Source: Asterochloris sp. CNOR1 (lineage: Eukaryota; Chlorophyta; Trebouxiophyceae; Trebouxiales; Trebouxiaceae). From it: a stretch of DNA of 64,000 nucleotides. How positions within the stretch are numbered: the stretch's first letter is position 1; every line of letters begins with the position of its first letter. This document shows, piece after piece, positions 1-64,000 of this stretch. A model generated the notes under the pieces. That model did no database searches. It was not told the DNA's origin and saw nothing but the letters and a program-made list of their open reading frames with translations. Where the stretch lies: positions 992,001 to 1,056,000 of the forward strand of contig OZ017759.1 of NCBI GenBank assembly GCA_963969365.1, read 5' to 3'. The translations under genes and the position numbers were made by a program.

Positions 1-1677
1 GGCAATGACATCTTTTAGTCTGTCAGGGACTCTGCTGCCTTTGGTACCCTGTGTCAGGCTGGTGTTGCGAACATGTGGCAAACCAAACACCTACATGCAC
101 AAGAATGGGTCCCTTTCTTGATTTCCATGAAAAGCCACTGGTCCTCCTGGTCTGGCCAATTTTGAGTTCTGAAGGGTACGCCAACAATCAAGAGCGCAGG
201 TCTGTCATGCCCTCTGTACAAGCTAGCTTGAGCATGGACGTTGTGCAGGCGGCAGGCAGCAGGTGCCTATGTCTCTCATGGCGCTGACAATGTCTTCAAG
301 GAAAAGTGGCTTTGCCAGCACGCCGCTGATGTTGAGGGCGCACACTATTGGGTCCAGAGTGCCTGTCGCTGCAAGTGTTGCTGTTCTGCAATGGATGGTC
401 TGCAGGCTGCTGTGTATAAAGTCCAGGCTGCTGCAATAGATCTGTACATGCTATGTGAGGCTTAAAGTGGGAAACAGGTTGCTGTTCCCAGAGTCGTTAC
501 TTCTGTGTCTGATATGACGCTGATGACAGGTCTCAGCTGTTGATGCTGAATTGCGTGGGGTATGAGCAGGAGCCAGAAGCTCTGTAGCTCAAAGATGAAG
601 TTGTGGGTTGCCTCTGGCCACACGACCAGAGCAGAGCACCATCAGAAGAGATAGGTGTGAGACAGGTGCTGACAATGTGCAGGAAATGCTTACAAGACTG
701 CCATGTGATGTTCAGGTCTAATTGCAGCAGCAAAAGGGGCGACAGGCAGTGCTGCAGCAAGACCATGCTGCATAAGGTAAAGGTTGCCCAGGCATGCGCC
801 TGACGGGCACACACAACACAAGTAGCGGTCACCATTGTGAGCTCCATACAGACGCGCCGACCTGCGCCTAGCACTTTTAAGTCTCGCATGCACGGGCATG
901 CAACAAGTTCTCAGATAAGGGTTAAAAAGTGCTGCAGCGAAGAGGCCAGCTGTTGTTGGCATGCTTGACGCATGACCATGTCTAAGACAGTATGCTGCAG
1001 CATAGTGCCAGCTGTCGTAGTGCGCAACCTAGAGGGCCGTAGTATATGTACAGAGTGCATGACCTCACTGCAGGCAAAACAACTTCAGGAAAAACAACTT
1101 CAAACATTTTATCCTGCAACGACTGGGTCCTGACAACTATCACTGGGTCCTGGCCCAACAGGTCAACGATAAGTCTGGCTAAGTCAGACCCCAGATAAAT
1201 TTAATTTTATGGTTTCTGAGCAGGGCTGACTTGCAAGTCGGTCACAGAAACCCACAAACAAACGCAGAGACTAGCGAACAACAGCCCAGCTGCCCAGGCT
1301 TGATCCCCTGCCTTTGGCTCTGCTGCCCTGCTCTGAAACACGCCAGCCTGCTCGCCGCCCTCCTGCAACCTCACAGCGCGCAGCAAGCACCCAGCTGCCC
1401 GGAGCCAGCATCCCAGCACATCGCCGGTACCGAGCTTGAACTCAGGTGCGGCAGGTCTGCCATTGACCCGAGTGGAGCACACCTATGCCGCATGCAGCCT
1501 CACAGCAGCTCACGCAGGGACCCAGAGCATTCAAAGCTCCCGCTGGGGTGCTGTGCCGCCAAGGACCCACCACCCTTGACGATCCTGCTTTCTGCAGGCC
1601 GACCAGGCATTCAGCAGCCCTCTTAAGGCCAACACACCCAGCCGTTCGATCAGGAGCACAGCGAGGGGCAAAGTCGA
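1..1677. other. No resolvable gene; intron-like or intergenic sequence
   Basis: I found no chain of exons with matching splice phases and no recognisable domain on either strand. Open frames are all below about 130 codons and overlap on both strands without conservation-like features. Short direct repeats are visible, for example the word ACTGGGTCCTG near 1121 and 1143 and GCTGACAATGT near 283 and 669. The part close to 1678 is probably the promoter and 5' UTR of the expansin-like gene. The left part could be intron or UTR of a gene lying outside the window. Confidence 0.5.
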
Positions 1678-4036
1678 ATGGCGACCGCAGTGTTCACCGC
1701 TCTGATGCTCTCACTCTTGGCAGCCACAGGCCAGGCAGGAACGGTGAGCCTACCCCATGCCTGATGCATACACAGCAACAGCTCATCCTGCAGTGAAAGG
1801 TCACCAATCCTAATCCAGAGTGCCTGGTGTTCATGTGTCATAGAGTTGCTGCACAGCACATGCACTTTGCAGGGACATGCTGACCACCAATTCCAAGTAC
1901 ATCACAGCATGCAGCAGATTGGGTGCACACATAGCTCCATCTGGGCCACAGCTTGCGCTGCAGCAATGGCTGAGAAGCAGCAGGGGCATGCTGGCTGATC
2001 GTGTCAGGCTGTGAGCACCAATGCACCGCTCTTGAAGCCTCAGCTCAGCCGCACTGTCTGACACACCCCCCCACAGCAGTCATAATTTGTCATGCCTATC
2101 CACCAATGGTCCCTGCTTATCAGCATCTGCATCAGGCTGTCCGCCTCTGAGGTGTTGCCTGTGCTGCACCGCAGGTCATCTACTACTCCTCCACCACCAG
2201 CTGGCAGTGCCCCTCAAAGCCCATGGCTGCCGGCGTGGGCACCTACGTGGTGGTGGCCTCTGACCTGTACCAGGGAGGCGCAGCCTGCGGGCAGTGCATG
2301 TCCGTAGTGTCCAGCCCATTCAACTCCGCAGTCACACCCTTCATTGCACAGGTGAGATGCAGCTCAGCCTGGGGCTTTGAAAAGTTTGTGGTGGCCCTTG
2401 TGAGCCGGAGGCCCCACTGCTCCTGTCTGCACTTTGGCAGTGGCCAGCATGGCATGTCAGTCAGTCCTCATTCCGGAGTGGGGGTGGCCTTCCGAGATGG
2501 GGGAGGCCTTGCTGTCAAGCCCCTGGACTGCAGCTGCAGGACCTCTGCTGGAGCATGCTGCCTGCAAGCTGCCTGCCCCAGATATGACACATGAAAGCGC
2601 AGCTCTCGCCCCACCAGCCGTGCTCCCCCCCTCACCTCACCTGGCCGGTGTGCAGGTTGTGGGGGTCGACACAGGCCTTGCCTTAGGCAACATCGGTGCA
2701 GGCCAGAACTTTGGCGGGGAGTACGGCGTGGCTGTCAGCATGGTACCCTGCCCTGGCGCAGCCCAGAACGCAGCCGCAGTCACCGCTGCAACTGTGGCCC
2801 CAACGCCCCCAGTGGTACCAAGCCCCCCAGTGGTGCCAGCTGCCCCAGTGGTGCCAGCTGCCCCAGTGGTGCCAGCTGCTCCAGTCGTGCCAGCTGCTCC
2901 AGTCGTGCCAAGCCCTCCAGTCGTGCCAAGCCCTCCAGTCGTGCCAAGCCCTCCAGTCGTGCCTGCACCTCCAGTCGTGCCTGCCGCCACAGCAACTTCA
3001 GTGGCCTCCAGCAGCTCAGTGGCCTCCAGCAGCTCAGCGGCCTCTAGCAGCTCAGGCTGGAGCGCACAGGTCACTGGCGCCCTGGTGAGTCCAGCAGCCA
3101 GCGACAGATGTCTGGGGCATGCTTGGACACAGCAAGCTGATGTCTGAAACATTTGATCCCTCCTCAATACCCTCGCCTGCCACAGAGTCGTGCTGCATGC
3201 ATTGGCTTTTGCGTTGGCTTTTGCTGCACCATACTTTACTGCTACATGTGTTGCTCACATGCTCAGGTATTGATCTCTATATGGGGGACTGCTGCATCCC
3301 TACCCCTGATGCTGACTGTGTTTGGTCACCCTGCTGTGCAGGCAACTTACTACTCGCAGCCCAACAGCCCCACCACCTTTGCCTGCGCCTCCAACAACAA
3401 GGCCCCAACCACCACCCTGCCCTCAGTGGCTCTGGCCGCAGGCGGCCAGTTTGGCTGGCAATCCGACTTCTCAGCCTGCAACATGTGCCTCCAGATGCGC
3501 GGCACAGGCAGCGGCATTGGCAACAGCCCCGTCACAACCCGTGAGTGCTGGCCAGGAGGCATGCCTCCTGCTGTGTGCATGCACACTGACTCAGCTTTTA
3601 TGTTGGTAGTGCCTGGCTTCGTACAGTTTGCCTGGTGAAGAGACATCGTACACAGCAGCAGCCGGCTCCACTGCGAGTAGCCTCCCCTTGCCCCCAGGCG
3701 GAGACCCTGCCTCCCCTAGACACTAGTGTGCATTTGCCAGAAGTTTCCCTTGCCTGGCCTGCAGAGACATCCTACTTCCAGGTCACCAACAGCTGCCTGG
3801 ACCCCCAGTGCGCCGCCGGGCACCTGGACATCTACGTGGGCACCAGTCAGAATGATGTGTCAGGCGCTGGTGATGGCATCTGGTCCATTGAGTGGAGCCC
3901 AATGGACTGTGCAGCAGCCCAGGCAGCGTACAGCGCGTCTGGCAACCAGTGGCAGGGGCTCCCCACCGGCGCAGCCGCCGGCAGGCGGCGCCTGGGCAGC
4001 TGGTCGCGCAGAAACCGCAAGTTCATGCTGCGCTGA
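1678..4036 (+). CDS. Secreted expansin-like protein with two DPBB domains
   Basis: Five exons: 1678-1743, 2175-2351, 2656-3084, 3342-3540 and 3765-4036. They join in phase into 380 residues. Exon 1 encodes only an N-terminal signal peptide ([20 protein letters not shown]). Two related units follow: residues about 23-130, starting [10 protein letters not shown] and containing ACGQC, and about 225-345, starting ATYYSQPN with ACNMC and a closing WSPMDC. Both fit the double-psi beta-barrel (DPBB) of expansins and barwin-like proteins. Between them lies a Pro-Val-rich and then Ser-rich linker (about 132-216), as in wall-associated glycoproteins. Proteins of this fold bind or loosen wall polysaccharides; activity here is inferred, and I cannot confirm the catalytic Asp of family-45-like members. 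The C-terminus is Arg-rich (RRR, RRNRK). The next gene is convergent. Confidence 0.85.
2806..2997 (+). repeat. Pro-Val minisatellite inside the expansin-like exon 3
   Basis: Tandem 18-base units of the type CCAGTGGTGCCAGCTGCC encode [14 protein letters not shown] repeats, about ten in a row. Both third-position variants (GTGGTG, GTCGTG) occur in blocks, which suggests recent unit duplication. The antisense strand is also open across the repeat, but that is a by-product of its composition. Confidence 0.85.
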
Positions 4037-4747
4037 GGTCCAGTGGCCAACCCTGCCGCCGTGCTCAGGGTGGGGGCTGCCCTAGCCCTCTGCGTGCAAG
4101 AACCCAAAACCAAACCATCTTGAGAGTTGTGCGTGAAGTGGGCTGCATGCGCCCCGCAGCTTGATCGAGAGCACCCTCGCTGCCGAGCAGAACCCAGAAA
4201 CATGGCAAGCCCGAGTCAGTGTAGATTTAGCATTCTTTGATGGGCTCCCTACAGCCCACAGCATTGCTTCACCCTCCTGCACCCCCCTGACTGGAGGCGG
4301 CAAGTCTTTGACCTTTGACAGAAACTTCCCATCTTGACACAAGCCCTGACAATGTCCTTTGCATGTTGCCCCAGCCCCATGTCCCCCACTGCGCATGCCT
4401 GCCAGGCACTCCCGGCCCCGCATCTTGCAATGCCAGCGGCGGAGGCCTCGCGCGGCCATTTCAATAGTTCTTTGCATCTCCTCCTGCGGCTTGGACGATT
4501 TGCGGGCTCCTTCCTTGAGACTGGTGTGTTCAGTGATCAAGCCCTATTGTGCACCCAAACAATTTTCCCTCGAGGGCCCTTGGCAGCCCCTTGCTGAACA
4601 CCCATGGCAGTCTGCTGTGCGTGTTCATCGTCTCTTGTCTTTCCCCTCTACTCTGGTTTGAGTTGAATTGCTTTAGCTGGCTTCATGTTTCACGCACTGC
4701 GAAGTGCTGCACACACGTGTAAGGCACACAGAAGCACACACGAAACA
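4037..4747. other. Convergent intergenic region
   Basis: This separates two convergent stop codons, at 4034-4036 (+) and 4748-4750 (-), and should hold both 3' UTRs. A TGTAA word at 4718-4722 on the + strand could be the algal polyadenylation signal of the upstream gene, but it lies almost 700 bases from the stop. No coding segment is supported. Confidence 0.5.
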
Positions 4748-7645
4748 TCAAGCAAAGGCTTCTCTTGATAACATTGCAGGGCCAGCACCCAGCAGGAATG
4801 CATTGGGAAAGCTTGGCAACCTGTTGTCACGGCCCATGCAGCTCACAGGGCTCTGAAAGGGATTGCATGTGCAGGGCAGTGCTTGCATGCTGCCCTGGGC
4901 TGAGGAAAGCATGGCCTCAGCCCTGACAGCTGCCTCTTCACAAAAGTCTGTAAACAGAGCCGGAGTCCTGCTCTCTGACAGCGCTTGCACCGTCAGCACC
5001 CAGGAAGGATACGCTGCAAGGCCTGCAGTCATGCGTGAGGCCCAGCATGACAGCAGGAGACAGTGGAGGCTGACGCTGTTCCAGCGCTGGATTTCAATCT
5101 CACTCTCAGAACCTTTCAAATACAGATATATCATCAATGCAGGAGTTGACAGCAAGGCATAGCGGTCATCGTCAGCAGTCAGCGGTGGGTGATCTGCCGT
5201 GCAGCTCGTCTCACCTGCATTGAGTCCAAGCACGAGGTCTGGGCGCCGCCTGAGCTGGTGCCAGTGAGCCTTCAGGAATGAAATGGTGATCGAGCCTGTT
5301 GGCTGGTCCTGCTGCCCTGTGATGAGCGCACAGCAGTGTTCTGACCAGAGCCATGTCCCCACTACCAAAGCTGCCGACGTACAGAGGAGTGGCAGTGCTG
5401 CATGCAGTGCTATGCCATGGCTCTGTTAATGCTCCTTGCACAGCATGTGCGCAATTCAGGAGACCCTCTTGCATGGTGCTCTGCCAGGTCTGCTCTGCTG
5501 CAGCAGCCCACCTGCTGAGCTGCCTGCAGTCACCATCTGCTGTCTGTCGAGGCTGTGCGGCACATTTGGGCCGACGAGGGTGAGGTGGATGTGCAAGGCA
5601 GGCCACAATGAGGCCAGCTCCAGCAGCAGGGGCCACTCATCCAGCTCCCTCTGAGGACCTGCAGGTCAACCGGCTCCTGTTGAGGCATGTCCTGGCTGAC
5701 AGGCTGGGACCAGCACCTGCGTGGCACTGGTGTGACCCAAGCACTGGCCCCTGACTGGCAGGCCACGTGTCTATGACTGTGGCTCTGCTGTGTTGCAACA
5801 CGCCGTTGGGCCAGAGGATGCAGCGTCGCAGGAAAAACGCTGGGCTGTCCGCCTTGAACAGGCTCTGCAGAGTGAGGTACGCCAAAGCTGCTGCGACCCC
5901 TGGGGCTTCTGTCAGCCCTGGGGCGCCTCAGCACAAGCAGCAGCCTCTGCAGCAAATGGTGCACCCATACAGCACAGTGCAGGGCTCACTCAAGAGGTGG
6001 AGGTGCAGGTGCCAGCCTGGCTGTGTGGCAGCTGAGTGTCTGTGGTGTGATTGCAAGCTGCCTGTGAGGCAGGTACAAACGGCAATGTGCCAAAGAATGC
6101 AATGCGTACGTGCTGACCCGGCCGCATAGACATGAGCGTCTGCAATGGGGTGCACAAAGCATGCAAGGCAGCCTCGACATGGCACAGTGCAGGGCTCACC
6201 CAGGAGGTCTATTTGCAGGCGCTGGCCAGGATGCAGGCAGACAAGTAGAGGCCACTGCTGCTGTGCCAGGCAGACCAGGTGGTATATGGTCAGAGTAGCT
6301 GACAGCAGCCCAGCCACAAGGGAGCCTGCAGCAAAGCAGGCACCATCCCTGTAGTCCAGTCAGAGTGAGCCTGCCACAATGGTTGGACTGAGCAGCTGCA
6401 AGCCACTGGCAGCAGCCCAGCCACTTGCAAATTTGCAGCCAAGCCGTCTGCAGCCCAGTTAGTCACGTACTGGCTGCAGCTGAGGTCAAGTTGATGGGCA
6501 GCTTCCTGAGCCTGGCAGGGAGTCTGCAGCTGAGGCATCCCAACACAATGCAGTTGGTTGGGCTGGAGGGAAGACAGTGAGTCTAGCAGCACCACGCAAG
6601 CCTGATGCAGGCGCCAGGCAGCGTGACGCCAGCATATTGCAGGTGTGTAGCAGCATGGCATGAAGCTGCTGCTTCTGCCGGATGAGCAGACGGTTGCAAC
6701 ACAATGCAGGTTTGCTGCAGGAGAAGCCTTGTTGCCAGCAGGCGAGGTGGCACCTGTCGGGTGGTTGCAGGACAGGCCCCTGGCGGCAAAATATGCTGCC
6801 CACCCGGGAAGGGGAGTCGCCAAAATTAGCTGCAGCAGGAAAAGCTGGACGCTGTCAGGCTGGCTGTGCTGACCAACCTTCCGTTCAGGGATGCATCAGG
6901 GCAGCCCACCCCTGCTGCGTGCATCAGGACAGGTGCAGCTCTCTGCCAGCGCCTCACCGGGGCTTGCAGACAGGGCACAGCATCCTTGGGCATGCTCAGA
7001 AGCTCTGCCAGGTCTAGCCGTGGGAGCCACAGTGCCTTCCGGCAGCTCTGTGTGCCAGTATTGCTGGGCACAGCGGCGCTGCCTGCCGCAGCAAAGGGCT
7101 CTGTCTGCGGAGCAATGAGCTCTTCGCCAAGATTTTGGGGTACAGCAGATCTGCCTGCTGCGGCCATTGGCGCAGTTGAATTCTGGGCATGCTTTTTTCT
7201 GAGCTGCTGCAGCACTTTGGCGCCCACCGCTCCCCAGGGCAGCAGATCAGGGCCCGCACAGGGGCACATGCGCAGCCACAGCATCTGACGGTGGCACCCC
7301 AGGACATCCAGCAGACTGCAGACTGCCTGCAGCAGGCTTCGGTGGTGGCATCAGAGGCTGCCGCTGCACCTGTGGCTGGAAGGGGGGGCTGTGCAGGCTG
7401 CCGAGGGGCCCTGACATGCTTGCTCATGACCATCCCACCTCCCGACTGATCATCTGCAGCGGCGCTTGCAGCACATCTCCATGCCCCTCCATCTGCTGTG
7501 CCATGCGGGCGCACTCCTGTGCAGCATGACTCTGCTGTGCATGCATGAGCATGTGCTGCTTGCTGCAATACAGCATGGCACCACAACCGCTGCATGCCAA
7601 TGGATTTAAGACTGCCCTGCCACACATCTGGCACTCTGCAGTCAT
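4748..7645 (-). CDS. MYND zinc finger protein with MSS51-type C-terminal domain
   Basis: Seven exons, in transcript order: 7645-7439, 7326-7228, 6829-6754, 6325-6200, 5658-5512, 5397-5215 and 5022-4748. All phases match, giving 370 residues. Residues 5-45 form the MYND finger: C5, C8, C18, C21, C27, then H31 where a Cys is usual, H40 and C45. The C-terminal half carries the conserved blocks of the algal MYND/MSS51-C family: GPQRELDEWP, HIHLTLVGPNVP, PDLVLGLNAGLAAYPSW, TDFCEEAA and NPFQSPVS. Such proteins are abundant in green algae. They are probably protein-binding adaptors, and no enzymatic role is established. The name MSS51 reflects domain resemblance only; a mitochondrial role is not implied. 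Intron 4 holds a degraded copy of the exon 4 end. Confidence 0.85.
5971..6020 (-). repeat. Degraded copy of the exon 4 donor region in intron 4
   Basis: Positions 5971-6020 match 6181-6230 at most bases. The latter covers the last 31 bases of exon 4 and its GTGAGC donor. The copied peptide is LHLHLLSEPC against LQIDLLGEPC in the real exon frame. The copy lies 210 bases downstream in the gene's direction. Confidence 0.75.
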
Positions 7646-8931
7646 AGCCTGAAAGGCTGCCTGCAGATAGTGCTCATGTGCATTGGTAACCTAAAGCCAC
7701 CACAAGTCTAGTCAGACTTGCCAAAATGGCGGGGTCATCCGTATGACTGCCTGCAGCCCTCCATTTGCTAATGCGCTGGCAGCCTCACATTCAGAAGTGG
7801 GTCGATGCGTGCACTGGGCAAGATATCGCCAACGCCTCTGTGCGCGCGCTCGCAGATTGTTTCAAGTCACTCATCAAGGTGAAGAGGGTATCAATAGTAA
7901 GAGAAGGTACAATCTCCTGAAAGCCACCGTCTGCTCAGCAGCATGTGGGGCAACTGCACAACTGACTCCCAGCCAGCCTGATGACCAGCAAGATGCACTA
8001 CCTTATGCACTGCTCATTGGGGCCTGCCTCAGAATAAGGAGCCTCTGGTCTGGGGCACAGCCGCTTTGACAGGGCCACAGCTGCCTTGGGCTGAGGCAAC
8101 TGCCGGAAATTATGTCTGTGGGTGCATCATGAAGGGCACAGGCTTGTTGCTAGAGGGGAAAGAGCTGGCTGCTGTGGTCAGTAACTGGCTCGATGCAAGA
8201 ATTGTCTCTGTGCTGCTTGGCGCTGATGCCTCATGCGTGCTCTTACTGTCCAGATGCCTCAGGGTCGTTCAGGTTCAACACCACACAGCAGCACCTATCA
8301 TAAATACTGCATCATATCAGATGGGATGGTCGAGTCCTAGCTGCAGTATATGGGCTGCTGGTATGAATACATGAGCCAACAGTAATCATGCCTACGCTCC
8401 CTGGACACACTAAACGTCTCTTATTGTGATATGGGTCTTGACATCAATGTGAGGAGGATCAAGATCCTTGGAGGAGGTGCACTATCGAGGTGAGGATTGG
8501 TAGACCATAGGTTGCAGAATGCACACTCACTTCATTTGTGCTGCACAGCAGAGTTCAGGCAGTTTCGTCTGACAATGATGAAAAGGCAGCCATCTAACAT
8601 GCACTGCAAGCTAATCTGGAAAATGCAAAGCAGGGGAGAAATCTGAAGGCAGTGTCATGTCAGAATGAAATGTCAAGGCACTATGCATGTCAGGGGCCAG
8701 GCAGGGCAAAGTGGCCAGCAGGGGGACTCAGACAGAGGAAGGGCAGCAATGTCATTTGAGGTGCTGCCAGGAAGGGAGGCAGCCACACGCAGCCCCCCCC
8801 CCCCCCTGGCAGGCAGCTGGGTGCCTGAACATCTGGCACAGGGCTCAAAGGCATGTTGACCGCTTGTGGTAGCACCAGGCACCCAACGGGGGTGCCTGTC
8901 CAGTAATTCCCCGCTCAGTCCCCAGCCAAGG
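7646..8931. other. Intergenic region between two minus-strand genes
   Basis: This spans the 5' flank of the MYND gene (start at 7645) and the 3' flank of the GT32-FkbM gene (stop at 8932). No exon chain or domain is visible. It contains a C14 run at 8793-8806. Confidence 0.5.
8793..8806. repeat. Poly-C run of 14
   Basis: Fourteen consecutive C on the + strand (G14 on the coding strand of the neighbouring genes). It lies 126 bases past the stop of the GT32-FkbM gene, so probably in its 3' UTR. Such runs vary in length and are prone to assembly error. Confidence 0.9.
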
Positions 8932-11900
8932 TCATGTGGCATCCCGCAGGATCCTGCTGCCGCGCCGCCGCCTGTGATGGCTTCCATCCCTGCTGCTGTT
9001 GCCGCTGCTGGGGGCCTGATGCTGCCACTGCAAGTCGGCAGCCGTGTCCCTGGCAGCTGCCTGCGGCAGCTGTTGCCATGGGCCGGAGGCCTCCTCTGCC
9101 TGAGGGCCCCCCAGCGCTCCTCGCGGAGCCTGACCCTTAGGGCTGGGCGCCCCAGCCTCAGCAGCTGCTGTCTTGTATGTCAGCAGCACCTGTGGGCGCA
9201 GATGTCAGCCAGGTCAGCGCAGTCACACTAAGCATGCAGACGTGGAGCGTGGACCATGTTGCAGGCAGGCAGGAGGGGCAAGCAGCTCCTGCAGGTGCAG
9301 GATCCTGCATGACAGAGCTGACATTGGTGGAAGCACAGCTGGCACAACAGCAGCGCAATAGACCTTTCATGTCTACCAGCCAGGGCAGGCATGCGAGGTC
9401 ATGACCACAGCAACAAGCAGCTGTAGTGGTGCAGTCTCAGGGCTTCCAGACCTTTGGTCTTCAAACCTCGAGCGCATGCTTCAGCATCGAGGCGAACTCA
9501 CGTTTTCGGGGTAGCGCTGGTGCCCTCGCTGCGCCAGGCTCTCAAACTTGTCGGGCTGCAGCGTGCACCAGGTGGGCTGCCGCTGGAGGAAGTCCTGGTT
9601 GGCCAGGGTCATGGCCCCCCGCAGGCGCAGGTTTCGAGTGATGTTGTGCCACCGCTCGTCGCACACAGCCCTGCAGGGTGACGAGCGGCTGTCAAGCCAG
9701 GCAATCTGCTGAGCACCAGTCACAGAAAGGGCCCTGTCAAAGCCCGAGCAGGCTTTCAGGCTGTGTGGGCGGGGAGCAGGCCTGACAGAATGTCGTGCAC
9801 CGCTGGCAGATCAAGCCGCTACATGCCATCTCTATGCAGTGGCATGAGGTCCTGTGCAGGCATGCTGTCAGGCCAGACACCAGAGGAACTCCCTGGCAAA
9901 GGCCATGCATGATCCTGAGCAGGCTGTCAGGCTGCGCGGGTTGGAAGCGGCCTGACAAAATGCAGTGCACGACTGGCAGACCATCAGCTCAGCTTGTCAA
10001 CCTTCCTGCAGTAGCGCAAGCATGGGATAGACAGCTGTGCAGAGTGCCTGCTATAAATTACCAGAGCCAGACTGCACTGACTTTCGACACAACGCCTCCT
10101 GACATGGCAGTAAGTCCCCATGTTGTACAGCCACAACAGCTTGCCAGTGCAGTCAAGTCGGTGCTCAAGACTGGCTCACCCTGAATGTGACATATCGGTG
10201 TATCCCATGCCGTGCAGCTGCCTCAGCAGGTGAACTGCCCTGGCAGGCCCCCCGGGCATGGAGTGCGGGTACAGCTCCAGCATGATGACCCCAGGGGGAG
10301 CAGCCTCAATGGCAGCCTGCAGACAGCATGGGTGACGAGGTCAGCAGGGCTCAGGCACTCCAAGCAACAGCTGCCTGCTGTCCGCACTTGCATGGCTTGC
10401 ATGTTGGCGGCAAGACCAGACACCCTCAGCACCAAGTTGCCATGCAGGCCTAGTCTCGGTCCACCATTTTGGGGTGCTTCAAGCATAGGGTGGTCGCTCT
10501 CCTTGGCAGAGCGTGCCTGGCACCCTGTGAGCCAGCCTGGAATTCCACTTTGTGGTGCTTCATCAAATGAAAGCACATGCTCCCCAGGAGCAATGCTCCC
10601 TGTCATCAGTGCACTCTGCTTACCTTCAGTCCCTGAACGATGGCGCCCTCCCAGCCTGAGGCGCTGATCCTGACAGCTCCAATCTCAACCCCCTCAGGCA
10701 CTGCCACCGTAGCCACGGCTCTGCGAGCCGTGCGGGTGCAGTTGGAGCCTGCCCAACGCCGGTCCAGCCCGCCCCCGGGCTGTACAGCGCTGGTGGGGGC
10801 AGCTGCGGGGGCTGTGGCTGACAGGTCTGACTGGAGGGCATGCAGCTCGGGGTGCCCGTACCCTCGAGCTAAGTCCAGCTGCAGTGACAGGTGACCAGTG
10901 CTTGTCAACACTGAGTGCGTGCATGTGCCACGTCCGGCTGACTGCAGAGAGCCCCTGACTGTCAACCTGAAGGCTGCCGGTGCAATGGCAAGATGCAAGC
11001 GAATCATGCTCATGAAAGCTCTTGAGCTGAGTCTCGCTGCAGTGCAGGGGGCAATGTGTTGTCAATGCTGGCCTGAGCAGTGCCAGTGCACTGCACAGGT
11101 CTGAACGGAGGATGTGCACTTTGAGGTGCCCACACTGCTAGGTCCGGATGATTAGCATGACAGGGGGCTGACCTCATGGCAAGGGTCTGTCACCAGCCAG
11201 CTGGGATTGTGGCTGCTGAACTGAGGAGGGGCGGGGGCGCCACCCCGCTCCACGCAGATCTCCTCGTCAGCACTCCCCAGAGCAGTCTGCAGTGACAGGA
11301 ACGGCAGGTGAGCCACGAACTCAAGATGCATGGCTGGCAAAGCCTGCACACGCTTTACAAATGCTAAAGGGCTGGATGCATGGCAGCCTGAGCAGCACAT
11401 GCATGCATTTCACCACCAGCGACAGCCTTAGAAGAGCATTATGCAACCTTTGCAAAGACTGTGTTGCTGCCTTGGTCAGGGCATGGCCACAGCTGTCCTG
11501 CATGCCTCAGGAACACACAACAAAGCTGGACCACTGCCTGCAGGCTGGTGCATGCCAGAGCAGTACGCAGGCGAGTCTGAGCGGCATCTCAGCCTGACAA
11601 CTGCAGCCCATGGCAGCAACTGGCCCACCTTCTGGACAGTGATAAGGTGCTGGAAGCCATTAAACTCAATGCTGGCCTCCAGTGAGGCCAGGCTCTTGGG
11701 GGACAGCTCAAAGGCATAGGCCTTGTGTCCCCTTGCTGCTGCTGCCAGGGAAAACATGCCCATCCCTGCTCCAATGTCCAGCAGCACCTGCAGAGTGTAC
11801 AAGGGTTTGCAAAGGGTATGAGCTGGGACGGCTCAGGGCAGAAGTCGGGCATTGCATGGAACCACACGAAGCTGCTACTTGACGCCTGAAGAGGCCTGCC

Positions 11901-14900
11901 AGCATACATAGCACTGTTGAGGGGCAGTCTCATCTCCAAGGCAAACAGTCCAAGCCGGAGCAGAGGGTCTTCAGGGTGTAACCATGTGGGCGCTGCATGT
12001 TGCTGCAGAAGAGGCTTACCCTGTGCTCAGACCCATGCCCGCCCAGGGACCCAATGAGCGCATCTGCAACGCTGGGGCTCCTGAAGGGATCCAGGGCGGG
12101 CTGCCATGCACCCCAGGCAGACAGGAATGCGCTGACATCTGCCCCAGCCTGCAGCACGGCAGACCTGAAGCTCCAGCAGACTGGGTATACCTGGACTGGC
12201 TGAGCATTTGGCAGCTGCAGCAGCCTTGCAGCAGCACGCCCGGTGGACCTGTCTGGTTAAGGGGGCAGCAAGCTGTGTGTGCGGCCAAAGGGCAGGGAGA
12301 GCTGTGTACATGGCGGATCCATTGACGTCTGCGCATAGCTGAAGCAGGGCAATCAGCCTGCTTGGCAACTCTGGGGTGGGCCTGGTGGCTCCTATCTTGC
12401 CATACGCTTTGGCTGACAGCAGGCCGCTATGTGGGCTTGAGACAGCACTTGGCAGACAACAGACCTGACTGCCAGCATCCAATAAAGACAAAGCATGCAG
12501 CCCAGGAACTGAGCTCACCTGGAGGTCGCCGTGCCCTATGAGATCCACCATCATGGTGAAGGGGGGATCCCACTCCATGCTGACAGGGTACAGACCCTGC
12601 CTGGTGGTCACCTGGGTCACAGACTCAGCTGGCTCGTCTCTGCAGGCAATACAGAACTCCCTCAGCAAGAGACTCTGCCAGAGCAGCTGTAGATCCCTAG
12701 GCACAGCACTGCATCTTGACCTGAGTGCCCAAATTGCCGCACCAGACATGCAGCGCATGCCGCAGACAAATTTAGACAAATTTTGTGGATGTGCGTATTG
12801 CTGCTGCAAGCAGATGCAGCAAGGGCGTCATCTTGGGCAGCAGGGCCGGCAGCAGGGCCGTCCTGAAGGCTGCTGCAGTCTTCACATGAGAGCAGACCAC
12901 AGGCAGCCCACTCCCATGCTAGATGGCATGGCAGCCCCTCCTGGGACATCATTGGCTCCAGCAGCAGGGCCTTACTTGGGCCAGCACAGCAGAAATGCAC
13001 ACCGTGGCGCTGCTTTCAGTCTGGGTGGGCGGCGTGGCAGGCTCCTTAAAGCCATCTCCAGGTTCGTAACTGTCAACCAAAACAATGTAGACGACTCACA
13101 TGCCGGGTGGCGTGGCGGCCCCTCCCTGGGGGTACATCTTCCCCTTGATCAGCTTCCAGACGCGCCACAGGTCAAACTTGGCCGACGCCTTGGCCCAGCC
13201 GCCACGGACCTTCCAGGACCCCAGGTAGTGGTGCAGCACTGAGATCTGGGGGGAGTCTGGCTCAATGTGGTCTAGCCCGACAGGGTGTGCGCCAAAGTGC
13301 ACACGGGGCAGGATGCGCACATTCCAGGGGTCATCACGCTGCAGCCAGAACGTGAATGTCAGGCAGTCGCAGTATCCCCCAGCTGGGGCACACGCATTCA
13401 AGAACCCAGACAATACCCACAAGCCAGACAGTTCCTGACAGCTGCAGCCAGTGTTTCAAGAGTAGCCGCGCTGAAGGCAGGCAGGGCAGCAGAGTGAGGC
13501 GCCACCGGCAAGCTTGGCAGGTGCAACAAGCCTTTGAGCAGCCTCCCCTGCTTGCACCCACAGCCAGCCACTACAACCTCTCACCAGCAGCTGCCAATGG
13601 CAAGGCAAGTGCATGCGTCTGTGCAGTACAGATCAAGCACTCCTGCACCAAGAGCCAGCCACCCATCTCCCTGGTGACGCCCTTCTGTTGCTGATGTGGT
13701 GTACCCTTCTGAGCTCATGGCCCTGTACTGCTCCAGCTGTGCAGGCATCCACATCAAGATGGTGTGGCACAGCTGCTTTGGTTGACAGCAAAGAGCAAGC
13801 GTGCCACAGACAGAAGCCAGCAACTGCCCACCTTGGCAAGGTGAGAGTGTGCATCTGTGCAACTACACTGCAAGCGTTTTGGGACCAACAGCCAGCCAAC
13901 ACAGCGCTGCACCAGCAGCTCCCCACCTTGGCCGGCGGGTGCATGTAGGCGTGCTTCAGAATGATGTCTGTCCACACTCCTGGCCCAGTGCGCTCTAATG
14001 TGTCCCGATTTGTGTTCCCGCTAAACTCCCCAAATGCGTGCAGGGCAATGTGATCGCACAGGTCCCGCAGGGCTGGGTGGCCAGGGGCTGCTGCAAACAC
14101 CCACTGCAGGACCTGGCGTGTGCGTGCATAGTTCCTGAAGGCAGGGGTCCTTTTGGCTTAGTGGGCTGCAATCTATGCGTCAGATTGGGCCAAATGCAGC
14201 AGGTGCAGCAGACATTGCATTGACATTTTGAGCTGTGGTCTGGGCTGGCCATGCCCTCTGCAATGGTCAGGAAGTGCAGCAGAGGCAGCTCCAGGCGTGA
14301 CTGCCTTTCCCTGAGCAGATGCCCCGAGGCTGCAAGCAACACTCTGAGCTGTGCGCTGCAAGCACTACAGACGGCAACCAGGGTGCAGGGCACAACCACC
14401 TGGCTTGAGCAATGTCAGGAGGAGCGGACTCGTGCTGGCTCCAAGCAAAGCGTCCGCAGCCTCTAAAGGGTCCCACCTGTCGGCAGCAATGCCGGGAGTC
14501 GCAAACTCATTCTCCCAGCCCACCACCATTGTGTCCCGCGCCTTGATGATGCTGCTCAGTGGCCGCCGGCACTCGGTGTCTATGTCTGAGTAGACACCCC
14601 CATACTTGAGGATGACCATGTAGCGGAAAAAATCTGCCCTCTCCACATTCTTGGGCAGGCTCCTGCACCATGGCGTGGCCCAGGTCATACAGGTCGGTGT
14701 GCATGGCAGCAGTGTTGGTGTGCAGGACGGACGTGAGGGACAGCCTCTGAGGAACGGCAGACCAGACAGCATTGGAAGAAACAAGGCATACGTCTGAAAT
14801 CGATTTTCAGCAGCTTTCAGCAGCTGTGCATGCATCTGGTGCAGGCTGCGTCAGGCAGAATCATGACCAATGAGCATTGGCTTAACCCAGCAAACAGCAC

Positions 14901-15855
14901 AACACCAGGCACTGGAAACTCATTTGGAGGCCTCCATGCTTGTAGAATACCAACGCCACTACCATGCTCAAGACACATCAAAAAGAACAGCTCACTTGTA
15001 GGCATCCATGTACTCGGGGAACTCCCGCTGCACAAATTCGTTGCAAGCAGCATCGTCATAAAATCTGATTTCCCAGCCAGGGTTGAATTTGCGCCAGGAC
15101 TGCATCATGGGATGCACTGCCGAGGGCAGGTTGCTGTCTTTGAAGGTCTGGTGAATTATCTCTGGAATGAGCTTGGGGTTATGCTGCTGCTCGGTCGCTT
15201 TGTTGCCCTTCTGCGAAGCCACCACCCTGCAGGCAGGGTGCAAGCGCATTCAGCACAGCCCCAAGCCATTGTTTGCAAGTCTTGTGCCCTTCAGGACCAT
15301 GCAGATGCTGCACAGGGTCAGTTCGAAGGCCCAGCAGCCATATTGAGGCCACAAGCCCTGGCTGTCCAGCAACATTGCCATATACATGCACCGTGCCAGG
15401 GCCCCATGCATCATGCGGGATGTGGCTACTGCGCTCCAATGCATGTGCAAGCTGCACTGTGCTTGCAGGCCAGAGGACTAAGCTCAATGAAGCTGAGCCT
15501 GCTGCAGACAACACCTGCTGCAGACAACAAGCTGAGATCAGTGCTGTTCCACGCTGTCCGCACAGACGCTGACTGCACCAGTCAGCGTCCCGGCATCAGC
15601 ATGCTCAGTGGCATGGCAAGAGATCCAGAAAAGCAGTGTGAGTGCTTACCTGGGCCCGCCAGGCAAGTGATAGATGTCTGTGATGTCCTCGTAGATGCTG
15701 CCGGGGAACTCTAAGACTCCAGGGAAGCGCACACAAAAGAAATACCCACAGGAGGCTGCGTGGAAGGCCACCACCAGCCCCACCATGATGGCCAGCAGCC
15801 GACAAAGGGCACCTGCACCATGGATGAGCTCAGCATTAGGATCCAGCAGCCGCAT
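8932..15855 (-). CDS. GT32 (OCH1-like) glycosyltransferase fused to FkbM methyltransferase
   Basis: Thirteen exons: 15855-15650, 15226-14996, 14662-14477, 14134-13927, 13338-13100, 12639-12519, 12148-12020, 11787-11629, 11286-11173, 10878-10624, 10316-10180, 9670-9502 and 9189-8932. All phases agree, giving 803 residues. Residues about 15-45 form a signal anchor, so a Golgi type II protein is likely. The GT32 part has PEIIHQTFKDSN, PKNVERADFFRY and GGVYSDID, whose Asp-x-Asp near 172-174 should bind metal and nucleotide sugar. The FkbM part has the SAM-binding LLDIGAGMGMFS near 442-453 and ends with PENVLLTYK. The join is inferred: the in-frame TGA at 13098-13096 overlaps a GTGAGT donor at 13099. 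Alternatively there are two genes, with FkbM starting at 13055. An exon upstream of 15855 is possible. Confidence 0.75.
9743..9996. repeat. Two direct copies of an ~80-base unit in a GT32-FkbM intron
   Basis: About 9743-9826 and 9913-9996 align along their whole length (CCGAGCAGGCTTTCAGGCTG against CTGAGCAGGCTGTCAGGCTG, then both with GCCTGACA and CTGGCAGA). The spacing is about 170 bases, inside the intron between the exons ending at 10180 and starting at 9670. Neither copy resembles an exon. Confidence 0.75.
12976..13055 (-). other. Alternative first exon if the FkbM enzyme is a separate gene
   Basis: An ATG at 13055 opens a 26-codon frame (MALRSLPRRPPRLKAAP...) ending at a GTAAGG donor in phase 2. 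This also splices in frame to the exon at 12639. If used, it would give a free-standing FkbM protein of 473 residues. Against it, only 40 bases separate this ATG from the GT32 stop, leaving no room for a 3' end, a promoter and a 5' UTR. Confidence 0.3.
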
Positions 15856-18039
15856 GCTGAGAAGCAACTCCCCAATCAGGACCTCTGCAATCCAGGGTCA
15901 CCTGCAGCAAGCATGAAGCATACCACAATAACAAGACTGCCAGGAGATGACACAGGGTGTCTACGGGAACAAACAGGCCAGTGTAGTGCTAGTCTGAATT
16001 ACCACCTGTAATTTACGGGCGCCCAAACTTCCCATCAAGCAACACAGGCCGCTGCAGTGGAGGCGGCCTCAGCATCGCTTGCAGCAAAGGCAGCACGCCA
16101 AGGCTCTGCTGGCAGGTGGCACAGGGCCACCTGCAACAGAGCAGGCAGCCTCAGAGACTGCAACAGATGCACTGCTCTGAAGGATGTCTTCAGAAGGGCT
16201 ACAGCGCGATGGCCAGCAACCCGTGGGCCATCTGCAGTGTGAAACGTCCCAGATGGCAGCAGAGAGGTGCCCATAAGAGAGCCTTAGGGTCTGCAGGACT
16301 GCCTGCGCATTGCTATGCTGCCCAGCCGCACAAATTCACATGCAGCTGCAACACTCCACAAAGCAAAGCTTGAAAGAGGTTGGTAGAGCTCTGTGTCTTG
16401 TCAAGGAAGAAAACAAAGCTGCCCTCAAGCGGCCCCAGCCAGAATCTCTGTTGCCCAAGGGAAGCCTGGACACAGGAGCACTGCCACGACAACACATCTG
16501 GCTTAAGACAACCCTGGCGCAGACGGCAACCACGCACCGCCAAGTCAGCGAGTGAAGCCACTCACTGAAGTGACAGTGGTGCTGCCACAGGTCAAGCTTT
16601 GCATCAGGACATTCATGATGGCTTACAGGCCCCAGAGGCTGGCCCCTCAACTCTGCTGGAATGTAGAGCGCCAAGGCTGCCACACGCCTGATACCTTATG
16701 AGTCCTCCCCGCCAACAAGCCCCACTATAGTACAAGCAGCCTAGCCTAAGGCACCCAATTGAAAATGGCATACCTATGATGGGCACCCTGCCAGGAGCAG
16801 GGATGACAAGGTCTGCATCAGCCTCCCAGCAAGCAGACAGCAACATCTCAATGCAGCCTGCTTGCAAACTCTGCAAACCCTTGAACACGTTCAGCAACAT
16901 GCCTGCAAGCCCTCCACAGCTGCTGCAGTCCTACTCTGGGCGCTCTGGCAGGCGCAGCACAGCCTGCTGAAGCAGCTTTAAGCATCATCACAAGATGACT
17001 TAGGCAGAATCTGATGATTGCTCAAGTCATGGCTGGACCTGATCCTCCCCGAGGGGCTTGGAGGGCACTGCGGAGGCTCAAGTCCTCCTTGCCACATGCC
17101 TGGCAGATGGCAGAGCAGCCTGTCCCTACCTGTGCTGGGGATTCGCCTTAAGCAGCATCCTCGCCGCCATCCAGCTTCCCTCCCCGCACTGCCTGGAGCA
17201 TGCCCCGCACGACCGCTCCCTGCGGCCCTACTGCTGGTGGCTGTCTGGCTGGCATCCACTGCAGGCTGCTGGTGCGGGTAATCCTCCGGCACAACCCGCC
17301 TGGTGCAGGGTTGTCCCGCCTCAGGGGGGGCCAGATGGCCCTCTTCGACATCGCCACAGGGGTGCCTCCATTGCTCCAGCTTGGTGTTCAGTGCTGTGCA
17401 GGAGGCTGGGCGGTGCATGCCCTGAGGCCTGCCTGAGTTGCGCCTGCGCGCGCAACTACTGATGCCTGTTCTGCAAAGTGGACATGCTGTTGCTGACAAG
17501 TGCACACTGCTGCTACTAGGGTGCCGTCCACTGTTCTTTTGAGCCCCGTTTTAGTGATTCAGGCTGAAGCTGAGGTCTTGAGCTGCGAGCTGCTGCCCTG
17601 GACCTGCAAGAATACTGGGATTGCGCAGTTGACCTGGGTCGACCACACAGCGTGTAAAATATGGCTTTTGCGCTGTGGGGACTGAGGCGATGACCCTATA
17701 GATGGGCGGAAAACAGGCACTCGGAGGAGGTCGGGCCCCTGTGGCCCCAGATTGTAAAGGAAATGGAAGTCCCCAGGTGGCTTCTCATGTCGTCCTATGA
17801 AGCTTCATTTGGCAATTTCCCCAAAACAATACACTCAGGATTCTCCTCAGCGAGAGCACTTTGGGCGTGAGCCACATGCAGCAGCAGCAATGTCATCAAA
17901 AGGTAGATAGGGGAGAGCAAGCATGCTTCAGCCTGTGGCAGATGCAGGGCAGCTGAGGTCGCTCTGCCTGTCTCAGGGGAGTACTCAGCTGGTGACCCCC
18001 AGCGACTGCATGTCCGAGGCCTTGTGAGCAAAGCTGCAC
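15856..18039. other. Unresolved 2.2-kb region
   Basis: This lies between the GT32 start (15855) and the CCR4 stop (18040), both on the minus strand. Several medium open frames exist on both strands. Two minus-strand stretches look mildly protein-like: 16900-16774, with ADLVIPAPGRVPIIG before a possible GTATGC donor, and 16672-16633, with LALYIPAELRGQPLGP before GTAAGC. I could not chain them or name a family. The part next to 15855 should hold the GT32 promoter and 5' UTR. Confidence 0.4.
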
Positions 18040-21000
18040 TCAGGCCTTGCGGACATAGCTGAACTCGGCCATGAGAGCAATGTGGTCAGAGCTCCAGGAC
18101 TCGTTAGGCAGAGTCCTGATGTCGCTCTGATCAGGCAGCTCCAGCGTGGCTGACGGCACCAGGGAGTCTGTTGTGTAGAGCACGTAGTCCAGGGTGCCCG
18201 TGAAGCTTTGGCTCATGTTGGTGAACTGCAGGCAGACAATCAACAAAACACTTCCTGTAGATGGTGGTGAAGTCACTGTCTGACTTACACAATTCGAGCG
18301 GCATGGCAGATGGTGCAATTTGGCAAAGAAAGCCCATCACCAAAGGCTGCATAGGGCTGTTCTATGGCAGCATGCAGGCTTCTAGCACAAGTGTGCAATG
18401 CAGGGACAGCCGCAACAGGGCAAGCCCACATCAAGCCACTGCCTGCCCGATGCGCTGACCTTGGGCTCCCGGTGCTTCACATCCATCTGGCGCCGCTGCT
18501 TCTGCTGCAGGGGACCGCCGTCCTGGGAGTCCAGTACGGCAGCATAGGCGCTGCCGAGGGGCAGCTGATGCTGCAGCTTGCTGGACGGCCGGTTGATGTT
18601 CAGTGGGTCGTTGGCAAGCTCCTGCAGATGCAAGGCAGATGTCACCTTTGGCAGGAGCCTGCCTGAGCTTGCAGCCAACAGTATTCAGGTGTCGGAGAGC
18701 TAGCCACCGCGGCAGCAACCCCAGTACAAGCCAAGATGCAGGCTTGATGCTTGCAGCAAGGCCCAGGCTCTCAGCCAGGCAGGAGATCCAACCTTTCGCC
18801 TCAGCCCTGCAGTGTGGTGCTCACCGGATGCCGCTCATCCACAGTCTGCTTGACCAGCAGCTGATGGGCAGCACTGCCAGGCACGCTGTTGAAGTCGCCA
18901 GCCACCAGCATGGGAATGTCTGCGCTTGCAGCGATCTTCTCCAGGCCCTTCAGCAGCGTGTGGACCTGCAGTGAAAGCGATGCATGAATCTCTCCAGGAA
19001 CTATTGCACTCAGCACAGCCTTCTGAAGACATTCAACAAGCACAGACCTGCCTGCGCCAGCAGCAACAGCCTGCAGACCTGCAGCAGGGCTCACGCACCC
19101 AGAAAGCTCACACCTGTTGCACGCAGACCCGCAGCAGGGCCAGCATGCTCAAACAGCTCTGCAGTCATGACGTGAGACCTGCAGCAGGGCCTGTTGCCGG
19201 CAGATGACTCACTGTCCTCAACTGCATGACATCCCAGCATATGTGAAACACTGCAGAAAGATGCACAATAGTCCTGCAGCAGCTGGCCCCATACATGCTG
19301 AAAGATGGTATGCAGCATGTCTGGTTCAGAAGGGCACAGACTTTTCCCCACCTGGCCCATCTCAATAGACCACAAGTCTGGGGAAGGCAGGTAGCTGCCT
19401 TACCTGCTATAGCTAGCCATCGCGCACGAAATGCAGCAGCAGCAGCGACAGGTGCCTGACTGCTGGCCTGACGTGCTTGCGAGTGCCACCTGCCAACCCC
19501 AGCTTGGGCATTGTACAGATCTAAGTTGCAGGCATTGTGATTCCTTGTCATGTCTACCCTCTGCTTTCAGCCCATCAAGCCCCCTGTCTGTCTGACAAAA
19601 CCCCACCTGCCACAGCTTGACATCATTCAGCTCTGGATTGGCGTGAATGTGGGTGTTGGCCACACAGATGAGCTGCCTGCGCCCGCCAGTGCGGGTGTCG
19701 GGGTGGCCTGGGTCCAATGCCTCCAGCACAGCAATCAGCGCAACATTATCCTGCAGGCAGAGCAAGGCCCCTCTCACAGGCTAGGCCTACATGGCCAGGC
19801 ATTTGCTGTGACGGCAGGTGCAGGGGCCACACTGCTGGGGTTGCATACAGCATGGGCATGGCACTGTGCAGCCTGCTGTCACAGCATTTCGAGCTGCAGT
19901 GTGGCGTGGCCGCAGGCAGAAGGGTGGCCTTAGTTGCAGCGCTGGGGTCATATGCAGCCCAGACCAGAGCAGCCTGGCTGGCGGTGAGTGCAACCATGGT
20001 CTGCAGGCCGGTGGAAAGCCACAGCTCGGAAGTAAGGCTGCCCAGCAGGGTCTTGACACATGCTTGACAGAGAACCCTTGTTGCATCCACATGCTTTCTG
20101 TACAGCAGCTCTGCTTGAGGTGGTAGGTGCAGAGCTGATGCTCACCCAAGCAAACTAGTCAGGGTCTTGCTGAAGTGCTCATTTGAGGCCTGTTTGTGTG
20201 TGCCTGACAGTCTGATGTGAAACACAGGCAAGGCTTCAAGTCAAAGCATCGGCACCCACCTTGAGAAGACGGGTGAGTGCTGCCTTCTTCTGCACCTCTG
20301 GAATGGCATCAGAGAGCGACAACGCTGCTTTGTTGAACTCCACCTGCGGGAGCAGCTTTGTGTGATATAACCAGGCTAGGCTAGAAAACAAGTCAGGACA
20401 GCTCAACCCTGAGCCTGTTCTCTATGACAGCACCTTGGGACATGTAATTCCGCTTGAGACATGCCATGTGCGGATAGTGCAGCCTGTGGCAAAATCAAGC
20501 TCTGCTTGACAGATGCGTCAATGACCAGTGTGTGTTGTCCCACCTCATATTTTTTGACCAACGCAAAGCGGTCCTTGCGGAAAAAGGTGGCGCAGCCGTC
20601 CATGGCAACCCCAGTGCCGGTGTACAGCTCCGCTGTTTTTTTCTTGTATATGGGGGAGTAGCCAGCCTGCAGCCAGTCATGCTTGGCACAGGCAGAGAAG
20701 GAGGCAATGAAATGCTGTCTTCATCGAAAAGCATTGAAGCAGCGCGGCACTCCACATCCCTGTCTCAGCCGTCACCAAAATGCCTGGCCTGTTACAGGCT
20801 GCGCGCTCCTCCAGCCTAAACCCTCTCTGCCCACACAGGCATGACATGCAGTATGTTGTCTACCAAAATAGCAGTCGGGCAGCCTGTGACTGGGCCGGGT
20901 ACTCCTCTATGACAGGAGTGGCAGCATCAAATGCTGAAGTCACCTTGTCCAGCTCAGGCGCCAGGAAGTCGTGGATGTGGTTGCTCTGCACCTCCTGGAG

Positions 21001-23319
21001 GCACAGCACGTCGGCCTTGTAGGCCAGCAGCTCCCGCAGCAGGTTCTGCTTGCGGTACTGCCAATGCAGGTGCAGTGGCATGCTGGCTGGGAACGCATCC
21101 GCCTGCAGGCACCACAGGGGTCAGGCCAGCTGTGCAGTCCGTAGGTGCAAAGGGACTGTGCAGGTGCAGTTGAGCTCTGGTCCAGGACGTGCTGCCCAGC
21201 AGTTTGGAAGCAAGCTGACTTAGGATTGGACCAACAGCAGTTGCAGCCAACAGGTCTGCACAGGCCTGCTTTCCAGCAGTCTGTTGTTCTTAAGGCCTGC
21301 TGCACAGTGCTCAGGATAAGAAGGGGTCTGATGCTTGGCCTTCAAGGCCTCACAGTCAGCCATGCACCACCAAAGCTGCGCCCTGCCACCCACCGAAGTG
21401 TAGAGATCAGCCAGCAGGTTGTACGTGAGCGCCGTGAACTTGCTGGTCCCCGCGTTGGGCGCTGGGATGGGGATCATCTGCCGCGCCGGCGGGGCTGGGG
21501 TGGGGTGCACCCGCCCTGTGGCCTGGCAGACCCCTCGCGACACCTGCCAGCGAGCAAACTGCCATCGGCACAAGCATACTGGGCTCTCTGTACCTGGCAA
21601 CAGAGGTAGAGTCCACGACCAAGTCCCCTCTCAACAACTGCCAGGTTGCAGGCTGCCAATCAGGCACACACTGTTACGCCCAAGACACCAGGGTACGATG
21701 TACACAACCAGATCGCATCACAGCTGCCTGCAGTTGTCTCACATTAGTACATCAGCTACCAACTTGCAGCACAGTCACATAAGGTGGCAGGGCCTCCTGA
21801 ATCCATGATTTAGTGTTGCCATGCCTGGTCAAAGATGACAAGCAAGCAGATGTGCAGGGGCAGCATTGCCTGTCCAAATCAAATGGAAATGTCTGACGTG
21901 CACCGCATTCAGCTGACTCAATACCACATTGGAACCTCAAGCAGCCTCACCTCCTTGCCATGGAGGGCTGTGTCAATCACAACCACCTCCAGGCGCAGAG
22001 AGGCTCCTACATCCTCTGCCCCTGGGGTGAAGCACCGCGAGGTGCAGATCTGCAGGCAGGGAGCTGTTTGTCAGCCCAGCAGGGTAGGGCCCAGGCAAGG
22101 CATAGCACGGTGCAGATCTGCAGGCAGGAGCTGTTTGTTGGAGCGCTGAGGTCAGATCAGCACAGCATTGTCCAAGGTGCACATCCGCACGCTGGAACAC
22201 AATATGAGATCAGTCATCAAGGTGAGGGCAACATGCAAATGCTCCCCATTGCTCAGAAGCATTCTGACATCACATGGGTGTCATTGCACTAGTGAGGATG
22301 CCAGGAGCAGGTGGCTCAAACTCATCAGAAAAAGTCTTCAGACATTACTTCCCCGAGAAGGCAGCGCAACCTCGAAAGCAATGCGTTGCATGCAGCAGGC
22401 ACAACATCAAGGCCCCGGTATGTCAAAGCAGTCCCACATGCAGCAGGTCAGGGCAACAAGGGCTTCACCTCACTCCAGGCCTCTCCAGCATTGCTAGAGT
22501 TACTGGTGTTCGACCTCAACAGGTCCGCCACGTACCCATTTTCAAAAGGCCCTGCACACGGGATACAGGCTTAGTCGCTGTTGGAGGAGGTTCCAATAAG
22601 CAGCAAAGCCTAAGTGCAAGCATCCATGCAAGGGAGGCTCAGGTGCAGCCCAGCCCGTCATCTGCTCCCAGAGGAGTGCCCGAAAGTGGCTTGAAGTCAA
22701 AGCGAACATTGGAGGTGCTTCTTTCATCCAACAGGAGGCCTCACCGTTGAGTCGCCTGGCCTCGTGGAGCTCCTTGTGCGTCTGCCAGTGCTGCCTGAAG
22801 CACTCGTTGCTGCAGTGGAAGCTTTTGCGGATGTCGCAGCGCCCCCTGAGGCACAGGATGCACTGTATGCGGGCGTCCCTGTCAGGGTGGCACCAGCACA
22901 CCTGGGCTGCACGTGAGATGCCCTGCAGCAGGCAGGCCGGCCACCGTGAGCGCTGCTGCCATGTCCAGCAGGGTCAACTGGCCTGGCTGTTGGCACCCAG
23001 CATAGGCCTGGTGAAGGTCATGCCGACAGGGCTTGCAGGCAGCCACACCAGACCTGCCCTGTCTGTCTGAGTGCAAAATCCCAGACTGGACCGTGGTCTG
23101 GCATGATGCCGCATGTTGAGCTGGGCCAGGGCTTACCCTGTACCACCTGAATCTGAGCTGATACCGCTGAGAGGAGGCACCCTCAAGTGCAGCTGTCAAC
23201 TCCTCGTCTGAGAGGTTCTGCTGGCTGCCTGCCTGCCTGACCACGAGAGAGGCCGCTATTTGCACTCCAGAGACTGGCACTGATGGTTCTGCTCGCACAG
23301 AATGGATGCTTAGTGCCAT
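18040..23319 (-). CDS. CCR4: CCR4-type poly(A) deadenylase with N-terminal zinc finger
   Basis: Twelve exons: 23319-23137, 22901-22745, 22551-22469, 22049-21951, 21543-21394, 21102-20944, 20666-20544, 20343-20260, 19750-19607, 18965-18825, 18621-18460 and 18225-18040. They give 556 residues; ten of eleven introns are phase 0. Residues about 60-115 (WYRVCWCHPD, IQCILC, KSFHCSNECF, HWQTHKELH) form the MYND-like finger of plant CCR4 proteins, followed by FTPGAEDVG and the TGRVHPTPAPPARQMI linker. The exonuclease-endonuclease-phosphatase domain runs from about 190 to the end. Visible catalytic residues are E261 (CLQEVQ), D418 and N420 (GDFNSVPGS), and D542 and H543 (SDHIAL). Its expected role is mRNA poly(A) shortening in the CCR4-NOT complex. 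No leucine-rich repeat of the yeast type is present, as in plants. Confidence 0.92.
22039..22140 (-). repeat. Duplicated acceptor region of CCR4 exon 4
   Basis: 22039-22071 and 22109-22140 are near-identical (shared core GTGCAGATCTGCAGGCAG, then GAGCTGTTTGT). The first spans the intron end and first bases of exon 4 (exon starts at 22049, minus strand). The second is a copy 70 bases further into the upstream intron and keeps its own acceptor-like CTGCAG. Confidence 0.8.
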
Positions 23320-23576
23320 GCCCTCATGGTCCGCCTGGCCTCCCAATAAGCTCACAGCCTCATAGTCAGAATCGCACAGCCAAACTTTCACAAAGAAGGA
23401 GAAGGGATGGCAGTGACGCTGGGCAGAGAGGAAAGTTTTGCCGCCCGTCCTGGGAACTTTCCACCTTGTCTGTCAGCAGTCTAGATCTTTGAAAGTAAGA
23501 ATATCAGGCACAGATCTCTCTCGCACAGGGGAGAGGCTTGACCCTGACTTTCAGGCCTCCCCTCTTCACTGAGTGC
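23320..23576. promoter_or_regulatory. Divergent promoter shared by CCR4 and TFIIS
   Basis: Only 257 bases separate the two start codons, which point away from each other, so both promoters and both 5' UTRs must fit here. I see no confident TATA box or other named element. Confidence 0.55.
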
Positions 23577-26464
23577 ATGGAGGCTGGAAACTTTGGCAGC
23601 AAGGTTGATGAGGTGGTTGCCCATGCTGGGCAAGCTGAAGTTGCACAAGCTGCAGCCAAATTGCAGGTTAGCCATGAGGCTGTCCTTGCCTGCCAGGGAC
23701 TGTTGCTCTCAGCCTGATCAGGGGTCTGCTGACGGTGCATCATCATCAGCCAGTCCCGTTGTTGCAGGAACTAGAGGGGGTCCCTGTCACAACAGAGCTG
23801 CTGCAGACCAGTCAGGCTGGCCGTAAGGTCAAGAAGCTGGTCAAGCACAGCAGCGCAGAGGTGGCCGCTGCAGCACAGAAGCTCGTTGCGGCCTGGAAGG
23901 ATGTTGTCAAGTGAGAGCACTGATCTGTCAGTCCTCTGAAGACAGGTAGTGCGCACATGCGCCAGTGACTGCTCAGCATGCTGGCTGTTGCACTGCCTTA
24001 CAGCATGTGCTGGGAGGCAGATTCGTGTGTGGCCCTGCCATTCTTCATGCCCTGCAGGCAGGAGGCTGTTGCACAAGCAGCAGCCAATGGCTCAGCCACA
24101 AATAGCAACAATAAGAGGCAGCTCGAGGGAGATGAGCCATCTTCAGGCATCAAGCGCCAGAAGTCAGGGAGCGGGACTGAAGCACTGACTAAGGATGGGT
24201 CTGCACCCCTCTCAGCAGAAGAGGTGCGCTGTTCTGCTCTGTGCCTTTGGTGTGCCCAGGCCGCCAGCCTAGCCATGTCATGGGCAGCAGCGCTGCATAC
24301 ACATCATGCGTGCCAGCACCTGAGCCATGTTGCGTCTCCCCCCTTCTCATCAGAGCAGGTGCAACTGTTTGTGACAAACAGATGCTTCTTGAGATGGGCT
24401 TTACAGCTATTCCTGGGCTACGAGTCACAAGTCTGCTGCCCCTGATCCCCCTGACGTCCTCAAGTGTGGCTGTCACCGTGCTTGTGCCAGCTTTTGCATG
24501 TGCGTCTGCGTTTGACCCTCTGACTCTTGCCCTGGGTGTTCAATGTCAGCCTGCACAGGTCTGGCCATATTGCAAGGCACACTGTAGGCAGAGTTGACAG
24601 CCCGGACACAGCTGCAGCAGAGCGCAGGCGCAAAACCAAGACCTTTAAGAATCTGCTGGCTGATGGTGTGCAGGTCGAGGCAGCCAAAAAGGAGCTGGAT
24701 ATGCCAGACCTGGGCAACAAAGTCCGCAACAAGAGTGTTGAGAAGGTGCTAGAGGGACTGCTCATTGCACGAGATGAGGTGCCAGATGCTGACCCAGTCA
24801 AGGTGAGCTGCAGATGTTGGGCACTGTCATAGGCTGCTGTGCAACTTGATAACAGGATGAAGATGCTCCTGTTCGCGAAGTGTGAGATGCCAGGTACTCG
24901 ATGCGGACAAAGCAGGCATGTCACTGGCTCGCGCAGCACAGCGCATCACGCCCTGCGGCTGTTGAGGCCTCTCATGTAATGCTGGACAGCCCTTGTGAGG
25001 ACAGATCAGCAGCATCGTGACCTGGTGGTCCCTCCAGGATCATACAAATCTGAGCCTGCATCGCACCAGCTGGGATTCCCAGCTGCATGGCGGGGTGCCT
25101 CTGAGAAAATCCCTTTCGCATGCTTGACCAGCTGAGACAACTGATCCAAGGAAGTTGTTGCTGTTATCGATTTACCTGCGCTTCATTCTGCTGCTTTTGT
25201 GCTATGCCCTTTTTTGTGGACTGGAAGTCAGTGGGATAGCTGACTGTTGGTTGCTATCCAGCCTTGATGCGGGGCTCGTGCAGGTGTCTGTTGAAGTGGA
25301 AAAGGCCCTGTTTCTGGACAAGGGTGGCGTCACAGCAGACTACAAGAGCAAGCTGCTCAGCCTGGCTTTCAACCTGAAGGACAAGAACAACCCAGACCTG
25401 CGGCGCAAGGTGGGGCAGACCCTGACTGTGACACCCTGCTGAAGCTGTTTCAGGCGCCGCATGCTGCTTCTTGGAGCGGCATGGCTTGCAGCATGCCTTG
25501 ATCTCATGTGTTTGCACGCACGCGTTGATGAAGTTTGCATGGGAGCTGGCCTGCTTGTGCAAGCTCAGATTTGTTTGTGAGAATGCCTGCTTCCTTGATG
25601 TAACCTGTCTGTGGCGATCACCCTGCCACGGGGACCACAGGACACATTCTGGTGTCTGGCAGACCTCTGATGCATTACAGCCCCCCTGTGGCAGGTGCTG
25701 GCTGGAGAGATCACAGGCCACATCCTGGTGACTCTGAAGCCTGAGGAGCTGGCCAGTGATGCCCGGCGGCAGGAAAACAAAGAGATAAAGGAACATGCGA
25801 TGTGGGAGGCTGCCCCTGCTGCCCAGAAGCAGGCCACCACCGATGCCTTCAAGTGGGTTCAACACTAGCTTGCATCACACATGGGAGGCCAGCTTGGCTA
25901 TTTGGAAGCGGGGCAGCACCGCTGCCTCAAGTGGGATCAGAAGCAGTGCAGGTTTGCGTCCCATGTGATGTTGCACCTGCTTCCCAGAAGCAGGCCACCC
26001 CCATGGCCTTTGAGTGCCTGCAGGCACAGTATTTGCATGCCGTGCTGGAGGCCAGCCCAGCTTGCAAACACAACTGCCTCTGATACTTTGATGTGGGCTC
26101 ATGAACAGCATGAGACTGCATGTCAGGGGAGCAGGGGCTGGTTGGTGCAGCTTACACAATCTGTCTGGTGTAAACCGCATACCTCTTCAATTGCAGGTGG
26201 TGCATGGATCCTTGTGCAACATTGGCCTGATGCAATCACATTCTTGCTGCAGGTGTGGGAAGTGCAAACAGAAGAAGTGCACATATTATGTAAGTTACGC
26301 TGCTTGGGCTGCTTTGCCCTGGCTGCTGCTTGCGGCGCTGGTCACCGCTGCTGGCACTGACTGTGCCTGCTGCCCTGCAGCAAATGCAAACACGGTCTGC
26401 AGATGAGCCCATGACCACATTTGTTACTTGCACTGTGTGCAACAATCGCTGGAAGTTCTGGTGA
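23577..26464 (+). CDS. TFIIS: Transcription elongation factor TFIIS
   Basis: Coding segments: 23577-23666, 23768-23910, 24058-24223, about 24592-24802, 25284-25409, 25695-25852, 26253-26289 and 26381-26464. The N-terminal domain I has [20 protein letters not shown] and [18 protein letters not shown] basic, Ser-rich linker follows. Domain II has [23 protein letters not shown] and the diagnostic [13 protein letters not shown]. The zinc ribbon is [12 protein letters not shown]...[15 protein letters not shown] rescues stalled RNA polymerase II by stimulating transcript cleavage. The expected acidic pair of the ribbon hairpin is present in [10 protein letters not shown]. The last residue is Trp where Cys is usual; it is not a zinc ligand. 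The junction between 24223 and 24592 does not match in phase with the splice sites I can see, so a small exon or other donor is missing there. Confidence 0.88.
25879..26020 (+). repeat. Two degraded copies of TFIIS exon 6 in the following intron
   Basis: The end of exon 6 and its donor (about 25807-25861) recurs at 25879-25940 and again at 25957-26020. Shared words include CCAGAAGCAGGCCACC and TCAAGTGGG. Spacing is about 75-80 bases. Both copies carry substitutions that break the reading frame or alter the peptide. Confidence 0.75.
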
Positions 26465-28231
26465 GCTGTCTCAAAAGGGTGGCATCTCTTCAGCTTGCTT
26501 TGTTACCATGCAAACCATGTTGAGCTTGGGAATGCTGCTGCAGTTAATTGGCGAGAGGGATGACTGTGGGTGTACAAGAGTCCCTTGTGTTGACAGCATC
26601 ATGTCCCTCTGACGCAGAGTGTTAAGTAGGCTGAACTGAATTTTGAACTTGTGTAAATTTGCATGTGTGAAGTGCCCCACCTTCAATGAACCTGATATAT
26701 GTCCGCTTGACAGGGGCTGCTATGCCGGTACCACTGAACCACAGGCTGATATCCTGCACTCATAATAGGTGTTAGACTCTGTCTCAAGACCAGAGCTGAC
26801 AGGTGCTGAGCTTTACACCTGTCAGCTCCCACTCTATACAAGCCGGGCACAAGCGCATGCATTACAAACATGCTGATTGTCATGAGGAGTACGACTTCTG
26901 AAAAGAAGATGTAGGCAATCTGCCCCGACAGGGATAGCCTGCACATGAACCATTCTGCCTGACGGTCCAAAACTACAATCTTAGCTTGTGCCTGCAAGGA
27001 CTGGAGCTTCACAGTGCTGCCAGTGGCAATGTCCTGGTGACACGCACATCCAGCTGTAGTGCTTGCAGACTGGTGATGATTGGCAGTTTTCCCTGAGCCA
27101 AGCTCAACCTGGCATCACAGCAGGTGCACCATGTGGCTGCGATGAGGTTGTTGGCAGGGCTTGCTCTTGGAAACCCAAGGCACTGCCGCCCACAGGGCAA
27201 ATGAACAAGAGCCACAGCTCACACATGTATGGCAGCCTTGGTGGCAGATTCAAAGCTTAACAACCCTATGAGGGCGACTTCTCTGCAGCTTGGGCAAGTC
27301 TCTAAGCTTCCTTGGCCAGCAGTAAGACAACTACTCCACTGGACGACTGCATATATAACACTCATGTGCACTCTCCTCAACGCTGGAAGGGTGGAGAGGT
27401 CCAGGCTTCCAGACTGCAACTGTTGCTTTACTTTCCGTGAGTTGTGGCATGGCGAGGTGCAGCATGTCTGCACTAGGCTCAACAGCCAGCTCAAGACTCT
27501 GGAGCTCATGGGGCAGCCATCCCAGGCTCCTGCAGTCACACACAGCTTCGGCAAGATCTCTGCCCCTTGAAAGTGAGGCACAGCACAGGGTACTCAAAGA
27601 ATCCATGGACCCCTGGCTCGCCAATGCCGCAGCGATACTCCTTGGAGATCAGCATGAGTTGTCTGTTACTGTCTGGGCTAGAGTACAAGAGTGGAACGCG
27701 GGCGGAGCATTGCATCGGGCGGCAAAGTTGCAGGCGCACATTGCTAGCTGGAAGTGCCAATGAGGACAGCGGCAGCAAAGCATGACATCCAGGTGGGACA
27801 TGCAGACAGAGTGAGCCAGTCTGCTCACCCAATACCATGTGGACCACAAGAGATGTTGAAGTGATGAGGAGCCACTCATGCCAAGGACCACCGACCTGAG
27901 AACGACCAGCAGAGTGCCTGAGAACAGTAGTGAGATCATCAGCTAGGCCTAGGTCGTCTTATGAGGTTCATTGACTTCAGCAAATGCCATTACAAGCCTT
28001 CCATTGACAAGAATGCTGGGGCAAGCAGAACAGCAAGGGCTCTCAGGCGGCAGCAGCTCTGGCAGAGTCAAGCCAACATTCAGGCAGTCCAGCTGATCCC
28101 ATGACTCTCAGCCAGGGGCTGGGAAGACCATAGCACGTGCAGCAGGCAAAAGGTGTGTCTGTGCTTCTCTGTCGTCTGCGATTGCATGTGGCGCGGTGTC
28201 TTTGCCTGACTTGTGCCATGCTGGTTGCAGG
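26465..28231. other. Unresolved region between TFIIS and the SDR gene
   Basis: It holds the TFIIS 3' UTR and presumably the SDR promoter. On the minus strand a frame near 26950-26840 encodes a hydrophobic stretch (IAYIFFSEVVLLMTISM) and another near 27580-27340 looks weakly leucine-rich-repeat-like (LPHELQSLELAVE). I could not connect them into a gene. A small minus-strand gene is possible but not demonstrated. Confidence 0.4.
26652..26656 (+). terminator. Probable TGTAA polyadenylation signal of TFIIS
   Basis: TGTAA, the usual polyadenylation word of chlorophyte green algae, lies 188 bases after the TFIIS stop codon. Confidence 0.4.
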
Positions 28232-31051
28232 ATGGCAGCCATGATGCACTGCAAGTGCAGGAGGCTAGAGGGGCATGGGGCCATCGTGACTGGTGCAGGC
28301 TGCTCCCAGATCGGACGCGCTATTGCCCTGCGGCTGGCCCAGGTGCAACCCTCATCTGGCACTTTGCCTGCTCATTATTGTCAAGGATCTGTGTAGTCAA
28401 CAAGAGTCCAGCACTGTATCGTGTGGCCTGGGCATGGCTGTGTCTGGGAGGCTTTGCTGTGCAGAGCTGAGCTGTGCTTAGGGCAGCGCCGAGTCCAGCT
28501 GTGTTCAATGCTGTGTTGTCATTTCATAACAATCTGTGATGTTGCACTTGCTCTGCGGTGTTGTGCAGTGCTCTGCTGCATTCATCACTTCACACTTTTG
28601 TGTGGGCGGTGCTGCAGCCCTGTGAACTGTGTCAGTTAAGACGCAGATGTTGTTACAAGCTGAGCTGAGCCCTGTCAGGCTGTGTGGCTCAGCCTGTACC
28701 ATACACGCAACAATCCTCTTCACCGTGTTACACAAATGTGAGGGTGCTGAGGGTTGTGCACATTCCCCCAAGCATTGGTGTGCTGTGTGCAGGAGGGTTC
28801 TGAGGTTGTACTGGCAGACATCAATGGCTCAGCAGCAGAAGAGGCGGCCGCTGACATTCAGCAGGCCACGTCCAGCAAATGCACAGGTGGGCCTAGCAAG
28901 TGCTTCACAGAAGCGTGTCCTGGCAGCCTGCTGCTGCCTGCTGCGCGTCCCTCCCCCTTTTCAGCTCCTCAACCCCTGGTGGGAAGCTTGCTTGCAGGCC
29001 GTCCTCTGTGTAGTGTTTCTTGACTCCTGTTTCTCAAGATTGCTGTGCCGGCTCCAGGTGTCACTGTTAGCCTGTCTGGGCTGCTACGATGCTGCGTATG
29101 GCCTCTGCATCAGATTGCAGTGCAGCAGCATGCTGAATGTAGCGGGTGGGGCTGCCTGCAGAGCTGGTCACAGCATGAGCAGCTTGTGGCTCACCCCCTA
29201 AGGGCAATCATGGGGGCTGATCATGATGGTGCAGGGCTGCAGGTAGACATGAGCAATGAGGAGCAGGTGGCAGCCATGGTGGCAGAAGCCAAGAGGAGCC
29301 TGCCGCAGCTGTCCATCTTTGTGAACAATGCTGCAGTATTTGTCCTCAAGTCCGTCACTGAAGCCAGCGAGGCAGGTGGGCATAACTGCCAGCCGTTTTG
29401 CAAAGCTGTGGCCGTAGGATCTGGGCAAGGCACCAAACACTATCTGGCCTGACTAGTCTATGGGGGATGTGTTGCATCTTGCTTGTCATTGACATGACAC
29501 GACTTGGGCCAATTGTTGTGCACTGAGCCCATGTCTCTTTTCCTGCATAAAAGATGATCTTGCTGTTTGCATACGGCACTGCATGTTGCTGTACGCCATG
29601 TCCTGTGCATGTCCTCTGTCACACAGAGCAATGCATGCATACGCCAGTGCGTTGTGCTATGCAGCAAGGCAATGCCTTGTTCCCTGCAGATGCTGATGCC
29701 CCTGGCTGCGCACTGAGGGGCCCACTCCTGTCTCCCTGTGCAGACTGGGACAAGTGCCTTGGCTGCAATGTGAAGGGCTACGCCTTTGGCATGAAGCACG
29801 CCGCCAAGGCCATGATGCTGCATAAGGAAGAAGGCTCCATCATCAATGTAGCCTCCATCTCTGCCTGGATTGCGCAGCCAGGTTGGTGCCTGACAGATTG
29901 AGGGGGTGTGACCGCATTCTGCAACGCCTGTGCTTACGTCGCACAGGGCCTGGTGGAGCCAGGTCGTTGGACAAAGCCTGCTCTTCCACCGCATGTCTCC
30001 ATGCCAGTCACACACGTGCTTGACTATGCTGTGCAGGGCTGTCTGCCACCTGCAAGGGTTCTGGGAGTCGCAGCAGCTTTGCTCACCTGAGTGTCGAAGC
30101 ACTATGCCCACCTGCGCTTGTGCAGCAGTGTGCAGCAGCACTTGGACAGCGTTCAGAAGTCTGATTTGCTGGCAACTTGCAGCTGGTGGGTGATGTGCAG
30201 GTTTCGTTCCCTATTCCAGCAGCAAGGGCGCCGTCATGCAGATGACAAGGTGCTCAGCAGTGGATCTGGCCCAGCACAATATCAGGTTAGGCTTGCTTGC
30301 CCGGCCAAAGCTGCATGCAGCAGACTGCTGTACTCGTCTCCTTGCTGGCAAGTACAAGTCGCAGCCTCAGTCTCAGCTCAAGGCTGGCTTCCCCTGATGC
30401 TGAGCAGCCAGCTGCCAGCCCTCAACCTGCAGATGCAGGGCAGCATGGCCTGATGACGTGCTCAGATGACCTTGTTTTGGCAGCTGCCAGCTCGCAATGG
30501 TCTGTTACCCTGGCCAATGCTGCTGAACCCGGCGTGAGCCAGGCAGGCCAAAGTTGCAATTCATTTTCTCCAAGATTGCAGCCTTAGCTCTCCATCGAGC
30601 CTGCTCAACATGCTATTGATAGGCCGGCTGCCCCCTCCAGCATTGAGCCTGCCTCATCTGGGCCCCTCCTCCTCGCCTCACTCACAGTCTGCGCTGAAGC
30701 AAGTGAGGGGCCCTGTGGCATCCAGGGTGAACGCAGTGTGCCCGGGGCCCATTCTGACCGAGGGCACGCAGCGTCATGCAGACAGCCAGGGCGTCTCGCT
30801 GGAGGCGGCCTGCCAGGACATGATAGGTCGCATGGTCATGCCAAGGTGGGTGATGCACACAACCCCAACCTCTCCCTGGATTCAGCATGCCATGCAGATG
30901 GTGGCGCAAGTGCGCACAGTGTGCACTTCCTGCCTGCAGGATGGGGCAGCCTGAAGAGGTGGCAAGCTGCGTGGCCTTCCTGGCCAGCAGCGATGCGTCG
31001 TTCATGACTGGCTCAGCCATGACTTGCGATGGTGGCTACTCACTGGAGTAG
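28232..31051 (+). CDS. Short-chain dehydrogenase/reductase (classical SDR)
   Basis: Seven exons: 28232-28342, 28793-28886, 29235-29375, 29744-29881, 30201-30285, 30726-30845 and 30940-31051. All phases match, giving 266 residues, typical for a classical SDR. Visible are the cofactor glycine motif TGAGCSQIGRA (20-30), the acidic residue after strand 2 (VVLADIN), the VNNAA motif, the catalytic Ser in NVASIS (about 153), Y166-x3-K170 in YSSSK, and the IRVNAVCPGPILT block. The Asp after strand 2 suggests NAD(H) rather than NADP(H). The substrate cannot be told from sequence. The C-terminal DGGYSLE is typical of the fabG/oxidoreductase branch. The start is the first ATG of the exon; an upstream exon spliced at 28230 is possible. 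Intron 4 uses an unusual GTTGGT donor. Confidence 0.88.
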
Positions 31052-31468
31052 TCTGGCCTGAAAAGTGTCAGCTGCTGCGGATCTGCAGCTCATGACCCCC
31101 TGAGGTGCACCAGTCCTTCAGGCTGCAGCCTGTTGCGCAGATCTGCACATCCTGTGACAATCAGTGGAGGTTCCTGCTGTGTGACCATCCTGCATACCGG
31201 AAAGAGCCTTCGCGCTTTGATTAGCTTGAGAATGCTGCTACCAGGATGAGCAGCGTCATTGGATTCAGCATCTCTTGTGTGCAGCCAAGGAAGCACTTAT
31301 AGCTCATGCAATCACAGGGCACCTTGACCATGTAAGTAGGGGCACATGATCCCTGCAACGAGTGGCCTCCTTGATTCTGTGAACCTTCAAGCCTATTGGA
31401 AGACCCAACCTAGGTCCCACTCTCACTGCCAGCTGGCCACAATTGCAGCACTGAGGCTTCCAGCAGCC
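31052..31468. other. Intergenic region after the SDR gene
   Basis: No coding evidence. A TGTAA word at 31331-31335 lies 280 bases past the SDR stop and may be its polyadenylation signal. Confidence 0.45.
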
Positions 31469-33138
31469 ATGAAAGTCGCCCTGCTGGTTGTTGCCCTCAG
31501 CTGTGCTCTGCCATGGGCCAAGCCAAGGTGCGCAGCTGGCATGCCTGACCAAGTCTGGTCTGTTCTGCACAGGCAGCTGCATGGATGGCCACATGTATGC
31601 CCCTTGGTTGTATTTCTGGCTGCCTCAGGGCATCAGGCAATTTATTTCCAGCAGCTGCCGTCAAGGCACATGGCTGGCACTCTCGGAAGTGCTGACTGTC
31701 CTGCTGCAGGTTTAGGTCCAGCGACAGCCCCGGCCAGTGGCACAAATGCACTGGCCGCTGCAGTCTCCAGGAACCCAGTGCAGGTATGCTGCCGCAGGAA
31801 ACATTGGCACATTGTATTGCCCCCATTGCCTGCTTGTGATGAGCGCTGGCGCCCCTGGAACCACAGGACTTTGCAATGCCAGCTGCTTGGGGGGGGGGAT
31901 GGTGCAGGATCCAACACTATTCTGAAGAGTGCAGGCGCCAACTTCATCGGCGATGTGAGCTCCAGGCAACAGGTTGCTCTGCCTGCCGGGTTGGCTCCTC
32001 TACCTTGCATGCCTCTATGCGCCAGAATCCATCACATTGTCCCCTGCAAGAGCTGCTGCTGCCGCAAGTCTTCTGCCAGCTGCCGCAATGGCTACCCGTG
32101 ACACATGTGTGCTGCCTTGCAGCCTGACCTTCTGGCCCAGGCTGCAGCCCAGGCAGCTGTTCAGGCACGGGTGGCCCCAGCATCGGTAAGATGCATGCAG
32201 TGCTGCACTTACTTGGCTCACAAGACATTTGCACCAATTGCACACCTGTGGCAGCCCCGGTGGCGCATGCCTTCAGCTTTATAGCCGGCCTGGCTGCGCG
32301 TGCCGGCAGTACTAACTTTGCAGGCCTCTTGATTGTTGTTGGCCCCCTTTTCTCAAGGCATGACAGCTGCATAAGCTGGCCAAGTGCTGGCACCCCCCTT
32401 TGGCATGCTCAATTGGAGTGCACTCACGGCAAGCTGTGCAGCTGATCATGACGTGTATCCAGTGCTGCATGTGTGCTTGATACGCTGCTTTGATGCTGTG
32501 GCCAGGCAAGCTGTATGCAGTTGTGCCGGGGTTGCAAGGTAGCTACCTATAGGAGCCCTGGCATGCTGTTTACTGTGTGCAGGGCTGCGCATGGGCATGC
32601 TGTGTTCCTTGGACCCTGAAGCTGGCAGCCTGTGCATGTCAAATACTGCATGTGTGCTGGGGCTGCAGGTGGCGGCTGCCATTGGAGGCGCTTTCAGTAC
32701 AGTTGTGACCAGCAAGCCCACGGGGATGAGCGGGGATGAGCCATCGCCGCCCTGCTAGCAGGCCCCAACCCACCGCCCGTGGCAGCTGCCATCGACATTG
32801 TGCAGCACAGACCTTCGGCGGCCCTCAAGCCGTGCAGCTGGCATTCCAAAGGGTGAGCCCGCCTGCGAAATGCTTCACAGCTGCCCTGTCTGACAAGGTG
32901 GCGCCTGCTGCACGTGACACAACATTTGAGGCTAGGAGTGCTGCTGCCTTGCTCTGCATGAGTTGGGAGGTGAGTCAGAAGCTGACTGTCTTGCCACTGT
33001 ACCCTCAACTGTGCAGGCAAAGATCCTGGGAGCTGCGAGCCAGACTGCTGGCGCAGCAGTTGCCATCACAGCCTCTCTTAAGCCCCGATGCTGGGGCAAC
33101 AGCTGCTCAAGCCTTCTCCCAGAACTTTGGAGGTAGGG
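31469..33138 (+). CDS. Tentative secreted Ala/Gln-rich protein, not recognised
   Basis: An ATG at 31469 opens a clear signal peptide (MKVALLVVALSCALPWAKP) ending at a GTGCGC donor, phase 2. Phase-consistent continuations are 31711-31783 and 31908-31950 (GSNTILKSAGANFIGD), then about 32122-32187 (PDLLAQAAAQAAVQARVAPAS). Further compatible segments are near 32262-32323 (AHAFSFIAGLAARAGSTNFA), 32670-32756 (VAAAIGGAFSTVV, ends in TAG), 32810-32852 (TFGGPQAVQLAFQ) and 33018-33138. Repeated A-Q-A and G-G patterns suggest one low-complexity secreted protein, perhaps a wall or matrix component. Which segments are joined and where it stops are uncertain. I recognise no family. Confidence 0.4.
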
Positions 33139-33800
33139 CTTGCAGTGCATTGTGTGACGAACGCCATATGATGTGCTGCAAGAGACCTGCCTTACCGCCT
33201 GCAGGCCTGAATCAATGTTGCCAACATTCATATCAGCTACAGCTGCAACTGCACTTGGTCCTGACACTGACATTGCACCTGTCATGCAGCCACACCCCCA
33301 AGTGCTGGGTAGTGCACCATTCAGACACCAAATGTATTGTCTGTCCATGCGTACTTGACAAATGACAGCAGGTGTCAGTGCCTTTAACAGCATAATAACT
33401 GGGCGTTGGTGTATATCGAGATCATTGGAAGGCAATCGCTGGTCTCAGATGATGGTGAGATACAAACAACTGAAGCAAGAATACTTAAGGCATCTTGCCA
33501 GGTCTGAATGGTCTGCCTGGTAGTTGGTGTTGGGATCTGTCGCAACAATAGTGTAGTTCATTTGCCAGAGATTCGGTGCTGAGCAGGGGCCCATCAACAT
33601 CGTGACTTGTGTTCGACACCTTTCCCAAAGCAGACCGTCAAGCCTCAAATAGGAGGCGCCTGCGTCCAGCAGCTGCTGCAGCTGTGGTGGGCGTGCCTGC
33701 AGCACATCAGCACAGCCAAGTTGAACTTCTGCTGCCTGCTCTTCCTGCCTGGTCCACCAGAAGCATGGCAACAGTGACGTGCCTGGACATGGCCAGGGAT
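33139..33800. other. Region between two convergent genes
   Basis: The 3' ends of the tentative secreted gene (+) and the FAS1 gene (-) meet here. A 108-codon minus-strand frame exists near 33445-33771 but has no domain and no clear splice link to the FAS1 gene. Confidence 0.4.
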
Positions 33801-36800
33801 TTACCTACCTATATGTACCTGGGCAGACCACGCACATGCAGTCACAAGAATCCGCTGCATGGTCAAGGGAGTCCATCCAGAACTACATTCCCAACACAGC
33901 AGGTCACCTGGTACTGGCGAGTTGGGTGCAAGCGGCGCTGGCGCGCTGGCAGCCGCAGCTTCAGCTAGGCTGGAGGCTGCTGTGGAGTTCTGGATGACAT
34001 AGTTGGGCCCCAAGACCTGGCTGACAGTGTAGACGAGAGCCTGGCAGACCTGTGTTGGCCCGCTGATGGTGGCTGGGGACTTGTTCAGCTGCCCCTTGGC
34101 TGTGTACGCCTGCAGGCAGGCTGGGGCTTTAGGCTATCAGAGTCTGGCTGCCCTCAAAAGCAGCATGCGAAGGCTGCAGGGTGTGTGCCTGGCAGATATA
34201 CACCACCTAAAATACCACTGCCGATGGCGCTGGCATGCTTGAATGCACCCATGCTTCAAAATGGTAGAATAGTTGCAGGGAGGCATAAGCGTTCTGGCAG
34301 ACACACAAGTGTGTACGGGAGGCAGCTGCAGTGCTGCAGGATGACAGTGCAAAGTAGCAGCCAGCATGCATCATTGAGGCTGCACAAATCAGTGGGACCC
34401 ATGGTCTGCTGCTGACACCAAAGAGAGGCAACTGAGTATAGGCCTGGAAGGGGTAGTGCAGGCCTGCTTGAATGCTGCAGTCCCACTCACATTGGGCTCT
34501 GATTGGCTGAATGTGAGGGTGGCAGGTGTGCCCGTAAGGACGCCTAGAGTTGTGGTCACATTGCCGGCCTGCACCAGCTGAGCTGGTGTGTAGTCGTTCT
34601 GCAGGAGGTGGTACTCCAGGACATCCACCAGCCGCGATTGCAGCAGGGAGATGGCCTCGTTCTGGCTGATGCCTGAAGGGCAGAGGACGCCCACAAGTCA
34701 GGCTACATGACATGGCGTGCAGGAGGAAATTGGGGTGTTGACAGTCAAGGCCTGCCGGGAAGAGGGGTTGAAAGTTTGGCTGACGAGAAGAAACCCATTG
34801 AAGAAGATGTTTGAGGTCTGCAGGGCAGGGCCTGCTGCATTCATGCAGGCCGCCACCAAACAGGGTGCTGATTAGAGGCCAATCTTGAGACAGGCTGTGA
34901 AAGCCTTGTTGTGTCGGGCAGCACAACTGTCAGCATGCACGACAATAAATGGTTGGAGGAGCAGCCTGCGATGATACGGGTCCAGGAAGCTATGGCCTAT
35001 CACAGTTGGCAGCAAGAGAGACCAGGTCAGCAGCTGAAGGCAGCTCGCATCATGTAACAACACCCTCACCAGATGCTGCACCCTCAAGCCAGTCATACCC
35101 CCTTTCAACACCCCAACAGCAGCTTACTGAGGTCTGCAGGATGTGCTTGAAGGCTGTCTCTGGGAGAGCGCTGATGCACTCACGCTCATGTTCTAAATTC
35201 AAAGACCAGAGATCGCTCCAACCCAAGGTCTGCTGGGGTGTGTTCACAGGCCACAGCCAAAAGCACACTTGCTGTGTCCAGGAGCACTGATGCAGACAGG
35301 ACCCCAGTGCCGCCACACAAGCAGCCGCCCTCACCCAGGTCTCCAGGAATATATTGGAAGGCTGTGTCCAGGGGCGCAAAGAAGGTGAAGGGGTTCTGAA
35401 CGCTGACCTGGGTGCTGCCGTTGAGCGCTGTGGTCAGCAGGGTGAGGTTGGGGTTGCTCTGCAGGTAGCCCTGCAGCCCCGTCTGGCAGCTGGGGTTGCT
35501 GGGTGCAGGCGCTGGGGCAGCCAGGGAGGCGGTGACGGCTGCCGCACCCTCGGGGGCAGGTGCGGGAGCCTGGCTGGCCCCGGCTGCGGGCAGCAGGGCC
35601 ACGGGGGCTGGGGCCGGCGCGCCTTTTTTGGCCGCAGCCGCAAACGCTGGCAGGCCTGCTCCTGGCGCGGGGGCGGGTGCGGCCCCTGCAAACGCTGGCA
35701 CTGGCGCCGGGGCGGGTGCGGCCTCTGCAGGCATGCAGCAGGGCTCTGTCAGACTCTGCCTCTGCATGCTGGCAAGGCCCCTGAACTGGGAGGCCAAGCT
35801 GGTGCAAGTCCTGCAGGCAAGCAGGCACCATCAGGTGTCTGCTCAGATGCGTGGGAAGAGAGTGTGCCTTGTTTAGGGGCCTACAGCACACAGCAGGAAG
35901 CTGGCTGTCAGGGGCCCCCCAGTAGGCACTTTGAGTGATGTGCTGCAGAATGCGCTTGCCAGAATGACACGAGCAGAACAAAACAGAGCTGGTAAGCTGT
36001 AAGATGACAGGGGCAGACAGGCAGCTGCCAGGGTGCCTGCGGCCGGCATAAGCATGTATGAGTCACATGTGGCAAGCTGTGGACATGCCGGGGTCAGCTG
36101 TCCCAGCCCCACAGGTGACACCTGACCGCTGTACAACACCCTGCTGTTGTCAGAGGCGGTGTCACGGATGGTGCCAGAGCAGGTACAGTGTGTGCAGAAA
36201 GATTGACGCCATGAAGTGGCACAAGGGGCCCCACTGATAGAGATTGCACCCCCCAGGAGGTGAGCACCAACAGCTACAGCCCCCCCGAACCTTCATGCGC
36301 AAGTTCCGTGCATGCAGCAAGCTTCAGTGCCGCATGAATGGGGTCTTGCAGCATACTCATGGTCTGCACTCATCTGACAGCAGAGCATCTCCTTTGCAAG
36401 TAGGGGCCGCCTCAGTTACTGCAGTATTTCAGGTCAACGGCAGCATGCACTATCACTCACGGGCAGATGCCGCCACGGGGGCCTCAGCAGGTGCCTCCAC
36501 GGGTGCTGGAGCCACAGCAGTGGATGCCGTGACTCCCTCAGTGGTCCCTGTGTTGGCAGTGCCAGGTGCTGCTGGTGCTGCAGCAGGAGGGGTGGGCACT
36601 TCTTCGCCTCCGGGAAGCACTGGCGCCCTGACTCCATCCTCAGTGGTCCCTGTGTTGGCGACGCCAGGTGCTGCTGGTGGGCCTTGAGCCCCCTGTGGCC
36701 AGGGAGAGAGGTCTTCTTGGCAGGGGCACCATGCATGCAGGCCTGAAGCTGATGACGCTAATGCACATGACTCAGCCTGCATCCATCAAACTCGAGAGAC

Positions 36801-36974
36801 TCTTGCTGACGAGGGTGCAGGCCTCACGGCAGGTTCCTCTAGGATGTGTATATGCATTGCGACCTTGAGGGCCATCGGCATATACCAGGGCTGCTGGGGG
36901 GCCAAGCTCACCACCAGGCACGTGTTGCCGATCAGCATGATGGCCAACAGCATCGAGCATCCCCATCGGAGCAT
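33801..36974 (-). CDS. Secreted fasciclin (FAS1) domain protein
   Basis: Five exons: 36974-36912, 36692-36461, 35724-35335, 34672-34491 and 34109-33801. Phases match, giving 391 residues. Exon 1 is a signal peptide (MLRWGCSMLLAIMLIGNTCL). Residues about 22-175 are Ala/Pro/Thr-rich (APAPAP blocks), like an arabinogalactan-type O-glycosylated stalk. One FAS1 domain spans about 178-325, with GLQGYLQSNPNLTLL, the H1 motif NPFTFFAPLDTAF, and LEYHLLQNDYTPAQLV. FAS1 proteins act in cell-surface adhesion and matrix assembly. The C-terminal end is uncertain: the frame stops at 33801 after an Ala/Pro tail, but GTGACC and GTACAT donors occur before the stop, so a final exon could be missing. It is divergent from the sugar-nucleotide transporter. 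Confidence 0.82.
36538..36678 (-). repeat. Duplicated ~38-base unit in FAS1 exon 2
   Basis: 36538-36576 and 36639-36678 are nearly identical (shared CTCAGTGGTCCCTGTGTTGG and CCAGGTGCTGCTGGTG). They encode AAPGTANTGTTE and AAPGVANTGTTE. The duplication extends the glycosylation-prone stalk in frame. Confidence 0.85.
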
Positions 36975-37397
36975 CGTCCTGAAGAATCAGACCTCTACTT
37001 GAACGATCTGAGGTCAGGTCCAGCCTGCCCAAGGACGAGCAGCGGGGCAGGCGCAGGCCACGGCTCAGATCCCAGTCAAAGGATTCTGGCATGCGACCCC
37101 TGAGCTGTTGTTACAACGTCCTGATCCCCGAAGTGCTGAACGCTGTGCCACAGACAGCATCCTGTGCCATGCCATATGACCTTTCCCTGGATTTCTGATT
37201 CACGGCGGAAGACCTGGAGCCTTGAGTATTACATGTCTGGGGGCCCAGGAGCATTCAGGCAAAGCATCTCACCGTTACCAGTGTGGCTGTCTGATTGGTC
37301 TATCCTTACTGCTGTGTGAATGTACATTCAGGGCCATGCCTTCAGCAAACATGACGTGACATTTCTGTGCCTCTGCCCAACCAGCACAGGGGGGGCT
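36975..37397. promoter_or_regulatory. Divergent promoter of FAS1 and nucleotide-sugar transporter genes
   Basis: 423 bases separate the two outward-facing start codons (36974 minus, 37398 plus). Both promoters and 5' UTRs should lie here. No named element is evident. Confidence 0.5.
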
Positions 37398-39922
37398 ATG
37401 CCAGCGCCGCTGGATGCAACCCTTGGAAGCAAGCAGCACGATCAGGAGCCGGCAGCCTTTCAGGCCTATGCCAAGCCACAGGGCAACCCACAGAGTTTCC
37501 TTGGCCGGTGGTGGAAGATCTGGTTGGTTGCAGGTGATGTGCTCCTGATAGGTGGGCAAGGTGCTCAGACCTCAGCCCTCTGCTCCACCCCAAGCTCACA
37601 ATGCACTGCGCATGGCTCATGATCTGCAAAGGACAGCAGGCCTGCATACAATTTGCTGCTGCAGATGAGGTTGCTCTGAATTCACAACATCTGCATCTGG
37701 AATCCGCAGCTCGCCTGATGTCTGGCTGCTGCTGCGCATGGCAATGCTCAGCGACACCTGTCTGCACTCAGGAATGCAACCTGTGCTGGTGCACATGAGC
37801 AAGACAAAGGGCGCCTACCGCTACAACCCTATATCTGTCAACCTGTCTGTTGAGGTGGCAAAGACCATTTTTGCAATGGCTTTCCTACTCTTCACTGTGA
37901 GTCTGCCCTTTGACAATTCACATCTGTTATGCACTGCTCATGTCTAAGCCAGCTGCAGCCCACTTCATCCAGCTGAAAGGACTGTCTCTGCATGTCCGCC
38001 AGGCAAGCATCAGCATGCAGATAAAGCTCAGCATTACTTCAGTATTGCTTGATGCCCAGCATGCATACGCGTTGCTTGTATCTGAGACTCTCCAGCAGCC
38101 TTGAGGCCAGCACACTTGATGCAGAGCAGTCGCACTCCTGGTGTGACCCGCCAGGGGTCGCTGAGGACCCTGGCCCAAGAGTGGCGCATCAACAAGCTGC
38201 TGGCTGTGCCAGCAGCACTATATGCATGTAACAATTACCTCAAATTTGGGATGCAGCTCTACTTCAAGCCCACGACCGCCAAGATGCTGGGCAATCTCAA
38301 GGTGGGAAGTAGTGCCTTCCTAGATTGGCTCTTGCCGAGGAGGGGCAATACTAGTCAGCACGTGGGCTGTGGTGCCCTCTGCATGCAAGTCAGGGGAGAT
38401 GCAGCTGTAGTGCACTCAAGCTCGCTGGCACTGTGTGTTGGCTGGCTTTGCGCCTGGCCTCATTGGCCTCTGCGATCTTAGTGACACGTTTTTGCCTCAC
38501 CTCAGACTGCTGGCCCCAGAGTACTTGCTTGGTGTTCTATCTCACCCTTGAATGCTGCATTCTGCAGATCCTGGTCATTGCGCTGCTCATGAAAGTGGTC
38601 TTGAGAAGGCGATTCACAGTGCTGCAGTGGGAAGCCATGGTGCTGCTGGTGGCAGGGATCACAGTCAACCAGCTGGACAAGTGAGGCTCTGAAAGTGCGG
38701 CTTCCACAGCCAGAATGACTAGAGCGTCTGCTGTTGGCTGTGCCTTCCCCTGTCCTGGAAACAGCGGCTGGCATGTGTGGCATCACAGCTGCAGAGGCAC
38801 TCAAGAGGCGGTAAAATTGCCATGGCACTTACCGCCTATCGATGCCACATGCCAGAGCCTTTGCACAGCTGCCTGCATGACGCAGGTGACTAATGCCGCA
38901 TCAGATGCTGATGTATCGTCTCTCACACCTCCTGCTCACATGCAGGACTGGTGCGCTGGGAGCCAGCATTGCCATGGCAGCAGTGCTTTATACTGCCGGG
39001 AGCATAGTCATTCCCAGCTTGGCTTCAGTGTTCAACGAGCTGGCACTGAAGCGCAGCCAAACCAGCCTTCCTCTACAAAACCTCTGCCTCTACAGCTTTG
39101 GGCTGATCTTCAACCTGCTTGGCTTGCTGCTCATGGTCGCCCTGGGAACCGCACGCTTTGACACGCTGTTTCAGGGGCACAGCAAGGTCAGTCCATAAGT
39201 TGTTGCCTGGCTGTGTTGCGCAAGGAGTGGCTGAGCCCCGCGGACGCTACCCGGCTGTTTTCGGGTGTTCTGCTGTTCAGCCTTTTTCTTGGCCTGCTCA
39301 TGAGCCATTGTTGCCGACAAGGCTCCTCCTGACTGTTGCGGCACTTTGCTGCAGGTCACATTGCTTCTAGTGGCGAATAATGCGCTCCAAGGAGTGTTGA
39401 GCAGCTTCTTCTTCAAGTTTGCAGACACAATTTTGAAAAAGTACAGCAGTACTCTGGCCACCATCATGACTGGTGCGTGAATTGAGTTGTTGTCCTGTGC
39501 ACATTCATCTGACAGGTGCATGTGCACCTCACTTGTGGTGCTGCAGGGCTGCTTTCTGCTGCATTGTTCGGGCACACGCTGACCCCCAACTTTTTGATTG
39601 GTATCACAATCGTGTTCATCTCCATGCACCTCTTCTTTTCTCAAGGTGGGTTTGAGCAAAGGTGGCAAGGGTGGCACTCTGATTATGCACCATCCACATA
39701 CCAATCATGCCTGCAGGTGGCCTCAAACCGCCAGCTGGCTCTTCTGCAGATAGCAGACAAAGTGCTGCCTTGCGCCACGATACCCCGCTCAAGTTCAGAA
39801 TAAGTCCCAGCATGGAGACAATAAATGTGTCAGCCTCAGACAGCACAGACAGCCTGCATTCACTGCAAGACCCTGAGGCACAGCACCTGCTGGCACGGAG
39901 ACCCATGCACTTGCCTCGCTGA
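37398..39922 (+). CDS. Nucleotide-sugar transporter (CMP-sialic acid/UDP-galactose type)
   Basis: Eight exons: 37398-37551, 37772-37896, 38125-38301, 38568-38680, 38946-39186, 39355-39472, 39547-39645 and 39717-39922. They join in phase to 410 residues. Hallmarks of the SLC35A/NST family are [31 protein letters not shown] followed by [49 protein letters not shown] with [14 protein letters not shown], and [21 protein letters not shown] count about nine or ten hydrophobic segments. It should import a nucleotide sugar into the Golgi or ER in exchange for the nucleotide monophosphate. The sugar cannot be assigned; plant and algal members of this clade are not proof of sialic acid. The last exon is a hydrophilic, Ser-rich cytosolic tail. 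Confidence 0.93.
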
Positions 39923-40130
39923 TGCTTACAATAGGAGACCAACAGCCTGTTCACTGTCTGAATGCATGAGGATTCTGAAAGGTCCCAGCGTTGTTGACCG
40001 GGTCAAACTCAGGCTTATGCCAGTCCCTGAACGCATGCAATCCATCAAGCAGCACAAAGATTCGATCCTGGTGTTGTGAGAAAAATTTCATACTGTCAGC
40101 AGGGCTCAGCAAGAAGTTCAGCAGCAGGCC

Positions 40131-43100
40131 ATGAATGCAAACGCACTCTCTCAGCTGCAGCGCAAACTGCAGGCGCTGCACTACACTGATCCTCTGGACC
40201 ACAGCAGTGCGCCTCTGGCCCAGAAGCTTGTGGATGACCTCCTGCAGGCCACTGAAAGCTACAGAGGACTGAAGCTCCAATCTGCAGCAAGACAGCAGGA
40301 GCTGGAGCAGAACGAGAGCAAAGTGAGATGCCATGATCTGGCAGATCAAGTGCCTTTCCGTGAACCTTTTGTGGAATGTCGCGTGCATGGGGCAGGTGTG
40401 CAGTCAGGGCAAGCAGCACCAACTGCATGCAGTGCAGTAGCCCAGCAGCTGAGTGTGCCGCCGTGCAACACAGGAATACCTACACACGCCAGCCCCATAT
40501 GCTGTGCCTGCTGCTTGCCATTGGCCCTGCGCGTGACAGGTCGGGCAGCATGCTGCATACAGTGCAGCTGTGTAGCATCACTCGGGCACGATGGCCTCCC
40601 TCATGATGCAGGTGAAGGTCTTGCACTGCAACAAAGGGCACCTGCAGTGTTGCTGCAGCTGTTAGGGAGATGCAACAAACTATCTCAGCACCCTATCCCC
40701 ATGCAGGAGGAGTGCACGCTAACACATGTCAGACAACAAGACCCAGCTGCAAGCAGTCTCATTCTGCTACACACACCGCACTTTCTCCATGCAGGTGGAG
40801 GTGCTGCACCGTAACGATGCGCGCCTGACCAGCAAGACCAAGCTTGCATGCCTCACCTGCAGCTGATGCATGTTGCAGTCCTGCTGTGCAATGCCCGGAT
40901 CTCCCATGTGCTGTGCATTTGCAGGCATAGGAGGGGTTTTGCACAACACTTCTGCTCAGGGTGCAAAACACGCAGGATGCCATACCTCCCTATGCTGCTG
41001 CACCACAACAAAGTGCGCATGGCCAGCAACAACAACCAGCTGCAGCCACTGAAGCTGTGCTACATACATTGCACTCTCCGTGTGCAGGTGGAGGTGTTGC
41101 ACCGCGACAATGCGCGCCTGACCAGCGAGAACAATCAGCTGCATCTACAGCTGCTACGGGAGTCCGAAAAGGTAGATGCTGCAGCCAGCGATGGGTACCA
41201 GGCCTCCAGGCGCTTGCAGAGCCAGATCACAGAGCTGACCTACTGGAAGCAGCAGACTGTGGAGCGTTTTGTGGAGCTGGAGAAGGAGAATGCTGGCCTT
41301 AAGGGACGCATCAACGACCTGCTCAGACTGGGAGAGCGCACCCCCAGACGTGAGACGAGGCACCTTTCTGTGGGTGTTTATCCTAGTTAATTTGGCCACA
41401 GGTGGCCTCGCTCAAACCGCCAGCAGTCTGCTAAACTGTGTTGAGCTTGAGCGCTGCCCTGTATCTGCTGCAGCTGATGTGGCGCTGCGGGAAGCCGGCT
41501 CCAAGATCAACATGCAGAGGCCTGCAGGTCAGTGACTGGTTTTGCTTCTGAACCAGCACCCATGCGACTTGAAGCAGCCTGCTCTCTGTTGGGTGACGTC
41601 GGTGCACGTGCTGTGCGGCAGCAACGCAGCTTGCAACTGTGTGAGTGCTGCACGCACAGGCTTCCAGGGCATGCCCACCTGCAGATCTGTCCCTGCAGAT
41701 GTGAGGCCGGCCAGGAGTGCGGGACGTGGGGGGACACCCCCACTTGAGCTTGTGAAGGCAGCAGACACAAGGTGGGCTCGTTCATAAATTGCTCAGCCTG
41801 TTCCCCTTGCTCCTCTTGTGTGTGTCCAGAAAACAGCTTGAGTGGGCTTGTTGAGCAGATGCTGTTGCTGCTGCCGCCTGCCCTTGTCTGGTGCAAAGAG
41901 TTGCTGAAGCCCTGCAGGGTCAACAGTTTGGAGGCCCAGCTGAGGGAAGCTGCTTCTGAGCTGGAGAAGTGTCAACGGCAGCTGCAGGAGTCACAGGTCA
42001 GCTCCTGCATATCTTGGCATTCTGTGCCAGCTTGTTGCCAGACTGCGTAATTAGTACGGAGCTTGAGAAGCCCTTTGCACATAGAGAGCCTATGCTGGCA
42101 GCGTTGGCCTCTGCTGCCCTGCAAAGTTTCAGTTAAGTGAGTGCAGATGCATCTGATCTGCCATGTTACTCATGAAGTGGCGGGCTGCCGGGCTCAAGAG
42201 ATGCAGGGCTGCAGCATACACATCTTTATGACACAGTTCCCTCCGTCATTCAGGCGGACTGACACACTGTTCTGTTGTGTTGCACAGACAGCCCACGACA
42301 TTGAGCTGGCATGCCTGGGGCCCAAGGTGGAGGCACAGGGGGCAGAACCTCACATTGCTGATGCTGCAGTTGAGGGGCGGGGACTGCTGCTTCACGGATT
42401 GTAACCCAAAGCATGTTTTGCTGCGCGCAGGCTGCCCTCAACACTGAAGCTGTGTGTCTGGTGCCCCACAATCAGCAGGCTGGCTCACCAAGCTGCTGTC
42501 CTCATGCGCAAGCCGGCCCTGAGGCATAAAGGCCCTGATCTTGGGTGCCTAGGGCCCATTGTGATACTCAACTGGCTTGCTAGCTATGCAGGCAGCTTAG
42601 GAATGGGGCCTGGGTGAAGCTTTGGCTGAAATCCAAACCCTGATGATGCCTCGGCTGGCCTGACTTCAGGAGACCTCGATGCCAGGCGCCCCGTCAAGCA
42701 TTCTGTGATCTATAGGCTGCTGTTTGCTGTGCAGGTGCAGGCGAATGGGAGGAGGAACACCACGATTGCCCTTTAAAATGCTTTGTTGCATTGCTGGCTG
42801 TGCAGGCAGCACTGAGGCGCAGGGACACCGAGATTGGACGTCTAGGGGCCCAGGTGGAGCGTGGCCGCGATGTGGACGGCCTCGTCATGCACCACCGCAA
42901 CGAGACCAATGAGAGCATCATCCTGCAGCTCAACCAGCAGGTAAGCATTTGCTCATTGCTTGGAGAAGGTCCAAGCCTCATGGATTGGCCTGCGCTTGAT
43001 GGAGGGAGCTGGGGAGCCTCCATGCAGGAACACGCCTGCTCCTTACTGGCGGCTCTGCTGGAGCTGCCTGTATCGGATGCAACAAGACCGTTCATGACAT

Positions 43101-46100
43101 CATCCTGCAGCTGCAGTGCGCAAGCCCCCTCGCTGATGCAGTTGACAAGATGCTTCCTGACAGCCCAGGAGGCCTGCTCCACCAGCAGCCGCTGCGCCCC
43201 TGCACCAGCTCGCCCTCACCAACTAGAAGATAGCTCCTGTCCTGAGACAAACCCATGCAGGGCTTGCCTGTGGCGACCGGGCCCTATGCGTGGACACAGA
43301 GGCAACCCAATAAGCCTGGCATGCCTGTGAGTTCATGTTGCGGTTGCCTGATTGCAGGTGGAGTTCCTCACAGGCCAGCTGGCAGACATGCAGCGTGAGG
43401 TTGAGGACAAGGCGCGCCTCAGCAGCACCCTGGAGGCCACAGAGCGCAGCCGCAAGCAGGTGTGGCCATCTGAGTCAGTGTAAGGACTGGCACCAGCTTG
43501 GTACACCACAGCTCACTTTGACACCTCATCAGCAACCTCAAGGCCACACAGCGCAGCAGGAAGCAGGTGGATTGCTTCTCTTGCCGTTGGCATCAAGGCT
43601 GCCATATGGGGTGTACCTGTGCCGTCTCGGCAGCACTTGGAGGCCACAGACCACAGCCACAAACAGGTGGGGCAGCCTGCTTGTGTCCATGTTGGTGTGT
43701 CCATTTTGGTGCAGGCAGCCAGTCTGTAAGGCAGAGCTCAGCAATGACGAGCAGCATCATGGAGGCCACCAAGGCCGCAGCCAGATGCAGTTGGGTTGCC
43801 CCTCTCACTCTTGACATCAAGCCTGCATAGCAATTAGAAACAGCAGTGCTCACTGGTGCAGCAGACGTGAAGTCAAATGGCAACGATGTGGCGGTGCTGG
43901 CAGCAGTCGCTGCCCTCTGCAGGCGGATACAGGAGAGCACATTAGCGTCACAAGCCCTCAGATGGCTGTCTGCAGGCAGCACCACAAATTGCTTACCTTT
44001 GTGGAGTGCCCCTGCTGCAGGAGGGCCAGCTGTAGGTAAATGTGACAAGGGTGCGGGATCCCACGTAGCAGGCTACAAGCAGCATCAACAAACAAGATCC
44101 ACACTGCTTGTTTGAGCCTGCAGCTGGGGGATCGGCTGCGGCTCAGTAGAAGAACACAGCGGTAGTCGTCCGCTGCCACGACTGTGGGGCTAAATGTTCT
44201 CTGATGAGACATCAGCAGTGATAACAGTGGTTGCTGCTTCTAGCAGGAGGAGCACCAGGAGGAAGCTGCCAAAGCTAGAGTCCACGGCAGCAGTCTTCAA
44301 GCAGCTTGAAACTGCAGCTGACAACACTGACATCATTGTATGGACCCTGCAGCTCGAGGACCGGCTGCAGCAGGCGCAGCAGGAGAACACAGCAGTGGTC
44401 AAGGATGTGGCTGACATGAAGGTGGCCATGATGAGGCTGCAGACGCAGCGCCTCAAATCGGGGTCCAAGGCCGGCCTGGAGGTGGACATGGCCCTGGCAA
44501 AGGTGGGGCGCGCTGCAGAGCAGCGTTTGCTGAGGTTTGGCGATGGCAAGTCAGAAGTCTAAGGGCCAATCTGATGAACACCATGGGCGACCCCTGCGAT
44601 GCAGCCATCAGCGCTGGATGTGTTCATGGGCAGCAACCCTACGCATCAAGCCTGATATCTGGTTGAATGAGCTGGCCTTGGGCTGGGGTTGGCTTTGGTG
44701 TCTAGCACGTGATGTGTGCAGAATGGGCTAGAGGTGGCTCCTGCTGCGTCGGATGTTAGCACCGGTGCTAGAGGACATCGGGGGACTGTGGCACAGCATT
44801 TGAGGCCCTGTGGCGCCCAGCCCCAGCCAGAGCACTCGTGCAAACTCATGACATTGCTCATGGACGTGCCCTCACCCCGCAGGTCTTGGATCTGAAGGCA
44901 GAGCTGACCAGCAGCAAGGAGGGGCAGGCAGCCCTGCGCAGAGTTGTGGAGGGTGCCAGAAAGGAGCAGGCAGATGCTGCTGCCAAGCACAAGGGCCTCC
45001 AGGTGCAGACTCACGCACTGTGCAGGCGGGCAGAAACTTCAAAGATGGACCCTGCTGCTGCACCAAGCTTTCACCCTGACTGATGTCCATGATAGGCACC
45101 TGCCGCTACGTGTTGCACTGGCGCACAGGGGACAGGCGCAATAGGATCTGCTGCAGTGGCTGAGTTGACACCAACAGGTTACCACAAGCCCGCCTGGAGG
45201 AAGGTTGCTCGTGACAACTCCCGCCTGCACCAACAGGTGTCCATGTCACAGGTGAATCTGCATGATAGCAAACAAGACTCTTTGTGGAAGCTCAAGGAGC
45301 TGTTTGGGAGCTGCTGCTTTGATGGGCCAAGCATCCCGAACGGGGCAAAAGAGTTACCGCCTGTGTCAGTGTGTACACCAACCTGGCAATGCCCTGCAGG
45401 AGGAGGTTGGGCGCCTGGAGTTCCTACTGGAGGAGTCTCGCAGCCAGCGGGAGACTTTGCAGAAGCAGGTTGCAGATGTAGCGGCTCAGCTGCAGGGCCA
45501 GCAGCGCAGCGCAGGCAGCAGCGCGGGGGAGTTGGCGGGCACCAGGCAGCGCCTGGAGCAGGTGGAGCGGCACCTGCAGACGCAGGCAGCCAGCCTGGAG
45601 CAGCTGCAGGCTGACAGGGAGGCTGCTGAGCGCAAGGTGGATTGCTGTGTAGAGTAGGCGTGCTGCAGCATGATCTCCCAGGGTGGAGATGTGGTTCTGG
45701 AGGGCCCCACCAGCAAACGGGAAGCTGCCGCCTGGAACCTGCAGCTGCAGGGAGGCTGCCAAGCGCTATGGCCAGCCACGTGTCCTGCCAGGGGTTGCAT
45801 TGTGGGTGCAGGCCCACCTGCATGTGCAGGCAGCGGACCCAGAGGCTGCACAGCGCAAGATAGGCTGCTGTGTGGCCATGTGGGCTCCAGGTGGACAAGG
45901 TCAACACCACTGGGATGGGGCCAGGTAGCCAGCCATTTGCAGCTGCAGGTCAGTGGGTAGGCCCCAGCTGCAACATTGGTGCGCCCTGCTGGGGTTGCTG
46001 GTGTGAAACAGGGCCAGGACAGTGCAGCGCCGCCTGCAGGCGCAGGCTGCTTGCTAGGATGAGCTGCAGGTGGATGGGGAGGCGATCAGTTGCACAGTAG

Positions 46101-49100
46101 GTAGCGCAGGGCTTGGCAGGAACAAGCACTTCTCACAACCCAGGCCTGCTTCTGAAGGTCACGGACATCTTGCAGAAGCAGGCCATCCCAAAGGCAGCCA
46201 AGGGCAGGACATTGCTAGGTTGACTCCATAGTCATTGTGGTCAGGCCCTGAACTCACCAACACAAGATGATCATATCGCCATGGCATGCCCTGGCATGCC
46301 TCTCAGCAGCTTGCACATGCTGGCTTGTGGCTGTAATGCAGGCTGCAGATGCCCAGCAGCAACTGTCTGCCCTTAAGGCTGCGGCAGCTGCGGAGCGGAC
46401 AGCCAAGCACAGCTTGGAGGGGCAGCAGACCCAGCTGCAAGGGACCTCCAGCAGGCTGGAGAGACAGCTTGCTGCGGCAGAGGCTGAGCGCGAATCTCTC
46501 AGCGCCCAGCTCAGGGTGCGTCTGCGTCACAGGCAACCAGATTGCAGCTGCATGTGGTGTGCAGGCTGCCAGCCAGCCTGCTTCAGACTTGCTGCTGAAT
46601 GAGCTGCATACGCCAATGCGCACCGCATGAATGCTGACTGGAAGCGCCTAAATGCTCCACGCATGCACAGTACCTCCCAAGGTTCCCATTGATGCCTCCA
46701 CAATGCTGCTGCTCGTGTGCTGTGTATCCCTTGGAGACGTCGGTGAAGACCCAGTTGTCAGTCTGCTTGCTGGAGATCATGAGCCAGGCCAGATTATGGG
46801 CAGACTATATCCTGCACAACCTGGAAGCACGTACTGTTGCGACGTCAAGCTGTCCTGCAGGACATCACCCAGGCCAAGCTGCGGGCAGCCTCAGCACTGC
46901 AGGCTGCCCAGGAGGACCGTGACCAGCTGGCAGAGCAGGCCCAGCTGCAAACGCGGCAGCTGCAGGAGGAGCGGGCACAGACTGACTCCCTGGCAGCTGA
47001 GCGGGACTCGCTGCAGGGGGAGGCCAACCGCCATCGCATTCGGGTGAGGCCCGCTGCTTCTGTGACAGACTGTTGCGTCAAACAAGTGCAATGACAACCA
47101 TGCAACAAGCACAAGAAGAAGGCATTCGAGGTATGCCTTGTGCTGCCCCAGCAGGCCTCATATTGGGGCTGTGGCAGCACCGGTCAGCCAAAAGACTTGC
47201 TGGACACGCGCTGATAGGCAGGCACTCAGCTCATTCTGCTGCTGCATGTGAAGGTGGATGGCCAAGCGGCCCTGGTAGCTGCTCTGATGCGCATGTGCTG
47301 CCTCAAGCTGGCCCTGTGGCCCGCAGGCCCACTGTTGTGCTGACCAGCATCCTGAAAGGCAAGAAGGAGGCGTTCCATGTGACAGTCGATGCTGCAATCA
47401 CTCCGATGCCGGGCACAGATTTTGTGTTGCTCGCAGGCATTCTGCAGCTCTCTCTGACGACAGCTGAGATGCTTTCTGTGCAAACCAGCATATAGACAGC
47501 AAGAAGGGTCTCCTGCAGGAGGCTGGGGCCCCACAAACTCCACCCGCCTTCCTGCAAGTCAGGAGTCTTGCTTTGCAGGCCAGTGTCCTGGAAGGCGAGA
47601 AGGAGGTTCTGCAGGAGGCTGCTGAGGCTGCCCAGGCCAGGCTGAGGGAGACACGGGAGTCCATGGCTGCCCAGATCAAGGAGCTGTCCCAGCTGCAGCA
47701 CCTGCCCCCACGCCTGCAGGACATGCAGGACCAGGTGGGTCACCCAGTAAATTTGGCTGGGCCATCACGGATGTTGTGAGGCTGATCGCAGCTCTTGCCC
47801 AGGACTCAAAGGACATGCTGAAACAGGCATGGGCTTCTCTATCACTGCCTCAGACCCTGCTCTGGTGAGAGCTGTGCCAAGATGTACAATGCCTGCACTC
47901 CCTTCAAAGATGCAGCATGGGCAAGTGCAAAATCACAGCTTCAGACAGGCTTCCCCTGAGCCTCATGAACTAGTCTCACTCCAGTGGTCTTCCCCGCAAC
48001 GGCACATATGCCTGTGCATCACTATGGCGCGCGGCCCATGTCTCAAATGGAGCACCATGCCTGCTGTAAGGGCCAATGCCTGTAGATGCAGCTGCCCAAG
48101 CAATAGAAGGGATGCTAAGCCGCCTGCTCCGTCTCATGCACCATACTCAGCATGCCCAGAGTCTGCAGCAGCGCCATGCTGCACCAATTCTGAGTGCTTC
48201 TGTGTATTGACGCAGGTCCGTGAGTACATGAACCGCGTGGTGCGGGCTGAGAGTGAGGCCTCAAGAGCAAAGGCGGAGGCAGTTCGTGTCAGCGAGGCTC
48301 TGCAGTGCGCAGACCAGGACATCCAGGCAAGCGCAGAGCAGTCTTCAGTGCCCATATGATCTCTATCTGCCATCGCTGCTGGGCATGGCGTGAGGCAGCC
48401 CTGTATTTTCTACTTGTGTGCTGTCGCATAAGCTCTGTGCTCTTTTGTTGCATGCAGCAGTGTCAATGCAACATTGTCATAGTGTGCTCGGCCGAACCTG
48501 ACCATATCATGAGGCTTCAACCAAGGGGCTGCATGCACCAACAGATGGCGCAGAGGCGCATCAGGAAGTCTTACCATGTCCCAGTTTGCTGCACCCTTGT
48601 TCTCATTGCATTTCTTGCCAGGCCTGCAGGCGCTGCACAGGGCACTGGATGAGGCAGAGGTTCAGAAGAATGCCCTGGGTACACAGCTGCAGGCCGTCCG
48701 CCGGGAGGACGAGCAGAGCAGGGCAGCATATGAGGTGAGCACTGATGCCTGTGTCGCTGCTTGGCAGGGGCTCATGCCTTCTTGGCAACAGGAGCACAAG
48801 CAGCACTGCCCAACGCTCAAGGTGGGGAGGGATACCCTGCACACTGGCATAGGTTTGGTCAGAGGAGCACAAGGGGGAGCTTGTTCTGTGCATGAGCACT
48901 AGATGAAGAGGTTAGCAAGATGAAGCAGCCCCTGGCTGGCAGGGACACATGCCTTGCTTGTCTGACTGCCAGCATGGCTTGCACATGTGCCAGACCTTGG
49001 TTTGCACCTGAGCTTCTTCCACTCTTACTGCCTGGCCCGCAAGCAGGCTGCAGTGGCATCGTGCCAGATCAGGCACACTCAGTCCAATTCACTGCAGCAC

Positions 49101-52100
49101 AATCCACACTGGCAGCCACCTCAATCTGCCCCTTCTCAGGTATACGGTCATGTGCCTGCTGCAGGCGCTGCAGTCAGAGCACAGGCACACCTCAGAGGCA
49201 CGGCGTCGTGCAGAGCAGGAGGCAGCCCACCTGCGGGAGGAGGCAGATGCTGCTGCCCACAACGTGCAGGACTCCAGTAGTGCACTGCAGGGTCACATGC
49301 AACGCATGGCGGCCCTGCAGCGTCAGCTGGGCACCCAGGTGGGACCTTCGCTGTGACTGTTCGCAAACACTGCAGCCCAAGATGCAGCACCAGCTTGGCA
49401 CCTAGCTGAGGCCTTCACGGTGACTGCCCACAGCACGCACGACTCCAGCATAGCACTCCCGGACCAAGGGCAGCGCATGGGTGCCCTACAGTGCCAGCTG
49501 GGCACACAGGTGGGTGCTATTGCTGATGTGAAGCCTGCACATGCAAAGGTGGCTCATGCGCCAACGTTTCCAGCCTGGTGGGTTGTGGGTTAGCAGGTGG
49601 CAGTGCCGTGCCTGATAGAGCAACGCACAGTGGTCCCTGCCAGGGACCATGTCCCCAGCCAGCATCTCTCTGCAGGAGGAGGAGCTTGAGAGGCTGCAGG
49701 CCCAGCTGTCGGCTGCGCAGCAGGCTGCCCAGGCCAGCAACGGACGAGAGGCAGAGGCTCGGGCGCAGGCACGTGAGTACGGGGAGCGGGCGCGGAAGGC
49801 CGAGGCGCTGTACGAGGAGGCTCAGACTGAGGTCGCGCATGTCAGGTGGGCCTTGAAGGGTTGTTTTGATAGTGAGGTCTTTGACAAGGCTGGGCATGCA
49901 TGGCTGGGGCGCTGCACGAGAAGGCCCAGACCGAGGTTTTGCATGTTGAGTAGAGCAAACATGTATGTCAAAGGATGATGCACAGCTAGATGGTTCCTGG
50001 CAGGAGCTGGATGACCATCGTGGCATGAGGACTGCCCTTCATAAGAAGCTGCCTGTTATGCTGCAGGGCAGCAGGTGATGTTGAGTTTTAGCATCCCCCT
50101 TCCAGCTGCTGCCTTGCACCATGAGCACCAGCAGTCAGATGGCAGCTAGTCAACACCGCAGCACAGTGCAGCACTGTTGACCCTGCATCACAGCCTGCTC
50201 ACTGTTCCGCAGGGCAGCGGCGGAAAGGGAGAAAGCCCGAGCTCGCACAGCCTCAGACGAGCTGCTGGCAGTCAGGCGGGAGCTGGAGGATCGCGCAAGG
50301 GAGGTGGACCAGTTGACCACGTTGTCTCTCCGGGGCGATGCCACCGTTCAGGAGTACATGGCGCGCCTGAGGGTAGGTCAGGGTGTGCAACTCCATCGGA
50401 CGAAAGCGATGTGCTGTTGAGCTGGGTTGGTGATCACAGCTGCTGCAGAGATGAGATAACAGCGCTCCAGCAACAAAAGCGGGCAGCCAGGCCCAATGAT
50501 GTTGACAAAATGCCGTACTTTCCTATCAGACCCACAAATCTGCTGCATGGTTGTCGTGCTGGGTCTGCACATGGCCTGGTGGACGTGCTGATGGGCTCTT
50601 GGAAGCTCGATTTGCCCTGGCCCACACGGGGCTGCCTTCTGTCTGCCAGGTTGCACAGTCTTCACCTGCGCTGTCCCTGCTTACCTGCAGAAGGCATCAG
50701 GCGAGGCGCGGGCAGCTGAGCTGCGGTCGGCAGATGCTGCAGCGGAGGTGCAGCGCCAGCAGGACATTGTGGCAGCCAAGGAGTCAGAACTGCGCAGAGT
50801 TCAGCAGGTGCAGTCTTACCACAGATGTGGTTTGTGTGGAAAGCAAGGGCAGCCCACCCTTCCCATATCCTGAGCCAGCCGGGTTGATGTGGTTGACCAA
50901 CGTAATGGTGTCCTGCGGCTGACTGCACAATCGACAGTCCAGTCCTGAGCCCTGTTTTGGTGTCTGCCTCCAGGCATCTTAGCCAAATGCAGCGTTGCAG
51001 CTTGACAGAGGCTGCTAGCAGAGCAGTGGCCACCGCATGTCACCAGTAACCACCTCCTCTCAAGACCTGTCATGTAGGCATAGCTGGAGGCTTTCCAGCC
51101 AGCTGGAGCTATGAACTGCAGCTGCAGGTTGAGCTGGACATTGCCGCCAAGGCAGGGTGCAAGGCGACCCGTTCACAGTCTAGGTTGTGATTGCTGGCCT
51201 TGCAGTCAGCTTGCTGAGCAGCAAGGCAAGGGCTCTGTCAGGCAGCGAGCTTACAGGTTTCCTGCTGTTGCAGGCCCTGCATGTAATGGACTCGATACGG
51301 GACAGCCTCTCGGCAGAACACTTGACAGAAGCCAAGGCATTCATGCAAGTCAACCGGTGGACTCCAGCTGTGTGGCATGGCTGGAGGCCTGGCAGATGCT
51401 GGCATTAGCCCAGCAGCCTGCAGGCAGAGACAGGCAGCAGTCTTGAGCAAGTCCTCCGGCTGCTGGTGCAGGCCCTGCAGACAGTGGACTCTGAGCGGGA
51501 CAGCCTCCAGGCAGAGCTGGACACCAAAGCCGAGGCGGTGGTGCAGCTGACTGAGGAGCTGGACCTGGCCCATCAGCAGACTGACGAGGCCCACAGACGG
51601 CTGGCAGCTGCAGAAGGGCGCCTGGGGCGGGCTGAAGAGCGTGTCACTGCTGCAGAGGCTGAGACGCAGGGCCTGCGGGCCTCGCTGGACAGCCTGCGGC
51701 AGCATGTGCAGGTGGGCGGCGTCAGGACCAGCAAGGGCTGGGGGTGCCTGAGACAGCTTGTGACTGCTGCTGAGGCGTCTTGGGTGTGTGGAGCAGGGAA
51801 GAGCAGGCTGGGGACGAGCCTGCCCGAGGCATGTCGAGGAAGACTCACCTTTGCACAGCCCTCACTTACACCAGGAAACTGCTCTCAAGCCTGTCTGCAG
51901 GCATGTACCCATATAGGACATGGTGCCCAGGCCAACAATCTGGCCGCCTCTTTGCAGGGCTTCTGCAAAGCCTTCATTCAACAGCAGACATGAATGTGAC
52001 TCCTGCTGCTGCAGGCCCTTGAAGAGCTGTGCCGTGGAGGGGTGTCCTGCCAGATGAGCACCGAGCTGCACATCAACGGCTGGGCCTTCCCATCGTCTAT

Positions 52101-55100
52101 TGTGATAAACCAAACAGGGCTGCACTGTCTCAGTCCAGGCTCTGCAGGACCCTCATGTGCTGCTGCTGCAGGCCCTGGAGGGGGAGTATGCAGCCCTGCA
52201 GGATGAGCACCGGGCTGTGGGAGAGGACCTGGAGGTCCTGGTTCGTGAGAATCAGGTGGTCAGCCAGCAGCTGGCCACAGCCGCCACAGAGAGGTGAGAG
52301 GCAGGCACTCCCTGGACTGGCGTGGGGAAGGGGCCACTGTGAGTATGGCTCAGCCCGCATGGCTGTGTGCACTTTCAGACCACATGGGTTTTGATGTCAG
52401 CATGGTCTAGGAAGTGGGAGCTAGCCACAGGCGTGGGGGTTCCCCTCCAGGTCACAAGCGGCTTAGGGAGGGCTCTTCGCCAGGGAGATCAGGCTTTTCA
52501 CAGCTGTGACTGATGCTGCCATGATGTACAAAGTGCAGGTCAATCAGCTGGCCACGGCCGCAACAGATGTGTGATTGACTGACCCAAGACTTGTGCTTAG
52601 GTATCTATTTGAGCCTGCACATGTCGCAAACCTGCAGCTGGCCACTGCGCCATCGCGAACCGGGATATCAGCGTGCTTGGTTTGCGTGGGTGCAGATGAG
52701 CTCTGGTAGGGCAGGGGCATGGCTGCCACAGTGGCACGCTGCATGATTGTGACACTTGAAATTAAGCTACATAATAGTGGGCCCAGCTGAGGCCTTTGCT
52801 GTGGCTGCAAGCTGTCACCAACAGCTGCCACAGCGGTCAGTGATGTCATGTATCTGGCCCTCACACAATTCAACAGCTCGCAGCCCTGCGTCTGCTGAGA
52901 CCTCTGCGTCTGCCGCAGGGATGAGTGGCACCTGGAGCTGCGCGGCTGCAAGGGCAAGCTGGCCACTACGGAGCAGCTTGTGCGGGCCAAGGAGACAGAA
53001 GTGGAGGATCTCAGACGCGCCTATGAGGCAAGTTACTTCTCATGGGCTCCTGCCGGTACAACAAGCCGAGTTCTGCCAGCAGGGTGCATGGTGGGCAATG
53101 CATGCCTGAGGGCTGCCAGCTCAAGCTTTGGACACACATCTGCTCTAGCCACTCTGGCACAACCCCATGTCCATCTCTTGTCTGAGCGTGTTAGGAGAAC
53201 AGCAGAAGCTGCTGCTGGCAGCAGTCTATCGGGCAGCATTGCTGTGCTCAGTGCCAAGCTACAAGCAGGGACCAGGACAAAGCTGTTGGTGCAGTGCCTG
53301 GCTGGGAAGCAGTCCACATTTGCAGAATGCGGCCGAACTCCAATGTGGAGTTCAAGCTCTACCTGCCGCGCAGCAGTCGAAAGGTGCAACAGTTGCCCTG
53401 GTGCCGGGGTGGCTGTTGGCAAAGCATTGTCAGCCTTCTCCAGCCTAAGCTGCACACCTGCGCGTGTCCCTGGTGCAGAGCCTGGCGGGTGAGGAGCGCC
53501 GCCTGCAGAGCACTGTGAGCCAGCTGGAGCGCGAACTGGCAGCGCGGGAGGGCCAGCTGGCAGGGCAAGCCGGGGAGATGGCTGCCCTGCAGGAGGCGCT
53601 GCGCACTGCCCAAGCGCAGTGCAACCAATATGTTATGGACTTGCAGGTGGGTCTGAGCTGCCTGCTGGCCGGCTCATGGTGTGCGCTGCTGACATTCCAA
53701 AAGGCAAGTATGGCCACAGGCGACAGCTGCTCAGCAAGTCCTGAGGGGGCTGCTGGACGCTTGACACAGTGCTGATTGGCTGAGACTTCTGCACTGCATG
53801 TCAAAGGGGACTGTGATAGCGGCTTACGGGAAGTTGCTTCATCAGCTGCTGCCAGAGCTGCATGTCTCAGTAAGCCATTTTGGATCCTTGTTGTTGCTTA
53901 AATGCACAAACCTCCTGTGTATGCCATGCACTCGATAGGAGAGCAGGGGGGTACCTGCACCAAGACCACCACAAATGCGCCCTGCAGGCGTTTGAACGCC
54001 AGACAGATGCTCTCAGCCGCCAGCTACAGCGCACAGGTGGGGAGGCTCAGGACTTGGGGCAGGAGCGCCAGGCTTTGCTGGATCGCCTGAGCACCGCCGA
54101 GCAGGTCAGTCCTGGCATTGAGTGTATGGGGACTGCATGTGATGGAAGGTGCAGTGGCAGGCACTAGCCCAGCATCTGCATTGCCATGTGCCTTGCGACA
54201 AGAGGATCAGGCTCTGCTGGGCTCTGAGCCCTGCAGAGCAACTCAGCCCTGCTTGAGGGATCAAGCTTAGCAGCCCTTTGGGTGGGCCACCGGAGTGGGC
54301 CTGCAGAAGCACAGGTGCTTGCTGGCCTGAGAATCCCATTTTGACAGGCAGTGAAGGCTGTGTCAGGTCCTCCAGCTTGATGTGTGGGCTATGGGACGAT
54401 GATGCCCGCTGCAGATGACTTTCTTGCAGCAGCCCTGCTCAGCCCAGTGGCAGAGGTCCTGGTCTGCAAACCTTGCAAATGTGGACTGATGTCCATGCTG
54501 CAGGTGCGCTTCCAGGTGGAGCAGTCCCGCGATGCGCTGCAGCGCCAGCTCGCGGCGCTGGATGGGCAGCTGCATGTGTCCCAGGCCAGGCAGGAGGAGG
54601 CGCAGGCAGACAACCAGGTGGGGCTGTGAGCAGCCTGACACAGAGTGTACGCTTCAGGGCCAACCCAGGCCCTGCATGCAGCCTCCACTGGCCTGCTGCG
54701 TGGTGTCTGCTTGCCCTGCTGCAACGGGTTGCCTGCGTGGTGGCCAATCTGCCCAGTCACTGCAGGCAGACTGCCGTGTCATGTTGACCGAGGCACTTGT
54801 AGCTCTGCAGGCTCTGCAGCACAGTATGCTAGACAGCTGGCATGGTGGTAGCTGTGCCTTCCCAATGCATCCCTTCCACCGCAGGCCCTGCAGCACAAGC
54901 CACTCCAGAGACCATCAGGATGGCCAATTATGCATCGTCTCAGAATAGGGCGCAGACTGTTGCAAGCAACTTCCTCACAAAACTTTGTGGTGTCTGCTCC
55001 TGCAGCCCCTGGCCGGGCAGAAGGGCTTACTGTGCCTGACCTCGTGACTTCCCTGTTGACCTCTTGGTGCCCTTCTTTCTGTTCCTGCAGGCGCTGCAGC

Positions 55101-58100
55101 ACAAACTGGCTCTGGAGGCCAGCAGAATGGCCGAGTTGGAGAGCCTGCTGGGGCGCATGCGCAGCAGCCAGTTCAAGGGGGAGTTCGATGCGCAGTCCAC
55201 CAGCGAGCGCACCCAGCAGCTGCAGGAACGCAACACTTTGCTGGAGGAGCAGGTCAGGCTTTTCCAGGCTGCTGCTGCTCCATGTGCTGCCTTGACTGTG
55301 CAGACGATGAGCAGCTGCGAATACACAAGACGCTGCTGAAGGAGCAGGTGGTCCTTACATCACCGCCAGCACTTGCTTCTTGCTGGCAGGCAGGCTGCCA
55401 CATCTGGGGGAGTGCAGCCTTTGCCTGATGCCCTGGTGCTGCTGCACAGCACAGCTTCAAGGGCATGCTGGCCTGTACATGCATAGCCTGCAGGTCCTCC
55501 CTGTGGACTGCCTGGCAAAGAGATGTGAACAAACCTTACCAGCAGTCGCACACCACCCCCTGCATTACCACTAGCCTACGTGATGGACTGGATGCAACAA
55601 AATACGGTCTCTGCCCTGCTCTGCACTTGCCTGCATCTGCCGCCATGCACTGTTCAGCCCGCCTGAGTGCTATGCATGTCGCGCCCATGTAAGGAGGGCA
55701 ATATATGGTGTCATGCTTATGCAACCAGCCACCTGCTGTTAGGCACAGCAATTTCTTACTCATTTGCACATCTAGGCACAGAGCATTGCATGCTCCAAAA
55801 GCCACTGTCATGATCGCTGACCAGATGTACAGTCACAGCGCAGCCTTGCATCACCGTGGCGAAGACATGGTTGTGGCGATCACACCAGTCCCTCCCTGCC
55901 TGCTGTCAGCCAAGTGACAGGCCTGCAGCATATCCATACAGGCCAGCAATTGCAGCTGGAACAAACTGCAGCAGCCTGTCGTCTGGCACACGATCGCAGC
56001 CAAGCCACGGTTGCTTTCTCTGCATGCAGGTCAGCGGCCTGCAGAGCCAGATAACGGCCCTGCAGCACACCAGTGCAGCCCAGCAGCAGGAGCTTGAGCG
56101 GCTGCAGCAGCATGCAGCCACAGCCACAATCAGCGCCGCTGGTGCAGAGCTCAAGCTGGATGCAGTGCCCAGGTGTGAGGGCATGTGCGCTGTGGCAGTT
56201 ACGCGCTTCACCTGCATCTGGCTCTAAGCTGCTGTGCTGGCCCAGGATGGTAGCAGCAGTCATAAGTGCATTCAGAGCAAGCCAGCATGACCAAAGCAAC
56301 TGCCAGCATGCTCTGCTCGACTCAAATGGTCCAGTCACCTCAAACCCCCGCTCAGTCAATAGAGCCTATTGCCAGCTCCTATGAACAAACATCTCAAAAC
56401 TTGGACTGTGCAGGCAAGATGTGCAGGTCCAGCTGGATGCTGCACAAAACCACATCAACAAGCTTCAGCAGGAGGTGCAGCAGCAGGCAGCTGAGAAGCA
56501 CGAGGCCCTGCAGAGGGTCGGGCAGGCTCAGGTGGAGATAGCAGCCCTAAGGTCTGTCTTCACAGAGACTCTCATCTCTAAGTGGCTTTGCTTGGTATGT
56601 GCACAATACGGTCATGACGAGAATTGGTTGTGGACATGCTGCCTGTCTGACTGCTGCGTGTGTTGCCATCTTCTATTGCAATGGCAAGGCTGTTGCAGCA
56701 GCCTCTCTCCAGGTGTCTGGTGGAGCAGCATTGGCCCCCAAGTTGCAAGGCAGAGGCTGGCTCAGCTTGCTGCATGACACATGTGACAAGCCAACAGCTG
56801 GCCTTGTCATCTCTGAACAGTGCACTTGATGCCACTGCTGCAAAAACCTTGGCATGAGGGTCAAGACATGGCGGCTCGCTGATGCAGTCTGGATTCAACC
56901 TGCGGGTTGAGCACCATGCAATGCTTGGGAAGCAGTTGCAATGAGGGGTTTCCCATTGAACCCCTGCCAGACATGCTCCCCTTGATGCCATGCTGACATG
57001 AGTGCCTGCTGCTCAGTCGCTTTCGCTGCCTGCTGATGCATTTTGCCGCCACTGCCTGCAGGGCAACCGCCATGCACCAGAGCATGGGCAGCAGCGATGG
57101 GAGCCTGGCTGTCAGCCAGATCGCTGACCTGGACAGGCGCAACACCGCTCTGCACACGGAGCTCGCAGGGGCTCGCCAGGAGCTGCAGACCATGCATGCG
57201 CAGCTGCAGACCGCGCAGCAGGAGCTCAACCAGCTGCGTGAGGTGAGGGCCTGCCGGATAGTGTCTTGACCATGCTGAGTGTGCAGCTGCTGCTGCTGGC
57301 ACACCCAGCAGGAGCTGAGACAGCTTCAGAGTCGTCAGCCCCAGACAGTCGCTTTACAGCCTTGACCCAGGCTCCTCACTGCCCAGCAGCAGAGTGTGAG
57401 AGCTTGCTGCGGGTGGCGCTCTCTTTCCAGTGGTATTGGTGGGCCAGACAGACCGCATCTTCAGCAAGGCAGGCTGCAGCTGCTTGATGTGGATTGGGTA
57501 GCAAGTTGGGTAATAATGAGGCAGACAAAATCTGTGTCGATGCAGAACCTGCCTTTGCCAGCTCCGTGTGCCTGCTATACTGCCTGTCGTCGTACCTGTT
57601 GCTTGCAGGACAGCAGCTGGGCATCATCATGTTCCGTTCACCGCTGTTGGGTAGGTCATTTTGTTTCGACGACCTGCCTTCTGATGTGCAGGACAGCAGC
57701 CAGGCTGCTGCCATGCTCAGCGCCCCTTCATCAGCCCAGCCGTCTACTGCGTCAAATCGCGCTGTGATGTGCAGGGGACATCTCAGGCAACTGCCCAGCA
57801 CATCTGCCCTGACCACCCTATCTGCAGCTTGATGGTGCATCCTGTGCCTGCTGCTTGCAGATAGCAAGACGACACTCATGCTCTTCTTCAATCATGAGCA
57901 TTGCCATAGGTTGCAGTCCCTGTATTCTGATGTGCAGATGGACGGCCAGGTCATTGCTCTGCTCACTCTTCCTTTGGCAGTCCAGGGGTCAGTCCTTCCA
58001 TCGGCCAAGCCTTCTCTGCCGCGGCCACCTGCCCTCTGGTGTGCAGGAGAACAGCCACGCCACTGCCATCATCACGCAGCTGGATCTGGAGAAGAGCCAG

Positions 58101-60002
58101 CTGCAGCGGGCACAGGCAGCAAAGCCTTCTCATAGCAGCAGTCCTAGGGCTGAGGCTGGGCAGGCGGGTGTTTTTGCACTGGAGGGCCTGAAGCTCGACC
58201 TGCAGCAGGAGAGGGCAAGGCGGGAGCAGGTCAGTCTCTTGCCTGGCTGGCTCTCCTGCTGCCGGGTGCTCAGGCCTTCAGAGGCCATGCATATATGCCG
58301 GAGTGGTCCTGCCCCACCAACTGATGCTTTCGGGAGATGAGTTGCACCGCAAGGGCCTTATATACTAATGAGGTTGCGGCACGATTTGCAGCAGGAGTGG
58401 GCACATGGGACCACGTGGGGCTTACACAGGTGGATCTGAACTCAGGCAGCCAGCCACATTGCCCTTCATCCGAGGGTGTCATGAAGGCATGGTTTTGAGT
58501 AGAGCCTTGACGAGCACCTTCCTTAAGATCAGGGCAAACTACATCGGCATGCTGGCTGCAAGATCAGGCACCCATTCCTTATTCAGCTGCCTCTACCTGC
58601 ATGAGGAGCCCAGCAATTAAATCACAATTTGTCAGTCGTCAGGGAGGGGCCTGCCGCTGGGTCTATGTTTGCTGCTGGGTCGATGCACATTTTTGGAGAG
58701 CAGACAGAGTGTTGTTGACTTTCCTAAGTTGACAAAGCACTTGGCAAAAGATAAGAAACGGCCTGCCTCTGGGTCACAAATGCCATGCTGGGTGGCTGCA
58801 GGCGGAGCATGACTTTGCTGAGCTGATGGAGTCAGTGGAGGCCATGCGTCCAGCAGCAGGAACACCCCAGCCGCGCACCTCGGGCACCATGCGGGTGAGT
58901 TGGGGGACCATTGGGGAAACTAGATGCATGTGAGGCACAGCTGCAGGGACCCCGCAGAGGTGTGGGCAATCCTGGACCCATTTGCTGCAGTGATGATGAG
59001 GCGTCTAAGGACTGGACAGCTTAAGATTTGTGACGCTGCTCTCCCCAACTTGGTGGGCAGCGGACCTGCTACAAAAGCTGCATGGCCTCGAGTCTGCTGT
59101 AATCCCTATTAATGCAGCCCTCAGGCAGGACCGTGCTCTGTGCAGTCTCCAAGACAGCAAAGTGCAAAAGACTATTGAGCAGAGAAGGCAGCCCTGAAGC
59201 AGTAAAATTGGTTCACCCAAGCTGACAATGACACATCACCAGGCTACCCTGCAGGTCACTGCGGTGCAGCTGGAGCCTGACACTGCTCTCTTCAGTTTGC
59301 CCACCTTGCGGCCACGAGCGCTCACTCTTCCCCAAGGCCACTGCAAAGCAGCTGAAGCGCAAGGTTTCTGGCTGAGCTGAGCTGATCACAGCCATCAGGC
59401 TGCCCCAGCAAGTCACTGTGGAGCAGCTGGAGCGTCAGGTTGTTTGTTCAAGAGTGCCCAGCTAGCTGCCTAAGGTATTCAGTGACCCTGCAGGTCACTG
59501 TGGAGCAACTGGAGCGGGAGAATGCTGCCCTCAAGCAGAACCTGGCGCGCACGCGCGGCCTAGTTGGGGATGTGCAGGACGAGCTGCTCAGGGCACGCCA
59601 GGATGTCGGTGGCACCACAGTGCAACTGGCTCAGGTCAGCTTTTTGCACAGCCGGTACACTGAGCGGCCTGCTCGGCCTTGGCACTGCACATGCAGGGGC
59701 AAGTCCTAATTGATGATGAAAAAAGCCAGTCCTTGTCAGGGCGCCACTGCACACCTGTTTCCAGTCAGCAGCCCTGGGGCCTCCAAGTGCCTGTGGGGAA
59801 GGATGTGTGCAAGGAGCACCTTGATCTCAGCCAAGACACTGGGCATGCAGACTGCCATCATGGGTGAACCAACAGCATTGGGTATGCACCATGCGCTATT
59901 TGACCACCCTGCTGTCATGTCATGTAGGCTAGTACTGCCCTGCTGCAAGAGGCCCAGACTTCAATGCGGCCACAGTCAGCAGGTTCTCAGGCTTCCGTAT
60001 AG
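40131..60002 (+). CDS. BLD10: BLD10/CEP135 centriole cartwheel protein
   Basis: A 20-kb gene. Supported exons: 40131-40322, 41088-41349, 41474-41527, 41918-41996, 42806-42940, 43358-43459, 44353-44502, 44883-45002, 45400-45636, 46342-46515, 46861-47043, 47579-47734, 48216-48326, 48630-48734, 49165-49338, 49676-49845, 50213-50372, 50691-50807, 51472-51711, 52172-52293, 52919-53027, 53479-53646, 53988-54104, 54504-54617, 55091-55252, 56030-56172, 56414-56551, 57062-57242, 58047-58229, 58802-58894, 59494-59634 and 59928-60002. The sum is about 1,555 residues, nearly all coiled coil; Chlamydomonas Bld10p has a similar length. Diagnostic blocks: N-terminal LQRKLQALHYTDPLD, LTSENNQLHLQLL, RRDTEIGRLGAQVERGRD, SLRGDATVQEYMARL, VDSERDSLQAELDTKAE and QYVMDLQAFERQTDALSRQL. 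BLD10/CEP135 links the cartwheel spokes to the centriole microtubules. Phases fit except between 41527 and 41918, where an exon or splice site is unresolved. Two introns (48327, 53028) have GC donors. Confidence 0.92.
40783..41057 (+). repeat. Two degraded copies of BLD10 exon 2 start in intron 1
   Basis: Copy A (40783-40868) repeats the intron end and the first ~70 bases of exon 2 (GTGGAGGTGCTGCACC, then GATGCGCGCCTGACCAGC) and runs into TGA. Copy B (40999-41057) encodes LHHNKVRMASNNNQLQ against LHRDNARLTSENNQLH. The real exon starts at 41088. Copy A lies 293 bases upstream of it. Confidence 0.88.
42288..42366 (+). repeat. Degraded copy of the BLD10 exon at 42806
   Basis: The segment after a CACAG acceptor-like site reads DIELACLGPKVEAQ, matching DTEIGRLGAQVERG in the real exon 518 bases downstream, including the shared GGGGCCCA(A/G)GTGGAG core. 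The copy soon loses similarity and I do not include it in the CDS. Confidence 0.65.
43417..43794 (+). repeat. Four tandem copies of an exon 3' end and its donor
   Basis: The end of the exon 43358-43459 (CCTGGAGGCCACAGAGCGCA, then CGCAAGCAG and the donor) is followed by three degraded copies at 43525-43570, 43625-43670 and 43747-43794. Distances are 108, 100 and 122 bases. Each keeps the GGCCACxxxxCxCAGC pattern; the first two also keep CAG/GTGG at the junction. Confidence 0.88.
44114..44168 (+). repeat. Degraded copy of the BLD10 exon at 44353
   Basis: 44114-44168 matches 44343-44400 (CCTGCAGCT, GGCTGC, AGAACACAGC, GTAGTC against GTGGTC), covering the acceptor and first ~48 bases of the exon 230 bases further on. 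An internal TAG and indels disable it. Confidence 0.75.
47340..47379 (+). repeat. Degraded copy of the BLD10 exon at 47579
   Basis: CCAGCATCCTGAAAGGCAAG then AAGGAGGCGTTCC matches the exon start CCAGTGTCCTGGAAGGCGAG then AAGGAGGTTCTGC, 236 bases upstream of it. Confidence 0.7.
49390..49515 (+). repeat. Degraded copies of the 3' end of BLD10 exon 49165-49338
   Basis: 49429-49515 aligns with 49259-49344, including the exon end GCCAGCTGGGCACACAG and a GTGGGT donor-like site. A shorter copy (CACCAGCTTGGCACCTAGCT then GAGGCCTTCACGGTGACTG) lies between them at 49390-49425. Spacing of the longer copy is about 171 bases. Confidence 0.85.
51124..51349 (+). repeat. Degraded copies of the BLD10 exon at 51472
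   Basis: 51264-51349 reads ALHVMDSIRDSLSAEHLTEA against ALQTVDSERDSLQAELDTKA in the real exon, with its own CTGTTGCAG acceptor-like site 200 bases upstream. A shorter fragment at 51124-51160 matches the later part (GAGCTGGACA then GCCAAGGC). Confidence 0.88.
52004..52070 (+). repeat. Degraded copy of the BLD10 exon at 52172
   Basis: The acceptor CTGCTGCAG and following GCCCTTGAAGAG...CAGATGAGCACCGAGCTG match the exon start and its CAGGATGAGCACCGGGCTG. The copy is 154 bases upstream. A fragment of the exon's other end (CAGCTGGCCACGGCCGCAAC) recurs downstream at 52546-52565, and a still shorter one near 52634. Confidence 0.82.
54803..54910 (+). repeat. Two short copies of the acceptor region of BLD10 exon 55091
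   Basis: GCAGGCTCTGCAGCACA at 54808-54824 and GCAGGCCCTGCAGCACAAGC at 54881-54900 match GCAGGCGCTGCAGCACAAAC at the real exon start (55087-55106). Each keeps a usable-looking acceptor. Confidence 0.7.
57601..57960 (+). repeat. Four copies of the acceptor region of BLD10 exon 58047
   Basis: Copies at 57601-57640, 57681-57716, 57761-57800 and 57927-57960 each have GCAG followed by a GACAGCAGC/GGACATCTC/ATGGACGGC-type start. The best, at 57681, has GTGCAGGACAGCAGCCAGGC then TGCTGCCAT, against GTGCAGGAGAACAGCCACGC then CACTGCCAT in the real exon. The first three are spaced about 80 bases apart. Confidence 0.8.
59246..59440 (+). repeat. Two copies of the acceptor region of BLD10 exon 59494
   Basis: 59246-59281 (CCCTGCAGGTCACTGCGGTG then CAGCTGGAGC) and 59401-59440 (AAGTCACTGTGGAGCAGCTG then GAGCGTCAG) match the exon start CCCTGCAGGTCACTGTGGAG then CAACTGGAGC. 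The first copy retains a perfect acceptor. Confidence 0.85.
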
Positions 60003-60113
60003 ACAAGCTGCTCAAAACGTGTTCTGCACAGCATGCAAGCCAGAAGTGTGTACTGTGACAACGAGTAAATGAACCATGTGTCTGTAGACAGTCTGCTATG
60101 TAGCACATCACAG

Positions 60114-60118
60114 TGTAA
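60114..60118 (+). terminator. Probable TGTAA polyadenylation signal of BLD10
   Basis: TGTAA lies 112 bases after the BLD10 stop codon, at a plausible distance for an algal polyadenylation signal. Confidence 0.45.
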
Positions 60119-60541
60119 AGCAGCAGCTCCTCAAATGAGAAAACAGCTCAAGTTGCCGCAGGCTGGACACGAGATAGTTGTGGGCATTGCATCGCAGAAA
60201 GCTTGAACAGTCCTTGAACTTGCTTGCAAGAGGCACTGTGCTGCAGCCTGCCAGGTGTACGTCTTGCAATCATGAATGTTCAGATGCTGGAGGGAATCAC
60301 CCCTTGACATGAGTTGCAGCTTGTGCTTGATGCTACAATGTTGTAGGCCAGCCGAGAATGTGGCCACTGCAAGGCAAGCACTCAACACCAAGGTTGCACT
60401 GTCGTGGGTCACAGCCCCCTGAAAGTGCCTGAATGGTGACTCGGGTGTGCAGAGAATAGGCGAACACTGTCAGCAGAATGAGTGCTTTGGGCAGCTGTCT
60501 GCAGGTGCACGGCAGATGCTAAGATGATGCCTTATGAGTGG

Positions 60542-60572
60542 ACAACATACAATGCCTTGCATTGTATGTTGT
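60542..60572. repeat. Perfect 14-base inverted repeat with 3-base loop
   Basis: ACAACATACAATGC at 60542-60555 and its exact reverse complement at 60559-60572, separated by CTT. It is AT-richer than its surroundings and lies in the intergenic gap. Confidence 0.9.
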
Positions 60573-61202
60573 GCAGCCTTCTAGATGCTTCCCATGCGGG
60601 CAATGGCTTGTCAGCATTGCACAGGTATGGGGTTAGCTATGGTGGGCAAAAGATCTAAGCCTGGGGTATATCTTGGTGTACACAGTCTGCGGTTCGGTAC
60701 AATAATGCCCTCCAGCGCACCAGTAGCACGCATATATTGCATGAAGCTCCTAGCTTGCATTGCGTATCTGTCGGATGGCATGGTAGGTCTGTTCTTTCCA
60801 TGCTGCATTTCCAGCAGCTCTCCTCGTCCATTGCCGTGAGGTCCGCCAGCGGCGGCTGCCTACCCAGTGGGGACCTGTCGACGACCAGAAGGTAAAACAA
60901 CAAGGAATCTAAACATGGATGTGTGACTTCTGGCTGTTCAGCACTTATCGGGGAAAAGGAGCGCCCGGGCAATAGTGAGGCTGCACAAAAGATCACCAAA
61001 GATTCAGCTGTATTTGCCACCTCCCAAAACATACATGCAAATCGTGCCCTCAGAACAGCCCCTGTGGTGTGTAAAGTCTCCAAAAAGCAAGGAGCTGCAG
61101 GCACGCATGCTCAGGAGGAGCAACATCTGAGCTGCAAGCGGAGCTGGAACCTGCAGCAGCTTGAAGCTGCAGGGTGGCAGGCACTGCACGCCTGCTGCAG
61201 GG

Positions 61203-64000
61203 ATGCAACGCGTAAAGGTGTATCGCCTCACTGATGAGGGGAGCTGGGCAGACAAGGGCACAGGCAGTGTCTCCGTCGAGTTCATGGAGGTGAGACCTGC
61301 TCGTCAGGCAGTGTCAGGCTTGAGCTGTTGCAATTTGCTGAAGCATCGCAACATTTCATGTCCACACTGCCTCTTTGCATGGTTGGCCGGAGTGACCAGG
61401 GTGGGGCTGGCCCTGGCATGCCACGGCAGGCCTGCCTCCACTCCAGCCCCAGCAGCAGTGCAGCTTTTCATACAGCTGTACTCCGGTGGAAGGGCTTACA
61501 GACATCCCTGATGGGTGCCTGGGCTTGTTGGTGAAGGACTGCTGGTAGCAACTCCTGCACCTTTCTGCACTGGGTTGCTGCACAGAGGACTGCACTGGTG
61601 TGCAGAATATTGCACAGGGCAAGCACCCCCACTGGAGCACACATTGTGAGTAAGTAGTTTGATGCAACTGCGCTCATGGTATGCTGTCGCAGGTTCTGTG
61701 CTCTTGCGCAACAAGGCAGTGCAACTATCCTGTGCACTGCAGTTGCTTACCATGCTCTGTGCATGGGAGTCAGCAGTTGGGAATGCCATGCTGCATGCTG
61801 AAGTCATCTAGCAACTTGAAGCAGGCTTGTGCCGGCATGACTACAGCAAGCTTGTAATCTGATGTCATCTGATTTGCGCTGCAGTAGGTGCCTGCCCTGC
61901 GCAGCAGGCATTGTGATTCAGGCAGGTGGTCGGTGCAGGAGAGGACCCCTTGAAGAAGCGCTTGCCTGACTTTCAGCGTGCCCTTTTGGGGCTGCACTGG
62001 TCTGTGCACTTTGACCAGCCTGTAGGCAGCCAATGAACAACAAAGCATTGCCAGCTGATGCGGTGTCATCACTGTGCAGCAAGCAAATGCGATGGGGCTG
62101 GTGGTAGTCTCTGAAGAGGATGCCCGCACCCTGCTGGTGCACAAGGTGTCCCGCGAAGACATCTACAACCGGCAAGGAGAGGAGACCATCATAATGTGGT
62201 CAGACCCTGACATCGGGACAGACATCGCGCTCAGCTTTCAGGAGGCGACAGGGTGCAATGCCATCTGGTGGGTAGCAGACCGCGCAGGCTGCAGTGTCCT
62301 CAGATGGGTGCCACATTGCAAGGCACACCCGTCAGAAAGGGGGTTGTGGCAGTAGAGGGCATTGCGCATGTGTTTGGCAGCTGCACCTGGACAGCTGCAG
62401 CAGTCTGCAGCCTTGGGAGTCATCCTGTCTCGTGGGACACACGTTATGCTCAGCTTGTAGGGGGCTGTGAAGCAAAGGCTATCCCATGGGAATGCTTGTG
62501 GGGCCACAGCGCTCAGTTTGTTTTGACATGTGGTGGGCAGCTGCAGGGGGCTGCTCTTGTTGTGGGCTGCCATGCGCAAAGCATGTGTCCAGCAGGAGCC
62601 ATGTTGCCTGCAGGCTGTGCGCTGCAGAACTGCCCAGGACAGGTGTTAGCAGGCTCTCAGCAAAGTGTATGTCCCTGCCCCCTGCAGGGAGCAGATCCAG
62701 CACATACAGCGCGAGCCCCACTCCCGCTTGCCAGAGAATGTGCCCCCCGGCTACCACAAGCACGTCGGGATGGTGGACGAGCTGGAGGAGGTGCATCCCA
62801 TGGAAGGTGAGACTCTGGCTGTGCGCTGTGATTGCCTGTTGCTTTGACACCTGATGGGGGGCCAGGTGCGGCAATTGAGCAGCCCCAGTGCGGGCACAGC
62901 ATTGGTGTGGCTAGGGCTGCTGCACATCTGCTTCTTTGCAACATGACCAGGCTGTGTAGGGTAGAGTGGCCTACCTGACTCCTGCAGGGCATTTCATGAA
63001 GAGAATGTGCAGCTCCTGCAGTGACCCTTCTCTGGCACGACAAAGTAGACTGCTGCTATGAACCTTTGAATGGAGGGTTCTGAGCGAGACCTTTGCTGGT
63101 GCCTCCTGCAGAAAGCGCAGATGATGAGGATGGGGCTGTCATTGACCACCTGAAGCTGCCATTTCCAGACATGGGCAACCTGTCTCAGATTGCCAAGGTG
63201 GGAGCCATGCCGTCACAGCCAGACAGCTTGGAATCGGCAATTTGCTGTGCTGGGTGCAACATATTGACGCACACCGAACAACGAGCAGCAGGGGCTGGTG
63301 TCGAGCCTGGTGGGCCCAGCCACCTCGCCGTCCATTTTCCAGGCCAACCTGCCAAGAGTGACCCCAAGACCCAAACATCGAATTTGCGGGCAGACTTTTG
63401 AGAAGCTGCAACCTGGGCAACCCTGTACATGCTCAGACCCACCAGTGCAGCACCCCTCTGAAAGTCTGTGCTCACCACACCATTTCGGGTGATGGCCACA
63501 CTGGACCTTGAGCGCTCACAGTCTTGTGTCATTGCTGCTGCAGATCCTCACAGATGTCCCGCACTACCATCGAGATGCTGTGTCTCAGCAGCTGCGGCCA
63601 GAGGTGGTGGAAAAGCTTCTGGACATCTTCAAGGTACCTGTATCCAAGCAGCTTGTCAGCCAGACCAGCTGCACCTGCAAGGCCAGACACTGCATGCATG
63701 ACCCCCGCCCTGTACTGCATCACTGCCTCCTGCCACCAGTGCCCATGAGCACCTTGCCTGCCTGCAGCAAAACCAACCTCAGGCGTCAGTGGCAAGCCAG
63801 TCAGGCTGCTGCTCCTAAAACAGCCCTCCGCACTGCTGTCTGCCAGCTGCACATTGGAGCCTTGCCTGGCAGCAGACTCTGTGACCGAGGCTCAGACTTT
63901 TGTGATGAGCCTGCCTGCAGCAACTGGACGACCTCGAAGAACAGGAGGGCCTGGGCCACATGTACCAAATCATGAAGGGCGCCATCATGCTTGCTGACAC
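61203..64000 (+). CDS. PP4R3: PP4 regulatory subunit 3 (SMEK/Psy2), 5' part
   Basis: Six exons: 61203-61289, 62080-62267, 62688-62806, 63112-63197, 63544-63633 and 63921 onward. The window ends inside exon 6. Phases match throughout. The start MQRVKVYRLTDEGSWADKGT is the classic N-terminus of the EVH1-like domain, which continues with LVVVSEEDARTLLVHKV, DIYNRQGEETIIMWSDPD and IALSFQEATGCNAIW. The SMK-1 region begins with LPFPDMGNLSQIAKIL and PHYHRDAVSQQLRPEV. PP4R3 directs the PP4 phosphatase to substrates through the EVH1-like pocket and works in DNA-damage signalling, cell division and, in plants, microRNA processing. An acidic stretch (ESADDEDGAV) joins the two regions. About 190 residues are seen; full-length homologues are around 800. 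Confidence 0.93.

What the first reader, a model, noticed from the sequence alone, without database searches (positions are those of the whole stretch)
40131..60002. BLD10 introns are built from degraded copies of neighbouring exon edges
At least ten BLD10 introns carry degraded copies of the exon next to them, usually 30-90 bases of exon plus its splice site. Examples: copies A and B of exon 2, three copies after 43459, copies of the exons at 44353, 47579, 49165, 51472, 52172, 55091 and 59494, and four copies before 58047. They sit at spacings of roughly 70-300 bases on either side of the real exon and decay to different degrees. This suggests intron growth by recurrent tandem duplication of exon-intron boundaries. 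Established intron-gain models (introners, reverse splicing, whole-exon duplication) do not predict this pattern.
Basis: partly seen in the sequence, partly recalled or inferred. Interest (0 to 1): 0.78.

Follow-up and report, generated by a model that had tools for sequence, protein, structure and literature searches.

The report
Introns grown by duplicated exon edges
In this green alga, short stretches spanning the border between an exon and its intron were repeatedly copied in tandem, leaving decaying exon fragments inside introns of about half the gene models sampled; the introns appear to have grown while the protein stayed the same.

Summary
In BLD10 (33 exons, one open frame of 1,579 codons that needs no copy) I find 29 aligned exon-edge matches (28 copies) in 16 of 32 introns; inverted/reversed introns give 0 of 64. 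Over 324 kb (window plus 26 stretches from the 18 large contigs) there are 139 direct against 2 inverted repeats at 40-600 bp. 26 of 53 gene models carry at least one copy.

The 92 matches found in adjacent introns obey a side rule: exon heads only in the upstream intron (45), exon tails only in the downstream intron (47). The wrong side behaves like background (1 against 65 of 610). Head-to-tail duplication across a splice junction gives this by geometry; pasting of dispersed copies does not. Four of the youngest loci are exact or nearly exact tandem units of 64-119 bp; other young rows are not.

So introns most likely grew by small junction-spanning tandem duplications, mostly old. What differs is the geometry (growth, not creation), the density and the decoy splice sites left behind.

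The parts
40131..60002 (+). BLD10/CEP135 gene, 33 exons, 1,579 codons; the open frame needs no copy
   Evidence: one open frame to a stop at 60002; PDB 9qzc 'Centrosomal protein, putative' E 4.8e-14, 5fcm 'Basal body protein' E 1.9e-10, 7bji 'Centrosomal protein of 135 kDa' E 1.7e-6; no Pfam family at E 0.001
40607..40644 (+). third copy of head of exon 2 (41088-41349)
   Evidence: score 41, 82% over 38 nt, spacing 476
40765..40841 (+). copy A of head of exon 2 with acceptor
   Evidence: score 84, 82% over 77 nt, spacing 293; alignment
40996..41044 (+). copy B of head of exon 2
   Evidence: score 48, 80% over 49 nt, spacing 99
43079..43112 (+). copy of tail of exon 42806-42940
   Evidence: score 33
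43524..43569 (+). first copy of tail of exon 43358-43459, donor GT kept
   Evidence: score 57, 85%
43623..43673 (+). second copy of the same exon tail, donor GT kept
   Evidence: score 55, 84%
43750..43793 (+). third copy of the same exon tail
   Evidence: score 35, 81%
44114..44167 (+). copy of head of exon 44353-44502
   Evidence: score 50, 83%
45708..45766 (+). copy of tail of exon 45400-45636
   Evidence: score 39
45842..45873 (+). copy of tail of exon 45400-45636
   Evidence: score 34
45922..45949 (+). copy of tail of exon 45400-45636
   Evidence: score 31
46009..46083 (+). copy of tail of exon 45400-45636
   Evidence: score 51, 77% over 75 nt
47338..47370 (+). copy of head of exon 47579-47734
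   Evidence: score 36
49383..49423 (+). copy of tail of exon 49165-49338
   Evidence: score 37, spacing 67
49424..49514 (+). copy of tail of exon 49165-49338 with donor
   Evidence: score 77, 77% over 91 nt, spacing 171
49902..49946 (+). copy of tail of exon 49676-49845
   Evidence: score 45
51262..51317 (+). copy of head of exon 51472-51711 with acceptor
   Evidence: score 57, 80%
52003..52068 (+). copy of head of exon 52172-52293 (two aligned pieces, two rows)
   Evidence: scores 35 and 31; one piece of 66 nt
52545..52567 (+). copy of tail of exon 52172-52293
   Evidence: score 36
54192..54251 (+). copy of tail of exon 53988-54104
   Evidence: score 35
54805..54823 (+). copy of head of exon 55091-55252
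   Evidence: score 33
54881..54925 (+). copy of head of exon 55091-55252
   Evidence: score 38
55310..55349 (+). copy of tail of exon 55091-55252
   Evidence: score 35
55898..55978 (+). copy of head of exon 56030-56172
   Evidence: score 35, 73% over 78 nt
57672..57714 (+). copy of head of exon 58047-58229 with acceptor; weaker relatives near 57605, 57762, 57932
   Evidence: score 51, 84%; for the weaker ones
58379..58403 (+). copy of tail of exon 58047-58229
   Evidence: score 30 (at threshold)
59246..59287 (+). copy of head of exon 59494-59634 with acceptor
   Evidence: score 49
59401..59434 (+). copy of head of exon 59494-59634
   Evidence: score 48, 88%, spacing 82

Best explanation
The copies are remnants of small head-to-tail tandem duplications (units probably about 60-200 bp) that spanned a splice junction. 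Duplicating [intron tail + exon head] leaves a truncated exon head upstream of the real acceptor; duplicating [exon tail + intron head] leaves a truncated exon tail downstream of the real donor. The mRNA is unchanged as long as the outer splice sites are used, so each such event is absorbed as intron growth and the truncated copy then decays. Repeats of the event give arrays (for example 107, 208 and 329 bp after 43459). Shown: direct orientation, locality, side rule, exact or nearly exact tandem units at four young loci, differences from the exon at all codon positions, occurrence on most of the sampled stretches. Inferred: that the outer sites are used (from the open frame, no cDNA); that a full exon with both edges wins over a truncated one because the exon is recognised as a unit (exon definition); that the duplications arise by fill-in and end joining at staggered breaks; that most are old and that larger spacings reflect later insertions or further duplications.
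For: Direct against inverted repeats at 40-600 bp: 140 vs 5 in 244 kb (beyond 600 bp 121 vs 100) and 139 vs 2 in 324 kb, falling off beyond 300 bp. Exon vs own flanking introns, score >=35: 64 of 814 pairs, inverted 0, reversed 0, introns elsewhere 1 of 4,033. Side rule 92 of 92 in adjacent introns; expected side 65 vs wrong side 1 of 610 at score >=16. Exact or nearly exact units: L008 119 bp at 88% across an acceptor, L013 three 68-bp units at up to 99%, L024 64 bp, L003 65 bp with 62 aligned. Intronic part of the unit, 88 pairs: score >=15 in 20 direct, 1 inverted, 0 reversed; direct beats inverted in 57, ties 11, loses 20. Intron next to the junction: identity >=0.6 in 17 of 72, against 1, 0, 1 and 0 of 72 at four shifted offsets. 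Mismatches at codon positions 1/2/3 are 16/13/20% over 39 copies. 46 of 49 copies with a kept AG or GT/GC would add a stop or shift frame if used. Introns with a copy are longer (65 introns, median 554, vs 344, median 308; partly because longer introns offer more search space).
Against: Of 11 young rows (>=85% identity, >=40 bp) only 5, at four loci, have matched length close to spacing; L009, L015, L016, L017 (two) and L019 do not. In most older cases homology is clear only in the exon part. A neutral simulation reproduces this only if copies are old (about 0.15-0.3 substitutions per site per copy, depending on indel rate); a constant rate would give more young ones than the 6 of 72 exon parts at >=0.91 identity. 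L019 2270 has 86-88% identity in its exon part but no visible homology on the intron side. 27 of 39 matched copy parts have neither an in-frame stop nor a frameshift, being short. Of 20 matches on coding or mixed targets, 5 break the side rule, one of them a whole-exon duplication in L012. Exons come from a home-made predictor and no transcript was available.
Confidence: 0.8

Rival explanations
1. Chance similarity between compositionally biased CAG/CTG-rich coiled-coil exons and introns.
For: BLD10 is a coiled-coil gene by its sequence, and the acceptor consensus is CTGCAG|G.
Against: Inverted, reversed, other-intron and wrong-side controls near zero.
Confidence: 0.01
2. Tandem genomic duplication that created the introns (TGD model): an exonic segment with AGGT is duplicated and the stretch between the two AGGTs becomes the intron.
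For: CAG|GTG donors and CTGCAG|G acceptors look alike, as that model needs. 5 of 501 introns show the TGD diagonal (spacing = intron length) at score >=14 against 0.2 expected.
Against: Only 5 of 501, three of them in L008/L017 where edge copies of the kind described here also lie. Copies usually sit inside a longer intron, and 67 of the 92 matches run across the splice site into intron (35 acceptor, 32 donor).
Confidence: 0.08
3. Short exon edges are copied and inserted elsewhere in the gene (templated insertion during break repair, or via RNA) rather than duplicated in tandem.
For: Homology often ends near the junction and spacing usually exceeds the matched length; 6 of 11 young rows are not exact tandems.
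Against: Insertion should also put heads in downstream and tails in upstream introns: 0 of 92 in adjacent introns. Four young loci are exact or nearly exact tandems.
Confidence: 0.08
4. The copies are functional alternative or regulatory splice sites kept by selection.
For: 21 of 39 acceptor copies and 20 of 43 donor copies score at or above the 5th percentile of real sites, against about 10-13% of random intronic AG/GT. Exon parts are better preserved than intron parts.
Against: About 60% keep the dinucleotide (AG 23 of 39, GT/GC 26 of 43; 19 of 34 body-defined copies), no more than shared descent would give; 46 of 49 would disrupt the frame; differences at all codon positions.
Confidence: 0.06

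Closest known systems
Tandem genomic duplication model of intron gain (reviewed in PMC3443670; Drosophila cases in PMC2891723; passages of both read)
   Same: Local tandem duplication of gene segments; similarity of donor and acceptor sites; mRNA preserved.
   Different: There an exonic segment makes a new intron of the size of the duplication. Here the unit spans an existing junction, the intron only grows, and truncated exon edges remain as decoys.
Internal gene duplication (Gao and Lynch 2009; only its title seen, in a reference list; content recalled, the paper is not held)
   Same: Duplication of intronic and exonic segments within genes as a frequent process.
   Different: From recall, 8-17% of genes per genome carry such duplications; here 26 of 53 gene models carry edge copies, by a different method, with a side rule not known to me from that work.
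Small tandem duplications by fill-in and end joining at staggered breaks (PMC8355091, abstract and passages read)
   Same: Short head-to-tail duplications; described there as the most common short (<100 bp) insertions in the human genome, made by fill-in to near-blunt ends and end joining.
   Different: That work uses engineered breaks in mouse cells (43-bp overhangs in one assay); units here are larger and the repair route is not tested.
Introners (PMC9860276; start of abstract seen in a listing)
   Same: Source of intron sequence on a genome scale.
   Different: Introners insert copies of themselves into many genes; these copies resemble their own neighbouring exon and not the other sampled introns.

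Membership tests
Small head-to-tail tandem duplications | Direct orientation, close spacing | tested here: met
   139 direct vs 2 inverted at 40-600 bp
Small head-to-tail tandem duplications | Matched length equals spacing in young cases | tested here: inconclusive
   5 of 11 young rows, at four loci: L008 121 aligned for spacing 119, L013 (three 68-bp units), L024 64 for 64, L003 62 for 65; the other 6 rows fall short
Small head-to-tail tandem duplications | Little or no homology at breakpoints | tested here: inconclusive
   Overlap 2 bp in L008 and 0 in L024, too few and blurred by divergence
TGD intron gain | Repeat spacing equals intron length, exon tail at intron end and exon head at intron start | tested here: not met
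   5 of 501 introns at score >=14, 0.2 expected
TGD intron gain | Intron absent from orthologues | not testable with these tools
   Held genome collections are prokaryote; no relative of this alga could be reached
Introner | Similar sequence in many unrelated introns | tested here: not met
   In the sample only: introns elsewhere 1 of 4,033 at >=35; far direct 121 vs inverted 100. Whole-genome searches did not complete
Whole-exon duplication | Copy carries both splice sites and the full exon | tested here: not met
   0 of 92; one true case in the sample, L012

The most novel reading that the evidence does not exclude
In this lineage a past wave of short tandem duplications was a main source of intron sequence. 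Because exons are recognised as units, duplications that truncate an exon at one edge are invisible to the mRNA and act as a one-way ratchet that lengthens introns and fills them with decoy splice sites of normal strength, while whole-exon duplications are purged.
Probability: 0.35. Interest if true: 0.75.

Novelty: new variant of a known kind. Interest (0 to 1): 0.56.

Why it matters
How introns get longer without transposons is hard to document, because intron sequence decays quickly. The conserved exon preserves a readable record of each event, so exon-edge fossils could date and count intron-lengthening duplications. The truncated exons with near-normal splice sites are a natural experiment on how the spliceosome picks one of several similar sites.

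Tried and rejected
Chance and composition: rejected by the inverted, reversed, other-intron and wrong-side controls. Dispersed elements: rejected on the 324 kb sample only. TGD intron creation as the main route: 5 of 501 introns. Preferential destruction of splice sites in copies: not seen. A large reservoir of copies just below threshold: not seen, excess over the wrong side 63-83 of 610 pairs at thresholds 11-16. Deficit of whole-exon duplications (13.3 of 92 expected under uniform placement) is suggestive only, because large spacings may be composite. In the first exon model L013 545 spanned a donor; in the second it is intronic, and I count it so. In some searches the controls were averages of several scores and so too lenient; one search repeats both with single controls and the effect holds (20 against 1; 17 of 72 against 0-1). 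In one search, 8 of 100 hits were dropped because they did not reach 6 nt into the exon. My first two joinings of BLD10 exons had boundary slips and did not read open; corrected. Paper searches: (two found nothing; in 20, 28, 32 and 61 only the best 10 or 12 of 24, 657, 13 and 355 were listed); no listed title is about junction-spanning duplications as a cause of intron growth, and the library holds only open-licence papers.

Full report
What is there. The gene is BLD10/CEP135: 299 residues joined from its first seven exons match PDB chains named 'Centrosomal protein, putative' (9qzc, E 4.8e-14), 'Basal body protein' (5fcm, E 1.9e-10) and 'Centrosomal protein of 135 kDa' (7bji, E 1.7e-6); Pfam gave no family for them. 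I hand-checked 33 exons that give one open frame of 1,579 codons ending with the stop at 60002. No copy is needed for this frame. Against these exons the introns contain 29 aligned exon-edge matches at score >=30, or 28 copies, in 16 of 32 introns; inverted and reversed introns give none of 64 at that score. The stretches between an exon edge and its outermost copy add up to 4,304 of 15,140 intron bases (28%).

It is genome-wide. The window lies in a 56.4 Mb genome of 21 contigs. I took one 10-kb stretch from each of the 18 large contigs and later a second from 8 of them. In the first 244 kb, direct repeats 40-600 bp apart outnumber inverted ones 140 to 5, while more distant ones are nearly balanced, 121 to 100. 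In 324 kb, with a stricter E-value, the numbers are 139 to 2. By class the 139 are 53 exon-edge/intron, 33 exon/intron, 28 intron/intron, 9 intergenic and 16 others, so duplications also hit introns and intergenic DNA. I wrote a small hidden Markov gene finder trained on the sample itself. As a check, Pfam recognises domains in 3 of 4 further window proteins so predicted and in the neighbouring PP4R3 gene; the finder also merges some neighbours. With 471 exons of at least 70 nt, 64 of 814 exon/intron pairs score >=35, against 0 inverted, 0 reversed and 1 of 4,033 random introns. 26 of 53 gene models with three or more such exons carry a copy and 27 carry none; the model that holds BLD10 has 23 against 8.0 expected and the spread among genes is about twice Poisson.

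The side rule. Of 92 hits touching exon sequence, 45 lie in the upstream intron and all are in the exon's head half; 47 lie in the downstream intron and all are in the tail half. When I ignored the annotation and searched 900 bp each way, 94 of 95 hits on non-coding targets followed the rule, and the one that did not lies beyond the next exon. Of the 20 further hits on coding or mixed targets 5 do not follow it; two of the 20 are the two views of one whole-exon duplication in L012. The cleanest control compares each exon half with the expected and with the wrong flanking intron: at score >=16, 65 of 610 against 1 of 610, with 3, 1 and 0 for inverted, reversed and wrong-side inverted sequence; wrong side and inverted do not differ (paired Wilcoxon p 0.75). 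A tandem duplication that spans a junction gives this pattern by geometry alone. Insertion of copied exon pieces, introners or whole-exon duplication would not.

Tandem origin. Four young loci show the mechanism: a 119-bp unit across an acceptor in L008, 88% identical and strictly head-to-tail, three 68-bp units in L013, and units of 64 and 65 bp in L024 and L003. Against this, 6 of the 11 rows with at least 85% identity over 40 bp have a matched length clearly shorter than the spacing. The intronic half of the presumed unit is still detectable in part: score >=15 in 20 of 88 pairs against 1 inverted and 0 reversed, and identity >=0.6 next to the junction in 17 of 72 against 0-1 of 72 at shifted offsets. 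A neutral simulation accounts for such weak intron homology if both copies have accumulated about 0.15-0.3 substitutions per site, because the real exon is held by selection while both intron halves drift. The same simulation says that young events should be common under a constant rate; only 6 of 72 exon parts are at least 91% identical. So either the rate has fallen or something removes young duplications; I cannot tell which.

Fate of the copies. Differences from the exon fall on all three codon positions (16, 13, 20% over 39 copies), as expected for largely untranslated copies, though only 12 of the 39 short matched parts themselves carry a stop or frameshift. About half keep splice sites of normal strength: 21 of 39 acceptor copies and 20 of 43 donor copies lie at or above the 5th percentile of real sites. 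Using the sites of the 49 copies that keep AG or GT/GC would add a median of 203 nt and shift the frame or add a stop in 46. I see no sign that the sites were specifically destroyed (19 of 34 body-defined copies keep them). My inference is that a truncated exon, having one splice site but not the other, is not recognised as an exon, so the event is nearly neutral and is absorbed as intron growth. Whole-exon duplications, which would be recognised, are rarer than uniform placement predicts (13.3 of 92 expected, none in that set; one elsewhere), though large spacings may be composite and weaken this point.

Compared with what is known. Tandem duplication is an established intron-gain route (PMC3443670, PMC2891723; passages read), and small tandem duplications by fill-in at staggered breaks are an established mutation class (PMC8355091, abstract and passages). 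The TGD signature proper, spacing equal to intron length, is present in 5 of 501 introns at the threshold used. What differs here is that units span existing junctions, introns grow rather than arise, and the record is dense enough to read gene by gene. No title listed by my ten searches is about this, and I could not compare other eukaryotes, so I cannot say whether this alga is exceptional or whether the statistic has not been applied elsewhere.

Noticed in passing
whole sample (window, L002-L019): Acceptor consensus is strong, CTGCAG|G (T 0.89, G 0.92, C 0.97), donor CAG|GTGAG; 155 of 264 introns between predicted exons of at least 60 nt are phase 0.
   Followed up: partly
G000 (genome of the window): 56.4 Mb, window GC 57.7% and a contig of 110,056 bp resemble the published Asterochloris glomerata genome (56 Mb, 56-62% GC, mitochondrion printed as 11,0932 bp; passages of PMC6652019). 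A lichen photobiont is likely but unproven.
   Followed up: partly
L012:6435-6974: A true whole-exon tandem duplication (153 and 147 nt exons, 88% identical over 200 nt, 393 bp apart).
   Followed up: partly
L013:545-748: Three 68-bp tandem units, up to 99% identical, the least diverged longer duplication in the sample.
   Followed up: partly
window 60542-60572: By eye, an inverted repeat with 14-bp arms and a 3-nt loop, upstream of the PP4R3 gene.
   Followed up: no
window 2800-2981: 18/36/54-bp tandem repeats in a predicted proline/valine-rich protein with no Pfam match.
   Followed up: no
window 23577-32758: The gene finder merged a TFIIS gene and a short-chain dehydrogenase gene (Pfam); it also merged BLD10 with both neighbours.
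   Followed up: partly
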